A stretch of 64,000 bases of DNA. It comes from an uncultured Lachnospiraceae bacterium. GTDB taxonomy: Bacteria > Bacillota > Clostridia > Lachnospirales > Lachnospiraceae. The stretch is from assembly GCA_947567595.1 (NCBI GenBank), contig CANOMQ010000003.1:1-64000 (forward strand). Reading direction: 5' to 3'. The position numbers and the translations under genes are program-made. The notes beneath the pieces were generated by a model. That model ran no database searches and was not told the DNA's origin. It saw only the letters and a list, made by a program, of their open reading frames with translations. Shown here in pieces: positions 1-64,000 of the stretch (the first letter of the stretch is position 1; the number at the start of each line of letters is the position of its first letter).

Positions 1-115
1 ATGTGATTTCAACCTATAATTTTTGTTGCCTATACCCAAAGTTCAGAAAGAACCCAAAAAAACAGCAATAGTTTTATTTTGATGTTCACTTCTATTCTCA
101 TCAAAAATTTCCACA

Positions 116-160
116 AAAAAGTCTGACATAAAGCAATCCATACTTTACATCAGACTTTTT
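116..160. terminator. Bidirectional terminator-like hairpin
   Basis: An 11-bp inverted repeat (arms AAAAAGTCTGA and TCAGACTTTTT) encloses 23 nt and gives a T-run on both strands. It lies just past the stop of the minus-strand ATPase pseudogene, so it probably ends that transcript. The long loop is somewhat unusual. Confidence 0.6.
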
Positions 161-192
161 CACTCTGCCAATATTCTATTATTCCAAAAACC

Positions 193-1540
193 TTACACAA
201 CCGCTTCCACTATCGTCTTACTGCCAAGCGTTATCTCATTAACACCAATTTGCTTATTTTTGTTAAAGTTGAAGCTAATCATATATCCCCTATCCTTATG
301 ATAGTAGTCAAGGTAATCCGCAAGCTGCCGCTCTCCTCGTTCGTTATACTCGTTCCCATGCCAAATCTTGAGTTCTATGATAAATTGTTCCCCGAGATAA
401 TCCACAATCACATCGGTACGCCTCGCATCTCTTGTCTGTGCCTCAATGTAATAATTTCCAACACCATTAATAATCGGTTTCAGGTACAACAGGAAAAATT
501 TACGTCCGTACTCTTCAATGAATTTTTCATCATTGTCACCATACAGCTCCGTGAAATAATCCACGAACTTTTTCAGTGTCATATCCATGTCAAGCCGTCC
601 GTCATGAATAAAATAACTCTTGTCACGCTGTGCCATTTTTCCCATCACACTGGATAATTCTTCCTCGGAAAGAAAATAATTATATAGGCGCATCTCAAAA
701 ATGCGGTTTGCAATGTGCACCTTCCCTTCCACATTTGTGGCATAACCAAACATACATGCAAGACTGATTTCCTTTGTATCAGGACTGTATGAAAATTCAC
801 TGCCCTGAAACAAAATCGCCTGAAACATTTTCTTCATTTCGGGGTATTCGTCAAGATGCCGGATCATGCTTTCAAAAAGCGGCGCCCTGTCTATCAGGAT
901 TTCTTTTACAACTTTTTCGATGCCCTCATGAGACCATGCTTTTTCCATCTGTTCAAAGCCAGCGCTTCCAACAATTTTTTCGTCAATACGCTTGCATATG
1001 GCTGATACAAGCACCGGATAACCTGACGTATATGCATAAATTTCTTTTGCAACAGACTGCATATCCATACCTGTGTGATAATCGTTTTCATATTCTTCAA
1101 GCATTCCCGCATATTCTGCTGAGGCATTCAAACAGTTCATCCAAACCGCTTTTGGAATTTTGCTCCCTAAAATCAGACAGCATTTTCTGCAGCGCTTCCT
1201 TATCTGCTGCCTTTGCAAAGCCAAAAGCCTTGGATAGTTTTTTTGTAAAAGCGTTCGAAAATGTGACTTCATCTGTAAAGCTTTTTGTCGAAACCTCCTG
1301 AAAATCTAATGACAGCACAATATAGTCATCTTCCAAATACCCTTCCAAAGCCCTTAACGTTGTCGTTTTTCCGTATTGGCGTCCTCGGTTGATGACAAAA
1401 TAGTTTCCATCATCTACATAAATTTCTTTTATTTTCCTCAATCTACTATCCAATCCGACCATATAGTGATTTTTTGGATTGCAGGAACCTGTTATATTAA
1501 ACCTTCGTCTCAATGTCTCAATATCAATTACCTCCCACAT
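193..1540 (-). pseudogene. AAA-ATPase-like/PD-(D/E)XK nuclease family gene, internally deleted and frameshifted
   Basis: Two overlapping minus-strand frames make up one broken gene. The upstream frame (1540 to 1097) has a P-loop, GRQYGKTTT, and stops after reading CLSRICGNA. The downstream frame resumes as AGMLEEYENDYHTGMD and continues through a TSGYP motif to a C-terminal PD-(D/E)XK-like domain (RTDVIVDY..FIIELK). Intact members run about 520-580 residues and carry a Walker B segment (hhhhDExD) and roughly 100 further residues between these two points. Here that middle part is absent and the frame changes, so the locus is a pseudogene of about 449 codons. The function of the intact family is unknown. 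The 3' domain frame remains open, so a separate short product cannot be excluded. Confidence 0.8.
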
Positions 1541-1558
1541 ACAGTCCCATACTCCAGC

Positions 1559-2497
1559 CTACCGCGCCCCCTTATCATACGGAATCCCTTCCGCCTTCGG
1601 CGCCTGCGAGTTCTTCGAGGTCAGCGCCAGGATAATCATCGACGCGATAAACGGCATCATATTATAAATATTCTGCGACAAATGCAGATTAGACAGTGCC
1701 GTCGCGTCCGCGATATTCGCAAGCGACTTAAAAATCGCAAAGAACACCGCCGCCGCCGCAATACGAAACGGCTTCCACTGCCCGAAAATCATAACGGCAA
1801 GCGCAAGGAAGCCAAAGCCCGTCACGCCGACCTCGAAGTTCCAAATCGAAACCGAGGGCACGATGTACGCAAAGCCGCCCAAACCGCCTAAAAATCCCGA
1901 AATCATAACGCCGATGTATCGCCACTGATACACGTTAATCCCCACCGAATCCGCTGCCTGCGGATGCTCGCCGCACGAGCGCAGGCGCAGACCATATTTG
2001 GTCTTATACAAAAATACATACGACACCACCAAAAGCACAATCCCGATAATCAGGAAAATATTGTAGGTCAGCGGTCCCGCCGTAAAGATAAACGCATTGT
2101 TGGAGTAGGAGAGCTTGGACGAAGCTGCCCCGTTTCCGCCGCTCGCCGCATTGTTATACGCCTTCACAATTACCACCGCAGCCGCCGTCGCAAGCATGTT
2201 TAACGCCGTGCCGCCGATGGTCTGGTCGGCTTTTAGCGTAATTGCCGAAAAGCCAAGCAAAAGCGAGTAAATCATTCCCGCAACCGCACTTGCCAAAATG
2301 GAAAGCACCACAAGCGCCGCGGGCGAAAGCGTTCCGCCAAATATGGCAAGCACTAAAATGCCCGCAAGTCCGCCGATTGCCATAATACCCTCAAGTGCAA
2401 TGTTAATCACGCCGCTGCGCTCCGAGAACATACCACCAAGTGCCACAAGCATTAAAACTACTGCATAAAGCAATGTATATTTCAAAAGCAAAAACAT
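1559..2497 (-). CDS. Nucleoside ABC transporter permease, NupQ/BmpC-like
   Basis: A very hydrophobic 312-aa protein with about eight to nine membrane segments. Its N-terminal ERSGVINIALEGIM motif is typical of the second permease of BMP-type nucleoside importers (Bacillus NupQ, BPL_transp_2 family). It would form half of the inner-membrane channel with the product of the gene just upstream. The two genes overlap by one base (TAATG), which points to translational coupling. It is the last gene of the importer operon and ends 18 bp from the ATPase pseudogene. Family assignment is confident; the substrate (purine nucleosides or deoxynucleosides) is inferred from family and from the adjacent purine biosynthesis genes. 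Confidence 0.9.
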   Translation of the reverse strand: MFLLLKYTLLYAVVLMLVALGGMFSERSGVINIALEGIMAIGGLAGILVLAIFGGTLSPAALVVLSILASAVAGMIYSLLLGFSAITLKADQTIGGTALNMLATAAAVVIVKAYNNAASGGNGAASSKLSYSNNAFIFTAGPLTYNIFLIIGIVLLVVSYVFLYKTKYGLRLRSCGEHPQAADSVGINVYQWRYIGVMISGFLGGLGGFAYIVPSVSIWNFEVGVTGFGFLALAVMIFGQWKPFRIAAAAVFFAIFKSLANIADATALSNLHLSQNIYNMMPFIASMIILALTSKNSQAPKAEGIPYDKGAR

Positions 2498-3681
2498 TAC
2501 GCATCCGCCCCCTTTCCGTTCCCCTTCGCGCCTGTTTTTGACGCGCCTGCTTCCGCGTTCGCATTCGGTTCATTTTTCTTTTTTGACGCAATCGCATTCA
2601 TCACAAAGCCCTTAAACAGCATGACAAACGCGCAGAGGTAAATAATCACCGCAATAATAACATCTGCTATTTCCGGCTGGAAATACTTCGTCGGCAGATA
2701 CCCGCCGCCAACCGTGATGTGCGACACAAACAGCGCCGCGAAAATCACGCCAATCGGGTTGCTCAGTGCCAAGAGTGCAACCGGAATGCCGTTAAAGCCC
2801 ATTGCCGGAAGCGCCGTGCTCACCTGCGGATTCCACTCTGCCACACCCGAAAGGTAATACAGTCCCGCGCCAATTCCCGAAAGCGCACCTGCAATCGTCA
2901 TGGAAAGCACGATATTCTTTTTATCGTTAATGCCCGCATACTTTGCCGCGTCCTTGTTGTGTCCGCAGGCTTTGAGCTCATAACCAAACGTCGTCTTGTT
3001 AATCACGATATACACGATAATGGCAATTGCAATCGCAATGAAAATCGCAATCGTCGTCGATTTCGTCTTGAAAATGTTGTTCAGTCCCATATCCGGTATC
3101 ACGGACTGCGGCGAAACGCTGCGCAGCGTGTAGGTTTTCGTGGTCTTTAAATCATACATGTCGCCGATAACGCCCTTGTATATAATCTCGTTAACCGCAT
3201 AAAGCCCAATCCAGTTAAACATAATCGCCGTGATAACTTCATTCACGTTAAAATATGCCTTAAACAGTCCCGGTATCGCGCCCCACAGCGCACCAAACAG
3301 CATTGCCGCAAGCAGGCACACCCACCACGGCGCATGGAGCACAAGCGCAAAGTACAGCGCGCCGAGCGCACCGACCGTATACTGTCCTGCCGCACCGATG
3401 TTAAACAAGCCCGTCTTAAAGGCAAATGCGACCGAAAGCCCCGTCATAATCAGCGGCGCCGTCTGCGCGAGCACGCTGCCAAGCCCCTTGGGCATCATGA
3501 AAAAGCCGCCCTTTACAATCCGCGTAAAGCCGTCAATAGCCTGCTCCGCATTGATACAATACAATATCACCAGTCCGACAACCAGTCCGACCGCGATACA
3601 AATCAGCGACGCTAAAACGGACACGATTCCTGATGAAAAATCCACTTTTTTTGAGAAAAAGTTTACTTTTTTCTTATTCAC
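2497..3681 (-). CDS. Nucleoside ABC transporter permease, NupP-like
   Basis: A 394-aa integral membrane protein of the same superfamily as its neighbour but longer, with a basic N-terminus (NKKKVNFFSKKVDFS) before the first membrane helix and motifs such as FKTGLFNIGAAGQ that mark the first permease of BMP-type importers. The GTG start at 3681 was chosen because an SD sequence GAGGTGG lies about 6 nt upstream; an in-frame GTG at 3690 sits inside that SD. It follows the ATPase gene by 18 bp and overlaps the next permease gene by one base. The last 25 residues are Asn/Ala/Gly/Lys-rich and look disordered. Confidence 0.9.
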   Translation of the reverse strand: MNKKKVNFFSKKVDFSSGIVSVLASLICIAVGLVVGLVILYCINAEQAIDGFTRIVKGGFFMMPKGLGSVLAQTAPLIMTGLSVAFAFKTGLFNIGAAGQYTVGALGALYFALVLHAPWWVCLLAAMLFGALWGAIPGLFKAYFNVNEVITAIMFNWIGLYAVNEIIYKGVIGDMYDLKTTKTYTLRSVSPQSVIPDMGLNNIFKTKSTTIAIFIAIAIAIIVYIVINKTTFGYELKACGHNKDAAKYAGINDKKNIVLSMTIAGALSGIGAGLYYLSGVAEWNPQVSTALPAMGFNGIPVALLALSNPIGVIFAALFVSHITVGGGYLPTKYFQPEIADVIIAVIIYLCAFVMLFKGFVMNAIASKKKNEPNANAEAGASKTGAKGNGKGADA

Positions 3682-3699
3682 ACGCACCACCTCTTTTCC

Positions 3700-5247
3700 T
3701 TAGTCCAACAAAACAGGCACATCGTCGCGTTTCGCGCCCGCCATATAAAGTCCAAGCTCCTCGACCGTCGTCTTGTCGGGATACAACTGCCCCACGATTT
3801 CGCCCTCGTACATGACAAGAATGCGGTCGGAGACGTTCATCACCTCGTCAAGCTCCAGCGATACCAAAAGCACCGCCTTCCCCTTGTCGCGCTGTGCCAC
3901 AAGCTGGCTGTGGATATACTCAATCGCACCCACGTCCAGTCCTCTTGTCGGCTGCACCGCCACAAGCAAATCCGGGTTTTTGTCAATCTCGCGTGCAATG
4001 ATTGCCTTCTGCTGGTTCCCGCCTGACATGCTGCGCGCAACCGTAATCGACCCCTGTCCGCTGCGCACGTCGTACTGCTCAATGAGACGCTCGGCAAATG
4101 CCCGCACTGCACCCTGCTTGATAAAACCGCCCTTTTGAAACTCCGTATCCCAATAACGCTGTAACACCATATTCTGCTCCAAGGTGTAGTCAAGCACAAG
4201 CCCATGCTTATGCCTGTCCTCGGGAATATGGCTGATACCGCTCTTCGAACGCTCCCGGATGCTTGCGTTCGTGATATCCACCCCGTCAAAGATAAGCTTG
4301 CCTTCCGTCATCTTCTCAAGTCCTGTCAGCGCGTGCACAAACTCCGTCTGCCCGTTACCGTCAATGCCCGCAATACAGACAATCTCGCCGCGCCTTACGT
4401 TAAATGACACATTCTTGACCGCATTGTTTTTGTGCATTTTGCTGGGCACCGTCATGTGCTCTATCTTTAAAACGGTTTCCGTGGGCTTTGCAGGCTGCTT
4501 ATCCACCTTGAAGTTGACATTCCTGCCTACCATCATCTTGGACAATTCTTCCTTTGTGGTGTCTTTTATGTCAACCGTTCCGATATATTTGCCTTTTCTC
4601 AAAATCGTACAACGGTCTGCCGTCTCCATAATCTCGTTGAGCTTATGCGTGATGAACAGAATAGATTTTCCCTCTTTTGCAAGGTTTTTCATAATCTTCA
4701 TCAGCTCTTCGATTTCCTGCGGCGTGAGCACCGCCGTCGGCTCGTCGAAAATCAGGATTTCATTATCGCGGTAGAGCATTTTTAAAATTTCCGTACGCTG
4801 CTGCATTCCGACCGTAATATCGGAAATCAGCGCGTCGGGGTCAACCTTTAGCCCGTATTTGTCACTTAACGCCATCACCTTTTCCCGTGCGCCCTTTTTG
4901 CTTAAGAACAGACCTTTTGTCGGCTCAATGCCAAGGATAATGTTATCCAGCACCGAAAAGCATTCCACCAGTTTAAAATGCTGGTGCACCATACCGATGT
5001 TCAGGGCGTTCGCGTCGTTGGGATTATTAATTTTTACTTCCTTGCCGTTTTTCTTAATCATACCGCTTGTGGGCTGATACAGTCCGAACAGGATACTCAT
5101 AAGTGTTGATTTTCCCGCACCATTTTCCCCTAACAGCGCATGAATCTCACCCTTTTTTAGCTGCAGAGTGACATTATCATTCGCCTTGATGCCCGGAAAT
5201 TCCTTCGTGATGTTCAACATCTCGATAATGTAATCTTGATTTCCCAT
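3700..5247 (-). CDS. Nucleoside ABC transporter ATP-binding protein with two ABC domains, NupO-like
   Basis: A 515-aa tandem ABC ATPase. The first domain has a canonical Walker A (GENGAGKST, residues about 39-47), but its signature region reads VGMQQR. The second domain has a degenerate P-loop (GIDGNGQTE) and a good signature (MSGGNQQK). This asymmetry is normal for the RbsA/NupO subfamily, in which one protein supplies both nucleotide-binding domains. The start is placed at ATG 5247 (MGNQDYIIEML), after an SD-like GGAAAGG. A terminator hairpin lies just upstream, between this gene and the binding-protein gene, so expression probably depends on read-through. Confidence 0.92.
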   Translation of the reverse strand: MGNQDYIIEMLNITKEFPGIKANDNVTLQLKKGEIHALLGENGAGKSTLMSILFGLYQPTSGMIKKNGKEVKINNPNDANALNIGMVHQHFKLVECFSVLDNIILGIEPTKGLFLSKKGAREKVMALSDKYGLKVDPDALISDITVGMQQRTEILKMLYRDNEILIFDEPTAVLTPQEIEELMKIMKNLAKEGKSILFITHKLNEIMETADRCTILRKGKYIGTVDIKDTTKEELSKMMVGRNVNFKVDKQPAKPTETVLKIEHMTVPSKMHKNNAVKNVSFNVRRGEIVCIAGIDGNGQTEFVHALTGLEKMTEGKLIFDGVDITNASIRERSKSGISHIPEDRHKHGLVLDYTLEQNMVLQRYWDTEFQKGGFIKQGAVRAFAERLIEQYDVRSGQGSITVARSMSGGNQQKAIIAREIDKNPDLLVAVQPTRGLDVGAIEYIHSQLVAQRDKGKAVLLVSLELDEVMNVSDRILVMYEGEIVGQLYPDKTTVEELGLYMAGAKRDDVPVLLD

Positions 5248-5305
5248 ATTGACCAAACCTTTCCCAATCAAAACCAAACTGTTTTGTTTGACAATTTCCT
5301 ATATA

Positions 5306-5341
5306 GTAAAAAGGGGGGAAAGGTAAAACGCCTTTCCCCTC
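5306..5341 (-). terminator. Intra-operon terminator/attenuating hairpin after the binding-protein gene
   Basis: On the minus strand, GGGGAAAGG, a 7-nt loop and CCTTTCCCC are followed by a T-rich tract (CCTTTTTAC). It lies between the BMP binding-protein gene and the ATPase gene. This is the usual way to make more binding protein than membrane complex. Confidence 0.75.
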
Positions 5342-5411
5342 TAACACTATTTTAATATTTTTTTAAGAATAAGTCAATCACGACAAATCAATCATGACTC
5401 GTCATAATTGA

Positions 5412-6617
5412 TTAATCAATATAAGAAACAGTTACGCCGTCGCTAACCTCCGGCTGTGTCTCTGTATCGTTAGAAATCGCAATCGAACCGTCCTTAATTC
5501 CTGCAAGAAGCTCTTCATACTCGTCCTGTGTAAAGGTCTCAAATGCCCATGAATCGCCGTCTGTCGGAAGACCAAGATAATCACCGTCTGAAAGACCAAG
5601 GTTCTGTACCTGTCCGCCGAAGCTGTCCCACTTGCCTGTGAAGCAGCCCTCAAGCTTGTCCACAACGGTTGCGGTAAGTCCCTTCATGGCAGAAGTCAAT
5701 ACCGGATTGTAGTCATTGCCTTCACCTACCGAACGCTGGTCAACGTCAACGCCGATAATCATGCCGTCATAGTTTAATGCCGCCTCAAGTGCAGATGTGT
5801 AGATACCGCCGCCGCATGCAAATACAATCTCTGTACCCTCTGAATACCAGCTCTCCATCTTCGCCGTGATGTTTGCGTCGCCATAGAACTGTCCGCCATA
5901 TGTATACTTCACTTCCACATCAACGCCAAGCTCCTGTGCCGCCGCGTCAATACCCTGTACATAGCCGTAGCCGTAACGGATAACCGCAGGCACTGCCATA
6001 CCGCCAAGGAATCCAAGCTTTGTGTAGCCGTCCTTTACTGCCGCATAACCTGCAAGATAACCTGCCTGCTCCTCGCTGAATGTGCAGGCATAAGCGTTTG
6101 CCTCAATCGGTGCTGTCATGTCGCCTTCTGATACGTCAACCGCAATAAAGTTTACGTCAGGATAGGTTGTCTGAACCTCTGAAAGAGTCTCGCCGAATAA
6201 GTAGCCCGGAAGTACGACAACCGTAGCGCCCTCTGCAACTGCGAGGTCAATCTGGTTGATACGCTCCTCTGTGCTGTCCTCTGTCGGCTGATAGTACGTA
6301 TACTCAATGCCGTTTGCGTCGCCAAACTGCTGTACGCCTTCCCATGTCGCCTGATTGAATGATTCGTCGTCAATGGTTCCTACGTCCGTAACAAGCGCGA
6401 TTTTGCCTTCTGCTACATCTGTTGCAGGCGCATCTGCCTCCGGCGCTGTCGTCTCTGCAGGCGCTGCTGCCTGTGTTTCTGCGGGCGCTGCTGCCTGCGA
6501 CTCAGCAGGTGCCGCCGCCGGTGCGTCGTTTGCGGGCGCATCATTTGAGCTGCCGCACGCTGTCATGGAAACAACCATAGCGGAAGCCAGTACGAGTGAC
6601 AATACTTTCTTCTTCAT
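5412..6617 (-). CDS. BMP-family nucleoside-binding lipoprotein
   Basis: A 401-aa exported lipoprotein, the substrate receptor of the importer encoded downstream. The start at 6617 follows an SD (GGAGGATT); an upstream in-frame extension of 21 residues has no signal-peptide logic. The signal sequence ends in a lipobox VSMTAC with the acylated Cys at residue 20. Residues about 25-65 are a low-complexity Ala/Pro/Glu linker with repeated AAAPAET units. The binding domain begins at KIALVTDVGTIDDESFNQ, the typical first strand of the Med/BMP (PnrA-like) fold. Homologues such as TmpC/PnrA bind purine nucleosides, which fits the neighbouring pur genes. It has its own promoter and a leader hairpin. 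Confidence 0.92.
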   Translation of the reverse strand: MKKKVLSLVLASAMVVSMTACGSSNDAPANDAPAAAPAESQAAAPAETQAAAPAETTAPEADAPATDVAEGKIALVTDVGTIDDESFNQATWEGVQQFGDANGIEYTYYQPTEDSTEERINQIDLAVAEGATVVVLPGYLFGETLSEVQTTYPDVNFIAVDVSEGDMTAPIEANAYACTFSEEQAGYLAGYAAVKDGYTKLGFLGGMAVPAVIRYGYGYVQGIDAAAQELGVDVEVKYTYGGQFYGDANITAKMESWYSEGTEIVFACGGGIYTSALEAALNYDGMIIGVDVDQRSVGEGNDYNPVLTSAMKGLTATVVDKLEGCFTGKWDSFGGQVQNLGLSDGDYLGLPTDGDSWAFETFTQDEYEELLAGIKDGSIAISNDTETQPEVSDGVTVSYID

Positions 6618-6648
6618 AATAAATCCTCCATTCTCGAGCATTGTGACA

Positions 6649-6674
6649 TTTTGCCGGCACCATGCACGGCAAAA
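6649..6674 (-). promoter_or_regulatory. Leader hairpin upstream of the BMP lipoprotein gene
   Basis: A perfect 8-bp inverted repeat (TTTTGCCG and CGGCAAAA) with a 10-nt loop lies in the 5' leader between the promoter and the SD. There is no T-run, so it is probably not a terminator. It may stabilise mRNA or bind a regulator. Confidence 0.4.
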
Positions 6675-6690
6675 GTCCAATTACCACCTC

Positions 6691-6719
6691 ACTATATCAT
6701 ATCCGACACAAAATAGCAA
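6691..6719 (-). promoter_or_regulatory. Candidate sigma-A promoter of the nucleoside importer operon
   Basis: On the minus strand, a -35 TTGCTA and a -10 TATAGT are separated by 17 bp. They lie between the purA stop and the BMP gene, giving a leader of roughly 65 nt. Confidence 0.5.
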
Positions 6720-6735
6720 GAACTGTTACAATTTT

Positions 6736-8028
6736 TTAACGCGCAAGCGGGCTTTCCCTGTAAATAATATCCTCCCGCGCGGGGCCGTTGCTCACAAGCG
6801 TTATCGGATAGCCAATCTGCCCCTCGATAAACTCCACATATTTGCGGCAGTTTTCGGGCAGCTCTTCATATTTTTTAATGCCCCTGATGTCGCACTTCCA
6901 GCCGGGAAGCGTCGTCAATACGGGCTTTGCCTTCTCAAGCTTTGCGGTAACGGGGAACTGTGTCGTCACTTCGCCGTCAATCTCGTATCCCGTACAGACC
7001 GGAATTTCGTCAAGATAGCCCAGCACGTCAAGCACGGTAAAGCATACGTCCGTCGTTCCCTGCAAACGGCAGCCATATTTTGACGCCACGCAGTCAAACC
7101 AGCCCATACGTCTCGGACGCCCCGTCGTTGCGCCATACTCTCCGCCGTCGCCGCCGCGTTTTCGAAGCTCATCCGCCTCATCACCGAAAATTTCAGAGAC
7201 AAACGCACCTGCACCGACCGCTGACGAATATGCCTTGCAGACCGTGTAAATTTTCTTGATTTCATAAGGCGGAATGCCCGCACCGATTGCACCGTATGCC
7301 GCAAGCGTCGAGGACGAGGTTACCATCGGGTAAATTCCGTGGTCAGGGTCTTTTAGTGTGCCAAGCTGTCCCTCCAAAAGAATGTTCTTTCCTGCCCGGA
7401 TTGCCTCGTCAAGGTATGCCGAAACGTCGCATACAAACGGCTTAATCCTGTCCCTGTAGGAAAGCAGCGTCTCAAAAAGCTCGTCCGCATTGATTGCGGG
7501 CTTGTGATACAAATGCTCCAAAATCACGTTCTTCGGCTCCACAACCCGCCCGATTTTCTCCTTTAACAGCGTCTCGTCAAACAGCTCGCTCACCTGAAAG
7601 CCGATTTTTGCGTATTTATCCGAATAAAAAGGCGCAATGCCTGATTTTGTCGAACCAAACGACTTTTTGCCAAGCCGCTCCTCCTCGTACTGGTCAAACA
7701 GAATATGGTAAGGCATCACAATCTGCGCCCTGTCCGAAACCAAGATTTTGGGCATGGGCACATTCCTGTCCGTAATGGATTTGATTTCTTCCATTAAAAT
7801 AGGAATGTTCAATGCAACACCGTTTCCGATAATACTGGTTGTGTGATTGTAAAATACACCCGACGGAAGCGTGTGGAGTGCAAATTTTCCGTAGTTGTTC
7901 ACGATTGTGTGCCCTGCGTTTGCACCGCCCTGAAAACGAATGATAATGTCTGCCTCCTGCGCAAGCATATCCGTAATCTTGCCTTTTCCCTCATCACCCC
8001 AGTTTGCTCCTACTACTGCCTTTACCAT
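6736..8028 (-). CDS. purA: Adenylosuccinate synthetase
   Basis: A 430-aa enzyme that joins IMP and aspartate using GTP to make adenylosuccinate, the first committed step to AMP. The N-terminal GANWGDEGKGK motif is the phosphate-binding loop with the catalytic Asp, followed by QGGANAGHT and later the GRPRRMGWFD motif; length is as expected. An SD (TGGAGGATT) precedes the ATG. It is the last of four purine genes in the order purC, purF, purB, purA, but it is separated from purB by 164 bp holding two strong hairpins, so it may be transcribed separately or with reduced read-through. Confidence 0.97.
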   Translation of the reverse strand: MVKAVVGANWGDEGKGKITDMLAQEADIIIRFQGGANAGHTIVNNYGKFALHTLPSGVFYNHTTSIIGNGVALNIPILMEEIKSITDRNVPMPKILVSDRAQIVMPYHILFDQYEEERLGKKSFGSTKSGIAPFYSDKYAKIGFQVSELFDETLLKEKIGRVVEPKNVILEHLYHKPAINADELFETLLSYRDRIKPFVCDVSAYLDEAIRAGKNILLEGQLGTLKDPDHGIYPMVTSSSTLAAYGAIGAGIPPYEIKKIYTVCKAYSSAVGAGAFVSEIFGDEADELRKRGGDGGEYGATTGRPRRMGWFDCVASKYGCRLQGTTDVCFTVLDVLGYLDEIPVCTGYEIDGEVTTQFPVTAKLEKAKPVLTTLPGWKCDIRGIKKYEELPENCRKYVEFIEGQIGYPITLVSNGPAREDIIYRESPLAR

Positions 8029-8122
8029 TGAAATCCTCCATTCTCAATATAAAAATAAAATGAATCAATCCGCGTTTTCACGCCATTTATAATCATACAA
8101 CGTTTTTTCACTCAAGTAAAGA

Positions 8123-8175
8123 GCATGAAAAATGAATTTTTCATGCGGCAAATTTGTGCAGTGGCACAAATTCGC
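8123..8175. repeat. Two tandem perfect hairpins between purB and purA
   Basis: Hairpin 1 (8123-8146) has 10-bp arms GCATGAAAAA/TTTTTCATGC around TGAA. Hairpin 2 (8151-8172) has 9-bp arms AATTTGTGC/GCACAAATT around AGTG, extended by near-pairing GC ends. They follow one another with four bases between. The block has the look of a REP-like dispersed element or an mRNA-processing/termination structure; no second copy was noticed in this window. Confidence 0.55.
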
Positions 8176-8192
8176 AAACTGTGAAACATAGA

Positions 8193-9644
8193 TTATACGT
8201 TAATTTCCGCCTTTACGCCAAGCTCCGCCTTGTTCGCGTCAAGCACGGGATTAACCACCTGTTCAAGGAACTTCTCCACCTGAACCGGGGCGCGTCCCAC
8301 ATACTTTGACGGCTCCATTGTCGCCTGTAACTGCTCTAACGTCAGGTTAAATTCCTTATCCGCCGCAATCAGCTCCAAGAGGTTGTTGTCCTTTCCCTCT
8401 TCCTTAACCATTTTTCCTGCTTCCATTGAAAGCTTGCGGATTTTCTCATGCAGCTCCTGACGGTTTCCGCCGTTCTTCACCGCGTCCATCATAATGTTTT
8501 CTGTCGCCATAAACGGCAGCTCGGCAAGCATGTGCTTCGTGATGACTTTATCATATACCACAAGCCCGTCCACGACATTCAGGCACAAATCCAAAATGCC
8601 GTCCACCGCAAGAAAGCCCTCGGGGATAGACAAACGTTTGTTTGCAGAGTCGTCAAGCGTACGCTCGAACCACTGCGTCGCCGACGTAATCGCCGGATTG
8701 AGCGCGTCAATCATGACATACCTTGAAAGGGAGGCAATGCGCTCGGAACGCATGGGATTGCGCTTGTATGCCATCGCCGACGAACCAATCTGATTTTTCT
8801 CAAACGGCTCCTCAACCTCCTTTAAATGCTGCAACAAGCGAATGTCATTTGACATTTTATGCGCGCTTGCCGCAATTCCCGCAAGAATGTTTGCCACCCT
8901 TGTATCGACCTTTCTCGAATACGTCTGACCGGATACCGCATAGCACTCATCAAAGCCCATTTTTTTCGCAATCATGGGGTCAATCTTGTCAATGGTTTCA
9001 TTGTCGCCATTAAACAGCTCCAAAAAGCTTGCCTGCGTGCCTGTCGTTCCCTTCGAGCCAAGCAGCTTTAAGCTTTTCTGCACATATTCCAAATCCTCCA
9101 AATCCATCAGAAACTCCTGCATCCAAAGCGTCGCGCGCTTTCCGACCGTTGTTGGCTGTGCGGGCTGGAAATGCGTAAAGGCAAGCGTGGGCAGGCTTTT
9201 ATACCTGTCCGCAAATTTCGCAAGCTCGTCAATCACGTTCACCAGCTTTTTGTGCACCAGCTTTAGCGCCTCATTCATCACGATAATGTCGGTGTTGTCG
9301 CCGACATAGCATGAGGTTGCGCCCAAATGGATAATGCCAGCCGCCTTGGGGCATTGCTGCCCGTACGCGTACACATGGCTCATGACATCATGGCGTACTA
9401 TTCTTTCGCGCTCCCTTGCCACGTCATAATTAATATCCTCGGCATGCGCTTTCAGCTCGTCAATCTGCTCCTGCGTAATCACGGGCTTACCGTTCTCCGA
9501 TAGCCCAAGCTCCATTTCCGTCTCCGCAAGCGCAATCCAAAGCCCGCGCCATGTCTTAAACTTCATGTCCTGTGAAAAAATGTACTGCATTTCCTTGCTT
9601 GCGTACCGCTCGGAAAGGGGGCTTGTATATCTGTCTGTGCTCAT
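8193..9644 (-). CDS. purB: Adenylosuccinate lyase
   Basis: A 483-aa enzyme of the fumarase/aspartase superfamily. It cleaves SAICAR to AICAR and adenylosuccinate to AMP, releasing fumarate both times. The family signature reads SSAMAYKRNPMRSE, and GATSCYVGDNTD and TTVGKRATLW are further active-site segments. The signature variant and the length, longer than the about 430 aa of Bacillus PurB, suggest the longer subfamily. The start at ATG 9644 (MSTDRYTSPL) was chosen for the SD AAAAGGAGTT 8 nt upstream; an upstream TTG/ATG extension of 11 residues is unlikely. It lies 70 bp after purF. Confidence 0.97.
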   Translation of the reverse strand: MSTDRYTSPLSERYASKEMQYIFSQDMKFKTWRGLWIALAETEMELGLSENGKPVITQEQIDELKAHAEDINYDVARERERIVRHDVMSHVYAYGQQCPKAAGIIHLGATSCYVGDNTDIIVMNEALKLVHKKLVNVIDELAKFADRYKSLPTLAFTHFQPAQPTTVGKRATLWMQEFLMDLEDLEYVQKSLKLLGSKGTTGTQASFLELFNGDNETIDKIDPMIAKKMGFDECYAVSGQTYSRKVDTRVANILAGIAASAHKMSNDIRLLQHLKEVEEPFEKNQIGSSAMAYKRNPMRSERIASLSRYVMIDALNPAITSATQWFERTLDDSANKRLSIPEGFLAVDGILDLCLNVVDGLVVYDKVITKHMLAELPFMATENIMMDAVKNGGNRQELHEKIRKLSMEAGKMVKEEGKDNNLLELIAADKEFNLTLEQLQATMEPSKYVGRAPVQVEKFLEQVVNPVLDANKAELGVKAEINV

Positions 9645-9714
9645 ATTCCTAACTCCTTTTTGCATTATATATAACATATGTTATTTATCATAACCTTCCA
9701 TATTTCAATATCCC

Positions 9715-11187
9715 TTATGCGTCATACTGTCCGCGAATATCCTCCGTCGGCGGCTCCATCGGATAATTTCCGTTAAAGCAGCCGGTACAGATTGGCAGTC
9801 CGCCTGCCATTTCCGACAGCCGCCCAAGCCCTAAATAGCCAAGCGAGTCCGCACCGATGATTGTCCGGATTTCCTCAACCGAGTGGTTATAGGCAATCAA
9901 CTGCTCGCGCTCCGGGACATCTGTCCCAAAATAACATGGCCACAAAAACGGCGGGGAGCTGATACGCACATGTACCTCGCGCGCGCCTGCCTCCCGGAGC
10001 ATTCTGACAATCCGATCCGAAGTCGTCCCACGCACAATTGAATCATCAATCATAATCACGCGCTTACCACAAACCGCCTCCTTCAAGACATTGAGCTTGA
10101 CCTTCACGCTTGACTCGCGGCTGCTCTGCTTTGGCTTGATAAAAGTCCTGCCGACATATCCGTTTTTGACAAACGCCGTGCCATAAGGGATTTTTGACTC
10201 AAGGGAATACCCAAGCGCTGCGGCATTTCCCGACTCGGGAACGCCGACCACAAGGTCTGCCTCCACCGGCGAATCCAGCGCGAGAAATCTTCCCGCCTGT
10301 ATCCGCGCCTCATACACGCTCACCCCGTCAATGCGGCTGTCCGGTCTTGCAAAGTAAATATACTCAAAAATACACCTTGCCTCCCGTTCCTTTGGAAGCG
10401 CCCTTGACAAATCCGAAAGAATCCCGCCGTCAGGCGTTATGGTAACCGTCTCCCCGGGCAATACGTCGCGCACAAACTCCGCGCCAATCGTATCAAGCGC
10501 GCAGGTCTCCGACGTGATGATATAGCTGTTTTCCCGTTTCCCGATGCAAAGCGGTCTGAACCCATACGGGTCCCGCGCCCCAATCAGCTTTCGCGGACTC
10601 ATCACGACAAGCGAATAGGCGCCCTCTATTTTCTGACACGCCCTGTTTACCGCTTCCTCCACGGTATCCGTATTCAGACGCTCCCTTGCAATATGATATG
10701 CAATAACCTCGGAATCAATCGTCGTCTGAAAAATCGCGCCCGTATACTCCAAATCGTGGCGCAGCTTTGCCGCGTTGATTAAGTTCCCGTTATGCGCAAG
10801 CGCAAGCGTGCCCTTCACATAATTGAGCACCAGCGGCTGCGCATTCTCGCGCGTGGACGCGCCTGCCGTCGAATAGCGCACATGACCGACGCCGATGTCC
10901 CCCTTCATGCGCTCCAAGTGCTCCGGCTCAAACACCTCGTTGACAAGTCCCATGCCCTTATGCGATGTGACCTTTCCCTTCGGGCCGCTTGTCTCACTCA
11001 CCGCAATGCCGCAGCTCTCCTGCCCTCTATGCTGTAGGGCAAACAACCCGTAATAAATGGTGGACGCTACGTCATTTCCGGCAAAATCATAAATGCCAAA
11101 AACGCCACACTCCTCCTTCAAGCCTGTTTCCCCAAGCCTGTTTTGTGTTTTTTCTATGCTAAAATCAAGCATTTCTTCATCATACAT
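9715..11187 (-). CDS. purF: Amidophosphoribosyltransferase
   Basis: A 490-aa enzyme that starts purine synthesis by making phosphoribosylamine from PRPP and glutamine. Residues 1-26 look like a propeptide: the sequence LKEECGVFGIYD puts the catalytic N-terminal nucleophile at Cys27 after self-cleavage. The PRPP loop is VIMIDDSIVRGTTS. Four cysteines match the [4Fe-4S] ligands of Bacillus PurF (ARCIFEY, LWPCYFG and ICTGC), so this is the oxygen-sensitive iron-sulfur type. It is 17 bp downstream of purC, so the two are co-transcribed. Confidence 0.97.
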   Translation of the reverse strand: MYDEEMLDFSIEKTQNRLGETGLKEECGVFGIYDFAGNDVASTIYYGLFALQHRGQESCGIAVSETSGPKGKVTSHKGMGLVNEVFEPEHLERMKGDIGVGHVRYSTAGASTRENAQPLVLNYVKGTLALAHNGNLINAAKLRHDLEYTGAIFQTTIDSEVIAYHIARERLNTDTVEEAVNRACQKIEGAYSLVVMSPRKLIGARDPYGFRPLCIGKRENSYIITSETCALDTIGAEFVRDVLPGETVTITPDGGILSDLSRALPKEREARCIFEYIYFARPDSRIDGVSVYEARIQAGRFLALDSPVEADLVVGVPESGNAAALGYSLESKIPYGTAFVKNGYVGRTFIKPKQSSRESSVKVKLNVLKEAVCGKRVIMIDDSIVRGTTSDRIVRMLREAGAREVHVRISSPPFLWPCYFGTDVPEREQLIAYNHSVEEIRTIIGADSLGYLGLGRLSEMAGGLPICTGCFNGNYPMEPPTEDIRGQYDA

Positions 11188-11204
11188 GGCTTTTGTGCCC
11201 CCGG

Positions 11205-12077
11205 TTACGCAAACGCTTTGCCTGTCAGAAGCGCAAACGCTTCCTTATATTTATCCACCGTCTTTGTCACAACCTCCTCGGGCAGCAGGTAATCGCTGTC
11301 GGGATTTGCCTTGAGCCAGTCCCTCACAAACTGCTTGTCAAACGAAGGCTGTCCCTTTCCTGCCTCATAACCTTCTAAAGGCCAGAAGCGCGAGCTGTCC
11401 GGTGTCAGCATTTCGTCACCCAGCACGACATTGCCGTTTTCGTCCAAGCCAAACTCAAACTTGGTATCCGCAATGATAATACCTTTGCTATACGCATAAT
11501 CTGCACATTTTTTATAAAGTGCAAGCGTCGCGTCCTTGATTTTTGTAGCATACTCCTCGCCGTGTCCGGGAAATTTTGCCTCGAGCACCTCAATGCTTTT
11601 CTCAAACGAAATATTCTCGTCATGCAAGCCGATTTCCGCCTTTGTGCTTGGCGTGTAAATCGGCTCAGGGAGCTTTTCGGACTCCTTTAAGCCCTCCGGC
11701 AGCTTAATGCCGCAGACCATGCCGTTTTCCTGATAGCTTGCCCAGCCGCTTCCCGTAATATAGCCGCGCACAATGCACTCAATCGGAAGCATTTCCAGCT
11801 TCTTGCACATCATGCTGTTCCCGTCAAATTTTTCGTTTTGGAAAAATTCAGGCATGTTCTTCACATCGACAGAAAGCATATGATTTGGCACGACATCTTT
11901 CGTAAAGTCAAACCAAAACTTGGACATCTGTGTCAGGATTGCGCCCTTGCCCGCGATTTTATTTTTAAGAATTACGTCAAATGCCGATATTCTGTCGGTC
12001 GCCACAATAATCAGGCTCTCGCCGTTATCATAAACCTCACGTACCTTACCTTCCTTAATTGGTGTAAATTCCTGCAT
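11205..12077 (-). CDS. purC: Phosphoribosylaminoimidazole-succinocarboxamide synthase (SAICAR synthetase)
   Basis: A 290-aa enzyme that couples CAIR and aspartate with ATP to give SAICAR. Recognisable parts are the N-terminal GKVREVYD nucleotide loop, ATDRISAFDV, and the signature LPIECIVRGYITGSG. The start at ATG 12077 (MQEFTPIKEG) is preferred over the ATG 12 nt upstream, because the SD GGAGG lies between the two codons with correct spacing only for the downstream one. First gene of the purC-purF-purB(-purA) group, behind a good promoter and a long leader hairpin. Confidence 0.97.
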   Translation of the reverse strand: MQEFTPIKEGKVREVYDNGESLIIVATDRISAFDVILKNKIAGKGAILTQMSKFWFDFTKDVVPNHMLSVDVKNMPEFFQNEKFDGNSMMCKKLEMLPIECIVRGYITGSGWASYQENGMVCGIKLPEGLKESEKLPEPIYTPSTKAEIGLHDENISFEKSIEVLEAKFPGHGEEYATKIKDATLALYKKCADYAYSKGIIIADTKFEFGLDENGNVVLGDEMLTPDSSRFWPLEGYEAGKGQPSFDKQFVRDWLKANPDSDYLLPEEVVTKTVDKYKEAFALLTGKAFA

Positions 12078-12147
12078 TTTTTCCTCCATTCCGCCAAACC
12101 TGCACTGTCATGCAGCACACATTCGGACTGTTCCATACAATAAATAA

Positions 12148-12199
12148 AGTTGCAGTCATTTTGAGCGCCAAAGCGCACAAACGCAAAATGACCACAACT
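12148..12199 (-). promoter_or_regulatory. Long leader hairpin at the 5' end of the purC mRNA
   Basis: A near-perfect stem: AGTTG/CAACT, a 2x2 mismatch, then GTCATTTTG/CAAAATGAC, with an inner GCGC/GCGC hairpin. It begins within a few bases of the predicted transcription start and is followed by TTTATTTATT. It could be an attenuator or stability element. It does not resemble the guanine/adenine or PRPP riboswitches. Confidence 0.5.
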
Positions 12200-12201
12200 G
12201 T

Positions 12202-12230
12202 ATCATACCGAGTCTTTCCTCTTTATGCAA
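12202..12230 (-). promoter_or_regulatory. Candidate purC promoter
   Basis: On the minus strand, a -35 TTGCAT and a -10 TATGAT are 17 bp apart. The -35 overlaps the end of the upstream coiled-coil gene. The predicted start is near 12195, directly at the leader hairpin. Confidence 0.6.
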
Positions 12231-13404
12231 GTGCTTTTTCGTATTCCGACACCAAATCAATGATTTTTTCCGCGTACTCAGGATACTTTTCGATAATATC
12301 CTGTACCTCGCCCTGCGCGTCCTGCGCGGCTTTGGCATTGTACTCCATCTGCTTTCTTAGCTTCTGGCGCCGGATAATCAGGTTATGCCGGATTTCGACC
12401 ATCTCCTTGCTGTCAATCAGAGCCCGTGCCTGATGAAGCCATCTGCTCGGGTCCTGAAGGTTGCAGTGCTGCAGGAGACCTACAAGTGCCTTCTGGTTCT
12501 CGTCCATGTCCTCTAGCATCTTCTTTTCCTCCTCGCGCCGGTTTGACTCCTCAATATACTTATCCCAAAGCTTTTTAAGCTCCGCCGAGCTGTCCACCTC
12601 ATATTTGACATACAAGTATTCCAAAAGGTTCGTATTGTTTACATAACGTATCTTTACCTTGTTTTGCAGCAGCACGAGCTTGTTAATCGCCTTTTCCACC
12701 TTCACAAGCTCCCTCTGGGACTCATGAAAACGGACATACACAAACGTTAGCGCCGACGCCGCAATCAGAACCGCAATCGCATATCCCAAGTTCACGTCAA
12801 GATGCAGCCACATTCCGATAAAGGAAAGGAACAAAACGAGAAACAGCATCGAGCTTACACAGATGACCGTAATGCCCTTCATGTTCTTTTGCGCGTTAAT
12901 AAGCTCGTTGCGCCGGAAATAGTACGCGTGGCGTTCCCCGTCAAGCCTGCCCAAGTCCTTCTTGACAATCACCTGATATTCCTCCGCCTCCCGCAGCTTA
13001 TGATACCCGTCCGGCATATACTGCTCAATGCGCTCCATATGGTTAAACTCCGACTCCGGCATCAGCCCCTTGCGCTCCTCAAGCTTCTCCTTATTGCCCT
13101 CAAGCTCCACGATTTTTTTCGCATAGCCCCTAAGCTTCTCCTTAAGCTCCGGCGAGAGCGCCTCCACCTCCTCGATATCCGTAAGGTATGAGGTGACCAG
13201 ATTGTACTCTCCGCCCAGCGTTTCAAGCTCCTCGGAGGCATCTGACATCTGCGCAAGGCACGCCTTGATATATTCCTCACGCTGTATGCTGTCATGCATA
13301 TCCACGCTGTCACGGTTTAAGCCGGACTCGCCCCACTCCCCGTCATATTCGTATTCATCGTTTTCCCTCACAAAAAAACGCTTTATTTTTCCTAATAATC
13401 CCAT
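12223..13404 (-). CDS. Coiled-coil membrane protein of the DUF5716/DUF5717 cluster
   Basis: A 393-aa protein of no family I recognise. It starts with a basic amphipathic segment (GLLGKIKRFFV), then an acidic stretch and a long charged helical region to residue 175. Two membrane helices follow (about 177-200 and 205-225), and then a second charged helical region to the C-terminus. Both large halves are probably cytoplasmic with a short hairpin in the membrane. An SD (GGGGGAG) precedes the ATG. It is the last gene of a four-gene minus-strand cluster, 23 bp after the TPR gene. By position it could anchor the Hsp70-like protein and the helical-repeat proteins to the membrane; this is inference only. 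Confidence 0.7.
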   Translation of the reverse strand: MGLLGKIKRFFVRENDEYEYDGEWGESGLNRDSVDMHDSIQREEYIKACLAQMSDASEELETLGGEYNLVTSYLTDIEEVEALSPELKEKLRGYAKKIVELEGNKEKLEERKGLMPESEFNHMERIEQYMPDGYHKLREAEEYQVIVKKDLGRLDGERHAYYFRRNELINAQKNMKGITVICVSSMLFLVLFLSFIGMWLHLDVNLGYAIAVLIAASALTFVYVRFHESQRELVKVEKAINKLVLLQNKVKIRYVNNTNLLEYLYVKYEVDSSAELKKLWDKYIEESNRREEEKKMLEDMDENQKALVGLLQHCNLQDPSRWLHQARALIDSKEMVEIRHNLIIRRQKLRKQMEYNAKAAQDAQGEVQDIIEKYPEYAEKIIDLVSEYEKALA

Positions 13405-13427
13405 TGAAAACTCCCCCTATCGTCCAC

Positions 13428-14261
13428 TTATTCCTTTGTCTGACGCCTGTAATCCTTTTTAAGCTGCTTAATCAGCTCTCCCATGCGCTTATGGTAGCCC
13501 TCCCTGTCCACGGAGTCCCGCAGCTGCCCGATTTCCGCAACAAGCTGCCGCTCCCTAGAGCCTTCCCATTTGTCCTGCGTCGCAAGCACAAGCTCCTGCG
13601 CCCGCAAAAAATCCTGCTCCCACTCAGGATTTTCCCGCTGAAAGCTCCCAAACGCATAATCCGAAAGCGACATTTTCTTTGCCAATATGTACGCAAGCCT
13701 TGTCTGCGCGTCCGGCTTTATCGTATAGGAGCGGTAGTAAAGCCCCGCTGCCTCCTCATACGCAAAATCCATCGCATAGATGGACGCCATGTTGTAGTAC
13801 ATCAGCGCCCTTCCCGTTTCGTCCGTCGCCTCAAGGTGATCCAAAAGCTCCGAATAAATGGCAAGTGCCTGTCGGAAGCGTCCCTGCTGATATAAATACT
13901 CCGCGCGTTTTTTGTACCGCTGTATCGTGGTTAGCGACGACTGATCCTTTAAAATACGCTCCACGCGCTTTACCGTCCCAGAGTCATACATTCCCGTCCG
14001 CTCAAGAATGGTCGTCACAAACGCGGACACGGAGACATGCTTCCTGACAAAAACGTCCAGCTCGTCCGCAAGCGTGCCAAGTCCGCACTCGTTACGAATC
14101 CATGTCACCAGCTCCGCGGATACCACCGAATCGTCAAGCAGATGAACACGCTCCAAAAAATAATAACACAATTCTTCTATGGAATAAAGTGATATATCCA
14201 AAAACTTTACATAATATGGCTTTTGGGCATATTTCCCAACGCATAAGCACACGTTATTCAT
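13428..14261 (-). CDS. TPR-type protein of the DUF5716/DUF5717 cluster
   Basis: A 277-aa predicted cytoplasmic protein. The N-terminal about 100 residues have no clear match. Residues about 110-190 are tetratricopeptide-like: AEYLYQQGRFRQALAIYSEL, then RALMYYNMASIYAMDFAYEEAAGLYYRSY. The C-terminus is highly charged and helical. Its ATG overlaps the stop codon of the Hsp70-like gene by one base (TGATG), so the two products are translationally coupled and probably made in matched amounts. TPR proteins commonly bind Hsp70-type chaperones, which makes a direct partnership plausible but unproven. Confidence 0.75.
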   Translation of the reverse strand: MNNVCLCVGKYAQKPYYVKFLDISLYSIEELCYYFLERVHLLDDSVVSAELVTWIRNECGLGTLADELDVFVRKHVSVSAFVTTILERTGMYDSGTVKRVERILKDQSSLTTIQRYKKRAEYLYQQGRFRQALAIYSELLDHLEATDETGRALMYYNMASIYAMDFAYEEAAGLYYRSYTIKPDAQTRLAYILAKKMSLSDYAFGSFQRENPEWEQDFLRAQELVLATQDKWEGSRERQLVAEIGQLRDSVDREGYHKRMGELIKQLKKDYRRQTKE

Positions 14262-15580
14262 CAGCTAATAACCTCCAACGGCAGACATTCCCTCCATATT
14301 CTGCCCGTAGACGGGAAGAACTCTCCAAAACCCTTATCTGTTATTTCAATCTGAACCGCCTGCGAATCCTCCATAAAAAAGCGCAGCCCTACCCTGTTTG
14401 TCTTGTTTCCGCGTACCTTCAAGCCTTCCAAGGATATTTTTGCAAGCCGGATTTTGCTCCCGTCAACAGGGGCAATGTTTAAAGTAAAGGTGTTATTTTT
14501 TGTCAGCAGCACGTCAAACTCGCGCTCTGCATCATACCAGTTCGTGCCCGCGTCAAGAATGGGGAAATAAATTTCCTCCTGTCCCTTGTCGCAGTTCATG
14601 CCAATGTTTGCGCGCAGCTTGTCCTCGGACAGATAGACATAGGAGGTCGAAAGCGTCGACGTAAATACCTTTTCCCGCGCGCCATAGCATGCCCCCTTGC
14701 TGAACAGATTGTTTCCCTGAAATACCCGCCGCTCCCGGCACAGATACCGCAGGGACTCCTTGCACCATTCCCTTGAAAAATAATCGCCCAATAAAAATAC
14801 AGATGTTATGTTATGCTTTCCGCACTGCTCCTTCGCAATCTCCAACAGCTCCGCATCAAGCTGCCTGTAAAACGCGGTTTTTGCCGCCTCCTGCTTTTGC
14901 GGCAGGTCAGCCGGCTTCATTTCCGGGAACAGCTCGGACTCAATAAAGCAGGCAACCGGATTTGTTTTGCGGTTCATCGTCAGAAGATAGCTTTTCACGC
15001 CGTCGCTGCGGTAGTCGTACAAAAGCACGTCATGAATCCACATTTCACTTGGCTGGTGAAGCATGTACTGGAAAAAGCAGTCCTCATGGCTTAAAAAATA
15101 GAGCTTTTTCTCCTCCAGCCCTGCCTGCACAGCCGCCCTTTTGACATTCTCCATCAACTGGCTGTTCATGTCACGCATCGTAAACGCAATGGCTTCAATG
15201 TCCTCCGTCCTTACATACAGAGATAAAATAGCAAGCGTTTTTCTAATAAATTCCGCAAGCAGGGCGTCCGCCGCGATATCCGCGTCCTCTGTCTTGACGG
15301 ACACGTTATTTTTCGCCAAAAGCACCAAATCCTCTATCAGCATTCCCTTTTTGTCGGAAGCGTCCCGAAGCGCCTCCGTCCCAATGCTCCACATCGCGGC
15401 TTCCTCTGTCTTGTGTCTTTTGCACAATACGGTTGGAATGTTGAACTGCTCCTCCCCCATGACAAGGCTCATTGTGTCGGGCATACTTTGATCCGCCCGG
15501 CAATAGCTCACCTGCGAATAATCATTCCCCAAGTCAAAGCCCACAACTGCCTTGTTCTTTCTCAACATATCTGTAAACAT
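14261..15580 (-). CDS. Divergent Hsp70/actin-like protein, DUF5716-type
   Basis: A 439-aa protein that reads as a reduced Hsp70. Residues 12-22 (VVGFDLGNDYS) match the phosphate-1 loop of the actin/Hsp70 ATPase fold. Residues 162-174 resemble the connect-1 helix. Residues 261-301 (VFLLGDYFSREWC..ACYGA) resemble the adenosine motif. The phosphate-2 loop at 186-194 reads LLYDYRSDG and lacks the usual Gly-rich GGGT, so ATP hydrolysis may be weak or lost. After residue 325 comes a beta-rich region (NNTFTLNIAPVDGSKI) placed like the substrate-binding domain of DnaK. There is no lid and no EEVD tail. I recall the family as DUF5716, with no known function. It lies between the DUF5717 gene (42-bp gap) and the coupled TPR gene. 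Confidence 0.75.
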   Translation of the reverse strand: MFTDMLRKNKAVVGFDLGNDYSQVSYCRADQSMPDTMSLVMGEEQFNIPTVLCKRHKTEEAAMWSIGTEALRDASDKKGMLIEDLVLLAKNNVSVKTEDADIAADALLAEFIRKTLAILSLYVRTEDIEAIAFTMRDMNSQLMENVKRAAVQAGLEEKKLYFLSHEDCFFQYMLHQPSEMWIHDVLLYDYRSDGVKSYLLTMNRKTNPVACFIESELFPEMKPADLPQKQEAAKTAFYRQLDAELLEIAKEQCGKHNITSVFLLGDYFSREWCKESLRYLCRERRVFQGNNLFSKGACYGAREKVFTSTLSTSYVYLSEDKLRANIGMNCDKGQEEIYFPILDAGTNWYDAEREFDVLLTKNNTFTLNIAPVDGSKIRLAKISLEGLKVRGNKTNRVGLRFFMEDSQAVQIEITDKGFGEFFPSTGRIWRECLPLEVIS

Positions 15581-15622
15581 GGTATCCCTTACTCCCCTTT
15601 ATACCGCTGCCGCAGGTTCCCC

Positions 15623-18600
15623 TTATAATACCCGGAACAGCTCCCTCGAACAATAATCCTGATACATATACTCCTCAAGCGTGCCGGCAGCAGTCGCCTC
15701 GTCCTGCATGGCGATGCTCACAAGCATGTCGTTTAAAATGCCAAAGCGGTCTGTCTGCTGACCGTCCACCTCGCCGTCGTCAAGCAGCGTGTCGCTCTGC
15801 GTGATATGCTCCTGAACCCCTTCGCCGTCCTTTGCATACAGCTCCGTGATATAGTACTGCACTGCTTCCCCGTGGAAAATCTGAAACATACTCACATGAA
15901 TGCCGTCAAACATCTCCCGCATCTCCACCGTCTCATAGCGCTCATAATCCGGCATATCCCCGGGCTCCTCCACCGGGCTCTCACCTTCTGCTGTGACAGC
16001 ACCGCACTGGCTTGCGTAATCCGTGCCATAAGCGTAATGGATATAGACCGGATTGCCCGGAGTGGTGCGGTACTCCACAAACACGCTGTTTTTGATATAG
16101 TGTAGCTGCGGTGCGTACCCCGCAAGCTTTTTATAAAACGGGAAATAAATCTCCTCCCGCAAAAGCTCTGCAAGCATGTCCGACACAACCTCCGGCTGGA
16201 TTTTTTCCAGCGTCCTTGGATTTTCAGACCAGAATTTAAGCAGCGCAAGCTTGCACGCCCTTGTTGCGGCAAGTCCCGCGTCAAATTCCTGATAAAGCCG
16301 CTCAAACACCGTAGGGCTAACAAGCGTCTCCGACACGAAATATTCATACGCCGTATCGACCAGAAGCTCATTCACAAGCATGATGTCATGGTTTGGATAG
16401 TCGGCATACTCCAACAGGATTTCGTCCCGCTCTGCAAGCGAAACGCCCGTGTACTTCATCTGCTTTAAAATCCGGTGCATGATGCTGCCTGTGTCAAGCT
16501 CTAACTCATGCGCCGATTTCCATAGCTTTTTTAGGGAAACCACCCGTCCCTCATAGTTGCGCACAAGATAACGCAGGATATTCTCGTCATACTTCATGTT
16601 TTTGTAGATATAATATGCCACGTTGACAAGAAATTCATCATACTCGTACGCGCGGCTGATGATACGCTTGCTGATAAGCCTTGCCACCGCCTTTGGCTCG
16701 ACGCCCGACACCCCGTACGTTTTTACCCAGTAATACGCCTTCTCAAACATGCCCCTTGAGACCATGTAACGGATAAACTCGGCGCGCTCCCCCGCGTCCA
16801 TTCCGTCCGCCAAGGTTTCCTCAAGAAAGACATCAAGCTCCCCAATCATATCGTTGTCATAATAAAATTTCAAAAGCTTTGTGCGGATTTCCCGTTTAAA
16901 GCCCTCCACAACCTGCGAGGACTCCGCAAGGTTTTTAAAGCGCCTTACATTCTCCGGCGTAATCGTGACATAATTCTTGTCAACCTCGCACAAATACACG
17001 TCAAAGCTAAGACGCCCCTGCATGTAATCGCTGATATACGACAACTGCTTTTCAGGCTCCATCAACTGCCTGTTTTCATAATGAATGCTTTTGGTAAAAC
17101 GACAACCGTTCTCGTCCTGCAAAAAAAGCTTGTACTCGCTTCCGTAAATCGGTATCATGCAGACATTGTCCAAAACCGGATAATTGCTTTCACCGTTCAC
17201 CTTCTCATGGACGATGACAACGCTCCTGACCTTCGGATTGTCCACATAGATACGGTGCATGAACAAAAGCGGCGCAAACGCGTACGCGGTCTCCTCCGTA
17301 ATCATGTGCTGAGCCAGAACCTTCTTATATAAATACGCCAGATTTTCATTGATGTGTCCCTGCCGCACCTGCTCTATCACAAACCGCTCAATCGCGATGC
17401 GGTAGCTTGGCTCCAAATCCGGATACTTTTCCTTGTTTTTGATGATGTACGCGTACAAAAACGCATTCAGCTCATAATCCAGCGTGCTCTGATACGCAAA
17501 ATACATCAAGACCATTTTGGGAATTTCAAACGACTTTTCCTTAATGTCCCCATACCGGTCAAGCTCCAAGGACATCATATAATATTCATACAGCTTCGTG
17601 ACGCGCACCGCGTACTCTACGCCAAGCGCGTACCAGCAGTAGTAATCCTTGCTCCTCTTATCTCCCAAAATCAGCATATGGCAGATGGACGCAATGGTCT
17701 GCGGCGATTTGTAGGTATAGTACACCTCATAGAGCGTTCTTAGCAGAAGATTGGAATACGTGTCCTTTCTTGCCTCAAGATACTGTACCTGCTCAATCAA
17801 ATCCGGCATGAGTTGCTGGTTTTTGGCGCCAAACCAAAGCACCTTCTCCTCAAAATCGCCAAGCTTGATTAAAAACGTGGGATTTTCCTGCAATAAAAGC
17901 ACTGCCTCGCAGTACATCAGCGGACTGTCACAGCCGTTTTCGTACATCTGCTCGATATAGCTCCACCGCAAATCGGCATCAATAAAAAGCTCCTCCTTCA
18001 ACTGCAGCACAAACCATGCCAAAAGCCATTGCCCGGGGTTCTCCAGATAGGCGCCCTCAAGCTCGACGCACACGCGCTCTATGTACTCCTTGTCCTGATT
18101 GAAAAACGTGGTCAGATAAAGATAATAGCCCTTCGCCTCGGCGCTCGCCCGCTCCTCCACAAGCCGCTGCTCTAACGTGTCAAGGTACCACTTTGCCTCG
18201 TTTGTGCGCTCCTTCTCCAAAAGCAGGTGCGTGTGGTACAGCATATAGACAAGGTTATCCTCGTCAAGCTCGCAAAGCGCGTCGGCGCTTTCCTCCAGCA
18301 CCGCCACCCACTCATGCTTTGTCCTCTTCTCAAAGAGCATCTCCACGTATGCCTTTATCATATTGCATAACATATGTTTTTCTTTTCGGTCCCTGTCCCG
18401 CTTTCCCGGCTCGTCCTCCATGATGATGTCAAACGGAATGGCATAGTCATTGCAGGCGTCATGCAGCATGATGCTGCCACTGTTTACACCGTTATGCAGC
18501 TTTGCCGCATCGACATATATCATTAAATTACACTTGTTATTTTCAAAATCACGGCTTTCCAGCACGTCCCTGTCCGTGCTTAAAAAATCTCCCTCCGCGC

Positions 18601-19252
18601 TGATGTTCAGATAGCTGTAGCCCCAGCCGCTCCTTGTAATCACAACCTGCCGCTGTGTGCTGTCCTGAATGTCCTCCAGCAAAAAGCCCTCAATGTCAAA
18701 GCTGTAGACAATGGGCGTCTTTTTGCTGATTTCGATTAAAAACTCCTCAACATTCTGCTCATTTCCTTCGTTTTTGGAAAGTCCCACATAAGAAAGCCTT
18801 GCGTTTTTATCACTGCGATGAAACAGCGAGGAAAAATCAGGCGAATAAAAAAGCGCCACCGCTTCATTCCAGCTTGTCTGTGCAAGGTTAGTAAAATGAA
18901 ACAGGTTTTTAATGCTCCCAATCGAGCTTTCCAGATGCGGCTTCTGTACACTGATTTTGTACGGAATCGTGTACTCCTTACAATTGCTGATAATGTCAAA
19001 TTCACCCTTTATCGTAGTTCCGGCTTCTGCTGCTGCCGCGTCAAAGCAATAGCAAATCTCGTTCTCCATTCCCCGAAACGCAGCGTCCGACAGGCGCATT
19101 CTCGTATCGGACGAATAAATCCGCCCCTCCGCAAAGCTCCAGTCAGCATAGATAAAAAAGCTCCCTTGCGTAAGCTCCCCTGCCCTTACATTCAGCTCAA
19201 TACTCTCACAGGAAAATTCAAGATAACGCTGCTGTCTGCCGTTTTCCCTCAT
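15623..19252 (-). CDS. Giant helical-repeat protein, DUF5717-type
   Basis: A 1209-aa protein without a signal peptide or membrane segment, so probably cytoplasmic. The first about 280 residues are beta-rich and look like two Ig-like modules (YLEFSCESIELNVRAGEL and later VVITRSGWGYSYLNISAEGD). From about residue 285 to 1050 it is almost all alpha-helical, with repeated Tyr/Leu/Glu-rich helix pairs reminiscent of TPR/HEAT solenoids. The last about 150 residues return to mixed beta structure. I recall this as DUF5717, a Lachnospiraceae family of unknown function. It is the first gene of the four-gene cluster, and the attL site of the integrated element lies only 36 bp upstream of its start. No enzymatic motif was seen; a scaffold or client-binding role is inference. 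Confidence 0.75.
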   Translation of the reverse strand: MRENGRQQRYLEFSCESIELNVRAGELTQGSFFIYADWSFAEGRIYSSDTRMRLSDAAFRGMENEICYCFDAAAAEAGTTIKGEFDIISNCKEYTIPYKISVQKPHLESSIGSIKNLFHFTNLAQTSWNEAVALFYSPDFSSLFHRSDKNARLSYVGLSKNEGNEQNVEEFLIEISKKTPIVYSFDIEGFLLEDIQDSTQRQVVITRSGWGYSYLNISAEGDFLSTDRDVLESRDFENNKCNLMIYVDAAKLHNGVNSGSIMLHDACNDYAIPFDIIMEDEPGKRDRDRKEKHMLCNMIKAYVEMLFEKRTKHEWVAVLEESADALCELDEDNLVYMLYHTHLLLEKERTNEAKWYLDTLEQRLVEERASAEAKGYYLYLTTFFNQDKEYIERVCVELEGAYLENPGQWLLAWFVLQLKEELFIDADLRWSYIEQMYENGCDSPLMYCEAVLLLQENPTFLIKLGDFEEKVLWFGAKNQQLMPDLIEQVQYLEARKDTYSNLLLRTLYEVYYTYKSPQTIASICHMLILGDKRSKDYYCWYALGVEYAVRVTKLYEYYMMSLELDRYGDIKEKSFEIPKMVLMYFAYQSTLDYELNAFLYAYIIKNKEKYPDLEPSYRIAIERFVIEQVRQGHINENLAYLYKKVLAQHMITEETAYAFAPLLFMHRIYVDNPKVRSVVIVHEKVNGESNYPVLDNVCMIPIYGSEYKLFLQDENGCRFTKSIHYENRQLMEPEKQLSYISDYMQGRLSFDVYLCEVDKNYVTITPENVRRFKNLAESSQVVEGFKREIRTKLLKFYYDNDMIGELDVFLEETLADGMDAGERAEFIRYMVSRGMFEKAYYWVKTYGVSGVEPKAVARLISKRIISRAYEYDEFLVNVAYYIYKNMKYDENILRYLVRNYEGRVVSLKKLWKSAHELELDTGSIMHRILKQMKYTGVSLAERDEILLEYADYPNHDIMLVNELLVDTAYEYFVSETLVSPTVFERLYQEFDAGLAATRACKLALLKFWSENPRTLEKIQPEVVSDMLAELLREEIYFPFYKKLAGYAPQLHYIKNSVFVEYRTTPGNPVYIHYAYGTDYASQCGAVTAEGESPVEEPGDMPDYERYETVEMREMFDGIHVSMFQIFHGEAVQYYITELYAKDGEGVQEHITQSDTLLDDGEVDGQQTDRFGILNDMLVSIAMQDEATAAGTLEEYMYQDYCSRELFRVL

Positions 19253-19288
19253 TTGTTCACTTCCTTAAAAAAAGTCATATATTGATAG

Positions 19289-19311
19289 TATACAATATTT
19301 GTTGACATAAG
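19289..19311 (+). repeat. attL core, 23-bp direct repeat
   Basis: The sequence begins TATACAATATTTGTTG and ends ACATAAG, and it is identical over 23 bp to 25005-25027. It sits 36 bp upstream of the DUF5717 gene start, inside the likely promoter region of that gene. Confidence 0.88.
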
Positions 19312-19421
19312 AAAAGTATATATTTCATTATTTTTCAAAACATGTCATTTTCCTTGATTTTACGCTATTGTTTCGTGTGTTATTTTATCAGCATGTTTCA
19401 ATACGTAGTGTTATGTAACAC

Positions 19422-19437
19422 TGCTTATGTTATAAAA
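19422..19437 (+). repeat. Left arm-type repeat, candidate integrase site
   Basis: The 16-bp sequence TGCTTATGTTATAAAA occurs here and again in the same orientation at 24917-24932, about 110 and 73 bp inside the two att cores. Tn916-type integrases bind such inner repeats with their N-terminal domain. Confidence 0.6.
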
Positions 19438-19449
19438 ATGTTATATTTT

Positions 19450-20679
19450 TTAGATCGCTTCATGCATTCTCTCTGCCTTCTCTATCTCTGACTGCATTAT
19501 GGTATCATCTACATGATTATATATATTCATGGTCGTATTGATATCGGAATGCCCCATAAATTTTTGCAACACCTTTATATTAATATTTGTTTCCGCTAAT
19601 CTTGTACATGCCGTATGTCTTAATGTATGGCAGCTAATATGAGGCAATAGGCACGCTTCCCGTTTCTCCGTTGCTGCCTTTTTCTGTTCTTCTCTGTTGT
19701 ATGCGTTGACCATATTATATATAAAGTTGCTTACATTTGTCGGATCGTAAGGCTTACTTGTCGTTGTGGTGAATACAAAATTTTTAAGCCCCGCAACCTC
19801 CATGTCATGGTCGATGCCCAGCATCAATTGCAATTCTTTCTGACGCATTAAAGCTTTGTAACATTTTTTTGTCATTGGTAGCACTCTAAAGCCTGCCTCT
19901 GATTTGGGTGTGGTGTTAATAAAACTATGCCCTTTATTTTCTCCTGTTTTCACATATCTTAGTTGATGATTTATTGATATTGTCCTGTTTTTCATGTCCA
20001 CATCTTCCCATGTAAGTCCTATTATCTCTCCTAATCTGCATGCAGTAGCAAGCGCAAAGGTAATGAATGGAACATATATATTATACCTTGCGGATTTGCT
20101 GATAAAATCCAGTAGCCGTTCTTGCTGCTCCACGGTCAGAACTGCTTTTTTTTCCGATTTTTTGTTATACTCTTTTGTGCAGTTTTTCGCGGGATTTTTT
20201 CGGACAATGTCATCATCAAGCGCACTTTCAAACGTTGGGTACAGCAAATTTGCGTATGCTCTTATGCTTCCATCTTTCAATCCTTTCTCTGATAAATATT
20301 TGTAAAAAAGCTGTATGTCAGATTTCTTTATGTCCGCAATCCTTTTTTTGCCCAGCCCGTCAAGAACATATTTATTCCACTTATCTTGATAATCTGTCTT
20401 AGTGGCTGCTTTAATATTCTTGGTTCTGATATATATTTCAAACTGTTCGTTTAATGTTCGGTTTAACGCAGCAATATTTATTCCGTCCTCTATACATTTT
20501 AATAGCCTCGCTGCTTCCTGCCGCAACTCTATCAAATCATTGTTATATATCCGCCTGCGCTTTCCGTATGCGTCCGTATAGTTAAAATAATAACGCCCGT
20601 TTTTGTCCTGCCCTTCTCCTTTCTTTAAAATTCTTCCACGTTTGTCCTTTCGTGTTGTGCTTTGTCTTTCTTTAACCAT
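19450..20679 (-). CDS. int: Tyrosine recombinase/integrase, Tn916 type
   Basis: A 409-aa integrase that would join the element to its attB site. Residues 14-60 form the AP2-like, three-stranded arm-binding domain (RYYFNYTDAYGKRRRIY). Residues 75-165 are the SAM-like core-binding domain. The catalytic domain has Arg215 (TACRLGEI), His351 and Arg354 (HTLRHTACTR), His377 (LQKFMGHSD) and the nucleophile Tyr387 (NIYNHV), so it looks complete and active. An SD (GAAGGAG) and a good promoter precede it. It is transcribed toward attL, 140 bp away, as in many such elements. No separate excisionase was identified; one of the small genes could serve. Confidence 0.95.
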   Translation of the reverse strand: MVKERQSTTRKDKRGRILKKGEGQDKNGRYYFNYTDAYGKRRRIYNNDLIELRQEAARLLKCIEDGINIAALNRTLNEQFEIYIRTKNIKAATKTDYQDKWNKYVLDGLGKKRIADIKKSDIQLFYKYLSEKGLKDGSIRAYANLLYPTFESALDDDIVRKNPAKNCTKEYNKKSEKKAVLTVEQQERLLDFISKSARYNIYVPFITFALATACRLGEIIGLTWEDVDMKNRTISINHQLRYVKTGENKGHSFINTTPKSEAGFRVLPMTKKCYKALMRQKELQLMLGIDHDMEVAGLKNFVFTTTTSKPYDPTNVSNFIYNMVNAYNREEQKKAATEKREACLLPHISCHTLRHTACTRLAETNINIKVLQKFMGHSDINTTMNIYNHVDDTIMQSEIEKAERMHEAI

Positions 20680-20721
20680 TTTTCATTCTCCTTCTGTATA
20701 AGCATGACAAAAGGTACTTAC

Positions 20722-20750
20722 ATTGTACATAATTCTTTTGCACTTGTAAA
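20722..20750 (-). promoter_or_regulatory. Candidate integrase promoter
   Basis: On the minus strand, TTTACA and TACAAT are separated by 17 bp, followed by a short leader and the SD GAAGGAG of the integrase gene. Confidence 0.6.
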
Positions 20751-20770
20751 TTTGCTTGTTGGTTTTGCCG

Positions 20771-20811
20771 TTCGCAAGCTTCAACTATTCGCAAAACGTT
20801 TATTTTGCGAA
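20771..20811. repeat. Cluster of TTCGCAA repeats with a 9-bp palindrome
   Basis: TTCGCAA occurs at 20771 and 20788 in direct orientation and inverted at 20805-20811. The latter two make a perfect hairpin TTCGCAAAA/TTTTGCGAA with a 6-nt loop (20788-20811). No T-run follows, so it is not a terminator. It lies just upstream of the integrase promoter and may bind a regulator of integrase expression or a replication protein. Confidence 0.5.
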
Positions 20812-20967
20812 ATCTTAAATGTAAAACCGCTGAAATGCCCTATTTACAATGATTTCGGGGTTTTTTGCTTTTTCCTTGTCATGCTGTTTTTGTTTCATTG
20901 TGTATTATACAGTGTCATTATGTATAAATATGCATTATTATGTGTATATTCGTATATTTATGCATGA

Positions 20968-21195
20968 TTATATGCTTTTGTGTTCTAACATGTGTTTGCC
21001 TTTTTGTTTAAACGTATGTTCTTTGTCCGGCATGGGGGAATTCTGTGTTTGCTGATGCGATGGATTGTGTCCGGTGCTGCCCTGCTGCCAGTGACGCCGA
21101 TCAGCTTCGCCATGCCGCTGTGATACTGCTGCCGTGTCGGCATATTGGCAGCAGCCTTTGCATGCGTCGGTTATCCAGTGCCTTTGTATGCTCAC
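20968..21195 (-). CDS. Small unknown protein of the element, GTG start
   Basis: A 75-aa hydrophilic protein rich in His, Gln and Arg, with a CKGCC cluster near residue 13-17. No family is recognised. It is included because the GTG start is preceded by a perfect AGGAGG SD with 6-nt spacing. Against it: unusual composition and no recognisable fold. A short, diverged copy of its start region (MS..RHW) occurs at 24492-24520. Apart from this ORF I see no coding sequence between 20680 and 21407; the AT-rich stretch 20812-20967 holds only short imperfect repeats. Confidence 0.35.
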   Translation of the reverse strand: MSIQRHWITDACKGCCQYADTAAVSQRHGEADRRHWQQGSTGHNPSHQQTQNSPMPDKEHTFKQKGKHMLEHKSI

Positions 21196-21407
21196 GTGGT
21201 GCCTCCTGCTGCCTTTTCTACCTTATGACAATTGTCCGTATCATGCTTTTCTTTTGTCCTGCGGTTCCGTTGGCGGTATCAGAGGGCATATCATACAAAA
21301 GGACAGGGCAATCTTATCTTGTCCCCGTCCTCTCCTGCTGCCACATGACTAAAATCCAGCTTCACTTACGCGCACGCGTAACGGTGTACGGAAACCCTGT
21401 TATGTTG

Positions 21408-21626
21408 TTATCCGTTCATGTTTCCCCGTAATGCTTCCAGTTCTGCCGGGGTGAATAAATTAGCCGAACATGATACCATTATCCCGTTGCCTGCATAGAG
21501 CATGACGCCTTCATCGTCTTCATCATCGATACGGGCATTACCCAGCGAGTAATTTCTTTTGCCTGCCTTTTCCTGCCGTTCTGCTGCCATCATTTCACGC
21601 CGGAAGCGTTTATTTGCTTTTTTCAT
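21408..21626 (-). CDS. Small unknown protein downstream of rep
   Basis: A 72-aa protein starting MKKANKRFRREMMAAERQ, with a basic N-terminal helix followed by an acidic DDEDDEG stretch and a C-terminal FTPAELEALRG helix. No family is recognised. The start at ATG 21626 follows an SD-like AAGGA about 11 nt upstream; an upstream ATG at 21737 would add 37 residues and overlap the end of rep. It is transcribed with rep and could be a replication accessory or excision factor, on position alone. Confidence 0.55.
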   Translation of the reverse strand: MKKANKRFRREMMAAERQEKAGKRNYSLGNARIDDEDDEGVMLYAGNGIMVSCSANLFTPAELEALRGNMNG

Positions 21627-21733
21627 GATTTTTTCGTCCTTTTCCTTTCCATTTCCGTCCACATCATGATATAACCAATATGGCAGCAGCCTCATCGTTC
21701 CGCGTGCGGATCTGCCGCCCGTCCTGCCATGCT

Positions 21734-22501
21734 TCAACAGGTCAGCCGTACAAGGGTATATTTCAGGAACGAATACCCTGTTTCCTCATGAATGCCCATT
21801 CTGACGCTCTCCTTGTCAAGATAGTAGCCTTTGGGCGGTTTTATCTCATGGCTGAATGCGTCCCGTTTGATGACTCTCTTCCTCTCAACAGGCTTTACCA
21901 AATTCTTGCTTGCGTTCCAGCGCTTGCCCTGAAGCTCTCCCGTCGTCTTGAGCGTCTTCTCACTGTATTTGATGAAATAGTTTGCAAGCTTCCTGTAGTT
22001 GCCGTCTGAATACATCGGCTTGATTGTTGTACCGCCATGTGTCCATGCCCTGACTACCGCCCTCATGTCATCTATCCCGCTGATCACGATGTGTATATGT
22101 ACCGCTCCCCTGCTGCCGACCTCCGCAACCCAAACATACCTGAATACTTTTTTATGCTTTTTATACAGGTTACGCATTGTGCGCAGGTACCGTTTCATAA
22201 TTCCGCTTATCCCCTTCTTTCCCTTCGGGCGCTCCTCCGGTCTGAAATCCAGTGTCAGGTAATAATCATCACCGCAGAAATTCGCGTCAAGCTGCTTTTC
22301 CAGCTTCTCCTCTGCCTGCCGCAGGTTTACTTTTTTCTGTGCCTCACTTGTGGGGTTGCGCTTCGGCTCCCTCCTGCCTTCCTTCCTGCTGTGATGACGT
22401 ATGGAATAATATAATTTTACGTGTTTCGTTTTTCCTGCCCTGCAGGTCTTTTTGATGTACGGCATGTATGCAACCACTCTTTCGTTTTTATGTTTGGTCA
22501 T
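21734..22501 (-). CDS. rep: HUH-type rolling-circle replication initiator
   Basis: A 255-aa protein with the order of motifs of HUH endonucleases: motif 1 YYLTLDF at 80-86, the metal-binding HIH at 135-137 (GAVHIHIVIS) and the catalytic Tyr in YFIKYSEK at 175-182. It should nick a double-strand origin and start rolling-circle replication of the excised circle; related proteins may also act as relaxases. The N-terminus is strongly basic. The start is taken as ATG 22501 (MTKHKNERVV), with weak SD CAGGGA; an in-frame TTG at 22558 is possible. A likely antisense RNA is encoded in its leader. No helicase domain is present. Confidence 0.85.
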   Translation of the reverse strand: MTKHKNERVVAYMPYIKKTCRAGKTKHVKLYYSIRHHSRKEGRREPKRNPTSEAQKKVNLRQAEEKLEKQLDANFCGDDYYLTLDFRPEERPKGKKGISGIMKRYLRTMRNLYKKHKKVFRYVWVAEVGSRGAVHIHIVISGIDDMRAVVRAWTHGGTTIKPMYSDGNYRKLANYFIKYSEKTLKTTGELQGKRWNASKNLVKPVERKRVIKRDAFSHEIKPPKGYYLDKESVRMGIHEETGYSFLKYTLVRLTC

Positions 22502-22581
22502 TCCCTGAAAATATCCCGCAGCATGTCCATAGGATAATAAACTTATGAACCGTCGCAAGGGTTCAAAAACCCCGATTTTTC

Positions 22582-22610
22582 TTGACTTTTTCCGCTATGG
22601 GCATTATAAT
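22582..22610 (+). promoter_or_regulatory. Strong sigma-A promoter for an antisense RNA upstream of rep
   Basis: TTGACT at 22582-22587 and TATAAT at 22605-22610 are separated by exactly 17 bp. It is among the strongest promoter matches in the window. It points away from rep on the plus strand, and no plus-strand gene follows. Confidence 0.8.
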
Positions 22611-22616
22611 AAAAAT

Positions 22617-22696
22617 GTCTTTCGTAACCATGTTTGGTTATACATAGTGGATTTTACCGTCGGGCTTGTGGAAGGGTTGCCGACGGTAATTTTTTT
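22617..22696 (+). ncRNA. Predicted countertranscribed RNA of about 80 nt controlling rep
   Basis: The RNA would run from about 7 nt after the promoter to the T-tract at 22690-22696. It holds a small hairpin (TAACC, 6-nt loop, GGTTA) and a terminator hairpin with 10-bp arms TTACCGTCGG and CCGACGGTAA. Its whole length is complementary to the predicted leader of the rep mRNA on the other strand. Size, structure and place match RNAI-type copy-number regulators of rolling-circle plasmids such as pT181. Confidence 0.7.
22654..22696 (+). terminator. Intrinsic terminator of the antisense RNA
   Basis: Ten-bp perfect arms TTACCGTCGG (22654-22663) and CCGACGGTAA (22680-22689) are followed by seven T residues. 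The T-run is on the plus strand only, so it ends plus-strand transcription. Confidence 0.85.
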
Positions 22697-22710
22697 GTCC
22701 TTTTTTGCGT

Positions 22711-22739
22711 GTTGTATGCGAACTGATATTCTGAACCAA
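22711..22739 (-). promoter_or_regulatory. Candidate rep promoter
   Basis: On the minus strand, TTGGTT and TACAAC are 17 bp apart. A start near 22704 would place the entire antisense RNA target in a rep leader of about 200 nt. The match to consensus is modest. Confidence 0.4.
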
Positions 22740-22788
22740 TGTTTTTCAACCATTCTTCCCAAGCGGGAAAAATGGACACGGCGCATTT

Positions 22789-23001
22789 TCAATGATACTT
22801 AAACATTCGTTCCTTTTCCCTCCGCCTGCTTAAATATACCCTCATCATCGTGTATATCTGACGAAGAAAGCGGATATTACTATCTTCTGTATCATCAAGC
22901 ATACTGATGATTTGTTTCCTGTAATCTGCCGCCATGCTCTCCATGCTTTCGGTGCATTCTTCCGTTTCAGGCATTACCGGCATTAATTCCATGTTCTCCA
23001 T
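22789..23001 (-). CDS. Small helical protein of the element
   Basis: A 70-aa protein starting MENMELMPVMPETEEC. Its C-terminal half (QIISMLDDTEDSNIRFLRQI) resembles short helical proteins common in Firmicutes phages and integrative elements, in which a conserved IIxML....FLxxIY pattern recurs. Its function is unknown. The start at ATG 23001 follows SD AAAGGA; the longer frame from 23100 crosses a conserved repeat site and is less likely. It lies upstream of rep in the same orientation. Confidence 0.6.
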   Translation of the reverse strand: MENMELMPVMPETEECTESMESMAADYRKQIISMLDDTEDSNIRFLRQIYTMMRVYLSRRREKERMFKYH

Positions 23002-23024
23002 ACTTTGATTGTCCTTTCCTTTTC

Positions 23025-23044
23025 TTGCGATGTCGCAACGGCTT
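23025..23044 (+). repeat. Palindrome-containing site, copy 1
   Basis: TTGCGATGTCGCAACGGCTT contains the perfect palindrome TTGCGA-NN-TCGCAA. A second copy with three mismatches lies 120 bp away in direct orientation. Candidate operator or Rep-binding site. Confidence 0.6.
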
Positions 23045-23144
23045 GTGCACAATAAGTATCTATTGAAAGCCGCTATATGTTTGTAAAGTTGATGTATCAT
23101 TTTTGGGATATTATAAAAAACTGCTCTTGCCTTTAAATGTCCCG

Positions 23145-23164
23145 TTGCGACATCGCAGCGGCTT
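23145..23164 (+). repeat. Palindrome-containing site, copy 2
   Basis: TTGCGACATCGCAGCGGCTT is a direct repeat of 23025-23044 with 17 of 20 bases identical, keeping the TTGCGA-NN-TCGCA dyad. Confidence 0.6.
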
Positions 23165-23393
23165 ACAAGCTTTTATTTGGCTGTCCTGCTGCCTGCTTAA
23201 GATGTATGAACCAATGTAAAATCGCGTACATAGCTTTGTTACACTGTTTCGGTGTCAATACAGGGCTTAACATATTCCTCCAATTTCACATCGTTTAATA
23301 AATTAATTTTCATATTGTACAACGTTCCTTTCTTCTTTCCCTTGTTTCCATATGCCTTGTGATGTGGCAGCAGGTTGTTCGTTCCCGGTTCGG

Positions 23394-23579
23394 TTACTCT
23401 GCTGCCGATGCGGCGCTTTGTTCTGTCGCTGTTTTTGATATTGATACCCTCATACCTTCACCAAGCCCCAAAAGGTAGTTCTTTTCGCCTTCTGTGAGCT
23501 TCGGTATCACTTCGCCGAATGTCTGCATGATTTTCCGTTCCTTGTCTGTCATTACTTCCTTAACTGCCGTTTCTGCCAT
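23394..23579 (-). CDS. Small unknown protein divergent from the XRE repressor
   Basis: A 61-aa, mostly helical protein (MAETAVKEVMTDKERKIMQT) with the segment KLTEGEKNYLLGLGEGM. Proteins with a similar LxExEKxYLLGxxEG pattern are common next to XRE regulators in clostridial elements, with no known function. The start at ATG 23579 is supported by SD GAGGT; a longer frame begins at 23618. It is divergent from the repressor gene across a 99-bp intergenic region and is probably the first gene under its control. Confidence 0.6.
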   Translation of the reverse strand: MAETAVKEVMTDKERKIMQTFGEVIPKLTEGEKNYLLGLGEGMRVSISKTATEQSAASAAE

Positions 23580-23624
23580 ATGTTGGTTACCTCGCTTTCG
23601 TTTGTGATTTGCCAACATTTTTAA

Positions 23625-23654
23625 TTGACGACTACATCATATACGCGGTATAAT
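23625..23654 (+). promoter_or_regulatory. Promoter of the XRE repressor gene
   Basis: TTGACG (23625-23630) and TATAAT (23649-23654) are 18 bp apart, leaving a leader of under 20 nt before the ATG. Confidence 0.7.
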
Positions 23655-23678
23655 ATCTTTAAGAAATGGGGTGATTTA

Positions 23679-24059
23679 ATGAATGAAAGAATTAAACAAC
23701 TTAGAAAAGAATTAGGACTTACCCAACAACAATTTGCAGACGGTCTTAAAATCGCTCGTGGTAATATTGCAGCCTACGAGGTAGGAAAAAATGCGCCTAG
23801 CGACGCCGTTATATCTTTAATCTGCCGCGAATTTAACGTAAATGAGGCGTGGCTCCGTGATGGTTCGGGGGACATGTTCAGAAGCAATGACCGATATTCT
23901 GACATTGCACGTCTGACTACGCAGCTTCTGAACGAAGAAAGCGATAGTTTCAAGAACCGCTTTATCTCAATGCTTGCAAGATTAAATTCTGATGAATGGG
24001 AGTTCTTGGAGAAGTGCGCCTTGGAGCTGTGCAGCGTTTCACCTGAAAAGACTGGATAA
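23679..24059 (+). CDS. XRE-family transcriptional repressor
   Basis: A 126-aa regulator. The N-terminal helix-turn-helix runs from MNERIKQLRKELGLTQQQFAD to about residue 65 (IARGNIAAYEVGKNAPS, then ICREFNVNEAWLRDG), the classic Cro/C1 pattern of phage and ICE repressors. The C-terminal half is helical and may mediate dimerisation; no peptidase or metalloprotease domain is present. The ATG at 23679 follows SD GGGGTGA. It probably represses the leftward operon of the element. It is the only gene besides the toxin-like peptide on the plus strand of the element. Confidence 0.9.
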   Translation: MNERIKQLRKELGLTQQQFADGLKIARGNIAAYEVGKNAPSDAVISLICREFNVNEAWLRDGSGDMFRSNDRYSDIARLTTQLLNEESDSFKNRFISMLARLNSDEWEFLEKCALELCSVSPEKTG

Positions 24060-24156
24060 TATGTCTTTTTGCACCATGAAAATATAATATGCTTAACCGG
24101 ACAGCCGGGGGACGTGCTCCATTCCCGTTTCGAGTTCTGCGGAAAGGGGTGGTATT

Positions 24157-24240
24157 ATGAGTACATATGAAGAATTTATGGTTTTACTTACATTCGGACT
24201 TTTAATTACTGCAATTCTGAATTTGAAAAATAAAAAATAG
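24157..24240 (+). CDS. Putative holin-like small membrane toxin
   Basis: A 27-aa peptide reading MSTYEEFMVLLTFGLLITAI and ending NLKNKK: a short polar start, one membrane helix and a basic tail. This matches the Hol_Tox pattern (MS-YE----ML-FG--I--LL) of small type I toxins related to TxpA/BsrE. An extended SD (GGAAAGGGGTGG) lies 5 nt upstream, which is typical of the group. A bidirectional terminator begins within its stop codon. Overexpression of relatives damages the membrane. An antisense RNA antitoxin is expected but not proven. Confidence 0.75.
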   Translation: MSTYEEFMVLLTFGLLITAILNLKNKK

Positions 24241-24274
24241 CCGTCCTGACTTTGGCAAGCTGACGGCTATTTTT
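24239..24274. terminator. Bidirectional terminator between the toxin gene and the convergent ORF
   Basis: AGCCGTC and GACGGCT enclose a 16-nt loop. On the plus strand ATTTTTT follows; on the minus strand ATTTTTTATTTTT follows. It serves the toxin gene and the minus-strand ORF or antisense RNA. Confidence 0.8.
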
Positions 24275-24276
24275 TA

Positions 24277-24456
24277 CTAATCATTCGCCGGAGCGGGGAA
24301 GTAACGTTTCCCTTCCGGCTGTTCTGTTAAGTATATTATATTCCATACGTGCGGATTTGTAAACCCTGTTTTGGCTCCCTGATTTGTATAATACCGATTG
24401 TCTGTAATCTGATTTATCATTCTGATTATCTGCCTTCTGCGCTCCATGCCCAACAT
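24277..24456 (-). CDS. Small unknown protein convergent to the toxin gene
   Basis: A 59-aa frame starting MLGMERRRQIIRMINQITDN, basic at the N-terminus and ending PEGKRYFPAPAND. An SD-like GGAAGGGG lies only about 2 nt before the ATG at 24456, so an ATG at 24447 may be used. The shared terminator supports transcription on this strand. No family is recognised. The transcript could also act mainly as RNA opposite the toxin gene. Confidence 0.4.
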   Translation of the reverse strand: MLGMERRRQIIRMINQITDNRYYTNQGAKTGFTNPHVWNIIYLTEQPEGKRYFPAPAND

Positions 24457-24866
24457 TCCCCTTCCTGTTCTTTTGTACCGCCTGCCCCGCTCCAATGCCT
24501 CCGTGCGCTCATGTGGTGGCTTGTACCGTCTTTTTTATCATCAAGTGGTATGTTTCTTTACGCTTAAAATTTTATCAAATTACAGGCTGTGAAGTCTACC
24601 CTCATGCTTTCATACCTTGCCTTGCGGCGCAATTTCGTTAAATGCCTACAATGTTTTAACCGTCATTTTTTTATAGTTTACTGCATGTTGCGGTTTGCAT
24701 AAATTGTCATGGTTCGTTATTCCCGGAACATGCGCAGCGTCAATCAGAAATATATCCCGACGCGGTATCGCAATACAATCCATTCATGCCCAAGATACCA
24801 CCATTCTCCATAAGCCTGCTCTGTCCCTCCGGTCGGTTCTGCTGCCCGTACCTCTTTTTGCAAATA

Positions 24867-24913
24867 CAAAAAAGCCGATACGGTTTAATTTTCCTGTTAC
24901 CTTACGGCTTTTG
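24867..24913 (-). terminator. Leftward terminator near the right end of the element
   Basis: On the minus strand, AAAAGCCG and CGGCTTTT pair around 27 nt and are followed by TTTTG. It would stop transcription entering the element from the addBA-HAD-CPBP operon. Confidence 0.6.
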
Positions 24914-24916
24914 TCA

Positions 24917-24932
24917 TGCTTATGTTATAAAA
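24917..24932 (+). repeat. Right arm-type repeat, candidate integrase site
   Basis: TGCTTATGTTATAAAA is identical to 19422-19437. A further TTGTTATAAAA follows immediately, so this end has an extra half-copy. Confidence 0.6.
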
Positions 24933-25004
24933 TTTGTTATAAAACGCTTTTTCGCGGTTCTAAGACCCCTGTAAAATGGCGTGTTTGCGGGATTTTTTAC
25001 GAAA

Positions 25005-25027
25005 TATACAATATTTGTTGACATAAG
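25005..25027 (+). repeat. attR core, 23-bp direct repeat
   Basis: Identical over 23 bp to attL at 19289-19311. The bases just outside differ (A versus G before, T versus A after). It lies 28 bp from the CPBP stop codon. Confidence 0.88.
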
Positions 25028-25055
25028 TTAAGGGGATATTTGAATTTTTTTCAAA

Positions 25056-25811
25056 TTATCCTGTCGCCAAAAACACCGCCACATTCGCCGCCGCGTGAAA
25101 TACCAGCGGCGCGTAAAAGCACCCCGTCCGCTCATAACAGACCGCCATCAGCGCTCCCATGCAGGTGCCATAGACAAACTGCGGCAGATTTCCGTGAAAC
25201 GCCCCGAACAAAAGCGCCGAGGCAAAGACCGCCTTCACCACGCCGTAAAACCGCTTTATCCGGTTATACAAAATCCCACGAAAAACGATTTCCTCCACAA
25301 ACGGCGAGACAATCCCATACAAAACAAGCCCCAAGCCAAGCGGCACCGAATACTGAATTTGCTTCACCGTCGCATACTTTCCCACACCAATCACCCCGCG
25401 CATCAAGGCGCCAAGCAAGGCATTGAGCCCAAACGCCGACGCCACCCCGAGCACGGCGCAAAACGCAATCCATTTTCCACCGAAAAAACCGTTCCGGAAG
25501 AAATCCCAAAGCTGCTTCAATACCCCCGCATCAATGTCAACCTCCCCCATAACAGTCGCTTCCTTTAAAAAGTCATTCAGCAAAAAGCCCGCGCCCACAA
25601 GGCTTGCCACGGCATTCACCACCGCGCTTACAGGATAGGAATGCGCCCCTACCCACACCGCAAGCCCTGAAACCGGAAGCGCTTGAAGCAATACCATAAG
25701 CGTCAGCATCGCGGCAGTCTTCACCACCATATAGACCACAAATGGTCTCGAAATATAAGCAAGCTTCTGCAATAACGTCGTGCGTTTCTGCACAATCCTT
25801 TTCCTGTCCAT
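25056..25811 (-). CDS. CPBP-family intramembrane metalloprotease
   Basis: A 251-aa protein with about six to seven membrane helices. The family motifs are present: EEIVFRG (Glu-Glu and Arg), GAFHGN with a metal-ligand His, and a Leu/Tyr-rich last helix. Relatives process prenylated proteins or peptides, and in Firmicutes many are bacteriocin-immunity or signalling proteins; the substrate here is unknown. ATG 25811 is chosen over an upstream TTG because SD GGAGAGGA sits at the right distance. It is the last gene of the addB-addA-HAD-CPBP operon, 4 nt after the HAD stop. Confidence 0.88.
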   Translation of the reverse strand: MDRKRIVQKRTTLLQKLAYISRPFVVYMVVKTAAMLTLMVLLQALPVSGLAVWVGAHSYPVSAVVNAVASLVGAGFLLNDFLKEATVMGEVDIDAGVLKQLWDFFRNGFFGGKWIAFCAVLGVASAFGLNALLGALMRGVIGVGKYATVKQIQYSVPLGLGLVLYGIVSPFVEEIVFRGILYNRIKRFYGVVKAVFASALLFGAFHGNLPQFVYGTCMGALMAVCYERTGCFYAPLVFHAAANVAVFLATG

Positions 25812-25815
25812 CGTT

Positions 25816-26487
25816 TCAGTCCTCTCCAATCAAAATCTCCTCTAGCTGCGAAACCGTATCGACAATATAGTCCGCTCCCGCCGCCTCAAGCTCTCCCGGC
25901 GACGCGTACCCGAACGAAACGCCCACACTCGTAAGCCCGTGCGCCTTTGCACCCGTAATATCAAACCTCCGGTCACCTACCATCGCCACACGTGTTTTTT
26001 TCTCCCGTACATCAAGCGACCTTGGCACCATCAGACGAAGCGCCTCCTCGACAACCTCCTCCTTCTTCTGACGCCTGCCGTCAGGCTCACTTCCGACAAT
26101 ATAGGCAAAGTATTCCTTAATATGAAAATACTCCAGCACGCGAATGACAAGCGGTGTAGGCTTACTTGATGCAATCGCAAGCATTTTTCCACTTTCCTTT
26201 AATCTCGCAAGCATTCTGTCAATCCCCGCATACATCTCATTCTCATAAATACCCTGATGGTCAAAGCGTTCCCTGTACTTTTCAACCGCTGCCCATGCCT
26301 GCTTAGACGAAAATCCATAAAACTCCATAAAACTGTCCACAAGCGGCGGCCCGATAAACGGCTCAAGCTTATCAAGATTGGGCTCGTCAATCCCGAACGC
26401 CCGCAGCGCATACTGCACAGAGCTTGTAATCCCGATTTTGGGATCTGTCAATGTCCCGTCCAAATCAAACAAAATATATTCAAACAC
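25816..26487 (-). CDS. HAD-family hydrolase, phosphoglycolate-phosphatase-like
   Basis: A 223-aa phosphatase of the HAD superfamily. Motif I is FDLDGTLTD with the Asp nucleophile, motif II is AIASSKPT, and motif IV is VAMVGDRRFDITGA. A helical cap lies between motifs I and II, as in Gph/PpaX proteins. The natural substrate is not readable from sequence. I place the start at GTG 26487, because AGGAGG lies 7 nt upstream; the first in-frame ATG (26514) overlaps the addA stop and has no SD of its own. Co-transcribed with addBA. Confidence 0.88.
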   Translation of the reverse strand: MFEYILFDLDGTLTDPKIGITSSVQYALRAFGIDEPNLDKLEPFIGPPLVDSFMEFYGFSSKQAWAAVEKYRERFDHQGIYENEMYAGIDRMLARLKESGKMLAIASSKPTPLVIRVLEYFHIKEYFAYIVGSEPDGRRQKKEEVVEEALRLMVPRSLDVREKKTRVAMVGDRRFDITGAKAHGLTSVGVSFGYASPGELEAAGADYIVDTVSQLEEILIGED

Positions 26488-26510
26488 CTTTTTTCCTCCT
26501 GTCATTCCCA

Positions 26511-29500
26511 TCACAACCGAATTTCTTTTTGCAGGCAGAACGAATACAGATACCGCTCCTTCACCGTCTTTCCCGTAATCTGCTCCAACGCGCGCTGATA
26601 ATAGTCAAGCTGCGCCCTGTATCTGTCCGCAAGCTGTTTCTCGTCCGTCACCCTGTCCGTCTTGTAATCCATCAGCACAATGCCGTCCTCCTCATAAAAG
26701 AACACGTCAATCACACCCTGTATCAGGACAAGCTCGTCCTTTGGATACTGCTCTGACAGCTCGTCGGCTTCCACCCCGATTACAAACGGCTGCTCCTTAT
26801 AAAGCGCACCGCGCCCATTTGCCGCAATCATACGCGCCGCAAACGGCGATTTCAGAAAGCCGCATATCCTTCCCACCGGAACACACGAAAGCTCCTCCTT
26901 CGTCGCGCGCCCCTGTGCAAGCCAGCGCTCGCGCTCCTTATAAATCACGGCATAAAGCCGCTTCTCGTCCGCCTCCCCCTGATATCCAAGCCCCTGTTCA
27001 AACGAGAGCAGCGCCATCACCTTATGCACCGCCGTACCATACTGCGCGCCGCGCTGCTGCGCTTCCTTCTGCGCACCGTCGTCAAGCTGCCGTGCGAAGT
27101 TCGGAACATACATTTCCTCCTGTGTTTCAATCAACGGCACCGCATACATCAGCGGCTCCCTGCACGACTCCTTTTTCAGCTCCGACACCGTCGTCTTAAC
27201 GGTCAGTCCCTCCAAATACGCATACGGATACGCAAAGTCCAGCCTGCCCCTGATGTCCTCCCTAAGCTCCTGATTGGCAAGCTCCCCCGCCCGTTCCAGC
27301 TCCTGCTCCAGCCATGCACTCTTACCCTGTGCGCCAAGCTCCTCTCGGAAATCAAGCACCTCCGCACAAAGCGCGACACAGACCGGAACATCCCCGTACC
27401 GCAGCCCATACGGCTCCAAGGAAACGCCCTGTTCCTCCAAAAACGCCTTCATGCACGTATGACGCAGCAGCGACGCAAGCACCAAGTCCATATAAGAGCC
27501 TGCCCCCATAATCACGGAATATGGCAGCTTTGCTTCCTGTTCCATCGCAAGATACAGCAATGCTTTCAGCTTTTTTTCAAAATCCTCGATATATCCCGTC
27601 AAAATCAATTTTTCCTTCGCACGGGTAAGCGCCACGTACAGCACACGCAAATCCTCCCCGCGCGTATCCTCCTTCATGCGCTGCGCGACGACATTCTTGC
27701 GCATACTCCTGCGCTTGATGCGAAGCACAGGGTCTATATAGTCCACACCCACGCCAAGCTCCACGTCCATCAAAATCGCCTGCCGCATATCCAGCATGTT
27801 AAACTGCTTGGAAAGCCCGCACACAAAGCAAATCGGAAACTCAAGCCCCTTGCTCTTGTGGATTGTCATGATGCGCACCACATCGGCATTCTCATCAAGG
27901 ATATTCGCCTCGCCAAACTCGACCTCCTGCTCCTGTATCGTCTCCAAGTACCGGATAAAGTGAAACAGACCGTAAAAACTCGTATTCTGAAATGTCCCCG
28001 CCTTTTCCAAAAGCAGCTCCAGATTGGCAAGTCTTTGGTCTCCGCCCGGCATGGCGCCCACATACGCCCCGTACCCCGTCTCGTTCATCAGCGCACGGAT
28101 TAAATCCTTAATCGGCGTATAAACGACCCGCTTCCTGTAATCCGCAAGCATGGAGAACAGCCGCTCAAGCTTCTTTTGCAAAGCCCCTGACTGCCCGGCA
28201 TTTTCATAATAATGCTTTACCTGCTCATATAGGAACTTATGTTCTGTATCAAAGCACCGTATCCGCGCAATCTCCTCCTCGCCAAAGTCAAAAAACGGAA
28301 GCCGCATTGCCCCGAAAAACGCGATATCCTGAAGCGGATTGTCAAGGACGCGCAGAAAATTCACAATCCCCTGAATTTCAAGCGTCTCAAAATATCCGGT
28401 CTTGCTCGTGACGTGAACCGGAATTTTATTCTCACTCAAAATCCGGCGAAAGTCCTCGTCCCAGCCCGACGTTGCCCGAAACAAAATCACAATGTCGGAA
28501 TATTTCGTCGGGCGAAGCTTCCCCGTCTCATCATCTGTCACCAAAAACCGTCCCACCAGCTTTTTGATGCGCTGCGCCACCAAAAGTGCCTCACGCTCCT
28601 TGGAGGAATACCGCGCCTCCTCTGCTTCCTCCTTTTTTGGCGTCGCAATCAGAAGTTCGGTCTGATAAGAGTTTTCACCGGCAATATCATCAGGCTGCGG
28701 ATACGAGGCGCCCACGTACAATGCGGCATTCTCATCATATTCCACATTGCCGACCGCCTTCCCCATCAACTGCCCGCATATAAAATTGACAGCGTCCGTC
28801 ACCTCCCTGCGGCTCCTGAAATTCATGCTCAAGTCAATCCTGACACAATCAGAAGATTGCGCGGCGTCCTCCTTCTGCATGACATACGTGTCATATTTTT
28901 CCATGAAAATCTCAGGACGCGCCAAGCGGAATTTATAAATGCTCTGCTTCACATCACCGACCATAAACCGGTTGTACCTACCATTCGCCTCGCCGGAAAT
29001 GCTCTTAAGCAAAAGTTCCTGTACCTCATTGGAGTCCTGATACTCATCAATCATGACCTCCTCAAAATACTCCTGCAACGCAAGCGCCGTCTCCCGCGGC
29101 AAAATCTCCCCCGCCTCATTTTTCTCAAGCAGTATCTGAAGCGCAAAATGCTCCATATCCGAAAAGTCAATGATATTCTTATCGCGCTTTGCCTGATCAA
29201 GCAGCTCCTTATACATCAGCGTAAGCTGCACAAGCTCCGCTGCCGCTTCCTGACAGACCGCCATATCGCGCAGCGTATCCCCGACTGAAATCTGAAACAG
29301 TAGCTTCTTAAGACCTGCAATGCTCTTTTTCACCTCATCACGGATTCCCTTGACCGTCTCCTTGAGCACAGGATCCTCCCCCTGTGCCTTCTTCGCAGAA
29401 AGACGGGAAAAAGAAGAATAGGTAAACAAGTCATATAACCTTTCATAGTCCTTTTCCGCCTTTAGCGTCCCGACAAGCTCCAAATCCTGAACCAGATTTT

Positions 29501-30239
29501 CAATATACTGCGCAGGGCCATTTGCCTGACTAGAAAGCGCAAGCGCCTGACACAGCCGCCGTTCACACTCCTTCAGAACCGTGTCAATATATTTGAGTGC
29601 CTCCAAAAACCACCGCTTACCGGAAAGCTCCTGTGCACTGTCCACCCTGTAGTCCTCCATGCGCTCCCGCAGCCACTCCTCGGGAAACGGATAACTCATG
29701 GAAAAATGATAGAGCCTTAAAATCGCCTCCTCAATCCGCTTCTCGCTCGTTCCCGTGCTGTAGCACTCCACAAACTGCAAAAAACGCTCCGTCGGCTCCG
29801 TGTGCATTTCCTCCAAAAGACGCTCCATCACATCTGCCTCAAGCATCTTGATTTCGCTCTCGTCCGCCACGCGAAAGCCGGGATCGATTCCGATTTCATT
29901 AAAATTATTTCGAATGACAAAAAGACAAAAGGAATCAATCGTCGTAATCTGCGCATTATGAATGAGCGACGCCTGCCTTTGCAGATGCTCGTTTTCCGGG
30001 TTCTCCTCCAAGCCCTTTGCAACCGCCCGGCTGATTCGCTCACGCATCTGCGCCGCAGCCGCCGAGGTAAACGTCACAATCAGAAGCCTGTCAATGTCCA
30101 CCGGCTGTTTGCTGTCCATAATCCGTTGTATGATGCGCTCTACAAGCACTGCGGTCTTGCCGCTCCCTGCTGCCGCAGAAACCAAGATATTGCAGCCTCT
30201 TGTGTCAATGACGCGCTGCTGATCCGCTGTATAATTCAT
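26511..30239 (-). CDS. addA: ATP-dependent helicase/nuclease subunit A
   Basis: A 1242-aa UvrD-like helicase with a C-terminal RecB-type nuclease, the motor of the AddAB enzyme that resects double-strand breaks until it meets a Chi site. Walker A is SAAAGSGKTA (residues 21-30). Other helicase motifs include VMIDEYQDSNEVQ, VGDVKQSIYKFR, MTIHKSKGLEFP and VALTRAKEKL. The nuclease motif IVLMDYKTDRV is near residue 1180. Length matches the family. It starts 9 bp after addB and overlaps the region before the HAD start. Confidence 0.97.
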   Translation of the reverse strand: MNYTADQQRVIDTRGCNILVSAAAGSGKTAVLVERIIQRIMDSKQPVDIDRLLIVTFTSAAAAQMRERISRAVAKGLEENPENEHLQRQASLIHNAQITTIDSFCLFVIRNNFNEIGIDPGFRVADESEIKMLEADVMERLLEEMHTEPTERFLQFVECYSTGTSEKRIEEAILRLYHFSMSYPFPEEWLRERMEDYRVDSAQELSGKRWFLEALKYIDTVLKECERRLCQALALSSQANGPAQYIENLVQDLELVGTLKAEKDYERLYDLFTYSSFSRLSAKKAQGEDPVLKETVKGIRDEVKKSIAGLKKLLFQISVGDTLRDMAVCQEAAAELVQLTLMYKELLDQAKRDKNIIDFSDMEHFALQILLEKNEAGEILPRETALALQEYFEEVMIDEYQDSNEVQELLLKSISGEANGRYNRFMVGDVKQSIYKFRLARPEIFMEKYDTYVMQKEDAAQSSDCVRIDLSMNFRSRREVTDAVNFICGQLMGKAVGNVEYDENAALYVGASYPQPDDIAGENSYQTELLIATPKKEEAEEARYSSKEREALLVAQRIKKLVGRFLVTDDETGKLRPTKYSDIVILFRATSGWDEDFRRILSENKIPVHVTSKTGYFETLEIQGIVNFLRVLDNPLQDIAFFGAMRLPFFDFGEEEIARIRCFDTEHKFLYEQVKHYYENAGQSGALQKKLERLFSMLADYRKRVVYTPIKDLIRALMNETGYGAYVGAMPGGDQRLANLELLLEKAGTFQNTSFYGLFHFIRYLETIQEQEVEFGEANILDENADVVRIMTIHKSKGLEFPICFVCGLSKQFNMLDMRQAILMDVELGVGVDYIDPVLRIKRRSMRKNVVAQRMKEDTRGEDLRVLYVALTRAKEKLILTGYIEDFEKKLKALLYLAMEQEAKLPYSVIMGAGSYMDLVLASLLRHTCMKAFLEEQGVSLEPYGLRYGDVPVCVALCAEVLDFREELGAQGKSAWLEQELERAGELANQELREDIRGRLDFAYPYAYLEGLTVKTTVSELKKESCREPLMYAVPLIETQEEMYVPNFARQLDDGAQKEAQQRGAQYGTAVHKVMALLSFEQGLGYQGEADEKRLYAVIYKERERWLAQGRATKEELSCVPVGRICGFLKSPFAARMIAANGRGALYKEQPFVIGVEADELSEQYPKDELVLIQGVIDVFFYEEDGIVLMDYKTDRVTDEKQLADRYRAQLDYYQRALEQITGKTVKERYLYSFCLQKEIRL

Positions 30240-30248
30240 GGGTGCCTC

Positions 30249-33200
30249 CTAACTCCTTTTCTCTTCCTTCATTTTCTCAAGCGCCTCCTGCGCGTCAAGC
30301 TCCTCCAAGCGGCGCACAAGCCCCGCGCCAAGCTTTTTGTCAAAGCCGCACACACGTTTGTAGGCACAGTAGGTACACGCCGCCTGCTCCTTCTGCTCAT
30401 ACGGGTTGAGCGCAATCTCCCCGTCAAGAATGGCTGACCCAAGCTCCTTGATTTTGGAGTTTACATAATTTGAAACCGTCTCAAAATCCGCCTCGGAAAG
30501 CACGGACGACGCCTGTGTAAAGCTGCCGTCCTTTTTCTTCGCCACCGGAAGAATTGTGGACTTTGCCTCAAAATCCTTGTCCAGCAGCCGGATAACCTCC
30601 TCGTCGTCGCTGACCATGCCTGTCATTTTCAGCTCCTCCAAAATCGCCTTCTCGATTTCCGCAAGGTCCGGCTCTCCCTTCTCCGTTTCTGTCATCGGGT
30701 CACTCACATGATAGTAAAGCATTGCCGCCGGAATGACGCGCGTGTCCGGGTGCTTCTTTTTCTGCACCTCCATCGCCGCGTTCATGTACACCACAAGCTG
30801 TAATTGTAATCCATAATACAGCGCGGCAAGGTCAAATTTTTTGTTGCCCGATTTGTAATCAATCACCTTGACATACAGCTTATCCCCCTGCCTGCACGTG
30901 TCAATCCGGTCAATGCGCCCAATCAGCCGCATCTGTTCCTCGTCCGAGAGCGCAATGTTCACCGCGTCAAGCTCCGACGCCATCTGAAACGACACCTCAA
31001 AGCCCTCCGGCTCAAACGCGCCCTGCAAAAGCTGATACTGCAAGGTCTGCACGGTGCGGCTTAGCACCCGCCTCATGCGCGTAATCATGTACTCGTTTCG
31101 CTTGCTGCTGTAAAGCACCGTCTCGCCGTACGCCGCAGCGTAGCGCTCCAAGCACTCCCCCACAAGCGCTTCCCCAAGCTCCTTGGGAAAGTCAAACCAT
31201 GTGTACCCCTGCTCCCTTAATTTGTCGGAAAACTCCGCAAGCACCGCATGAAACACATTTCCCATATCCACACGCTCGAAGCTGTACTGCTCGCGCTCTG
31301 TAAGCCCGAGACCGTACTGCAAAAAATGCGCGTAGGCACACGCCGCAAACGTCTCCAAGCGGCTGATGCTGTTTTTTAAGACCTGACCATACAAAAGCCC
31401 TGCAAGCTCCTTGGGAAGCCTTCTGTTTTGCGCGTCCGAAAGGTACGCGAACGCCGCACGCCTCATGCCCTTTACAACAGGCGCATAGCGCTCATTTCTG
31501 ACACACGTGTCATAAAGTGTGAAAAATAGCTGCCTGTCACGCTGCGACTGCGTATCGGACAACCCGTTTAGCGCATAGCGCCGCAGCAGCTCCACGAGAT
31601 ACGACAACGCGTCCGCAGGCGACTCAAGCTGCTCCTCCATGCTCCTTAGCTGCGGCTTTTCTATCCCGATATTCGGGAAAAGCCGTGTCACCGTGTTAAT
31701 CAGATATGCCGGACGAATGCTCTTTCCCTCATTGTCCACCTTTGCGTAGGAAAGGAACAGGCAGTCGGAGGGCTTTGTCATGGTCATATAAAGGTAAAGC
31801 CGTTGTATGTACATCTGCTGTCTTGGCGTCGGCGCAAGCTCAAACTCCGACTCCTGCAAGAATTCGCGGTCAATGTCGGAAAGAATGCCGCCCGTCCCCC
31901 CGCTCTTTGGGATAATTCCGTCATTGACGCCGATAAAAAACAGCGTCCGAACCGCGCCCATACGCGTCCGCTCAATGTCGCCGATAACCACCTTATCCAC
32001 ATTCTGCGGTATCGTGCCGACCTTAATCTCCGCAAAGCCCGCGTCAAGGATATCGGCAAACTCCCTGATGGTAAGCTCCTCGTCGCCAAGCAGCGCGCAG
32101 ACCTGCTCCAAAAGCTCCATGACAAGCCTGTAAATCTGCTCATACTCCTTTGCCCTTACAAGGTCGTTTTTTGCCCGGAATTCAGCCGCATACACCGCAA
32201 GCCTTTTCTCAATCTGCGCATGGACGATAAATTCATAAAGCGCGGCGCAAAACTCCCGTCCCAAAGCCTTTTTTCGCATAAGCGGCTCTAACATGGACAC
32301 GATTTTTTCCCGCACCGCATTCAGCTCCTCGAGTGCCTGCGCCCCCTCCTCCCAGTCCTTCTGCCGTCTTGTAAAACGCCTGCCCCACGCCTTTTTGCCG
32401 CGAATGCCCATCGTCATCACATAATTCTCAAGACGGTCTGTCTCCTCCAACGAAACTCCCGAAAGACCGCACCTTAGAAAATGAAACACCGCCTCATACG
32501 AATACTCCTGTATCACCACCAAAAGCGCGCTCCGGATAAACTCAATAAACGGATTTAAAACAAGCTTATTTGTCCTGTCCAGAAAAAACGGAATGCCAAA
32601 GCGCGGAAATTCCTCCTGCGCAAGAAACCCGTACCGCTCCAAATCCCCCGTCACCACCGCGATATCACGGTAGCTGTAGCTGTTTTCGCGCACAAGCTGC
32701 CGGATTTTCAGGCACACCTGACGAAGCTCCTCACGCGGATTGGACGCCTCAAAAATATGAATGCTGTCCTGCTCCTCTAAAAACACCTGATAGGGATAGC
32801 GGAACAGCTCCCGCTCAAGATGGGAAAGCCCCGCGTTCTCCCGGTATCGGAACACCTGTTTGTCCGTAATCCGTTCGTCCTCCTCGCGCCCTGCGCCAAT
32901 TTCCTTACAGAGCTTATCCAAATCATGGATTGTCTTTTTGCTTAGGTGAAACAGCTTCTGCTCGCCGTCCATGACATACGGATTTTCGCGCGTATCCATC
33001 GTGACGGTAACAATCACCTGCCGCGCCTGCACCATCAGCTCCTGAATGACCTTATTCTGCACAGGCGTAAATCCGGTAAAGCCGTCAAACACAATCACGC
33101 TTCCCTGCACGATGCGCGATTTTTGCAGCACGCCGCAAAGGATATCAAGCGTCTCCTCCGTCGTGATAAAACGCTCCTCGATATACTTTAGAAAGCCTTG

Positions 33201-33689
33201 ATACAGCAGATGCAAATCCTTTAGCTTATAGGAAAGCGCCCCCCGTTTTGCCGCATAGATACAAAGCTTCTCCACGTCCTGCGGGCTAAGCCCATACTGC
33301 ATAAACTCCGAAATGGCAGACTTCACCTCACTGATATAGCCGGGCTTTCTGACATTGCGCTTCATCACGCCAAGCGACTCCTCGCAGTCCGCCGCAACCT
33401 GACGCAGCACAAGGCTTTTTCCCGTATCGTCCAGAACCGGTCTGTCGTTTCCGCCCGTCTCCTCAAAAATCCGGTGTGAAAGACGCCCGAAGCTAAGCAC
33501 GTCAATATTCATAATCCCTTTATTCGGGTGCCGCCGCACAAGCTCAAGCTGCGTCTGCATCGTAAACTGGTCAGGCACCACAATGAGATAGTTTGTATGC
33601 GGATTTTGAATGGACTCCTCTATCACCCTCTGATAGAGCAGATAGCTCTTCCCCGAACCACTCGCGCCAATGTAAAACTTTAAACCCAT
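30249..33689 (-). CDS. addB: ATP-dependent helicase/deoxyribonuclease subunit B
   Basis: A 1146-aa partner of AddA. The N-terminal GASGSGKSYLLYQ is a Walker A on an inactivated helicase core that recognises Chi. The C-terminal nuclease domain has VKVIDYKSGNKKF. Cysteines C-x2-C-x5-C at the end (ACTYCAYKRVC), together with an upstream Cys (FAACAYAHF), match the four ligands of the AddB iron-sulfur staple. The start is ATG 33689 (MGLKFYIGASG); an in-frame TTG lies 6 nt upstream. It is the first gene of the operon, divergent from pepF. Confidence 0.96.
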   Translation of the reverse strand: MGLKFYIGASGSGKSYLLYQRVIEESIQNPHTNYLIVVPDQFTMQTQLELVRRHPNKGIMNIDVLSFGRLSHRIFEETGGNDRPVLDDTGKSLVLRQVAADCEESLGVMKRNVRKPGYISEVKSAISEFMQYGLSPQDVEKLCIYAAKRGALSYKLKDLHLLYQGFLKYIEERFITTEETLDILCGVLQKSRIVQGSVIVFDGFTGFTPVQNKVIQELMVQARQVIVTVTMDTRENPYVMDGEQKLFHLSKKTIHDLDKLCKEIGAGREEDERITDKQVFRYRENAGLSHLERELFRYPYQVFLEEQDSIHIFEASNPREELRQVCLKIRQLVRENSYSYRDIAVVTGDLERYGFLAQEEFPRFGIPFFLDRTNKLVLNPFIEFIRSALLVVIQEYSYEAVFHFLRCGLSGVSLEETDRLENYVMTMGIRGKKAWGRRFTRRQKDWEEGAQALEELNAVREKIVSMLEPLMRKKALGREFCAALYEFIVHAQIEKRLAVYAAEFRAKNDLVRAKEYEQIYRLVMELLEQVCALLGDEELTIREFADILDAGFAEIKVGTIPQNVDKVVIGDIERTRMGAVRTLFFIGVNDGIIPKSGGTGGILSDIDREFLQESEFELAPTPRQQMYIQRLYLYMTMTKPSDCLFLSYAKVDNEGKSIRPAYLINTVTRLFPNIGIEKPQLRSMEEQLESPADALSYLVELLRRYALNGLSDTQSQRDRQLFFTLYDTCVRNERYAPVVKGMRRAAFAYLSDAQNRRLPKELAGLLYGQVLKNSISRLETFAACAYAHFLQYGLGLTEREQYSFERVDMGNVFHAVLAEFSDKLREQGYTWFDFPKELGEALVGECLERYAAAYGETVLYSSKRNEYMITRMRRVLSRTVQTLQYQLLQGAFEPEGFEVSFQMASELDAVNIALSDEEQMRLIGRIDRIDTCRQGDKLYVKVIDYKSGNKKFDLAALYYGLQLQLVVYMNAAMEVQKKKHPDTRVIPAAMLYYHVSDPMTETEKGEPDLAEIEKAILEELKMTGMVSDDEEVIRLLDKDFEAKSTILPVAKKKDGSFTQASSVLSEADFETVSNYVNSKIKELGSAILDGEIALNPYEQKEQAACTYCAYKRVCGFDKKLGAGLVRRLEELDAQEALEKMKEEKRS

Positions 33690-33795
33690 ATCCAATCAGC
33701 CACTTTCCCTGCAAAATTCTTTTTTATAGTATAGCATAATCGTTTTGAAAATGGTACACTGATATATAATGATACTGTATAAGGAAGGATATAAT

Positions 33796-35595
33796 ATGGA
33801 CGAAATCAAAAACAGAAACGACATTCCAAAAGACCATACATGGGCGATTGAAGATTTATATGCCAGTGACGAGGCATGGAAAGCGGATTTGGACAAGCTC
33901 AAACACATGCTTCCCAAAATTGAAGCTTACTGCGGAACGCTTGGCGAAAGTGCAAAGACACTGCTCTCATTCCTAAAGCAGCAGGACGCACTTAGCATCT
34001 CCCTTGACCGTTTTGCAAACTATTCCATGCGCAAGGCAGACGAGGATACCAAAAACACGACCTATCAGGGCTTCAAGGATCAGACAACCGGTCTCTATGT
34101 GGCGCTCTCCTCAGCACTCTCCTTTGCCGAGCCGGAAATCCTTGCAATCAGCGAGTCCACATTGGAGTCATTTTATGAAAAAGAACCGGAATTAAAAACT
34201 TACAGGCGTTATTTAAATGATATCCGCCGCAAAAAGGCGCATATTTTAAGCAACGCCGAGGAAAAAATCCTTGCGGCGGCAGGCGACCTCGCACAGTCCC
34301 CCGATGACATTTTCGGGCTGTTAAACAACGCGGACTTAACCTTTGAGTCAGTAAGCGATATTGAGGGAAACCGCTATCCCGTCACGCACGCCACCTTTAT
34401 CTCACTGCTCCAAAAAACGGACAGAAGTGTCAGAAAAGCCGCCTTTGACTCGCTCTACAAGACATACGAGGCACACAAAAACACCGCCGCGGCAATCCTC
34501 TCCGCACAGATGAAGCAGCTCAACTTTTTTGCAAGCATGCGAAAATACGAAAGCCCCCTTCATGCGGCACTTGACAGCAGCAACGTCAGTCCGCAGGTTT
34601 ACCATAACCTGATTGAGACTGTCCACGAAAATATGGACTACATGTACCGCTATGTGCGCCTTCGCAAAAAGCTGCTCAAGGTTGACGAGCTGCACATGTA
34701 TGACCTGTACGCACCGATGGTTGCAGGCACCAAGCGCGATATCCCGTTTGAGGAGACAAAGGCAAACATCAAAAAGGCGCTGTCCGTTCTTGGCGACGAC
34801 TACACTGCCCTTTTGGACGAGGGCTTCGAAAACCGCTGGATTGACATTTACGAAAATACCGGAAAACGCAGCGGCGCATACTCTGCCGGCTGCCGCGTAC
34901 ACCCGTTCGTGCTCTTAAACTACAAAAACAACCTCAACAGCGAATTTACAACGGTGCACGAGATGGGACACGCGCTGCACTCCTATCTCTCCAACAAAAA
35001 CCAGCCCGTTGTTGACTCCGACTACGTCATTTTTGTGGCGGAGGTTGCCTCAACCTGCAACGAAGCGCTGCTCATGCAGTATCTTCTGAAAAACACGACT
35101 GACAAGAAGGAGCGCGCTTACCTGATTAACTACTTTTTGGAGCAGTTTCGCACCACGCTCTACCGTCAGACCATGTTTGCGGAGTTTGAGCTGAAAATGA
35201 GCCAGATGATACAAAACGGCGAGAGCATCAATTCCGAAACCGCGTGCAGAACGTACCACGATTTGATTGACCTTTACTTTGGCAAGGAGATTGTGCATGA
35301 CGCGAAAATTGATTTGGAGTGGGCACGTATCCCGCATTTTTACTACAATTTTTATGTTTATCAGTACGCGACCGGATTTTCCGCCGCAATCGCACTCTCG
35401 CAAAAAATATTAGAGGAGGGCGCACCTGCCGTAAAGGCATACAAGGAGCAGTTTTTAAGCGCGGGCTGTTCGAAGGATCCGGTTTCGATTTTGAAGGACG
35501 CAGGCGTCGATATGTCCACCAAAAAGCCAATTGAAGACGCGTTGAAGCTGTTTGGGAGCCTGATTGACGAAATGGACGCACTTGCTTCTATTTAA
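33796..35595 (+). CDS. pepF: Oligoendopeptidase F
   Basis: A 599-aa M3B metallopeptidase that cleaves short peptides in the cytoplasm. The zinc site is HEMGHALH within TTVHEMGHALHSYLS, with the distal Glu in EVASTCNEALL. The N-terminal oligopeptidase domain and the GRVHP-like segment (SAGCRVHPFV) are as expected, and length is normal. ATG 33796 follows SD AAGGAAGGA; the first ATG of the frame (33769) has none. It is monocistronic, with a strong terminator after it. Confidence 0.96.
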   Translation: MDEIKNRNDIPKDHTWAIEDLYASDEAWKADLDKLKHMLPKIEAYCGTLGESAKTLLSFLKQQDALSISLDRFANYSMRKADEDTKNTTYQGFKDQTTGLYVALSSALSFAEPEILAISESTLESFYEKEPELKTYRRYLNDIRRKKAHILSNAEEKILAAAGDLAQSPDDIFGLLNNADLTFESVSDIEGNRYPVTHATFISLLQKTDRSVRKAAFDSLYKTYEAHKNTAAAILSAQMKQLNFFASMRKYESPLHAALDSSNVSPQVYHNLIETVHENMDYMYRYVRLRKKLLKVDELHMYDLYAPMVAGTKRDIPFEETKANIKKALSVLGDDYTALLDEGFENRWIDIYENTGKRSGAYSAGCRVHPFVLLNYKNNLNSEFTTVHEMGHALHSYLSNKNQPVVDSDYVIFVAEVASTCNEALLMQYLLKNTTDKKERAYLINYFLEQFRTTLYRQTMFAEFELKMSQMIQNGESINSETACRTYHDLIDLYFGKEIVHDAKIDLEWARIPHFYYNFYVYQYATGFSAAIALSQKILEEGAPAVKAYKEQFLSAGCSKDPVSILKDAGVDMSTKKPIEDALKLFGSLIDEMDALASI

Positions 35596-35632
35596 ATTAA
35601 AAGCTTTCCATAATTAAAATTCTATTATGACA

Positions 35633-35669
35633 AACAAAAAGAACGCCGTTACTGACGTTCTTTTTTGTT
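35633..35669. terminator. Bidirectional terminator between pepF and the pilC-like gene
   Basis: AACAAAAAGAACG and CGTTCTTTTTTGTT form a long stem around a 10-nt loop, with T-runs on both strands. It ends the convergent pepF and pilC transcripts. Confidence 0.85.
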
Positions 35670-35692
35670 TATCATAATAATATTTATTCATA

Positions 35693-36907
35693 TTACATCG
35701 CATCAAGCGCGGAATACATGGACATCATCGGCGCCATACAAGCCGCCACCAGTCCGCCAACGACAACCGCAAGCACGACGATAATCATCGGCTCCATCGC
35801 CGCCATCAGCGACTGCACTGCCATTTCCACCTCTTCGTCATAATAGTCCGCAAGCTTATCCAGCATTTCCTCGGAATTACCCGATTCCTCACCGATACGA
35901 AGCATGTGATACACCATCGGCGGAAACAGTCCGCATTCCTCTAGCGGACGCGAAAGCGGCATACCGATTGACACCTGCATGGACGCGTCCTTTAGTGCCT
36001 CCTTAAAATACACATTTCCCATAATACCCGATACAATCGAAGTCGCCTCCACAAGCGTAACGCCCGAGCCAAGCAGCGTCCCCAGCGTTCTTGCCATCTG
36101 CGCGGAAGCCGATTTCACGGTCATGTTCTTTAAAATCGGAATGGTAATTGCAATCTTTCCAAAGAAATGCTTTCCCATATTCGTCTTGGAAAATGCCACA
36201 ATCCCAAACGCGATTGCCGCCACCACCGGAATAATGATAAACCAGTAATTAATCACGCCATTACTGAGTGCCACATAAAATTTCGTGATTGCCGGAAGCT
36301 CCGTCCCCAAGTCAACGAACATGCTTTCATAATTCGGAATAACGACCACAAGCATGACAATCGTGATAATCACCGCGATAATCATGACCGCAACCGGGTA
36401 AATCATCGCCTTCTTGACAAGCGCCTGCGTCTTGCTCGACTTCTCAAGCTGTTGTGATACACGCTCCATCGCAACATGCAGTGTGCCGGACGCCTCGCCT
36501 GCCGCCACCATGTTAATCATCAAATCGGGAAAGACCTTCGGGTGCTCCGCAAGCGCCTGCGCAAGCGTGTCGCCCTTCTCAATATCGATACGCACCGTGT
36601 TGAGCGCTTCCTTTAACCGCTTGTTTTCCGTCTGTTCATAGAGCATTCGAAGCGTCTCCATAATCGTGACGCCGGCTTTGTTCATGCTGACAAACTGCCT
36701 GCACATGACGCTCAAATCCCTTGCGCTTGGATAACCGCCAATCTGTATGTTAATGTCGGCTGTCAGAATGGTCTGCCCCTTGATTGACACCACCGTAAGC
36801 CCCTGACTTCGAAGCTTACTTTTTACCTCCTCCTCGTCTGCCGCATCAATCGAGCCCTTCACTTCCTTACCGAGCTTGTTTATGGCCTCATATCCGAATT
36901 TTGCCAT
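35693..36907 (-). CDS. pilC: Type II secretion/type IV pilus inner-membrane platform protein
   Basis: A 404-aa GspF/PilC protein with two repeated T2SSF domains. Each holds a helical bundle (RQFVSMNKAGVTIMETL; then ARTLGTLLGSGVTLVEA) and is followed by membrane helices at about 170-192, 220-245 and 372-395. The short N-terminal domain (FGYEAINKLGKEVKGSI) is typical of PilC. It would form the platform on which pilin is assembled. An SD (GAAGGTG) precedes the ATG. No pilB, pilin, pilD or pilM genes are next to it, so it is an orphan here and the rest of the system must lie elsewhere. Its neighbour is a diguanylate cyclase gene in the same orientation. Confidence 0.9.
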   Translation of the reverse strand: MAKFGYEAINKLGKEVKGSIDAADEEEVKSKLRSQGLTVVSIKGQTILTADINIQIGGYPSARDLSVMCRQFVSMNKAGVTIMETLRMLYEQTENKRLKEALNTVRIDIEKGDTLAQALAEHPKVFPDLMINMVAAGEASGTLHVAMERVSQQLEKSSKTQALVKKAMIYPVAVMIIAVIITIVMLVVVIPNYESMFVDLGTELPAITKFYVALSNGVINYWFIIIPVVAAIAFGIVAFSKTNMGKHFFGKIAITIPILKNMTVKSASAQMARTLGTLLGSGVTLVEATSIVSGIMGNVYFKEALKDASMQVSIGMPLSRPLEECGLFPPMVYHMLRIGEESGNSEEMLDKLADYYDEEVEMAVQSLMAAMEPMIIVVLAVVVGGLVAACMAPMMSMYSALDAM

Positions 36908-37059
36908 ATGATGCCCACACCTTCTTTCCTATGTATTTTTTACTGCTTTTTGCCAACCCATAAAACCTGATTTATTTACCATTATACTCTTTCACACACT
37001 AAATCGCAACGGTTTTGTTCCTACTGCCTCACATTTTCGGGAACGGCTTTGCGGCATGG

Positions 37060-38121
37060 TCAGCATACGACACGGTTTTTGCCGTTGTATTTTCCGACAT
37101 AAAGGCGCTTATCCGCAATGCTCACCCAGTCCTCAATCGTCGTCTCGTTCGAATATGCCGCCGCGCCGATGGTCACGGTGAGCGGTACCCTTTTTGCCGT
37201 GTCCGTATCTTCAATCTCGTACATCAGTTCGTACTTTTCAACCTGCGCCCTGATGCTGTCAATCTTGTCAAACGGCGGTCTTGCCGCCTCCGTAAGCCTT
37301 CCGATAATCAAAAATTCCTCACCGCCCCAGCGGCAGACCGCCACATCATGGCGTTCATCGGAAAGGATTGCCGCAAGCGCCTTGAGCGCCTTATCCCCAA
37401 AATTGTGCCCGTATGTATCGTTTATTTTTTTGAAATTGTCGATATCCACCATCGCAAGCCAGTAAGCGCCCGCCTCGTGCTTTTCTAAAATGCGGTTTAG
37501 GTGCCGCATGATATAATGGCGGTTTGGAAGTCCCGTGAGCGCGTCATACTCCGCCTGCTTCGAAAGCCTTGCCTCGCTTTTTAGGAAAAACAGCGTCATC
37601 AGCTTCAAGGAGGCAATCATCACCGCAAACATAATGACCGTCATTGCCACATACATAAAAAGCTGCACCTTGTCATCAATGACATATAGCGGCTCTCTCC
37701 CATACATTCCAAACAAAAGCCCGACATAGCTTGTGACGCACAGCGCGCTTAAAAGGCTGCCGCTCACGTTGCTCTTTCCGTTATTTGTTTTCAGCGAAAA
37801 ATACTCGGCATAGAAAAAAATACACACAATGCAAATCAGGCACATCTGAAACCCGCAGCCCATGCCGACGCAGACCACGGCAAAAATCATATGGACAATG
37901 ACCTCAAACGCCATAAGGTTAATATACTTTGCCAGTAAATTTTTCCTGATAAACGCATAACTGCAAAAATAAAAGATGATACTGAATATATTAAACCCCG
38001 CCATGATGCTGACCTGATAATAGGTAAAAAAGATAAAGAAAAAGATATGCATGCACAAAAATATTGTATTTAACAGCAACGACATATTTTTGGCTATCTT
38101 CTGATTAAAAAAATAATCCAT
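37060..38121 (-). CDS. Membrane diguanylate cyclase
   Basis: A 353-aa protein with about six membrane helices (residues 12-175), a short coiled linker, and a GGDEF domain from DALTGLPNRH (193-202) with active-site GGEEF at 266-270. The motif is intact, so it should make cyclic-di-GMP. The residues before it (DERHDVAVCRW) do not give a clear RxxD inhibitory site, so product inhibition may be absent. No PAS, HAMP or EAL domain is present. An SD (AAAGGGGAG) precedes the start. The next gene on this strand is the orphan pilC, which allows a link to pilus-based motility or attachment, as inference. Confidence 0.92.
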   Translation of the reverse strand: MDYFFNQKIAKNMSLLLNTIFLCMHIFFFIFFTYYQVSIMAGFNIFSIIFYFCSYAFIRKNLLAKYINLMAFEVIVHMIFAVVCVGMGCGFQMCLICIVCIFFYAEYFSLKTNNGKSNVSGSLLSALCVTSYVGLLFGMYGREPLYVIDDKVQLFMYVAMTVIMFAVMIASLKLMTLFFLKSEARLSKQAEYDALTGLPNRHYIMRHLNRILEKHEAGAYWLAMVDIDNFKKINDTYGHNFGDKALKALAAILSDERHDVAVCRWGGEEFLIIGRLTEAARPPFDKIDSIRAQVEKYELMYEIEDTDTAKRVPLTVTIGAAAYSNETTIEDWVSIADKRLYVGKYNGKNRVVC

Positions 38122-38292
38122 TCCGCTCCCCTTTGATACACATTCATTATTCTTTTACATAATATCACAATTTTTGATGCATGTCATTTCATTTTGTGCT
38201 AAAATATAATGGTGAAAAAATCCGGCGACTGTTCAATATGCCGAATTGCTTTCTAATTTACTTAATTTTGTTATTTTAAGGAGGAACTTCAA

Positions 38293-39957
38293 ATGGCTTG
38301 GTACGACGAGGCAGTATTTTATCACATCTATCCGCTCGGAATGGCGGACGCTCCAAAGGAAAACACTTACGGGGAGCCAGTACACCGTCTAAACAACCTC
38401 ATTCCGTGGATACAGCACATCAAGGACATCGGCTGCAATGCCATCTACATCGGTCCCTTGTTTGAGTCCGTGGGACACGGCTACGAGACAACCGATTACA
38501 AAAAGCTTGACAGCAGGCTCGGCGACAATGAAGATTTGAAAAATTATGTGGCAAAGTGCCACGAAGCAGGCATCAGGGTGATTTTTGACGGTGTGTTCAA
38601 CCACACGGGACGCGACTTTTTTGCCTTTCAGGACATCAAACAGCACCGTGAAGGCTCTGCGTACCGCGACTGGTACTGCAATGTGAACTTTGGCGGCAAC
38701 AACGAATACAACGACGGCTTTAGTTATGATAACTGGGGCGGCTACAACCTTTTGGTCAAATTAAACCAGAGAAATCCGGCGGTAAAGGACTATATTTGTG
38801 ATGTTATCCGTTTCTGGGTAAAGGAATTTGACGTGGACGGGATTCGTCTTGACGCCGCGGACGTGCTTGATTTTGATTTCATGAAGGCACTGCGCGCTGT
38901 CGCAAACGAGGTTAAGCCTGATTTCTGGCTGATGGGCGAGGTCATTCACGGCGATTATTCGCGCTGGGTAAACGAAGGCACGCTCCATTCCGTGACAAAC
39001 TACCACCTGCACAAGGCACTCTATTCCGGGCACAATGACCACAATTATTTTGAAATTGCGCACACGGTAAAACGCCTTTATGACATGGGCGGCAGCAATC
39101 CGAACGGCTTTCGGCTCTACAATTTCGTGGATAACCATGATGTGGAGCGTATTTACACAAAGCTGAACAATAAAGCGCACTATACGCCTGTCCATATCCT
39201 GCTTTACACGCTTCCCGGCATTCCTTCCGTTTATTACGGCTCGGAATTTGGCATCGAGGGCAGGAAGGAAAAGTTCTCAGATGCGTCGCTGCGTCCGGCT
39301 TTATCTTACGAGGATTACAAGGATGCGCTTGAAACCAATTCTTTCACAAAGCTTACCGCAGCGCTTGGAAAAACGCGTCAGAACACAAAGGCACTGTGCT
39401 ACGGCGATTATAGGGAACTGCAGCTTCTAAACCGCCAGTATGCGTTTTCCCGCACCTATAACGGCGAATGTGTTGTCGTAACCGTCAATAACGACGACAG
39501 CGACTATGTGATGACGCTTCCCGTAAGCACCCCTTGCGCAGAGTATGTCGGCGCGCTCTCCGGTCAGCATGTATCGGTTGTAAACGGCAATATCTGTGTC
39601 AATGTAAAGGCAAATTCCGGGGATATCTGGCTGCCCCTGACGGACACGACGCAGCTATCAGAGCCTATAGAAGAGCCTGTTTTTGAGCAGCCCGCTCCTA
39701 CAGCAGAACCCCAAGCCGCACCGGAAAAACCCGTGGCAGAGCAGGAGCACACCGTACCGGAAGCGCCAGCCAGCCAAAGCGCCTTGGAGGACACTGACGG
39801 CAGCGAGGCATTCCAAAAAGGAAAAATTGCGGGACTACAGGAGGCAATTATTGCAATCATGGAGAAAAAGGGGCCTGTCACGGAACAGATGCGCAGGGAC
39901 GTTATCAACAACGTACACCATGATTCTTTGGTAAACTGGGTGAAAAGCTTCCATTAA
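38293..39957 (+). CDS. GH13 alpha-amylase-family enzyme with a C-terminal linker and helical extension
   Basis: A 554-aa cytoplasmic enzyme with no signal peptide. The (beta/alpha)8 motifs are clear: VIFDGVFNHTG, DGIRLDAADV with nucleophile Asp187, LMGEVIHG with acid/base Glu216, and FVDNHD with Asp283. It probably acts on maltodextrins or related alpha-glucans. After a short beta domain (to about 450), residues about 455-500 form a Pro/Glu/Ala-rich linker. A final about 55-residue helical segment (FQKGKIAGLQEAIIAIMEKK) follows, which is not usual for the family and is not recognised. SD AAGGAGG precedes the ATG. It is followed by a pectate lyase gene. Confidence 0.9.
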   Translation: MAWYDEAVFYHIYPLGMADAPKENTYGEPVHRLNNLIPWIQHIKDIGCNAIYIGPLFESVGHGYETTDYKKLDSRLGDNEDLKNYVAKCHEAGIRVIFDGVFNHTGRDFFAFQDIKQHREGSAYRDWYCNVNFGGNNEYNDGFSYDNWGGYNLLVKLNQRNPAVKDYICDVIRFWVKEFDVDGIRLDAADVLDFDFMKALRAVANEVKPDFWLMGEVIHGDYSRWVNEGTLHSVTNYHLHKALYSGHNDHNYFEIAHTVKRLYDMGGSNPNGFRLYNFVDNHDVERIYTKLNNKAHYTPVHILLYTLPGIPSVYYGSEFGIEGRKEKFSDASLRPALSYEDYKDALETNSFTKLTAALGKTRQNTKALCYGDYRELQLLNRQYAFSRTYNGECVVVTVNNDDSDYVMTLPVSTPCAEYVGALSGQHVSVVNGNICVNVKANSGDIWLPLTDTTQLSEPIEEPVFEQPAPTAEPQAAPEKPVAEQEHTVPEAPASQSALEDTDGSEAFQKGKIAGLQEAIIAIMEKKGPVTEQMRRDVINNVHHDSLVNWVKSFH

Positions 39958-40057
39958 AACCATTTTGGAACTGTACAATTTGCCAAAAAAGTGCTATGAT
40001 TTATTTTGGAATTATACAAAGTTACTAATTTTCACAAACGAAAGGAGATTTTTAACA

Positions 40058-42625
40058 ATGGCAGCATGGAAACACATCAAAAAGCCTGTCGCACTTGCGC
40101 TTGCGGGTGCAATGGTCTTCACAAGCATGACCTGTCCCGGTATGTCAATGAAGGCGGACGCGGCAGAAAAGGTGCTTGCATTTGACACGGCAGAAGGCGG
40201 CGGACAGTATGCTACAGGCGGACGCGGCTATGATACTTATGTCGTTACCTCCCTTGAGGATTATGCAAAGGAGGACAAGCCGATTGAGGGCACCCTGCGC
40301 TACGGCATTGAGAAGTTTGCAAAGGAAAACGGCGGCGCAACCATCGTGTTCAATATCGGCGGTCTGATTGACTTAAAGGGCAATCTTTCCTTTAAAGATG
40401 TTAAAAATGTAACAATCGCAGGTCAGACAGCCCCGGGCGACGGTGTAACGCTTTCCGGCTATCAGACCGACATCAGCAATTCTGAAAACCTGATTATCCG
40501 CTATATGCGTTTCCGTCCGGGCGCAAAGAACGTGTCAAACGGCAGCGACTCAATGGACGCACTCTGGGGACGCGACAACAAGCTCTTTATCCTCGACCAC
40601 TGCTCGTTTAGCTGGAATACGGACGAGACGCTCTCCACATACCGCGGACAGGACGGCACGGTTCAGCACTGTCTCATTTACGAGAGCCTTACCGTATCCG
40701 GGCATACAAAGGGACGCCACGGCTACGGCGGTATTTTCGGCGGCGACAATGTGCTCTTCCAGTACAACTTAATTGCAAACAACACCTCACGTCCTCCCCG
40801 TATGGGCGGCGGCTCGATGGGCGACCCGACAAAGGAGGCGGCTGGGGAGTCATACGGCTACTGCGCTACCACGCAGGTCAGCAACAACGTTGTTTATAAC
40901 TATGGCTTCAACGTTGTGCACGGCGGCGGCTGGCAGCTCACAAACTATATGAACAACTACATCATCAACGGCGTCGGCACAAGGGACGATGTTTCCGAAG
41001 CAATCGCAAAGCCCGGCGAGAATAAGAAGTACGGCGGATTTTATGTAAACGGAAATTCCCTCTATGACGGCGCGGTCAAGAATGAGGAGCTCTCTAAGAA
41101 TAACGCAGGCGACGGCAAAAAGACGGGTGTCATCAACACGGCTCCTGACTGGACTGTCATCGCAAAGGAGCAGTATACCACGACGGTCGGCGGAACCTCG
41201 TTCATGCCGAAAAAGGCGTGTGATTTCCCGTTAGAGAAGGATATGGAAAGCCCGGAGGCAAGCTTCTCTAAGGTATTAAATCAGGCAGGCGCAACCTATC
41301 CAAAGCGTGATGCACAGGACGCACGTATCGTTCAGGAGGTCAAGACAGATACCGGACGCTTTGTCAACACGGAAGACGAGGTTGGTGGTTATCCTTGCGC
41401 TACGGCAGTCAGGGAAGCAGGCTATGACACGGATATGGACGGTATGCCGGACTTCTATGAGGATCTGCTCGGATTTGACAAGAACAACGCGGCGGACGCA
41501 AAGGCAATTGCTGCAAACGGACGTTCCAATGTCGAGAACTATTTCAACAGCATCGTGGACGCGAACAAAGTAGCGGACAACCCGACCGTTATGCTGACCG
41601 TTGCAAATAACGCGCAGTACAACCGGGGCGACAGCATTGTAATTGGCGCTGCTGCAACGGCGAACAATGGCGGAACCATTGACAAGGTAGAGTTCTACAA
41701 CGGAAGCACACTTGTTTCCACGGCAACACAGGCACCCTACTTATGCGATTTGAGCGGGCTTGCGGACGGAACCTACTTCATTTCCGCAAGGGCATATGAT
41801 AACAACGGAACCGCAACACAGGCGACAGCGGCACAAATCCACGTAAACAGCCCTGCTGGTACCGCAGGCTATCAGAGCACGGATATCGGCGCACCCGGCG
41901 TAGCAGGCTCCGACTCCCTTGAAAAGGGCGTTCTGACTGTAAAGGGCGCAGGCAAAATCGGCAAGGCGGAAGGCTCGGTAGACGGTGCAGCCGCTGACGC
42001 GACGACAGACAGCTTCCATTATGTATATAAGGGGCTTAAGGGCGACGGCACAATTGTTGCAAGGCTTGACGACGTAACGGCAATCGACAACCACGCAGGC
42101 ACTGGTCTGATGATTCGGGAAAGCGCTGCCGCAAACGCAAATGCCGCATTCCTTTCCATGTCCCTTGTAAAGCAGAATACAAAGCTCAACGAGGGCAATC
42201 CTGACTTGGAGGACACCACATGGGCAGTATATCTTGCAAACAGGGGCGCAACCTTAGTCACAAGCGACAAGGGCGAAGCGCTTAAGCTTAACAACGCAGG
42301 CGAGATGAGCGCAATCACGGAAACCATCGACGCAAAGGACAGCGCCGCAAAGGCAGGCATTCCGCTTGTAGAGGATTTCTACTTCAGGACTGCAAAGAAC
42401 GGCAAGGCTGTCACAAACGGCATCTGGCTTAAGCTTGAGCGCAAGGGTAACGTATTTACAGGCTACGCAAGAAACAACACAAACGAGTCTTGGAAGCTGA
42501 TTGGCTCCGCTGAAATCCCGATGGGCGAGGAAGTCCTGATTGGTTTTGCAGTGGACGGAAACAAGGTTGCAAACGACATCGACAACCTAAGCACGGCGAA
42601 ATTTTCAAATATCAGCATCAGATAA
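40058..42625 (+). CDS. Secreted pectate lyase, PL1-like, with Ig-like and C-terminal beta domains
   Basis: An 855-aa exported enzyme for pectin breakdown. A Sec signal peptide ends near KADA-AEKVL (about residue 35). The catalytic beta-helix (about 40-400) shows DHCSFSWNTDETLS, a VSGHTKGRHGYGGIFGG segment and NNTSRPPRMGG, where the RxPR Arg is the likely catalytic base. Residues about 525-610 form a Big_9-type Ig-like domain (VEFYNGSTLVSTATQAPYL). The last about 235 residues are beta-rich and resemble a concanavalin-like, possibly carbohydrate-binding domain. There is no LPXTG or S-layer motif, so it is probably released. ATG 40058 has SD AAAGGAGA; the 31-residue upstream extension is unlikely. 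Confidence 0.9.
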   Translation: MAAWKHIKKPVALALAGAMVFTSMTCPGMSMKADAAEKVLAFDTAEGGGQYATGGRGYDTYVVTSLEDYAKEDKPIEGTLRYGIEKFAKENGGATIVFNIGGLIDLKGNLSFKDVKNVTIAGQTAPGDGVTLSGYQTDISNSENLIIRYMRFRPGAKNVSNGSDSMDALWGRDNKLFILDHCSFSWNTDETLSTYRGQDGTVQHCLIYESLTVSGHTKGRHGYGGIFGGDNVLFQYNLIANNTSRPPRMGGGSMGDPTKEAAGESYGYCATTQVSNNVVYNYGFNVVHGGGWQLTNYMNNYIINGVGTRDDVSEAIAKPGENKKYGGFYVNGNSLYDGAVKNEELSKNNAGDGKKTGVINTAPDWTVIAKEQYTTTVGGTSFMPKKACDFPLEKDMESPEASFSKVLNQAGATYPKRDAQDARIVQEVKTDTGRFVNTEDEVGGYPCATAVREAGYDTDMDGMPDFYEDLLGFDKNNAADAKAIAANGRSNVENYFNSIVDANKVADNPTVMLTVANNAQYNRGDSIVIGAAATANNGGTIDKVEFYNGSTLVSTATQAPYLCDLSGLADGTYFISARAYDNNGTATQATAAQIHVNSPAGTAGYQSTDIGAPGVAGSDSLEKGVLTVKGAGKIGKAEGSVDGAAADATTDSFHYVYKGLKGDGTIVARLDDVTAIDNHAGTGLMIRESAAANANAAFLSMSLVKQNTKLNEGNPDLEDTTWAVYLANRGATLVTSDKGEALKLNNAGEMSAITETIDAKDSAAKAGIPLVEDFYFRTAKNGKAVTNGIWLKLERKGNVFTGYARNNTNESWKLIGSAEIPMGEEVLIGFAVDGNKVANDIDNLSTAKFSNISIR

Positions 42626-42630
42626 TATTT

Positions 42631-42672
42631 TTCCCGCAGTCCCTTTTCGGACTGCGGGAAGCTTATTTTATT
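42631..42672 (+). terminator. Terminator of the pectate lyase gene
   Basis: A perfect 12-bp stem (TTCCCGCAGTCC/GGACTGCGGGAA) with a 6-nt loop is followed by GCTTATTTTATT. It lies between the convergent pectate lyase and spoVAC genes and may also hinder the opposite transcript. Confidence 0.8.
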
Positions 42673-42684
42673 AGCATGCAATTC

Positions 42685-43149
42685 TTATGCTACAATCCCA
42701 AAAACGGTTCCAATCCAGTACAATAGCCCAAGCGACCAGCTTGTGACAATCCCAAACAAAATAACCGGCCCTGCAATCGTAAAAATCTTACACCCGATAC
42801 CAAACACCTGTCCCTCCGTCTTGTACTCAATCGCACTCGATACCACGGAATTTGCAAACCCCGTAATCGGCACAAGCGCCCCCGCGCCGCCCCATTTGAC
42901 AAGCTTCCCGTAAAGGTTGAACCCTGTCAGAAGCGCGCTGGTCAGGATTAACAGCATTGAGCACCACGCAGCAGCCGTCTCCTTGTCCAAGCCAAATTGC
43001 TGTGTCGCCATGCTTACGATAAACTGCCCCACGCAGCATATCAGTCCGCCCATCACAAACGCCTTTGCCATCTGCATTGGCAGATTGGTCTTTGGGGAAT
43101 TTTGCTTGACATACTCTTGATATTCCTCCATTTTTTGCTGTTGTTCCAT
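42685..43149 (-). CDS. spoVAC: Stage V sporulation protein AC
   Basis: A 154-aa membrane protein with four helices, part of the SpoVA channel that moves dipicolinic acid into and out of the spore core. Diagnostic stretches are KAFVMGGLICCVGQ, TSALLTGFNLYG and VPITGFANSVVSSAIEYKTEG, which follow Bacillus SpoVAC closely. ATG 43149 (MEQQQKMEEYQ) is preferred; the frame is open to 43179, directly after the spoVAB stop. It is the last gene of a spoVAA-AB-AC unit. spoVAD and spoVAE, which normally follow, are not here: the next feature is a terminator and the convergent pectate lyase. Confidence 0.92.
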   Translation of the reverse strand: MEQQQKMEEYQEYVKQNSPKTNLPMQMAKAFVMGGLICCVGQFIVSMATQQFGLDKETAAAWCSMLLILTSALLTGFNLYGKLVKWGGAGALVPITGFANSVVSSAIEYKTEGQVFGIGCKIFTIAGPVILFGIVTSWSLGLLYWIGTVFGIVA

Positions 43150-43179
43150 GCTCTCACCCAGCCTTTCTTTCCTTTTCAT

Positions 43180-43638
43180 TTACACCAGTTCAAAAAAATC
43201 CATTATAAAATAAATCAGCGAACCCGTCACCTTACCGATTGCAACCGAAAAAATTGCAATATCAAGCCCTTTTTTCAGCTTTACGCGCCTTGCAAAAATC
43301 GGAATTCCATCCAAGACCTCCGCAAGCGCAATCGCAAGGCACCCTACAAAAATTCCGGCAAAAATCCCGATTAGGACCAAAAGCGCCTGACATAAAAATG
43401 ACACATGTGTCATCATTGCCCCCAGCGAGCTCTCGATTGGAAACACACTGAGAATACAGGCAAGCACCGATCCAAAAATAATACACTCCTCGTAAAAAAG
43501 CTCATAGCGCGCAGTGTTCGTCTTCCCTGCAAAGCGCGGCACAAGCCCGACCACAAAAAGCACTGTAAAAACGCCTGCCGAAACAAGCAGCCCCGAGCTA
43601 AAGCCCATAATGCATATCAAAATCGTCCTGAAAACCAT
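43180..43638 (-). CDS. spoVAB: Stage V sporulation protein AB
   Basis: A 152-aa membrane protein with four to five helices. The pattern GFSSGLLVSAGVFTVLFVVG, VPRF near residue 33 and GIFVGCLAIALAEVLDGIP matches SpoVAB, and the C-terminus (IGKVTGSLIYFIMD) also aligns. It forms part of the dipicolinate transport complex in the forespore inner membrane. Its start codon adjoins the spoVAA stop, so the genes are coupled. Confidence 0.92.
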   Translation of the reverse strand: MVFRTILICIMGFSSGLLVSAGVFTVLFVVGLVPRFAGKTNTARYELFYEECIIFGSVLACILSVFPIESSLGAMMTHVSFLCQALLVLIGIFAGIFVGCLAIALAEVLDGIPIFARRVKLKKGLDIAIFSVAIGKVTGSLIYFIMDFFELV

Positions 43639-44282
43639 CAGCCCACATCCTTTTCCTTTCCTGCCCGGTCGCTGATTTCCACAATCGCCTGATTGACATC
43701 GCGCTCGTAATTGCGCATTTCCACCTCAAGCGGCGTCGGATCATCACCCATTCGCTTCCCGCCAATGTGATTGTAAAACGTGACAATTCCCACCGTAAGC
43801 CCAATTGAATAGGAAACCTCCAGCGCGGTACACCCGTCCGAGGTCTGCCCCGTCACAAGCTCATAAATCCGCCCGAACACGTCCGCAATCCCGATGTCAT
43901 TGTGATACGCCATAATGGTAAAGCCCGAGCCAAAAAAGCAGATTAACGCCACCAGCGCCACCTTCACCCACTCGGCAAAGCCCTTTTTGTCCGCCTGCGT
44001 GTCCTTCTGAAAAGAAGCCTTTTCGATGATAATGTCCGTCTCCCCAATGCTCTCAACCGTGATACCGGGATTAAGCTTTGTAAGCTCCTCAATCACCTTC
44101 ATGATACTGATAACGACCCTTGGCGCGCTGTCCTTTTTAAATTTGTGGATTTTAAGCGCCTGCGCCTTCGCGCGCACCGTCTCGTCCTCACAGTAGACGC
44201 TTGCCACATCTGCGAGCGAAACATCACTCTGGTTCGTCTCCACATTCTGCTTCGCCATTACATACAACACTACATTTGCCAT
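43638..44282 (-). CDS. spoVAA: Stage V sporulation protein AA
   Basis: A 214-aa protein with a soluble N-terminal domain (residues 1-110) and two membrane helices (about 120-140 and 170-190). It ends with the conserved DPTPLEVEMRNYERDVNQ segment characteristic of SpoVAA. First gene of the unit. An SD (AGGAGGG) lies about 15 nt before the ATG, further than usual, and a hairpin (44287-44329) would bury it, so translation may be regulated; a later start such as ATG at codon 9 is possible. Confidence 0.9.
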   Translation of the reverse strand: MANVVLYVMAKQNVETNQSDVSLADVASVYCEDETVRAKAQALKIHKFKKDSAPRVVISIMKVIEELTKLNPGITVESIGETDIIIEKASFQKDTQADKKGFAEWVKVALVALICFFGSGFTIMAYHNDIGIADVFGRIYELVTGQTSDGCTALEVSYSIGLTVGIVTFYNHIGGKRMGDDPTPLEVEMRNYERDVNQAIVEISDRAGKEKDVG

Positions 44283-44286
44283 AAAA

Positions 44287-44329
44287 AATAACCACGTCCC
44301 TCCTGCTGTTCACAGTATACATGGTTATT
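44287..44329 (-). promoter_or_regulatory. Leader hairpin covering the spoVAA ribosome-binding site
   Basis: Eight-bp arms AATAACCA and TGGTTATT enclose 27 nt that include the SD AGGAGGG. Pairing would hide the SD. The loop is large, so the effect may be weak. Confidence 0.3.
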
Positions 44330-44348
44330 CTTTACAAAATTTTTTTCT

Positions 44349-45824
44349 TTATACAATAATCTTTATCCATTCAAGCTTCCCGTTTTTGCCCGCCCCGTGG
44401 ATATGCCTGCCTTTTTTGCGAAAATCCTCGATATACGCCCAAGCCTCGGGGCTAATCATTTCCCCCGGATAAAGAACCGGGATTCCCGGCGGATACGGCG
44501 CAAGCACCTGCCCCGAAATTTTTCCTATCGCGTCTGCCCAAGAAACCTCCTTTTTTGCGGAAAAATATGCCTGTCTTGGCGTAATGCACTGCTTGGGAAG
44601 TCCCGGAAAATGCACCCGTTCCATTATGACACGCGTGTCATTTTCTCCCCCCTGACCGCGATACGCCGCGCCAATTTCCGCACACGCCCCGACCAGCCGT
44701 TCCAAGTCCTGCGCCTCATTTGCATACGTCACAATCGCAAGCACATTCTCGTGATCGGAAAGCTCCACATTGACGCCATACGTTTCAAAAAGCAGCTCAT
44801 CCAGCGCAAAGCCCGAAAGCCCAAGACCGCGCGCCGAAATCACAAGCCTTGTCTCATCAAACACGCACCCGTCCGCTTTCCCAAAGCAGCGAAAACCCAC
44901 AATTCCGTTGATACGGCTGCGCGCGCTTTCCGCAAGCCCTGCCGCCTTTTCGTACATACATTCGCCATGCATTGCCAGCTCATACCGCGCACAGTCAAGC
45001 GAAATCATCAAGAGATAGCTCGGGCTTGTGCTCTGTACCAAATGCAGGTTTTGTGCCACCCGAGAAAGCACCTCGCTCCTCACACCATGATTTTTGATGT
45101 GCAGCACGGAGCTTTGCGTCAGCGCGCCCGTCACCTTATGCATACTCTGCACGCAGATGTCCGCCCCGCACTGCAAAGCGCCCCTCCTCCTGTCCGCCGC
45201 GGCTTCCCCGTCAAAGTACAGATGACCTCCATGCGCCTCGTCAACCAAAAGCAATGCATTATTTTCATGACAGATTTCCGCAATTTCCCGCAAATTCGAG
45301 CAAATCCCATAATACGTCGGGCTCACCAAAAAAAGCGCGGTACAGTGCGGGTGCTCCCGAAAAAGTGCACGCACCCCCTCCGGCGCAATCTCCCCCTGAA
45401 TGCCCCAGTCCGCAATCGTGCTTGGCATGACATACACAGGCACTGCCCCCGAGAGCACAAGCCCCATCATCGCGGATTTATGAGCATTTCTTGCCACCAT
45501 AATCTCCTGCCCCTCAAACGCCGCGCTTAAAATCATCGCCTCATTCCCACAGGTTGTCCCGTTTACAAGAAAAAAACTCTCGTCCGCTCCGTAAAGGTCA
45601 CTTAAAAGCTTCTGCGCCTCTTCAATCGCACCCCCCGGCGCGTGCAAATCATCGGTAAGCGGCGTCTCTGTCACATCATACGAAAAAATCAGGTCTCCCG
45701 TATTCTTTGTCCAGCGGCTGCTAATCCCGCGGTTTAAGCGGTGTCCCGGTATCCGAAAGTAAGCGGGCTTTGTATCAATCAAATCCTCTACCGCGTCAAG
45801 CAGCGGCGTCCTGTTCTGCTCCAT
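44349..45824 (-). CDS. Orn/Lys/Arg decarboxylase-family PLP enzyme
   Basis: A 491-aa fold-type I PLP enzyme of the short, Firmicute SpeA-like group. Markers are FRIPGHRLNRG near the N-terminus, LVNGTTCGN, VDEAHGGHLYF (PLP Asp), and SMHKVTGALTQ with the Schiff-base Lys. The C-terminal domain contains YPPGIPVLYPGE. Relatives decarboxylate arginine, lysine or ornithine to make polyamines; the exact substrate is unclear. The start is uncertain between ATG 45824 (MEQNRTPLLDA, usual family start) and ATG 45836. It stands alone, between spoVA and the divergent PHP gene. Confidence 0.88.
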   Translation of the reverse strand: MEQNRTPLLDAVEDLIDTKPAYFRIPGHRLNRGISSRWTKNTGDLIFSYDVTETPLTDDLHAPGGAIEEAQKLLSDLYGADESFFLVNGTTCGNEAMILSAAFEGQEIMVARNAHKSAMMGLVLSGAVPVYVMPSTIADWGIQGEIAPEGVRALFREHPHCTALFLVSPTYYGICSNLREIAEICHENNALLLVDEAHGGHLYFDGEAAADRRRGALQCGADICVQSMHKVTGALTQSSVLHIKNHGVRSEVLSRVAQNLHLVQSTSPSYLLMISLDCARYELAMHGECMYEKAAGLAESARSRINGIVGFRCFGKADGCVFDETRLVISARGLGLSGFALDELLFETYGVNVELSDHENVLAIVTYANEAQDLERLVGACAEIGAAYRGQGGENDTRVIMERVHFPGLPKQCITPRQAYFSAKKEVSWADAIGKISGQVLAPYPPGIPVLYPGEMISPEAWAYIEDFRKKGRHIHGAGKNGKLEWIKIIV

Positions 45825-45978
45825 TTCAATGACCATACTCCCTTCACAGCCTGTAAATATATCCTTACACGCCTTTTGAAACGACAAATTTTACGCTTCC
45901 AAAAAAATTTTACCCATATTATAACATTTTATGATAAAATAGTAAAAGATTATTTTGATAGAAAGGAATACAAGCAAG

Positions 45979-46782
45979 ATGTCATACATTTACGAAACCC
46001 ACCTCCACACCGCCACAGCCAGCAAATGCGCCGTAAGCACCGGCGACGAATACATTGCCTACTACAAAAGCCTCGGCTTTCACGGTATCTTTATCACTGA
46101 CCACTTTTTCAACGGCAATTGCTGTGTCCCGAAAAACCTGCCGTGGGAGGAGCGCATTGCAATCTTCTGTCAGGGATATGAGGACGCGAAACGCGAAGGA
46201 GACAGGCTTGGTCTTGACGTGTTTTTTGCGTGGGAAGCACGCTTTTTTGGCGATGAATTTCTCGTCTACGGACTGGACAAGGACTGGCTCTTAAAGCATC
46301 CCGAACTGATGACATGGAACCACATTACCCATTATCAGAAAATCAAGGCAGAGGGCGGGCTTGTCGTACAGGCACACCCGTTCCGGGAACGTGGCTATCT
46401 CTCCGAGGTATACGTCCACCCCTATCAGTGCGACGCCTTCGAGGTTGCAAACGCCGGAAATCCCCACGAACAAAACCGCATGGCATACCGCTACGCCAAA
46501 GAGCACGGCATTACCATGACCGCAGGCTCCGACATGCACAAGGTCGGCGTCACCGAAAATAACTGCGTCTATGGCATGTGCTTCGATACCCCACTAAAAT
46601 CCGCCGCAGACTATGCTGACCGCATCAAAAACGGACAGGGGTTTTCGCTTCACGTTCCCCCCAAACACCTTGAATGGAAGGACGGTACCACAAACCACCT
46701 GCCCGTATTCCTTTTTGATAGAAACAACCAACCACACGACACAAACAGCGTTGAGGATATTTTTACTCAGCAGTTACATTAG
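45979..46782 (+). CDS. PHP-domain metal-dependent phosphoesterase
   Basis: A 267-aa protein of the polymerase/histidinol phosphatase superfamily. The first motif is YETHLHTATASK. Further metal-ligand motifs are ITDHFFNG, VVQAHPFRE (His) and MTAGSDMHK (Asp-His). It is probably a phosphatase or nuclease on small phosphoesters; the substrate is unknown. ATG 45979 is supported by SD GAAAGGA; an upstream ATG (45955) is not. Its 3' end overlaps the convergent DUF6033 gene by 20 bp. Confidence 0.88.
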   Translation: MSYIYETHLHTATASKCAVSTGDEYIAYYKSLGFHGIFITDHFFNGNCCVPKNLPWEERIAIFCQGYEDAKREGDRLGLDVFFAWEARFFGDEFLVYGLDKDWLLKHPELMTWNHITHYQKIKAEGGLVVQAHPFRERGYLSEVYVHPYQCDAFEVANAGNPHEQNRMAYRYAKEHGITMTAGSDMHKVGVTENNCVYGMCFDTPLKSAADYADRIKNGQGFSLHVPPKHLEWKDGTTNHLPVFLFDRNNQPHDTNSVEDIFTQQLH

Positions 46783-47617
46783 CTGCTGCATTGACACCGT
46801 TGTTTACAATATCTTCCTCTTTAATCGTAATCTTATTGTCTGTCTGCTGTGTCGGATGAAGCTTTTCCTTGATTGCCGCAATCAAGCCCTCAAGAGAGTC
46901 CGCCTCGATTTTCTCCGTCTCCTGCTTCTCTTCCTTCTTCTCCTGCTCCTTGCGAGCCGCGCGCTGCTCCTCGATGCGCTCCTTCTGCGTCTTTGCAGTG
47001 CTCTTGCTGTTCTCTGCCATATCCTTTAAGAGCTTCACCGCGTAGGTAACCTTTCCATCCGCGTCCATCGTAATCGAAAAGCCCTTAACCTTTTCTGCGT
47101 CCTCGCCAAGCTCCTCCTTAAGCGTCTCAGAAGCCTTGCCTGCATTGCTAAGAACAGACTCATACTGCTCCCTTACGGAGTCATCTGCCGCCATCTTCTC
47201 CAAAAGCTCAGGATTAATCAGAACGCTGTAATCCTTGTCTGTCAAGCTTGCATAGTAGTCCTGCTCCTCATCGGTTGACCACTCTGCCACGGAGATATTC
47301 ATGTTGCCATATTTCTTTCTCAGCTCTTCCAAAAGATTTTTTGCGTTGTCGCTAAGCTTAATGCCTTCCTGAATGCCATTTGAATCAAGTGCCTTGTACT
47401 TTCCTGTAGCCTTCGGCTTCTCATAGCCGGCCTTCGTGTTCACTGTGCCATGCTCGTAGGTATCCTTGTCCGCATTTGCCTGCTTGTTGTCTGCCGCCGC
47501 TTGCTGTGTCCTTGCATTCATTGCGTTCGCATACTGCTGTACTATGTCATTTCCTGTTGACCTGTTTGAATAAAGCCCTGTGTTATTGAGCAATGTGTTA
47601 TAATTGATTCCGTTCAT
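46763..47617 (-). CDS. DUF6033-type protein of unknown function
   Basis: A 284-aa soluble protein (MNGINYNTLLNNTGLYSN). The N-terminal about 75 residues are Asn/Gln/Ala-rich and look disordered. The middle (LSDNAKNLLEELRKKYGNMN to VTYAVKLLKDMAE) is folded and contains LINPELLEKMAADD. Then comes a Lys/Glu-rich coiled coil (KERIEEQRAARKEQEKKEEK) and a short helix-forming end. I recall this family as DUF6033, with no known role. A sigma-D-like promoter upstream suggests control with motility genes. It is encoded next to sigF but separated by 141 bp. Confidence 0.7.
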   Translation of the reverse strand: MNGINYNTLLNNTGLYSNRSTGNDIVQQYANAMNARTQQAAADNKQANADKDTYEHGTVNTKAGYEKPKATGKYKALDSNGIQEGIKLSDNAKNLLEELRKKYGNMNISVAEWSTDEEQDYYASLTDKDYSVLINPELLEKMAADDSVREQYESVLSNAGKASETLKEELGEDAEKVKGFSITMDADGKVTYAVKLLKDMAENSKSTAKTQKERIEEQRAARKEQEKKEEKQETEKIEADSLEGLIAAIKEKLHPTQQTDNKITIKEEDIVNNGVNAAANVTAE

Positions 47618-47633
47618 TTCAACCAACCTTTCC

Positions 47634-47651
47634 AAGAGCATCCGTGCTCTT
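47634..47651 (-). promoter_or_regulatory. Small leader hairpin before the DUF6033 gene
   Basis: Perfect 7-bp arms AAGAGCA/TGCTCTT with a 4-nt loop lie immediately upstream of the SD-like GGAAAGG. It may keep the ribosome site open or protect the 5' end. Confidence 0.4.
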
Positions 47652-47675
47652 TAAACATAATTCCTGTTACTCTGT

Positions 47676-47703
47676 TTATCGGCACGTTTGACAGCGTTAT
47701 TTA
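47676..47703 (-). promoter_or_regulatory. Candidate sigma-D (sigma-28) promoter of the DUF6033 gene
   Basis: On the minus strand, TAAA is followed after 16 bp by GCCGATAA, an exact match to the flagellar sigma-28 -10 element; the usual spacing is about 15. It lies about 60 bp upstream of the start codon. Confidence 0.55.
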
Positions 47704-47758
47704 CCCTTCCTTCAACATTAACACATTCTTTTATTTTTGTGTTCAAACACAGCCTCCT

Positions 47759-48475
47759 CTACACAACCGCAGCACTGCGAAGCCGCAGCAAAACCTTCTT
47801 CTCCAAGCGGCTCACCTGAACCTGACTCATGCCAAGACGCTGCGCCGTCTGCACCTGCGTCTTGTTCTCAAAAAAGCGCAGCCTGATTAATTCCCGCTCC
47901 CGCTCGTCAAGAAGCGTTAAAAGCCCCTCCACAAAAATCCGGTTCATCATTCTGTCATGGTCGCGCGTGCCGCCAATCGTGTCCAAAAGCAGCAGCTCAT
48001 TCCCGTCCGACTCATACATGGTCTTGTAAAGCGACTCCACCTCACGCCCCGCATCAAGCGCCAGCACAATATTCTCCACACTTAAGCCCGTCTTCTCCGA
48101 AAGCTCTATAAGCGTAGGCTCGCCGCCCCTTTCCTTAATAAGCTCCTGCCTTGCGCGCTGGATATGCACCGCGTTCTCCTTAATGCCGCGGCTTACCCGG
48201 AGCATTCCGTCGTCCCTTAAGAACCTGCGGATTTCCCCTAAAATAAGCGGCACGGCATACGTCGAAAAGCAGACGCCAAACTCCGTATCAAACTTTTCAA
48301 TTGCCTTCAAAAGCCCGATTGCCCCAATCTGGAACAAATCCTCCATATCACAGCCCGGACGCGACACAAAGCGCTTGAGCACATGGTGAATAAGCCCGAT
48401 ATTGTTTTGAAAAAGCAGCTCCTTCGCCGCACCTTCTCCCTCTTGTGCCCTCAAAAAAAGCTCCTTATCCTCCAT
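47759..48475 (-). CDS. sigF: RNA polymerase sporulation sigma factor SigF
   Basis: A 238-aa sigma-70-family protein, the first forespore-specific sigma factor. Region 2 is seen in DLFQIGAIGLLKAIEKFD and FSTYAVPLILGEIRRFLRDDG, region 3 in EKTGLSVENIVLAL, and the region 4 helix-turn-helix in KTQVQTAQRLGMSQVQVSRLEKK. It lies directly after spoIIAA and spoIIAB in the conserved spoIIA order, which separates it from the very similar SigG. SpoIIAB holds it inactive until SpoIIAA releases it. Confidence 0.96.
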   Translation of the reverse strand: MEDKELFLRAQEGEGAAKELLFQNNIGLIHHVLKRFVSRPGCDMEDLFQIGAIGLLKAIEKFDTEFGVCFSTYAVPLILGEIRRFLRDDGMLRVSRGIKENAVHIQRARQELIKERGGEPTLIELSEKTGLSVENIVLALDAGREVESLYKTMYESDGNELLLLDTIGGTRDHDRMMNRIFVEGLLTLLDERERELIRLRFFENKTQVQTAQRLGMSQVQVSRLEKKVLLRLRSAAVV

Positions 48476-48478
48476 AAG

Positions 48479-48940
48479 CTACTGCCTCTTGTCATATACC
48501 TTGAGACATTTTTCCATATGTACGACCGTTCCCATGTTCAAAGAGCTTGTCACAATCACCTTGTCCATAAACGCTTCCATAAAGGAAAATCCCATGCCGG
48601 AGCGCTCGTTTTCCAAGCCCGTCGTAAACATCGGCTGCATTGCCCGCTCCACGTCCTCAATCCCGACACCCGTGTCACAGATGTCAATCGACAAAAGACA
48701 CGCCTCCTTGCGCTCCCTCTTTAGCACGGCGTCCATAATCACGGTTCCGCCGCACTCCTTATACCCGTGTATAATGGCATTCGTCACCGCCTCCGACACG
48801 GCGGTCTTTACATCCTCAAGCTCGTCCACCGTGATATTCAAGCCCGCAATAAACGCCGCAGCCACCACCCTTGCAAGCGCCTCGTTTTCCGAGACAGCCT
48901 CAAACTCAAGCTTTATTTTGTTGATTACATTTCCTTCCAT
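48479..48940 (-). CDS. spoIIAB: Anti-sigma F factor and serine kinase
   Basis: A 153-aa GHKL kinase that binds and inhibits sigma F and phosphorylates SpoIIAA. The N box is SEAVTNAIIHGY, the G1 box is DICDTGVGI and the G2 region is RSGMGFSFMEAF. ATG 48940 (MEGNVINKIKLEF) is the start, with AGGAG and GAAGG upstream. The long upstream open frame overlaps spoIIAA and is not used. The gene ends 3 nt before sigF. Confidence 0.96.
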   Translation of the reverse strand: MEGNVINKIKLEFEAVSENEALARVVAAAFIAGLNITVDELEDVKTAVSEAVTNAIIHGYKECGGTVIMDAVLKRERKEACLLSIDICDTGVGIEDVERAMQPMFTTGLENERSGMGFSFMEAFMDKVIVTSSLNMGTVVHMEKCLKVYDKRQ

Positions 48941-48984
48941 AGCCCTTCGCTCCTCACCTTTCCCATTCATTTTTGCCGCTGCCC

Positions 48985-49299
48985 TTATAATACCTCGATA
49001 ATAGACGTCATTCCCGATGTCGTAAGCAGTCTTGTGATGCGCTCGTTTGCGTTCACCGCGTACACCTTTCCGCCAAAGCACGATATTTTCCGGTATCTGC
49101 CGATGATAATCCCAAGCCCGGAGCTGTCCATAAAGGTCGTATCCTCAAAGTCAAATACAATATTTTTCACTTTATCGTCCAGTATCATTTTATCCGCGCA
49201 CTCCCTGATTCCGGCTGCCTTGTGGTGGTCAACCTCCGCCGGCATCTTGATGCACAGATAGTTATCAATAATCGCATATTCCCTCGTTTTTGCTTCCAT
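48985..49299 (-). CDS. spoIIAA: Anti-anti-sigma F factor
   Basis: A 104-aa STAS-domain protein. The phosphorylated Ser lies in the conserved FMDSSGLGIIIGR loop. In its unphosphorylated state it frees sigma F from SpoIIAB, which starts the forespore programme. ATG 49299 has SD GGAGGA 7 nt upstream. First gene of the spoIIA operon; a terminator of the previous gene lies just upstream, so the operon has its own promoter, expected to be sigma H dependent. I could not identify that promoter with confidence. Confidence 0.95.
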   Translation of the reverse strand: MEAKTREYAIIDNYLCIKMPAEVDHHKAAGIRECADKMILDDKVKNIVFDFEDTTFMDSSGLGIIIGRYRKISCFGGKVYAVNANERITRLLTTSGMTSIIEVL

Positions 49300-49332
49300 C
49301 TGTCTGTCCTCCCTTCTTAATATCAAAAATGT

Positions 49333-49370
49333 CAAAAAGAGGACAAGCATCTTCGCCTGTCCTCTTTTGT
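49333..49370 (-). terminator. Terminator of the zinc-ribbon TPR gene
   Basis: On the minus strand, AAAAGAGGACA and TGTCCTCTTTTT pair around 13 nt and end in a T-run. It separates the TPR gene from the spoIIA operon. Confidence 0.8.
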
Positions 49371-49382
49371 CGTCAAATCCTT

Positions 49383-50774
49383 CTATTCGCCATTGATTTC
49401 CTTAATATAAGTCTGCGACTTCCTCGCCTTCTCCGTATTGGGAAACTGCTCAATCACCTGCTCGTAAATCTCCACCGCCTTATCCGTCTCGCCCTTCTTA
49501 TTATAGGAATTCCCCAAATTGTACAATGCCTCGCCGTTTTTCGGATTGTAGTCATACGCCCGTGCCAGATGCGTAATCGCCGTATCATAATCCTCCGACC
49601 GGAACGCCTCATACCCGACATTGTAGCTCTCCTTTGCCACAACAGGGCCAATGCCTTCCTTTACCGCCTGATAGAGATTGCGGAAGCTCTCTGACGCCTC
49701 ATTCGCCAAATAGTCCTGATCAATCTGCTCTAGTGCGTCCGCGATTACAAGCTCGTCCTGCGACTTGTTCATATACATCAGCGCAGCCTCGATTAAATCC
49801 GTGTTCGCCTCAATCGCCGCATTTGCCTCCTGCGCGGCGCTCAGGCTGTTTGTAAGATCCTTTTTTTCCTCCGTAAGCTGGGCAATCTGCGTGGAAAGCT
49901 CATTCACCTCCACGGTTTTCGCATCAAGCTGCTCGCTCACTTCCCTGTATTTTTCGTTTGCCGCACTGTTTACCTTCTGAATTTGCGAGGGCAGCAGCAA
50001 AAACCACGCGACACCCACGCCAAGCGCAATCCCGATGACAATATTCAAAACCGTCTGAAAGCCAGCCGCCTCCTTCTTCCCGACAGGCTGTATCACCGTC
50101 TCGTTTCCGCTTTGGTAGACAAGGGCGTCCTTTCGTCTCTTCGTCCGCTCCTCCTCCGTGGGCATCATTTCCTGCACTTCCTTTAAATAGCGCAGCGTAA
50201 TCGTATTGTTTGTGTCAATCCTAAGCGCCCGCTCCAGCTCCTTTTTCGCCTTGTCCCACTCCTGCGCATTGATGTACAAAAGCGCTAAAAGCTGCCTTGC
50301 CTGTACAAATTTCGGATTCATGGAAATGACCTTTTTTAGCTGTATCACTGCTAAATCCTGACCGTCCTGCTGACAGTAGGTGAGCGCCATATTATATTTC
50401 TTAATCGTCTGCTTATATGTATCAAGCCGCCCGGGATTGTTTTGCAGCATTCCGATATAGTCGTCCGCAATGTTTTTCTCACTGCGTGTATTTTTGCTCA
50501 TAATCCACTCGCTGAGCGCAGCCACCACCTCTCCGCGCTCAAAATACACAAGTCCCAAAAGGTTTCTTGCATCAATATGGTCTTTATTTAATTTCAGACA
50601 CTGCCGGAGGCTTGTCACAGCTCCCGACAAATCACGCACCTGCGCCTTTTCCAAGCCGTCATTGTAAAAACGGTTCGCAACATACATGATTTTTTTATAC
50701 AATCCTACATCTGCCCCGCAGCCGGTACAAAAGTCCTTCTCCGAAAGGAGACAGCCACATTTATAACAAAACAT
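49383..50774 (-). CDS. Membrane TPR protein with an N-terminal zinc ribbon
   Basis: A 463-aa protein. The N-terminus is a zinc ribbon with two CxxC-type pairs (FCYKCGCLL and FCTGCGADVG). Residues about 30-200 are TPR repeats (ARNLLGLVYFERGEVVAAL; ARQLLALLYINAQEWDKAK). One membrane helix follows at about 245-270 (VLNIVIGIALGVGVAWFLL), then a coiled coil (VNELSTQIAQLTEEKKDL). A second TPR block is at the C-terminus (GEALYNLGNSYNKKGETDKA). The two TPR blocks therefore face opposite sides of the membrane. Its function is unknown; a scaffold for envelope or division proteins is possible. ATG 50774 is preferred (SD GGAAGG). Confidence 0.82.
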   Translation of the reverse strand: MFCYKCGCLLSEKDFCTGCGADVGLYKKIMYVANRFYNDGLEKAQVRDLSGAVTSLRQCLKLNKDHIDARNLLGLVYFERGEVVAALSEWIMSKNTRSEKNIADDYIGMLQNNPGRLDTYKQTIKKYNMALTYCQQDGQDLAVIQLKKVISMNPKFVQARQLLALLYINAQEWDKAKKELERALRIDTNNTITLRYLKEVQEMMPTEEERTKRRKDALVYQSGNETVIQPVGKKEAAGFQTVLNIVIGIALGVGVAWFLLLPSQIQKVNSAANEKYREVSEQLDAKTVEVNELSTQIAQLTEEKKDLTNSLSAAQEANAAIEANTDLIEAALMYMNKSQDELVIADALEQIDQDYLANEASESFRNLYQAVKEGIGPVVAKESYNVGYEAFRSEDYDTAITHLARAYDYNPKNGEALYNLGNSYNKKGETDKAVEIYEQVIEQFPNTEKARKSQTYIKEINGE

Positions 50775-50810
50775 ACTACCTTCCATCCCATCTATTCCTC
50801 TTCGACCGAA

Positions 50811-50966
50811 TTATGCCATTGGCGTCTCCTCTACCGTTGCCTCTTTCACAAACTTCACAAGCACATCGGCTAAATCCGTTACGTCCTGATTATAAATCGC
50901 GTCCTCCACGTCCTCCATCTCGAGGCTTGGGTGAAATTTCTTCAATTCTTCCTCAAAATCTATCAT
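50811..50966 (-). CDS. Small acidic protein between folC and the TPR gene
   Basis: A 51-aa acidic protein (MIDFEEELKKFHPSLEMEDV; later TDLADVLVKFVKEATVEE) with no recognised family. Predicted to be helical. ATG 50966 has an SD-like AGAGGGG 9 nt upstream, and the gene lies 25 bp after folC on the same strand. Probably real and co-transcribed. Confidence 0.65.
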   Translation of the reverse strand: MIDFEEELKKFHPSLEMEDVEDAIYNQDVTDLADVLVKFVKEATVEETPMA

Positions 50967-50991
50967 AATAATAACCCCTCTTCCTCCATGA

Positions 50992-52323
50992 TTATCCTTT
51001 TTGTTTCTCCAGAAGCCTTCGCACCGCACCCGCAAGGTACAGGGAACCCACAATATAAATATCATGCACCAAGCCGGTTCTGTTCTTTAGGCAATACAAA
51101 ACTGCGTCCTCAATCTGTTCAAGCACCCGTATTTTTTTATCCGTGTAACGCCCAAACTGCTGCGCCAGCACATCAAGCCCTGCCCCGCGTTCGTTTGGAA
51201 TATGCGTCAGCACAAACTCCGTTACCATATCAAGACTGCAAAGCTGTTTAATCATCTGCTCATACTGCTTATCCCGCACAACGGAAAAAATCAACATGCA
51301 GCGCTCCAAGTCCGCAGTATTTTTAAGCGACTCCACAAATGCCTCGATTCCATCTTCATTGTGCGCGCCGTCTATATAGACACCGGGCAGTATTTCCTCC
51401 ATGCGTCCCTGCCAGCGCATCTTCCAAATGCCGTCCTTTACGCGCAGGCTGTCAAAGCCACACTCCTGCATCAACACCTCACATGCCCTTATCGCAAGCG
51501 CGGCGTTCTCCACCTGATACAGCGCGGAGGTGTTTATCAGTATTCTACCATAATCATAATACCGACTGGCAACGGAAAAATCAATGCATTTTTTCTTAAT
51601 TTCATTTATTTTATATTCCTTTTTCGACACGACATGACACTTACAGCCGCATTCCGACGCTTTTTTGATGAAAACGTCAAATGCCTCCTTTTTCCGCTCC
51701 AAAAATACGACAGGGACATCCGGCTTCATGATGCCTGCCTTTTCATACGCAATCTGCGCAACCGTATCCCCAAGATACGCCATATGATCCAAGCCGATTT
51801 CCGTAATGACGCAAAGCGCCGGGTGTTCAACTACATTTGTCGTATCAAGCCGTCCGCCAAGCCCTGTTTCGAGCACGCTGACCGCAACCCCTGCCTTTGC
51901 AAACAGATACATTCCCATAAAAAAAAGCCGCTCAAAATAAGTAGGCGCATAGTCCTTACCAAGTGCCTGATAGACGCCAATTTTCGCACAAAGCCAGTTA
52001 AATGCCTCCAAAAACGACTCCTCTGATACCATTTCCCCGTCAATCACAAAGCGCTCCCGCATTGTAATCAGATGCGGCGAGGTAAACATTCCCACATGAT
52101 ATCCGCTCTCCAAAAGCACCTGATTTAAAAATGCGCAGACAGAGCCCTTCCCGTTCGTTCCCGCCACATGTATTATTTTGCCAAGACGCTTCTCGTCAAT
52201 CTCATTTTGCACAAAGCGGTAAAAATCCTTCGTCTGCCCAAACGGATTTTTGGAGGTAAACAGGGGTACCTTTAACAAAAACTGCTCCGCCTCGCTGTAA
52301 TTTACGACCTTTGTCTCTATCAT
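50992..52323 (-). CDS. folC: Folylpolyglutamate synthase/dihydrofolate synthase
   Basis: A 443-aa Mur-ligase-family enzyme that adds glutamate to folates and may join dihydropteroate and glutamate. The P-loop is IHVAGTNGKGSVCAFL, followed by the substrate loop FTSPHLITMRERF. VLETGLGGRLDTTN and ITEIGLDHMAYLGDT complete the active site. ATG 52323 (MIETKVVNYSEAEQ) is preferred to the upstream ATG 52368 for its SD AAAGGGA. Length is normal. Confidence 0.95.
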   Translation of the reverse strand: MIETKVVNYSEAEQFLLKVPLFTSKNPFGQTKDFYRFVQNEIDEKRLGKIIHVAGTNGKGSVCAFLNQVLLESGYHVGMFTSPHLITMRERFVIDGEMVSEESFLEAFNWLCAKIGVYQALGKDYAPTYFERLFFMGMYLFAKAGVAVSVLETGLGGRLDTTNVVEHPALCVITEIGLDHMAYLGDTVAQIAYEKAGIMKPDVPVVFLERKKEAFDVFIKKASECGCKCHVVSKKEYKINEIKKKCIDFSVASRYYDYGRILINTSALYQVENAALAIRACEVLMQECGFDSLRVKDGIWKMRWQGRMEEILPGVYIDGAHNEDGIEAFVESLKNTADLERCMLIFSVVRDKQYEQMIKQLCSLDMVTEFVLTHIPNERGAGLDVLAQQFGRYTDKKIRVLEQIEDAVLYCLKNRTGLVHDIYIVGSLYLAGAVRRLLEKQKG

Positions 52324-52418
52324 GCCATAATCCCTTTTATATATAAGAGTCTGCACTCGGCTGTGCATAAAACGGTTCGCAGCGCCCTAAGCACTGCGAA
52401 CCAATATGTATCATGCTC

Positions 52419-53804
52419 CTAAATTACAATAACCGTGCCTACAATAATACCGTTCTGACTTGCATACTCCATAAAGCTTGTGTCCTTCTGAATTGGAAGC
52501 TGGCTGTCATCAACCCCGATGACCGTACCCTTGTATATATTTCCGCTAATCCTGATTTTTGCCTCTCTCGCCTCCGCTATCAGCGACTCAATCCTGTCTA
52601 CCTCTTTTTTCAGCTCCATGCATTCCTTGTAGACCTCATCTTTTTTATCCTTTAACGCCTCCAGATGCGCCTGAAGCTGCTCACTCAGCTCACCGGTCTG
52701 CTGTCTGACACGAAGGATTTTTGCCATACCCAGTACAACCTCGTCAAGCTCGTCATTGAGCTTGCCATATCTTTGACTGACCTCAATGCGCTTATCCATC
52801 ATTTCCGGCAGCGTTCCTACGTGAACCCCGGTCTTAATCTCCGAAGCATTTCCCACATTCTGACAGGTAACACCAAGCATTGCATGAACACTACCGCCCG
52901 CAATCAATCCTTTCTTGCCAGTCAGCGTCACCGTACCTGACGACTCCACCAGCGAATTGAGAATAACATTCGACTGCACCGAGCCCTCTGCCTTCACATT
53001 TGCGTACTCCAAAAACTCGGTAAACACATTGCCGCCTGCCATGATACTTCCTTTTCCGCTGCCCTGCATACCACGCTTTAAGCACACGTCTCCGCCTGCC
53101 GAAATCGTCGCCGACTCCACCACGCCATCCACTGTCAGACTTTTTCCTGCACGTACTGTCACGCCTGCCTCAATGGTTCCGTGTATAATCACATCTCCAT
53201 TAAATTCCACAAGCGCATTGTTGGAATAATTACAGTCACCATGTACCTCATATACCTCAACCACAGAAAGCCTGTTATCGCCGTCATATTCGATTTTTCC
53301 TGACTTTGAAGCATAATACTCGTTCGGGTCTTTCCCGTTGACAATCCCCTTTCCCATCAAGGGACGTTTTTCCTTATATAAGTTGACTTTTTCAAATGCT
53401 CCAGTTACATCACGCCCTGATGTTCCCTGCACTGCTGGATGATACACTGCAAGCAAACTGCCTTCCGTCACATTCTGCACCAAAGACATGCTTCGGTAAT
53501 CAACCGTTCCGTCCTTATTAATCTTGGGCTTTGGCTTCTCTGTATTAAAGAAAAATTCAAAATATCCCTCTCTGCCGGGAGCGCCCTTTACGCTTGATGC
53601 CACCTTTACTTCACGCTCATAAATCTGTTTTTTACACATTGCTGCAATATGCGATTCATTAATACCCGCAACCACATTATTGAGCTGTAAATATCTTATG
53701 ATCTCATTTTTTTCATATCGTGCACCATCATCAGGCGCACACAAATAAAGCCATGCTTCGGTTTTATCTTCTGTTATCCTGACATAAGATTTGACATTAA
53801 CCAT
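52419..53804 (-). CDS. FapA/DUF342-family protein
   Basis: A 461-aa protein of the DUF342 family. The N-terminal part is mixed; residues about 150-330 contain repeated short beta turns rich in Gly and Val (GDVIIHGTIEAGVTVRAGKS; GGNVFTEFLEYANVKAEGS), which form a right-handed beta-helix like that of bactofilins or acyltransferases. A coiled coil follows (EALKDKKDEVYKECMELKKE) and then a small beta domain. Bacterial DUF342/FapA proteins are polymerisation- or envelope-associated, with no settled role. ATG 53804 has SD GGAGGTG. It lies between folC and valS on the same strand. Confidence 0.85.
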   Translation of the reverse strand: MVNVKSYVRITEDKTEAWLYLCAPDDGARYEKNEIIRYLQLNNVVAGINESHIAAMCKKQIYEREVKVASSVKGAPGREGYFEFFFNTEKPKPKINKDGTVDYRSMSLVQNVTEGSLLAVYHPAVQGTSGRDVTGAFEKVNLYKEKRPLMGKGIVNGKDPNEYYASKSGKIEYDGDNRLSVVEVYEVHGDCNYSNNALVEFNGDVIIHGTIEAGVTVRAGKSLTVDGVVESATISAGGDVCLKRGMQGSGKGSIMAGGNVFTEFLEYANVKAEGSVQSNVILNSLVESSGTVTLTGKKGLIAGGSVHAMLGVTCQNVGNASEIKTGVHVGTLPEMMDKRIEVSQRYGKLNDELDEVVLGMAKILRVRQQTGELSEQLQAHLEALKDKKDEVYKECMELKKEVDRIESLIAEAREAKIRISGNIYKGTVIGVDDSQLPIQKDTSFMEYASQNGIIVGTVIVI

Positions 53805-53859
53805 ATACACACCTCCGAAGGGGCAATCTAACCCTCTCACATTCCTATTGTAACACTAT

Positions 53860-56514
53860 TTACCTCAATTGCGCAAGTCGTTCTGCAACTTGTTGCCGCA
53901 TTTGTGTATATTTTGTCAATTTTGCTCGTTCTTCCGCAATTTTGCTCTCCGGCGCCTTTGACATAAATTTGTCATTGTTCAGCATACCATGAACACGTGC
54001 AAGCTCGCCATCTAAGCGTGTTTGCTCCTTCTCAAGACGTTCAATCTCCTGCTTTATGTCAACTAGTTCGGTAAACGGGATATAAATGTCCGCATTGGCA
54101 ATTACTACCGAAACGGCGTCCTCTGCAATCCCTGATTTGTCCTCCTGAATCGTCACATCAGACGCGTACGCCAAGGACGCGAAGAACAATCTGCCCTCCT
54201 CAAAGGTCGTCCGGATATCTGCATTTTGGGAAACCACATACACATGCGCCTTCTTAGACGGCGCAACGTTCATCTCTGTCCTTACAGTTCGAATGCCGCG
54301 CACTGCCTCCTTAATAATCTCAATATTCCTCTCATCATCCGCAAAGCTTCTTGTTTCGCAAAACGATGGCCACTTTGAAATCATAATCGACTCTTCCTGC
54401 GTCTGCAAGGTACAAAAGATTTCTTCCGTAATAAACGGCATATAAGGGTGCAGCAGCTTCAACGCGTCAATCAGCACCGTCCTTAACGTCCAAAGAGCGG
54501 CGTTTTGCGACTGCCGGTTGTCCGAATTATAAAGCCTTGGCTTCACCATCTCAATATACCAGTCACAAAATTCGTCCCAGATAAAGTCATAAATCTTCTG
54601 CACCGCAATTCCCAGCTCAAAGCTCTCCATATTGTCCGTAACCTCTTTCACAAGGCTGTTAAGCTTTGAAATAATCCAGCGGTCAACAGGCTCTAACGTA
54701 TCGCCTGCATCGGTTACGTCCTTGCCCTCCATGTTCATCATGATGAAACGGGACGCATTCCATATCTTATTGGCAAAATTCCGGTTCGCCTCCACACGCT
54801 CATAATAAAAGCGCATGTCATTGCCGGGCGCATTCCCCGTAATTAACGTCATTCGGAGCGCGTCGGCACCATATTTCTCAATCACTTCCAAAGGATCAAT
54901 CCCGTTTCCAAGCGATTTTGACATTTTTCTTCCCTGCGAATCGCGCACAAGCCCGTGGAACAGCACCGTCTTGAACGGCTTCTCCTGCATATGCTCATAC
55001 CCCGAAAAAATCATGCGGATAACCCAGAAGAAAATAATGTCATACCCTGTCACAAGCACGTCTGTCGGGTAAAAATAATCCAAATCCTCGGTCTTGTCAG
55101 GCCACCCAAGCGTTGAAAACGGCCAAAGCGCTGATGAAAACCATGTGTCAAGCGTGTCCGGATCCTGCGTCAGATGATTACAGCCGCACTTGGGACAAGC
55201 CTTTGGCGCACTTGGGGCAACCACAATCTCACCGCAGTCGTCACAATAATAAGCCGGGATACGGTGTCCCCACCAAAGCTGCCTTGAGATACACCAGTCC
55301 TTAATATTATCTGTCCAGTTAAAATAAGTCTTGTCCATTCGCTCCGGGATTAGCTGGATTTCACCCTTCTTTACTGCTTCCACGGCAGGCTTAATCAGCT
55401 CGTCCATTTTCACAAACCACTGCTGCTTTACCAGCGGCTCAATCGTTGTCTTGCAGCGATCATGCGTGCCGACATTATGGCTATGGTCTTCAATCTTTAC
55501 AAGAAGCCCCATTTCCTCAAGTTCTTTCACAATCGCCGCCCGCGCCTCATAGCGGTCCATACCCGCAAACTTTCCGCCGTTTTCATTAATCGTAGCGTCG
55601 TCATTCATAATATTTATAATAGGAAGGTTGTGCCGCTTTCCTACCTCAAAGTCATTCGGATCATGTGCCGGCGTAATCTTTACAACGCCTGTACCAAATT
55701 CCATATCGACATACGTATCCTCGACAACCGGAATTTCACGATTCATCAACGGAAGCATAAGCTTTCTGCCCCTTAAATGCGCATAGCGCGTATCCTCGGG
55801 GTGGATTGCCACCGCCGTATCGCCAAGCATGGTCTCCGGTCTTGTCGTCGCAAACGTCAGATACTCTCCCGACTCCGTGCCGTCGTCATTCAAAACAGGA
55901 TATTTGATATGCCAGAAATGACCTGCCTGCTCCTCATACTCCACCTCCGCGTCGGAAATCGAAGTATTGCACACAGGGCACCAGTTAATCATTCTTGCAC
56001 CCTTATAGATGTAGCCTTTTTCATGCATTTTACAAAATACCTGCGTGACTGCCTTGTTGCAGCCCTCGTCCATTGTAAAACGCTCCCTGTCCCAGTCGCA
56101 TGAGGAACCAAGCTTTTTGAGCTGGCTGATAATTCTGCCGCCATACTCCTTTTTCCAGTCCCACGCGCGTTCCAAGAACTTCTCCCTGCCAAGGTCGTGC
56201 TTGTCAATGCCCTCTTCCTTGAGCTTTTCGATAATCTTGACCTCGGTCGCGATGCTTGCGTGATCCGTACCCGGCTGCCAAAGCGCATTGTAGCCCTGCA
56301 TTCTCTTAAAACGAATCAAAATGTCCTGCATTGTATTGTCAAGGGCGTGCCCCATATGAAGCTGCCCTGTAATATTTGGGGGCGGAATGACGATTGTAAA
56401 GGGTTTTCTGCTCCTGTCTACCTCTGCATGAAAATATTTTTTGTCGAGCCACTTCTGATAAATCCTGTCCTCAAGACCATGCGGATCATATGTCTTTGCC
56501 AATTCCTTACTCAT
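53860..56514 (-). CDS. valS: Valyl-tRNA synthetase
   Basis: An 884-aa class Ia synthetase. The HIGH motif reads [11 protein letters not shown] and the KMSKS loop is [11 protein letters not shown]. The editing domain ([20 protein letters not shown]) separates them, with a zinc-like CDDCGEI/CPKCGC knuckle in the insertion. The C-terminal coiled coil ([19 protein letters not shown]) is specific to ValRS. Length is normal. No T-box leader was found upstream, although many Firmicute valS genes have one. Confidence 0.98.
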
Positions 56515-56588
56515 CTTTATAACCTTGCTCCTTTCGTAACGTGCAAATTTGTATCAAATCCCAAAACAATTTCTCCCTAAACTATAAT

Positions 56589-56615
56589 ATTATATAATCT
56601 TTTTGCAAACGTCAA
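56589..56615 (-). promoter_or_regulatory. Candidate valS promoter
   Basis: On the minus strand, TTGACG is followed by TATAAT after 15 bp or by TAATAT after 17 bp. The leader to valS is about 70 nt and has no T-box. Confidence 0.5.
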
Positions 56616-56670
56616 GTATTGCGCGCAGAATTATCACAGAAATTGATATAAAATTCACGCAAATTTGTTA

Positions 56671-56699
56671 TTGACATATAATACTATACGTCATATAAT
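56671..56699 (+). promoter_or_regulatory. Consensus promoter of the PadR envelope operon
   Basis: TTGACA (56671-56676) and TATAAT (56694-56699) match the sigma-A consensus exactly with a 17-bp spacer. Operator site 1 overlaps the spacer and -10. Confidence 0.85.
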
Positions 56700-56701
56700 A
56701 T
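56681..56701 (+). promoter_or_regulatory. PadR operator-like site 1
   Basis: ATACTATA, 5 bp and TATAATAT form a dyad with one mismatch that covers the -10 element. Binding here would block RNA polymerase. Confidence 0.65.
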
Positions 56702-56712
56702 TATCAACTCAT

Positions 56713-56733
56713 ATACTATATGGCGTATAGTAT
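56713..56733 (+). promoter_or_regulatory. PadR operator-like site 2
   Basis: ATACTATA, 5 bp and TATAGTAT form a perfect dyad 32 bp downstream of site 1, about three helical turns away on the same DNA face. Likely an autoregulatory operator. Confidence 0.7.
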
Positions 56734-56771
56734 TATACAAAATACAACGATTATGGAAAGGAGCGTATTAT

Positions 56772-57080
56772 ATGGTCTTTAACACAGGCTCCACTTTGCT
56801 TGACGCGATTGTGCTTGCAGTCGTCTCCAATGAAACGGAAGGCACCTACGGCTACAAAATCACGCAGGACGTGCGTGATGTCATCGAATTAAGTGAATCC
56901 ACACTCTATCCGGTACTGCGCCGTCTGCAAAAGGACGAGTGTCTGACCACCTATGACAGGGAATGCTCGGGCAGGAACCGCAGGTATTACCAGCTCACCG
57001 AAAAAGGTCAGGCGCAGCTTCAGCTCTATCGCTCCGAGTGGATTACCTACTCATCAAAAATAAGTAAGGTTTTACATTAA
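56772..57080 (+). CDS. PadR-family transcriptional regulator
   Basis: A 102-aa winged-helix repressor of the short PadR type. The recognition region is TYGYKITQDVRDVIELSEST, and the wing ends in NRRYYQLTEKGQAQLQLY. First gene of a four-gene operon with DUF1700, DUF4097 and PspC proteins, an arrangement common in Firmicutes and linked to envelope stress. Two dyads over its own promoter suggest autorepression, perhaps relieved by membrane-active compounds. Confidence 0.93.
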   Translation: MVFNTGSTLLDAIVLAVVSNETEGTYGYKITQDVRDVIELSESTLYPVLRRLQKDECLTTYDRECSGRNRRYYQLTEKGQAQLQLYRSEWITYSSKISKVLH

Positions 57081-57122
57081 TTATTTACGCAAACACAAGT
57101 AGAGGGAGGAAAGAAAAGAAAC

Positions 57123-57923
57123 ATGAACAAAAACGAGTATTTAGACCGTCTCTCAAGGTTACTCGCGGACATCTCCTACGAGGAGCATGAGGAGGCACTC
57201 TCTTATTACCGCGAATACATTGAAGATGCCGGCGTCGAAAACGAACAGCGTGTTATCGAGGAGCTAGGCTCGCCGGAGCACCTTGCGCAGGAAATACGCG
57301 AGGGGCTGCAAAAAAAGGGCGAACCAAGCAGGCGGCAGGGCGAGCCAATCAGTGCCCCCGAGCTACGGTCAGCCGATAGTAACAATAGCGGCGCCTACAG
57401 CAATGCCTATCATAACAGCAGCGAAAATGGCAGTCCCCACAGCCAGTATGACAATCCGCCAAACAACGGGAACGCTTATCATCAAAGCAGCAAAAATTAC
57501 ACGACAGACAGTCAGCAGGAGAAAAACCGTTCAAACGCAATCCTGATTATCATTGCCCTGATTGCCACATCGCCTATCTGGATTCCGGTTGCATGTACCG
57601 TTATCGGCACAATTTTTGCCTTTATCGTCAGTATCGTTGCAATCGCACTTGGTATCGGCGCAGCAGGCATTGTCTGCATTATCATAGGAATCGCGCTGGT
57701 TATCGCGGGAATTTCGGCGTGCCTGTCAATCACCGCCTTTTCCATTCCGGGACCTCTTGCAGGTGCCGCGCTCATTGGCACCGGGCTAATCATAGCCGCG
57801 GTCGGTATCCTTCTTATGGTACTGACGGTATGGCTCTTTGGTCAGGGGCTTCCGGCGTTCGTACGGTTTACCCGGCAGACCGTAAGCCGTCTTTCACAAC
57901 GAAGAAAGGAGTCACACATATGA
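57123..57923 (+). CDS. DUF1700 (HAAS-domain) membrane protein
   Basis: A 266-aa protein. The N-terminal HAAS domain (MNKNEYLDRLSRLLADISYE; EELGSPEHLAQEIREGL) spans residues 1-60. Residues about 70-135 are an unusual Asn/Ser/Tyr/Gln-rich linker. Three or four membrane helices follow between 138 and 250. DUF1700 proteins typically pair with PadR regulators and are thought to bind them or partner membrane proteins. Its stop overlaps the next start (ATGA). Confidence 0.88.
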   Translation: MNKNEYLDRLSRLLADISYEEHEEALSYYREYIEDAGVENEQRVIEELGSPEHLAQEIREGLQKKGEPSRRQGEPISAPELRSADSNNSGAYSNAYHNSSENGSPHSQYDNPPNNGNAYHQSSKNYTTDSQQEKNRSNAILIIIALIATSPIWIPVACTVIGTIFAFIVSIVAIALGIGAAGIVCIIIGIALVIAGISACLSITAFSIPGPLAGAALIGTGLIIAAVGILLMVLTVWLFGQGLPAFVRFTRQTVSRLSQRRKESHI

Positions 57924-58840
57924 AAAAATTTGCAAGCGTCTCTTTTATTACAGCAGGTATCTTTTTTCTCACAGGTATCGTGCTTCTTCTCATATACACC
58001 CTGTTTGCAGGCAGTATGCACGGCGTGTCCGATACGATTTCCGCGCAGCTCCACAGCACACTCGGCGGGATACACCCATATTATTGGGGCGGAAACCACA
58101 ACCAGCATTTTAACCGGCAATACCCCATTCAGAGCGGGACACACACGGACGACACCGCCGCTTTAGGCTCTGACATCACGGAATTGTGCATTGACCTCAG
58201 TGATACCTATTTTACGCTTGCCCCCTCGCAAGATGACTATTTTCACATCTCCTCTGAGGGCAGTATCAAATATCAGTATTATACAGAAGACGCTGTCTTT
58301 TATGTCAACGGGTCTCATGACCGCCATGCAAACACCAGCCGCCTTACACTGGAAATCCCGGATATGCGCTTTTCGGACATCGACATTGATTTTGGCGCCG
58401 GAAGCGCTTCGCTTTCTTCTCTTAAGGGTGATTCCATTACCCTTGACCTTGGCGCCGGGGAACTGACACTCGACGAGCTTGACTGCGACTATATCTCGGC
58501 AGATGTCGGCGCCGGTGTCATATCCATTGATAACGGAAAAACAAAAAACGCGGATTTTGATATCGGCATGGGCAATCTGGTTTATAATGGCTTTATTGAT
58601 TTTGACCTTTCGGCGAACGTCGGCATGGGCAATATCACACTCCAAATTGCCGACACGCAGGATGCGCATAACTACGATTTGGAGGGCGCAATGGGGAAAA
58701 TCACGCTTGGTTCAAAAACATACGGCGGAATGGCATTTGAAACGGAAATTGACAACGATGCAGAGTCCACCTACACACTGGAATGCGGAATGGGAAACAT
58801 TGATGTTTCCTTTCAGGACACGAATGGAAGCGAAGATTAA
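57920..58840 (+). CDS. DUF4097-family membrane-anchored beta-repeat protein
   Basis: A 306-aa protein with an N-terminal membrane anchor (VSFITAGIFFLTGIVLLLIY) and an extracellular domain from about residue 70. Regular strands with Gly-Ala-Gly and Gly-Met-Gly turns (DIDFGAGSASLSSLKGDS; DLGAGELTLDEL; IGMGNLVYNG) form the beta-helix typical of DUF4097 (putative adhesin), the fold also found in LiaG/LiaF-like stress proteins. SD AAAGGAG precedes the ATG at 57920. Likely senses or shields the envelope; the role is inferred. Confidence 0.88.
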   Translation: MKKFASVSFITAGIFFLTGIVLLLIYTLFAGSMHGVSDTISAQLHSTLGGIHPYYWGGNHNQHFNRQYPIQSGTHTDDTAALGSDITELCIDLSDTYFTLAPSQDDYFHISSEGSIKYQYYTEDAVFYVNGSHDRHANTSRLTLEIPDMRFSDIDIDFGAGSASLSSLKGDSITLDLGAGELTLDELDCDYISADVGAGVISIDNGKTKNADFDIGMGNLVYNGFIDFDLSANVGMGNITLQIADTQDAHNYDLEGAMGKITLGSKTYGGMAFETEIDNDAESTYTLECGMGNIDVSFQDTNGSED

Positions 58841-58863
58841 TCAAATCAGAATGGAGGATTATT

Positions 58864-59067
58864 ATGAATTATCAGAACAATGACAACGATTATAAAAGAT
58901 TACACAAATCACAGACCGATCGATTTATCTGCGGCGTCTGTGGCGGAATCGGCGAATATTTAAACCTTGATCCGACACTTGTACGGCTTGCGTGGGTATT
59001 TTTCTGCGTCCTTGGCGGCTCAGGGATACTTGCTTATATCATCGCGGCAATCATCATACCGCAGTAA
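58864..59067 (+). CDS. PspC-domain protein
   Basis: A 67-aa protein consisting of one PspC domain: KSQTDRFICGVCGGIGEYLN, then a membrane helix (VFFCVLGGSGILAYIIAAII). Small PspC proteins sense or relay membrane stress. Last gene of the PadR operon, with SD AATGGAGGATT. Confidence 0.93.
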   Translation: MNYQNNDNDYKRLHKSQTDRFICGVCGGIGEYLNLDPTLVRLAWVFFCVLGGSGILAYIIAAIIIPQ

Positions 59068-59189
59068 CCACATACGCACAATAAAGATAAAATCGTTATG
59101 CTAAAATATAATTTTTAATATATCAACATTATTTCGGTTATGCTATACTTAAAAAAGAAACGCTTTTTATCAATACGGAGGATTACCGA

Positions 59190-59897
59190 ATGCAACGAAA
59201 TCTATTAAAAATCGCACTGATATGCAGCATAACGATTTTACTCGCGGCGCTGCCTGCCCCATCCCTGTACGCTGCCCAAAACGCGGCGGATACGGACACC
59301 CAGAACAAAGAAGCATCGCAGCAGCGTGAAACATATTATGTAAACGCACAAAACGGTCTGAAAATGCGCAGCGCCCCTTCAAAGGAGTCCGATGTCGTAA
59401 CGCTGCTCCCCCACGGCGCAACGGTTACCGTCATCGGCACGGCGCAGAACGGTTGGTGTGAAATTGAATATTCGGGCGAAAGCGGTTATGTCGCTGAAAA
59501 ATATATCACGAAATCAGACGAGGACGACGTAGCACCTGACACCGATACAAGCGACTCCGATGAAAGTATCCCTTCGACACAGGTCACTTCGGAAGGCTTG
59601 TCCGCAACGCTTGGTGCAACCCCTGTCATATTCGCATTGATTGCCGCAATCATTATCATGATATTGCTTGCAGTCTTTACGGCATATAGTTTTTTGAAAA
59701 AAGAAAATCCATCCGATGACACATATTCCGAAGACGATTACGACGATGATGATAACAATGACGATTACAACGATGATGGCTGTCATCATGATGATTACAA
59801 CGAAGATGATTATGATTACGTAAGCTCTGATGACGAAGAATATGAAAATACCGACGATGGGTATTATGACGAAGAATATTATGAAGAGGAAGAATAG
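59190..59897 (+). CDS. SH3b membrane protein with a very acidic C-terminal tail
   Basis: A 235-aa protein. A signal peptide or anchor (KIALICSITILLAALPAPSL) is followed by a bacterial SH3 domain (residues about 48-108: YYVNAQNGLKMRSAPSKESD; WCEIEYSGESGYVAEKYI). A Ser/Asp linker and a second membrane helix (about 148-172) come next. The last about 60 residues are almost only Asp, Glu, Tyr and Asn, with a GCHHDD cluster. With a cleaved signal peptide the SH3 domain would face the wall and the acidic tail the cytoplasm. No family with this layout is recognised. Confidence 0.8.
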   Translation: MQRNLLKIALICSITILLAALPAPSLYAAQNAADTDTQNKEASQQRETYYVNAQNGLKMRSAPSKESDVVTLLPHGATVTVIGTAQNGWCEIEYSGESGYVAEKYITKSDEDDVAPDTDTSDSDESIPSTQVTSEGLSATLGATPVIFALIAAIIIMILLAVFTAYSFLKKENPSDDTYSEDDYDDDDNNDDYNDDGCHHDDYNEDDYDYVSSDDEEYENTDDGYYDEEYYEEEE

Positions 59898-59930
59898 GCG
59901 TTTCTTGTTCTCTCACAAATTTTCTCATAA

Positions 59931-59957
59931 AAAAAGTACGAGCAATCGTACTTTTTT
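59931..59957. terminator. Bidirectional terminator
   Basis: AAAAAGTACG and CGTACTTTTTT pair around 6 nt, with T-runs on both strands. It separates the convergent SH3 gene and the 99-aa gene. Confidence 0.88.
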
Positions 59958-59967
59958 ATTCTTTTGG

Positions 59968-60267
59968 TTAAAACCCGATTTTATTATTCGATTTTGTCCC
60001 AAGCCGCTTGATTGCAGACTCGATATCCCCTAACTCCCCAAGAACCTCCTCCGCCGTCTCAAGCTGGGCGGAATTGATGCAGAACACGATATCCGGCTTC
60101 CTTCCGCCAAAAATCCTTGAAAAGAATCCCGGCTTTTCCCACCTTAAAAAATAAGAAACCCGCGCTTTCATAAACGCTTTCTCGATAGCTGTCTTTACTT
60201 CCGTATCCGTCACGGAACAAAAATCAATCTCATTGTTTACCTTTACCTTGCTATACTCATTCTCCAA
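59968..60267 (-). CDS. Small unknown protein
   Basis: A 99-aa soluble protein (MENEYSKVKVNNEIDFCSVT) with alternating strands and helices and the segment KPDIVFCINSAQLETAEEVL. It may have a ferredoxin-like alpha/beta fold; no family is recognised. It follows the histidine phosphatase gene by 30 bp on the same strand and is probably co-transcribed. Confidence 0.65.
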   Translation of the reverse strand: MENEYSKVKVNNEIDFCSVTDTEVKTAIEKAFMKARVSYFLRWEKPGFFSRIFGGRKPDIVFCINSAQLETAEEVLGELGDIESAIKRLGTKSNNKIGF

Positions 60268-60297
60268 GATTACGACGCCTTCTTTCGTTTCATTCTT

Positions 60298-60909
60298 TTA
60301 ATAATATGTTTTGCCTTCCTCAACCATGAATGTCATTCCATCTCTGACATCAACAATCGTGACGGCACAATTCTTATGCACACCGCCACGCCAGAAATCC
60401 GCAATCCCAAGCTGGTTGATATTGGACAAAAGCCCTCGCAGCGCAGCGCCATGTGTTGACACTAATATTGTTTCATGCTCCATATCCTTATTATGCACGA
60501 TTTCGTCCAAAAAATCAGCCGTTCTCTTTTTCAGTTCCTCTATGGACTCCGCCCCTTCCGGCGGCTGATACGCCTCGGGCTTGTCAAAAAAATTCATGAA
60601 TGCCGGATCTGGGATATTATATCCCTCCTTCGCACAGCAAAGCCCCTCGTACACCCCGAAGCCAATCTCTATGATACGCGGCTCCTCTATCACGGGAATG
60701 TCACGCGCTCCCTTGATAATCATTGCCGTCTCATACGCACGCTTTAAGGGACTGGTATAAACGCGCGTAAACGGTATCTCCGCCATCGCCGCGGCAGTCA
60801 CACGGGCAAGCCGTCTTCCCTCGTCATTTAGTGGAATATCACTTCGCCCCTGAAAACGCCTTTTCACATTCCAATCGGTTTCCCCATGCCGTATCATATA
60901 GAGCCTCAT
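60298..60909 (-). CDS. Histidine phosphatase-family protein, phosphoglycerate-mutase-like
   Basis: A 203-aa enzyme. The RHGE motif with the phosphoryl-accepting His8 is in MIRHGETDWN. The second Arg is in SPLKRAYETA, Glu is in EPRIIEIGFGVYEG, and the second His is in LVSTHGAALRG. It belongs to the broad GpmB/CobC/PhoE group, whose members act on very different phosphoesters; the substrate cannot be told. Not adjacent to cobalamin genes. Confidence 0.9.
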   Translation of the reverse strand: MRLYMIRHGETDWNVKRRFQGRSDIPLNDEGRRLARVTAAAMAEIPFTRVYTSPLKRAYETAMIIKGARDIPVIEEPRIIEIGFGVYEGLCCAKEGYNIPDPAFMNFFDKPEAYQPPEGAESIEELKKRTADFLDEIVHNKDMEHETILVSTHGAALRGLLSNINQLGIADFWRGGVHKNCAVTIVDVRDGMTFMVEEGKTYY

Positions 60910-60978
60910 ATCTACGTTAATCCCTTCTATTGTGTCTTATCTATCCTATAATAATATACTTTATTTAAAAATGCAATC

Positions 60979-62403
60979 CTAGTGATTTGTATTTTTATGA
61001 ATTTTCTGCCATTTCGTGCCCTTTAACCGCATTAAAAAGAGCACTCCCCTGACGCAAAGCTCGACACACATCGCAATCCACACCCCCTGCAGCCCGTAGG
61101 AAGCCGCCAAAAACGCCGAAAGCGGTATGCGCACCGCCCACATGCAAAAAAGGCTCATAAAGCTTGGGACAAGCGTATCCCCGGCGCCCCGGAATACCCC
61201 CGACGCCACAATGGACGCGGCGTACATCGGCTCCGCAAACGCCTCAATCCTTAGAACCTGCGTGCCAAGCGCACGGATTGCCGCGTCCGGTGTCAGAAGC
61301 CCAATCATAAACGGCGCGCCAAAGAACAGCAAAAGACCGCTGCCCGTCATCACAAGCATTCCAAGCCCTGTCGTAAGCCACCCAAGCCGCCTTGTCAAAT
61401 CCTTCCTTCCCGCCCCGATGCTTTGCCCAATCAGCGTCGTCGCGGCAGTCCCGATGCCATAGCCCGGCATATAGCAGAGGCTTTCTGCCGTAACAGAGAG
61501 CGAATTTGCCGCAATCGCAATCGTGCCAAGCGGTGCGACAATTCGGGTTGACATAATCTGTGCACCGCACATCACAACCTGCTCAAACCCGACAGGAAGC
61601 GCAATTTTGACCGCCGCCTTTAAATCGTCCGCCCGAAACTGCAGCCGCTCCTCCCGCCTAAGATGCAGCATCGGGGAGCGCACCAACAAAAAATACAGCA
61701 TCAGACAGGCGGTTATCAGCTCCGCAAACGCCGTTCCAAGCGCCGCGCCCGTTACGCCAAGACCTGCCCCGAAAATCCGCAGCGTCTTCCCCTGCAGGAC
61801 AAGCTCCCTCGTCGGGAAAATCAAAACCGCGTTGAACACCACATCAAGAAAACACATCATGATGTGAAGGATACTTGGAAGACGCATGTTCCCGCTGCAC
61901 TGCAGCATACCGCCCGCCGCGCTGTTTAACTGCAACACCGGAAGGAAGCAGGCATACACGAAAAAATAGCCCGATGCGTTTGGACAGATTGACGCGTCTG
62001 CACCAAGCCACACCGGAAGTCCGCTGCTGATGAAAATCCCGCATAGCATCAAAATCGCGCTAAACAAAGTCACCATAAAAAGTCCCTGACGCACAACGCT
62101 GCGCGCCCCCTTTTCATCGCGTGCCCCAATCCGCTGCGCCACCTGAACCGTAAACCCGATTGAGGCTGCTGAGCACAGTCCGCCCATAAGCCACGTGCTT
62201 GATGCCACAACGCCGATGGCGGCGGAGCCGTCTGCCCCCAGATGCCCCACCATCGACGCGTCAATATACTGCATCACAATTGATGAAATCTGCGCAAAAA
62301 TCGCAGGAATGCTAAGCTGTATTGTCAAAAGCGCCTGTTCGCGGAGCGTAAGCCTCTCCCCAAGACGCAGCTTTTCAAGCAGTTTTGTCGTCCCCATTTC
62401 CAT
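60979..62403 (-). CDS. MATE-family efflux transporter
   Basis: A 474-aa protein with 12 predicted membrane helices in two related halves. The N-terminal SIPAIFAQISSIVMQYIDASMVGHLG and the QRIGARDEKGARSVV loop are typical, with the matching loop GQSIGAGRKDLTRRLGW in the second half. It exports cationic compounds by Na+ or H+ antiport; the substrate is unknown. It lies 29 bp after the DUF1624 gene. Confidence 0.93.
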   Translation of the reverse strand: MEMGTTKLLEKLRLGERLTLREQALLTIQLSIPAIFAQISSIVMQYIDASMVGHLGADGSAAIGVVASSTWLMGGLCSAASIGFTVQVAQRIGARDEKGARSVVRQGLFMVTLFSAILMLCGIFISSGLPVWLGADASICPNASGYFFVYACFLPVLQLNSAAGGMLQCSGNMRLPSILHIMMCFLDVVFNAVLIFPTRELVLQGKTLRIFGAGLGVTGAALGTAFAELITACLMLYFLLVRSPMLHLRREERLQFRADDLKAAVKIALPVGFEQVVMCGAQIMSTRIVAPLGTIAIAANSLSVTAESLCYMPGYGIGTAATTLIGQSIGAGRKDLTRRLGWLTTGLGMLVMTGSGLLLFFGAPFMIGLLTPDAAIRALGTQVLRIEAFAEPMYAASIVASGVFRGAGDTLVPSFMSLFCMWAVRIPLSAFLAASYGLQGVWIAMCVELCVRGVLFLMRLKGTKWQKIHKNTNH

Positions 62404-62432
62404 TCCTCACCAAAAAAATCCCCTGTTCCTGT

Positions 62433-63185
62433 CTAACAAATCAGCTCCAAAACCAAATAAATTACCGGCTGATGAAGCATATAAAGAATAAGCGAATGCC
62501 TCCCAACCCACTCAACAGGCGCGCAGACACCCTGCTCCAGCACACCAAGCAGCTCCTTCTGTTCCAAAAGCCGGAATAAAAAGTACCCTGAACAAAAAAG
62601 AAACAGCCACGGAATGATGGAAAAATAATCCGTGGAATAAAACGCTTTATCCGGAAACCCAAGGTATGTTAACATAAGCCTTGCCAAACGGCTCTCACAC
62701 GCATAAAGCGCGGCAGACACCTCCCATAACCGAAACGACTCGAAGCCAAGCCAGCCCTCATTGACATTTCGCGTTATAAAAAACAAAAGAAAGCTGACCA
62801 CCAATCCAACCCCCGGGCTGCACTTTTGAAGCAGCTTATCCAACGCACCCGCAAAGATCATGCAGGAGCCAATCAGCGTCAGCACGCCAAAAACAACCCT
62901 GTTTTCCGGCATCAGCAAAAGCGTCACGGCGGTAATCAACGCCCCGCCCAAAAACACCGTCAGTCCTCTTTTCACCGGACGGCTTCCCAAAGGCAGGCAA
63001 AAGCCGGAAAGCGTTATAAACGTCCAGCAGATACCCTGCTGCCAGATATAACCGCCCGCCGACTGATACCAATCCCAGCGCACCCCATACAGATAGACCA
63101 AATCCCACGCTGTATGGAATGCAATCATATTCAAAAAAGCGAACCCTCTGAGTCCGTCCAGTGTCCGGTATCGGGCTTTTTTCAT
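62433..63185 (-). CDS. DUF1624/HGSNAT-like membrane protein
   Basis: A 250-aa membrane protein with about seven helices. The N-terminal YRTLDGLRGFAFLNMIAFHTAWDL carries the Arg and His typical of the heparan-alpha-glucosaminide acetyltransferase-like (DUF1624) family; the C-terminus (GRHSLILYMLHQPVIY) also fits. It may transfer acyl groups to an envelope glycan. ATG 63185 is preferred; an ATG at 63203 lies within the preceding cotransporter gene, whose stop the reading frame overlaps. Confidence 0.8.
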   Translation of the reverse strand: MKKARYRTLDGLRGFAFLNMIAFHTAWDLVYLYGVRWDWYQSAGGYIWQQGICWTFITLSGFCLPLGSRPVKRGLTVFLGGALITAVTLLLMPENRVVFGVLTLIGSCMIFAGALDKLLQKCSPGVGLVVSFLLFFITRNVNEGWLGFESFRLWEVSAALYACESRLARLMLTYLGFPDKAFYSTDYFSIIPWLFLFCSGYFLFRLLEQKELLGVLEQGVCAPVEWVGRHSLILYMLHQPVIYLVLELIC

Positions 63186-64000
63186 TGCTTGCTCTTTCTC
63201 CATTTTTTGAATTTATTGATATTGAACTGCTCCTCGTAATCCTCATAAAACGAGGTGTAAAGCTCATTATTCGTCTCACGGATACTCTTCTGATACTCAT
63301 GCGTATCAAAATCCTCCGCCTCCACCTCAAGAAGCGCCAGCGCCACATTCGAGCAGTGCGCGCCAATCCGCTCAAAATCCGTCAGGATATTGTTGAACGC
63401 AAACCCCTGCTTCATCTCACACTTGCCATTCTTTAACCGCGTGATATGTCTGGACTTTAGTTCATTGCAAAGCACATTAATCAGCTCCCGCAGCGGCTCC
63501 ACGCGAAGCGCCGTGTAAATATCATCATCGCTAAACGATTTGACCGTCAGGTCAAGGATTTCCTTCACCGCGCCGCTGAGTACGCCAAGCTCATAGACCG
63601 CCTCGTCCGAGAAGCCAATCTTTTTCTCGTGCAGTTCATTTGCCGACTTGGACAAATTGACCGCATGATCACCCAAACGCTCAAAATCACTGATTGTATG
63701 TAACAGAATAGACACCTGCTTGGACTGGTTCTCCGTCATGTCTCGTCCCGTAAGCTGCATCAGATACGACCCCAGCTTATCCTCATACTTATCAATCAGG
63801 TTTTCCTTCTCCTGAACCTTATTGTAGCGCTCGTCCGCATAATCCTCAAACAGGCTTATCGCACGCTGGATATTTTTCCTTGCCTTCTTTACCATGCCGC
63901 TTGCCGCCGTATGGCTCTGACCGATTGCAAGTGCCGGATAGTTCAGGAAACGCTCCTCAAGCAAATCGAAATCCGCCTGATCCTCCCTGTCCTCCGCGCT
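63182..64000 (-). CDS. Na/Pi cotransporter-family protein, C-terminal PhoU-like part (partial)
   Basis: The frame is open to the right edge of the window, so only the last about 272 residues are seen. They are soluble and helical and form two PhoU-like bundles (HTISDFERLGDHAVNLSKSA; NILTDFERIGAHCSNVALAL), each with the E/DRxGDH/AH signature. In Firmicute NptA-type proteins such a region follows the membrane domain, which must lie beyond 64000. Role: phosphate uptake or its regulation. Confidence 0.88.
   Translation of the reverse strand, partial: SAEDREDQADFDLLEERFLNYPALAIGQSHTAASGMVKKARKNIQRAISLFEDYADERYNKVQEKENLIDKYEDKLGSYLMQLTGRDMTENQSKQVSILLHTISDFERLGDHAVNLSKSANELHEKKIGFSDEAVYELGVLSGAVKEILDLTVKSFSDDDIYTALRVEPLRELINVLCNELKSRHITRLKNGKCEMKQGFAFNNILTDFERIGAHCSNVALALLEVEAEDFDTHEYQKSIRETNNELYTSFYEDYEEQFNINKFKKWRKSKQ

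Follow-up and report, generated by a model that had tools for sequence, protein, structure and literature searches.

A probable reduced descendant of an Hsp70 chaperone operon, retaining a pseudo-Hsp70 and its scaffold protein, in Lachnospiraceae

This study investigated a four-gene locus encoding DUF5717, DUF5716, TPR, and membrane coiled-coil proteins in a 64,000-nucleotide stretch of DNA from a Lachnospiraceae bacterium (the window). Sequence comparison, predicted structure, and trees strongly suggest that this locus descends by reduction from a dedicated Hsp70 chaperone operon, and we regard this part of the interpretation as very probable. That DUF5716 works as a holdase or adaptor without an ATP cycle is an evenly balanced proposal, and for the whole statement, namely descent by reduction together with this mechanism, we estimate a probability of approximately 0.5.

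The locus and its conservation in the family

The ORF list of the window contained four minus-strand ORFs of 1209, 439, 277, and 393 aa, separated by gaps of 42, -1, and 23 bases, as an earlier note on this DNA had described. The 1209-aa gene (15623..19252, minus strand) encodes the scaffold protein DUF5717, in which Pfam identified DUF5717_N (PF18984; 6.2e-276, 918 bits) and DUF5717 (PF18983; 6.8e-75, 252 bits), with cut-offs of 25 and 25 bits. The 439-aa gene (14261..15580, minus strand) encodes DUF5716, which matched DUF5716_C (PF18980) at 7.5e-103 (344 bits; cut-off, 34.7). These matches lie above the curated cut-offs and confirm both family names given in the note. The 277-aa gene (13428..14261, minus strand), the start of which has one base in common with the end of the DUF5716 gene, encodes a putative TPR adaptor with its TPR region at approximately residues 116-188; its Pfam TPR matches fall below the cut-offs (TPR_12, 2.4e-6, 28.1 bits vs. 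30.1). The 393-aa gene (12223..13404, minus strand) encodes protein M, which yielded no Pfam match and carries two hydrophobic segments (178-196 and 202-220 by hydropathy), predicted to be transmembrane, between two coiled coils that were assigned by eye. A mobile element cutting the start of DUF5717 was also considered and rejected; the direct repeat in question (19289-19311) is situated upstream of the gene's start codon (19252).

The predicted structure of DUF5717 residues 1-1198 (model m433f3c4e53c5; mean pLDDT, 86.9) had a pTM of 0.61, at which the relative placement of domains is unsure. It comprised two beta domains of PapD/ASH-like type, a pair of alpha-solenoid stretches, another two beta domains, and a C-terminal helix pair. 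The first PapD/ASH-like domain spans residues 11-114 (18911..19222, minus strand) and the second, Ig/PapD-like domain spans residues 182-278 (18419..18709, minus strand). The solenoid stretches, residues 284-663 and 736-1053, flank a small beta domain at 665-729 (together 16094..18403, minus strand) and gave low TM-score Foldseek matches to eukaryotic TPR scaffold complexes. Hydropathy indicated no transmembrane segment in DUF5717. The modeled PapD-like/solenoid make-up is what we add here for this Pfam family of unknown function.

DUF5717 was present in 147 of 150 genomes of the window's family. For the analysis of gene order, we used 61 loci, comprising the window and loci from 60 genomes drawn, for long contigs and spread, from the 147 positives in the family. 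The results revealed that the DUF5717, DUF5716, and TPR genes occur in this order and on the same strand in 60 of the 61 loci, and that the gaps between them have medians of 15 bases (n = 61) and -4 bases (n = 58), an arrangement that exceeds chance. The DUF5716 and TPR genes are fused in two relatives (L055 and L090), the only ones flagged by a clean TPR profile; 427-aa ORFs were rejected as further fusions because their labels came from an over-extended profile. The M gene was found in 28 of the 61 loci and in 44 of 100 family genomes, lying on the DUF5717 contig within approximately 10 kb in 40 of the 44 and on another contig in the remaining four (G009, G039, G055, and G092; counted by eye). 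The first three genes are therefore conserved together across genomes, but M is optional, and neither an invariant four-gene set nor the membrane anchor as a fixed part of the complex, as the earlier note had it, could be upheld. Two fairly complete family genomes (G029 and G091) lack both DUF5717 and DUF5716, indicating that the complex is not indispensable. The distance-matrix correlations among DUF5717, DUF5716, and the TPR protein (partial r, 0.37-0.92) lack a control with unrelated pairs and carry little weight.

Among the sampled genomes of the order Lachnospirales, DUF5717 was absent from 102 of 196. A phylum-wide sample yielded 5 positives in 398 genomes, all from the window's family, but this sample holds few genomes of the order, as does that of the class-wide search for DUF5716_C. 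The DUF5716_C profile also passes its cut-off in the B proteins of sister families described below.

A predicted Hsp70-type fold and its catalytic residues

The model of DUF5716 (m82570b58749b; pLDDT, 93.6; pTM, 0.90) predicted two canonical Hsp70 features, an actin/Hsp70-type nucleotide-binding domain at residues 10-312 (14645..15553, minus strand; by structural alignment) and an SBD-beta-like sandwich at residues 318-434 (14279..14629, minus strand). The best structural matches were DnaK, Ssz1, and Hsp110. Hsp70-type entries accounted for all 50 best VIA matches listed and for 48 of the best 50 Foldseek matches listed, the other two being ciliary central pair chains, and a sequence-profile comparison also linked DUF5716 to DnaK (2.7e-7). 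The modeled strands of the SBD-beta cover residues 324-434, full-length Hsp70 alignments reach residue 434-439, and 12 SBD-beta positions are conserved at 70% or more. The protein is predicted to end without an alpha-helical lid, the model containing no helix of at least four residues past residue 313. These findings agree with the reduced Hsp70/actin-like protein of the earlier note and suggest an Hsp70 identity for a second Pfam family of unknown function, an assignment added here from the model and the sequence. With the gene order conserved across genomes and the fold predicted to be of the Hsp70 type, neither of the two outcomes named in the note as refuting its proposal was seen. The actin-like cytoskeletal switch is not favored, given the SBD-beta and the Hsp70 matches, which also lower the claim of a cytoskeleton-like machine, although a structural role is still compatible with them.

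We then compared the catalytic positions in an alignment of DUF5716 from 58 of the 61 loci, leaving out the fused L055 and L090 as well as L084, and using DnaK numbering (D8, T11, K70, E171, D194, GGG, and T199). T11, K70, E171, and the whole GGG-T loop were kept in none of the 58 homologues, T199 in 2, D194 in 29, and D8 in 50. In the window, V86, H165, and G194 align with DnaK K70, E171, and T199. Besides phosphate-2, nearly the whole family has thus lost phosphate-1, the Thr, and the catalytic Lys and Glu, and cycling of DUF5716 by ATP hydrolysis, as distinct from nucleotide binding, is therefore unlikely; judged by its residues, DUF5716 looks like a pseudo-Hsp70 rather than a nucleotide switch. 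The divergent phosphate-2 loop mentioned in the earlier note is indeed lost, but so are the other motifs, and the role of nucleotide switch proposed there is at odds with the missing catalytic residues.

The long operon of sister families

In sister families of Lachnospirales, a longer operon occupies this locus. It comprises genes for a PapD-like protein and a helical scaffold, for three Hsp70s whose motifs are intact (A, C, and D, the last carrying vWA), for a GrpE-domain protein (E), a pseudo-Hsp70 (B), and a TPR protein (T), and in some loci for a coiled-coil membrane protein. The order A-E-B-C-D-T was found in 24 of 51 long-operon loci (L130-L180), some of which come from genomes that are also in the other locus set (e.g., L135 = L113, L131 = L120), so that the two sets are not independent. 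Pfam identified the GrpE domain in all six E proteins tested (279-645 aa), in a terminal position, and the vWA domain in all three D proteins tested. K70, E171, T11, T199, and the GGG-T loop were all intact in every row of Hsp70-A (17), C (13), and D (10). A CobD-like gene lies upstream of the operon in 26 of the 61 family loci; 16 of the 51 long-operon loci also have one, and all 26 family copies match those 16 by blastp.

Within the window's family, DUF5717 combines the PapD-like and helical proteins in one chain, and otherwise only DUF5716 and the TPR protein are left, with or without M. Hsp70-A was detected in 67 of 72 sampled DUF5717-bearing genomes outside the window's family and in none of the window's-family genomes of the same order-wide sample. 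Retention of Hsp70-A elsewhere in the family genomes was considered and rejected; 35 of 100 genomes gave matches at a limit of 1e-50, the best scoring 206 bits, and these were DnaK-sized frames. When the class was searched with the helical profile of the long operon, 11 of 245 genomes matched, nine from the window's family and two, from one other family, with weak partial matches that were not counted as members.

A careful Hsp70 tree, built from 42 of 71 rows after six long rows had been dropped and A, C, and D thinned, placed DUF5716 as one clade (100/99) inside a group of B and DUF5716 (100/100), sister to L110_B (100/100). This position inside the pseudo-Hsp70 branch suggests that the window locus is a reduced descendant of the long operon. 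The dedicated chaperone machine of the earlier note is accordingly supported, by the long operon and the trees, as regards descent from a chaperone operon, but not as regards its ATP switch. We put forward more tentatively that a four-Hsp70 machine, complete with a dedicated GrpE-domain factor and a PapD-like/solenoid platform, evolved in Lachnospirales, and that one large family of the order may have shed all the ATPases while retaining the pseudo-Hsp70 and the platform as a near-universal ATP-free core, conserved because of the pseudo-enzyme.

Proposed mechanism, alternatives, and known systems

By analogy with yeast Ssz1, the SBD-beta of DUF5716 would bind an exposed peptide, or a segment of a partner, and keep hold of it with no ATP-driven cycle involved. 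The PapD-like domains and solenoid of DUF5717 would form the platform, the TPR protein would link this platform to DUF5716, and M, where present, would tether the complex to the membrane. Clients might be taken over by the housekeeping DnaK, and the function of the complex may have shifted altogether along with the gene and residue losses. A main family of gut bacteria carries this near-universal complex of no known role, and its ancestry provides a concrete handle. If the interpretation is true, the complex would be a bacterial chaperone system pared down to its pseudo-enzyme, which is unusual, and the long operon of the sister families offers a natural comparison of this apparently ATP-free machine with its active form.

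The loss of ATPase motifs in DUF5716, the scaffold-like DUF5717, the membrane coiled-coil proteins of the 51 long-operon loci (M in 7 and cluster c6 in 13, never together), and the ciliary central pair chains among the Foldseek matches of both models would also fit a structural, cytoskeleton-like or envelope-organizing assembly, in which DUF5716 is purely an assembly part and its chaperone function is lost. We consider this rather unlikely, given the retained SBD-beta with its 12 conserved positions and the listed structural matches, which are nearly all Hsp70s and not actin or MreB. A slightly more doubtful explanation has DUF5716 as a degenerate Hsp70 whose target is RNA or the ribosome instead of unfolded protein, with the complex acting on translation. 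RNA binding has been proposed (PMC11090510) for Hsp70-like proteins with degenerate ATP motifs such as CnuD of the CoCoNuT systems; valS is found no more than seven genes downstream in 15 of the 61 loci and adjoins the operon in 9, a matter of gene neighborhood only, and RNA-linked complexes occur among the low-scoring matches of the DUF5717 solenoid. However, neither an RNA-binding domain nor a nuclease was identified by Pfam in the four window proteins, and the GrpE-domain protein beside the long-operon paralogues points to an Hsp70 protein cycle.

The resemblance of the long operon to the neighborhoods of GAP1-N2 GTPases (PMC7159879) raises a further alternative, a biological-conflict (defense) system of the HSP70/GrpE theme, which we regard as very improbable. 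The Pfam scan of the nine operon proteins of L113, the one locus scanned, contained no GTPase domain, and near-universal presence in the family with a single family clade in the Hsp70 trees is unlike the behavior of patchy defense genes. PADLOC returned one match among the four window proteins (E = 0.0053), and a known anti-phage defense system was rejected in the absence of a strong match; long-operon Hsp70 and TPR proteins matched unnamed candidate models at 2e-9 to 4e-5.

For the preferred interpretation, a holdase or adaptor complex descended from a chaperone operon, our literature search found no functional description of DUF5716/DUF5717 or of the operon, and among the papers searched DUF5716 occurred in the text of PMC8115291 alone and DUF5717 in none. 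The window proteins clearly belong to Pfam DUF5716_C and DUF5717, to which our analysis adds the connection with the long operon. Kaur et al. 2020 (PMC7159879) described GAP1-N2 neighborhoods of actinobacteria and firmicutes that contain HSP70, GrpE, another HSP70, and FNIII proteins carrying a DnaJ or TPR fusion; the long operon likewise combines HSP70 and GrpE with a beta-rich or TPR protein but, in L113, lacks a GTPase domain by Pfam, and its reduced form occurs almost universally in one family. Further comparisons are the PapD/ASH/MSP-like domains of HYDIN, CEP192, and FimC, and ciliary central-pair proteins, from which DUF5717 would differ as a bacterial protein with such domains fused to a long TPR-like solenoid. 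Yeast Ssz1, the non-canonical Hsp70 of the ribosome-associated complex, is 13-14% identical to DUF5716. Ssz1 pairs with a J protein, whereas no J domain was seen in Pfam scans of the four window proteins and the nine L113 operon proteins. The likeness to DnaK with GrpE lies in the intact-motif Hsp70s and the GrpE-domain protein of the long operon; in contrast to DnaK/GrpE, the long operon has four Hsp70 paralogues, one of them fused to vWA, and of this Hsp70 set the window retains the pseudo-Hsp70 alone.

The Four Genes and Their Conservation in the Lachnospiraceae

ORF calling bore out the four ORFs, their lengths, and the gaps of 42, -1, and 23 bp that the earlier note had read from the sequence. 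The first protein (1209 aa) matched the N-terminal and C-terminal Pfam models of DUF5717 and the second (439 aa) matched DUF5716_C, every score lying well over its cut-off; the TPR matches of the third (277 aa) all fell short of theirs. The fourth, a two-TM coiled-coil protein (393 aa; M), yielded no Pfam match, and no NCBIfam model matched any of the four over its cut-off. The window DUF5717 starts (19252) approximately 16 residues later than most aligned relatives, and its Pfam match begins at model position 16. A small integrated element (19289-25027) separates the DUF5717 start from a CAAX-protease gene; it encodes a Tn916-type integrase, a G2P-like replication protein, and an HTH regulator and has a 23-bp direct repeat at its two ends (19289-19311 and 25005-25027). 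The element adjoins an AddA/AddB-like helicase-nuclease pair (26511-33695; UvrD helicase and ADDB_N models).

A profile search of 150 Lachnospiraceae genomes drawn from across the genera of the family revealed DUF5717_N in 147, with a single match in 133 and two to five in the other 14, several of these being pieces on separate contigs. Two of the three genomes without DUF5717, G029 (93% complete) and G091 (98%), also lacked DUF5716, and the third, G020 (67%), carried it; among eight further genomes checked, only G128 (69% complete) lacked DUF5716. In samples poor in other genomes of the order, DUF5717_N matched 5 of 398 genomes of the phylum and DUF5716_C 9 of 245 of the class, every one from the Lachnospiraceae.

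We examined 61 loci, namely the window and 60 picked for long contigs from the 147 DUF5717-positive genomes. In 60 of them the DUF5717, DUF5716, and TPR genes lay in this order on a common strand, with median gaps of 15 and -4 bases; the exception, L085, had no TPR neighbour and runs to the contig end. DUF5716 and the TPR protein were fused into one ORF in L055 and L090, which we regard as the best non-experimental sign that the two may associate physically. The L090 fusion (9551-11605) is missing approximately 70 residues of the nucleotide-binding domain. M followed the trio in 28 of the 61 loci, on the same strand and with two hydrophobic segments in all 28, and was present in 44 of 100 genomes of the family. 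The near-universality of the trio in the family points to a useful role of the putative complex, though two fairly complete genomes lack DUF5717 and DUF5716.

The Long Operon in Sister Families

DUF5717_N was present in 94 of 196 genomes sampled from the order Lachnospirales, 72 of the 94 belonging to other families. The PapD-like and helical parts were separate genes in 14 of 20 other-family loci, and an Hsp70 (Hsp70-A) was encoded in 17; the remaining loci comprised a short trio (L127), the pseudo-Hsp70 B only (L116), and a locus with no Hsp70-like gene nearby (L128). A complete example, L113, carries genes for PapD-like, helical, Hsp70-A, E, B, C, D, TPR, and M proteins. Pfam assigned HSP70 to A, C, and D, GrpE to E (1.4e-14), both DUF5716_C and HSP70 to B, DUF5716_C also to C, and vWA to D; GrpE exceeded the cut-off in five of five further E proteins, and vWA was found in two of two further D proteins. 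In L110 (1340-3384), from family f143, the Hsp70 D gene is divided into two ORFs (2788-3384 and 1340-2824), a split that may mark a stage in the decay of the long operon.

Searching named genomes with Hsp70-A gave at least 137 relatives; among the 80 loci kept, 51 (L130-L180) matched with identities of 57-100% and the remaining 29 with no more than 31%. The 51 listed loci were labelled Defluviitalea, Candidatus Epulonipiscium, Defluviitaleaceae, Vallitaleaceae, Petrocella, Eubacteriaceae, Clostridiales, Clostridia, or Firmicutes, and a single MAG bore the label Turicibacter. A, E, B, C, D, and TPR genes succeeded one another in this order in 24 of the 51, with contig ends interrupting many others, and Hsp70-A stood alone, with the other operon members absent, in several. 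M occurred in 7 of the 51 and protein cluster c6 in 13. The c6 proteins, which gave no Pfam identity over cut-off, are coiled-coil proteins with hydrophobic segments, as judged by eye, and their genes precede either the PapD-like gene or Hsp70-A (for example, L134:4429-5811, upstream of the long operon). The two never shared a locus, which suggests that M and c6 may be alternative membrane tethers, although many of the loci are cut.

At a limit of 1e-120, with lists compared by eye, Hsp70-A was found in 68 of the 196 order genomes: in 67 of the 72 DUF5717-positive genomes of other families (the exceptions being G560, G650, G699, G704, and G723), in one without DUF5717 (G596), and in none from the Lachnospiraceae. 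The best match in 100 Lachnospiraceae genomes scored 206 bits in a DnaK-sized frame, and full-length matches elsewhere scored approximately 790-1100 bits. Hsp70-A and DUF5717 were widely separated in several genomes, by approximately 43 kb of a single contig in G613, for example, or fell on different contigs; their co-occurrence is therefore not explained by linkage alone. In L116 (5816-10915; genome G560, family f154), the PapD-like, helical, and B genes have no A, C, D, E, or TPR gene adjoining, and the genome yielded no Hsp70-A at 1e-120. This locus looks like a second, independent reduction of the long operon in another family.

Ancestry and ATP Site of DUF5716

In a tree of the Hsp70-like proteins, A, C, and D each formed a clade, and all 15 Lachnospiraceae DUF5716 rows formed one clade inside B, adjoining the B protein of the f143 genome, which carries the long operon (L110). 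A careful tree of 42 rows, with the longest left out, gave the same result; the group of B with DUF5716 had support of 100/100, and the DUF5716 clade 100/99. The helical protein of L110 also adjoined the family in its own tree. That of L127, labelled as family f147, was placed inside the Lachnospiraceae, and its trio (L127:3-2582) may reflect horizontal transfer or a contaminated MAG. A CobD-like aminotransferase gene (class from Pfam) lies upstream in 26 of the 61 Lachnospiraceae loci, directly beside DUF5717 in 20, and is also present in 16 of the 51 listed named long-operon loci; all 26 Lachnospiraceae proteins matched the 16 by blastp. Judged by this common neighbour, the genomic positions of the Lachnospiraceae locus and the long operon therefore correspond.

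DUF5716 was aligned with DnaK and the long-operon Hsp70s, an approximate comparison of highly divergent proteins, with positions in DnaK numbering. D8, G10, T11, T12, K70, E171, D194, the GGG loop, and T199 were kept in all rows of Hsp70-A (17), C (13), and D (10). The 13 B rows kept D8 in 12, D194 in 12, G10 in 11, and E171 in 1; K70, T12, G198, and T199 were kept in none. Among 58 Lachnospiraceae DUF5716 proteins, D8 was kept in 50, D194 in 29, G10 in 13, T12 in 4, and T199 in 2; T11, K70, E171, and the complete GGG-T loop were kept in none, and the first glycine of the adenosine loop in 57. The window protein has V86, H165, and G194 at the positions of K70, E171, and T199. Because catalytic positions are lost in this alignment, ATP hydrolysis by DUF5716 is unlikely. 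The protein may still bind nucleotide.

Proposed Function and Relation to Known Systems

Sequence and prediction together support an Hsp70 ancestry, lost catalytic residues, a retained substrate-binding beta sandwich, a scaffold bearing PapD-like domains, conserved linkage, and two fusions. DUF5717, DUF5716, and the TPR protein would form one complex, in which DUF5717 would collect or present clients and which M would tether. DUF5716 would bind a peptide or a segment of a partner at low affinity, with no ATP cycle involved, in the manner described for Ssz1 (PMC7083937). Alternatively, DUF5716 might bind RNA, an activity suggested for the degenerate Hsp70-like CnuD (PMC11090510), or the complex might be structural. 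The locus might also be a conflict system resembling the GAP1-N2 theme with HSP70/GrpE (PMC7159879).

In the open-licence literature searched, we found no mention of DUF5717, and DUF5716 appeared only in one unrelated paper. Searches on an Hsp70-GrpE-vWA operon, on a Lachnospiraceae core signature, and on Hsp70 with TPR in Lachnospiraceae gave no description of this system in the titles, abstracts, and passages covered. A variant reduced to an apparently ATP-free family core, together with an ancestral four-Hsp70 operon, thus appears undescribed within the open-licence literature searched; the Hsp70 system as a kind is already known.
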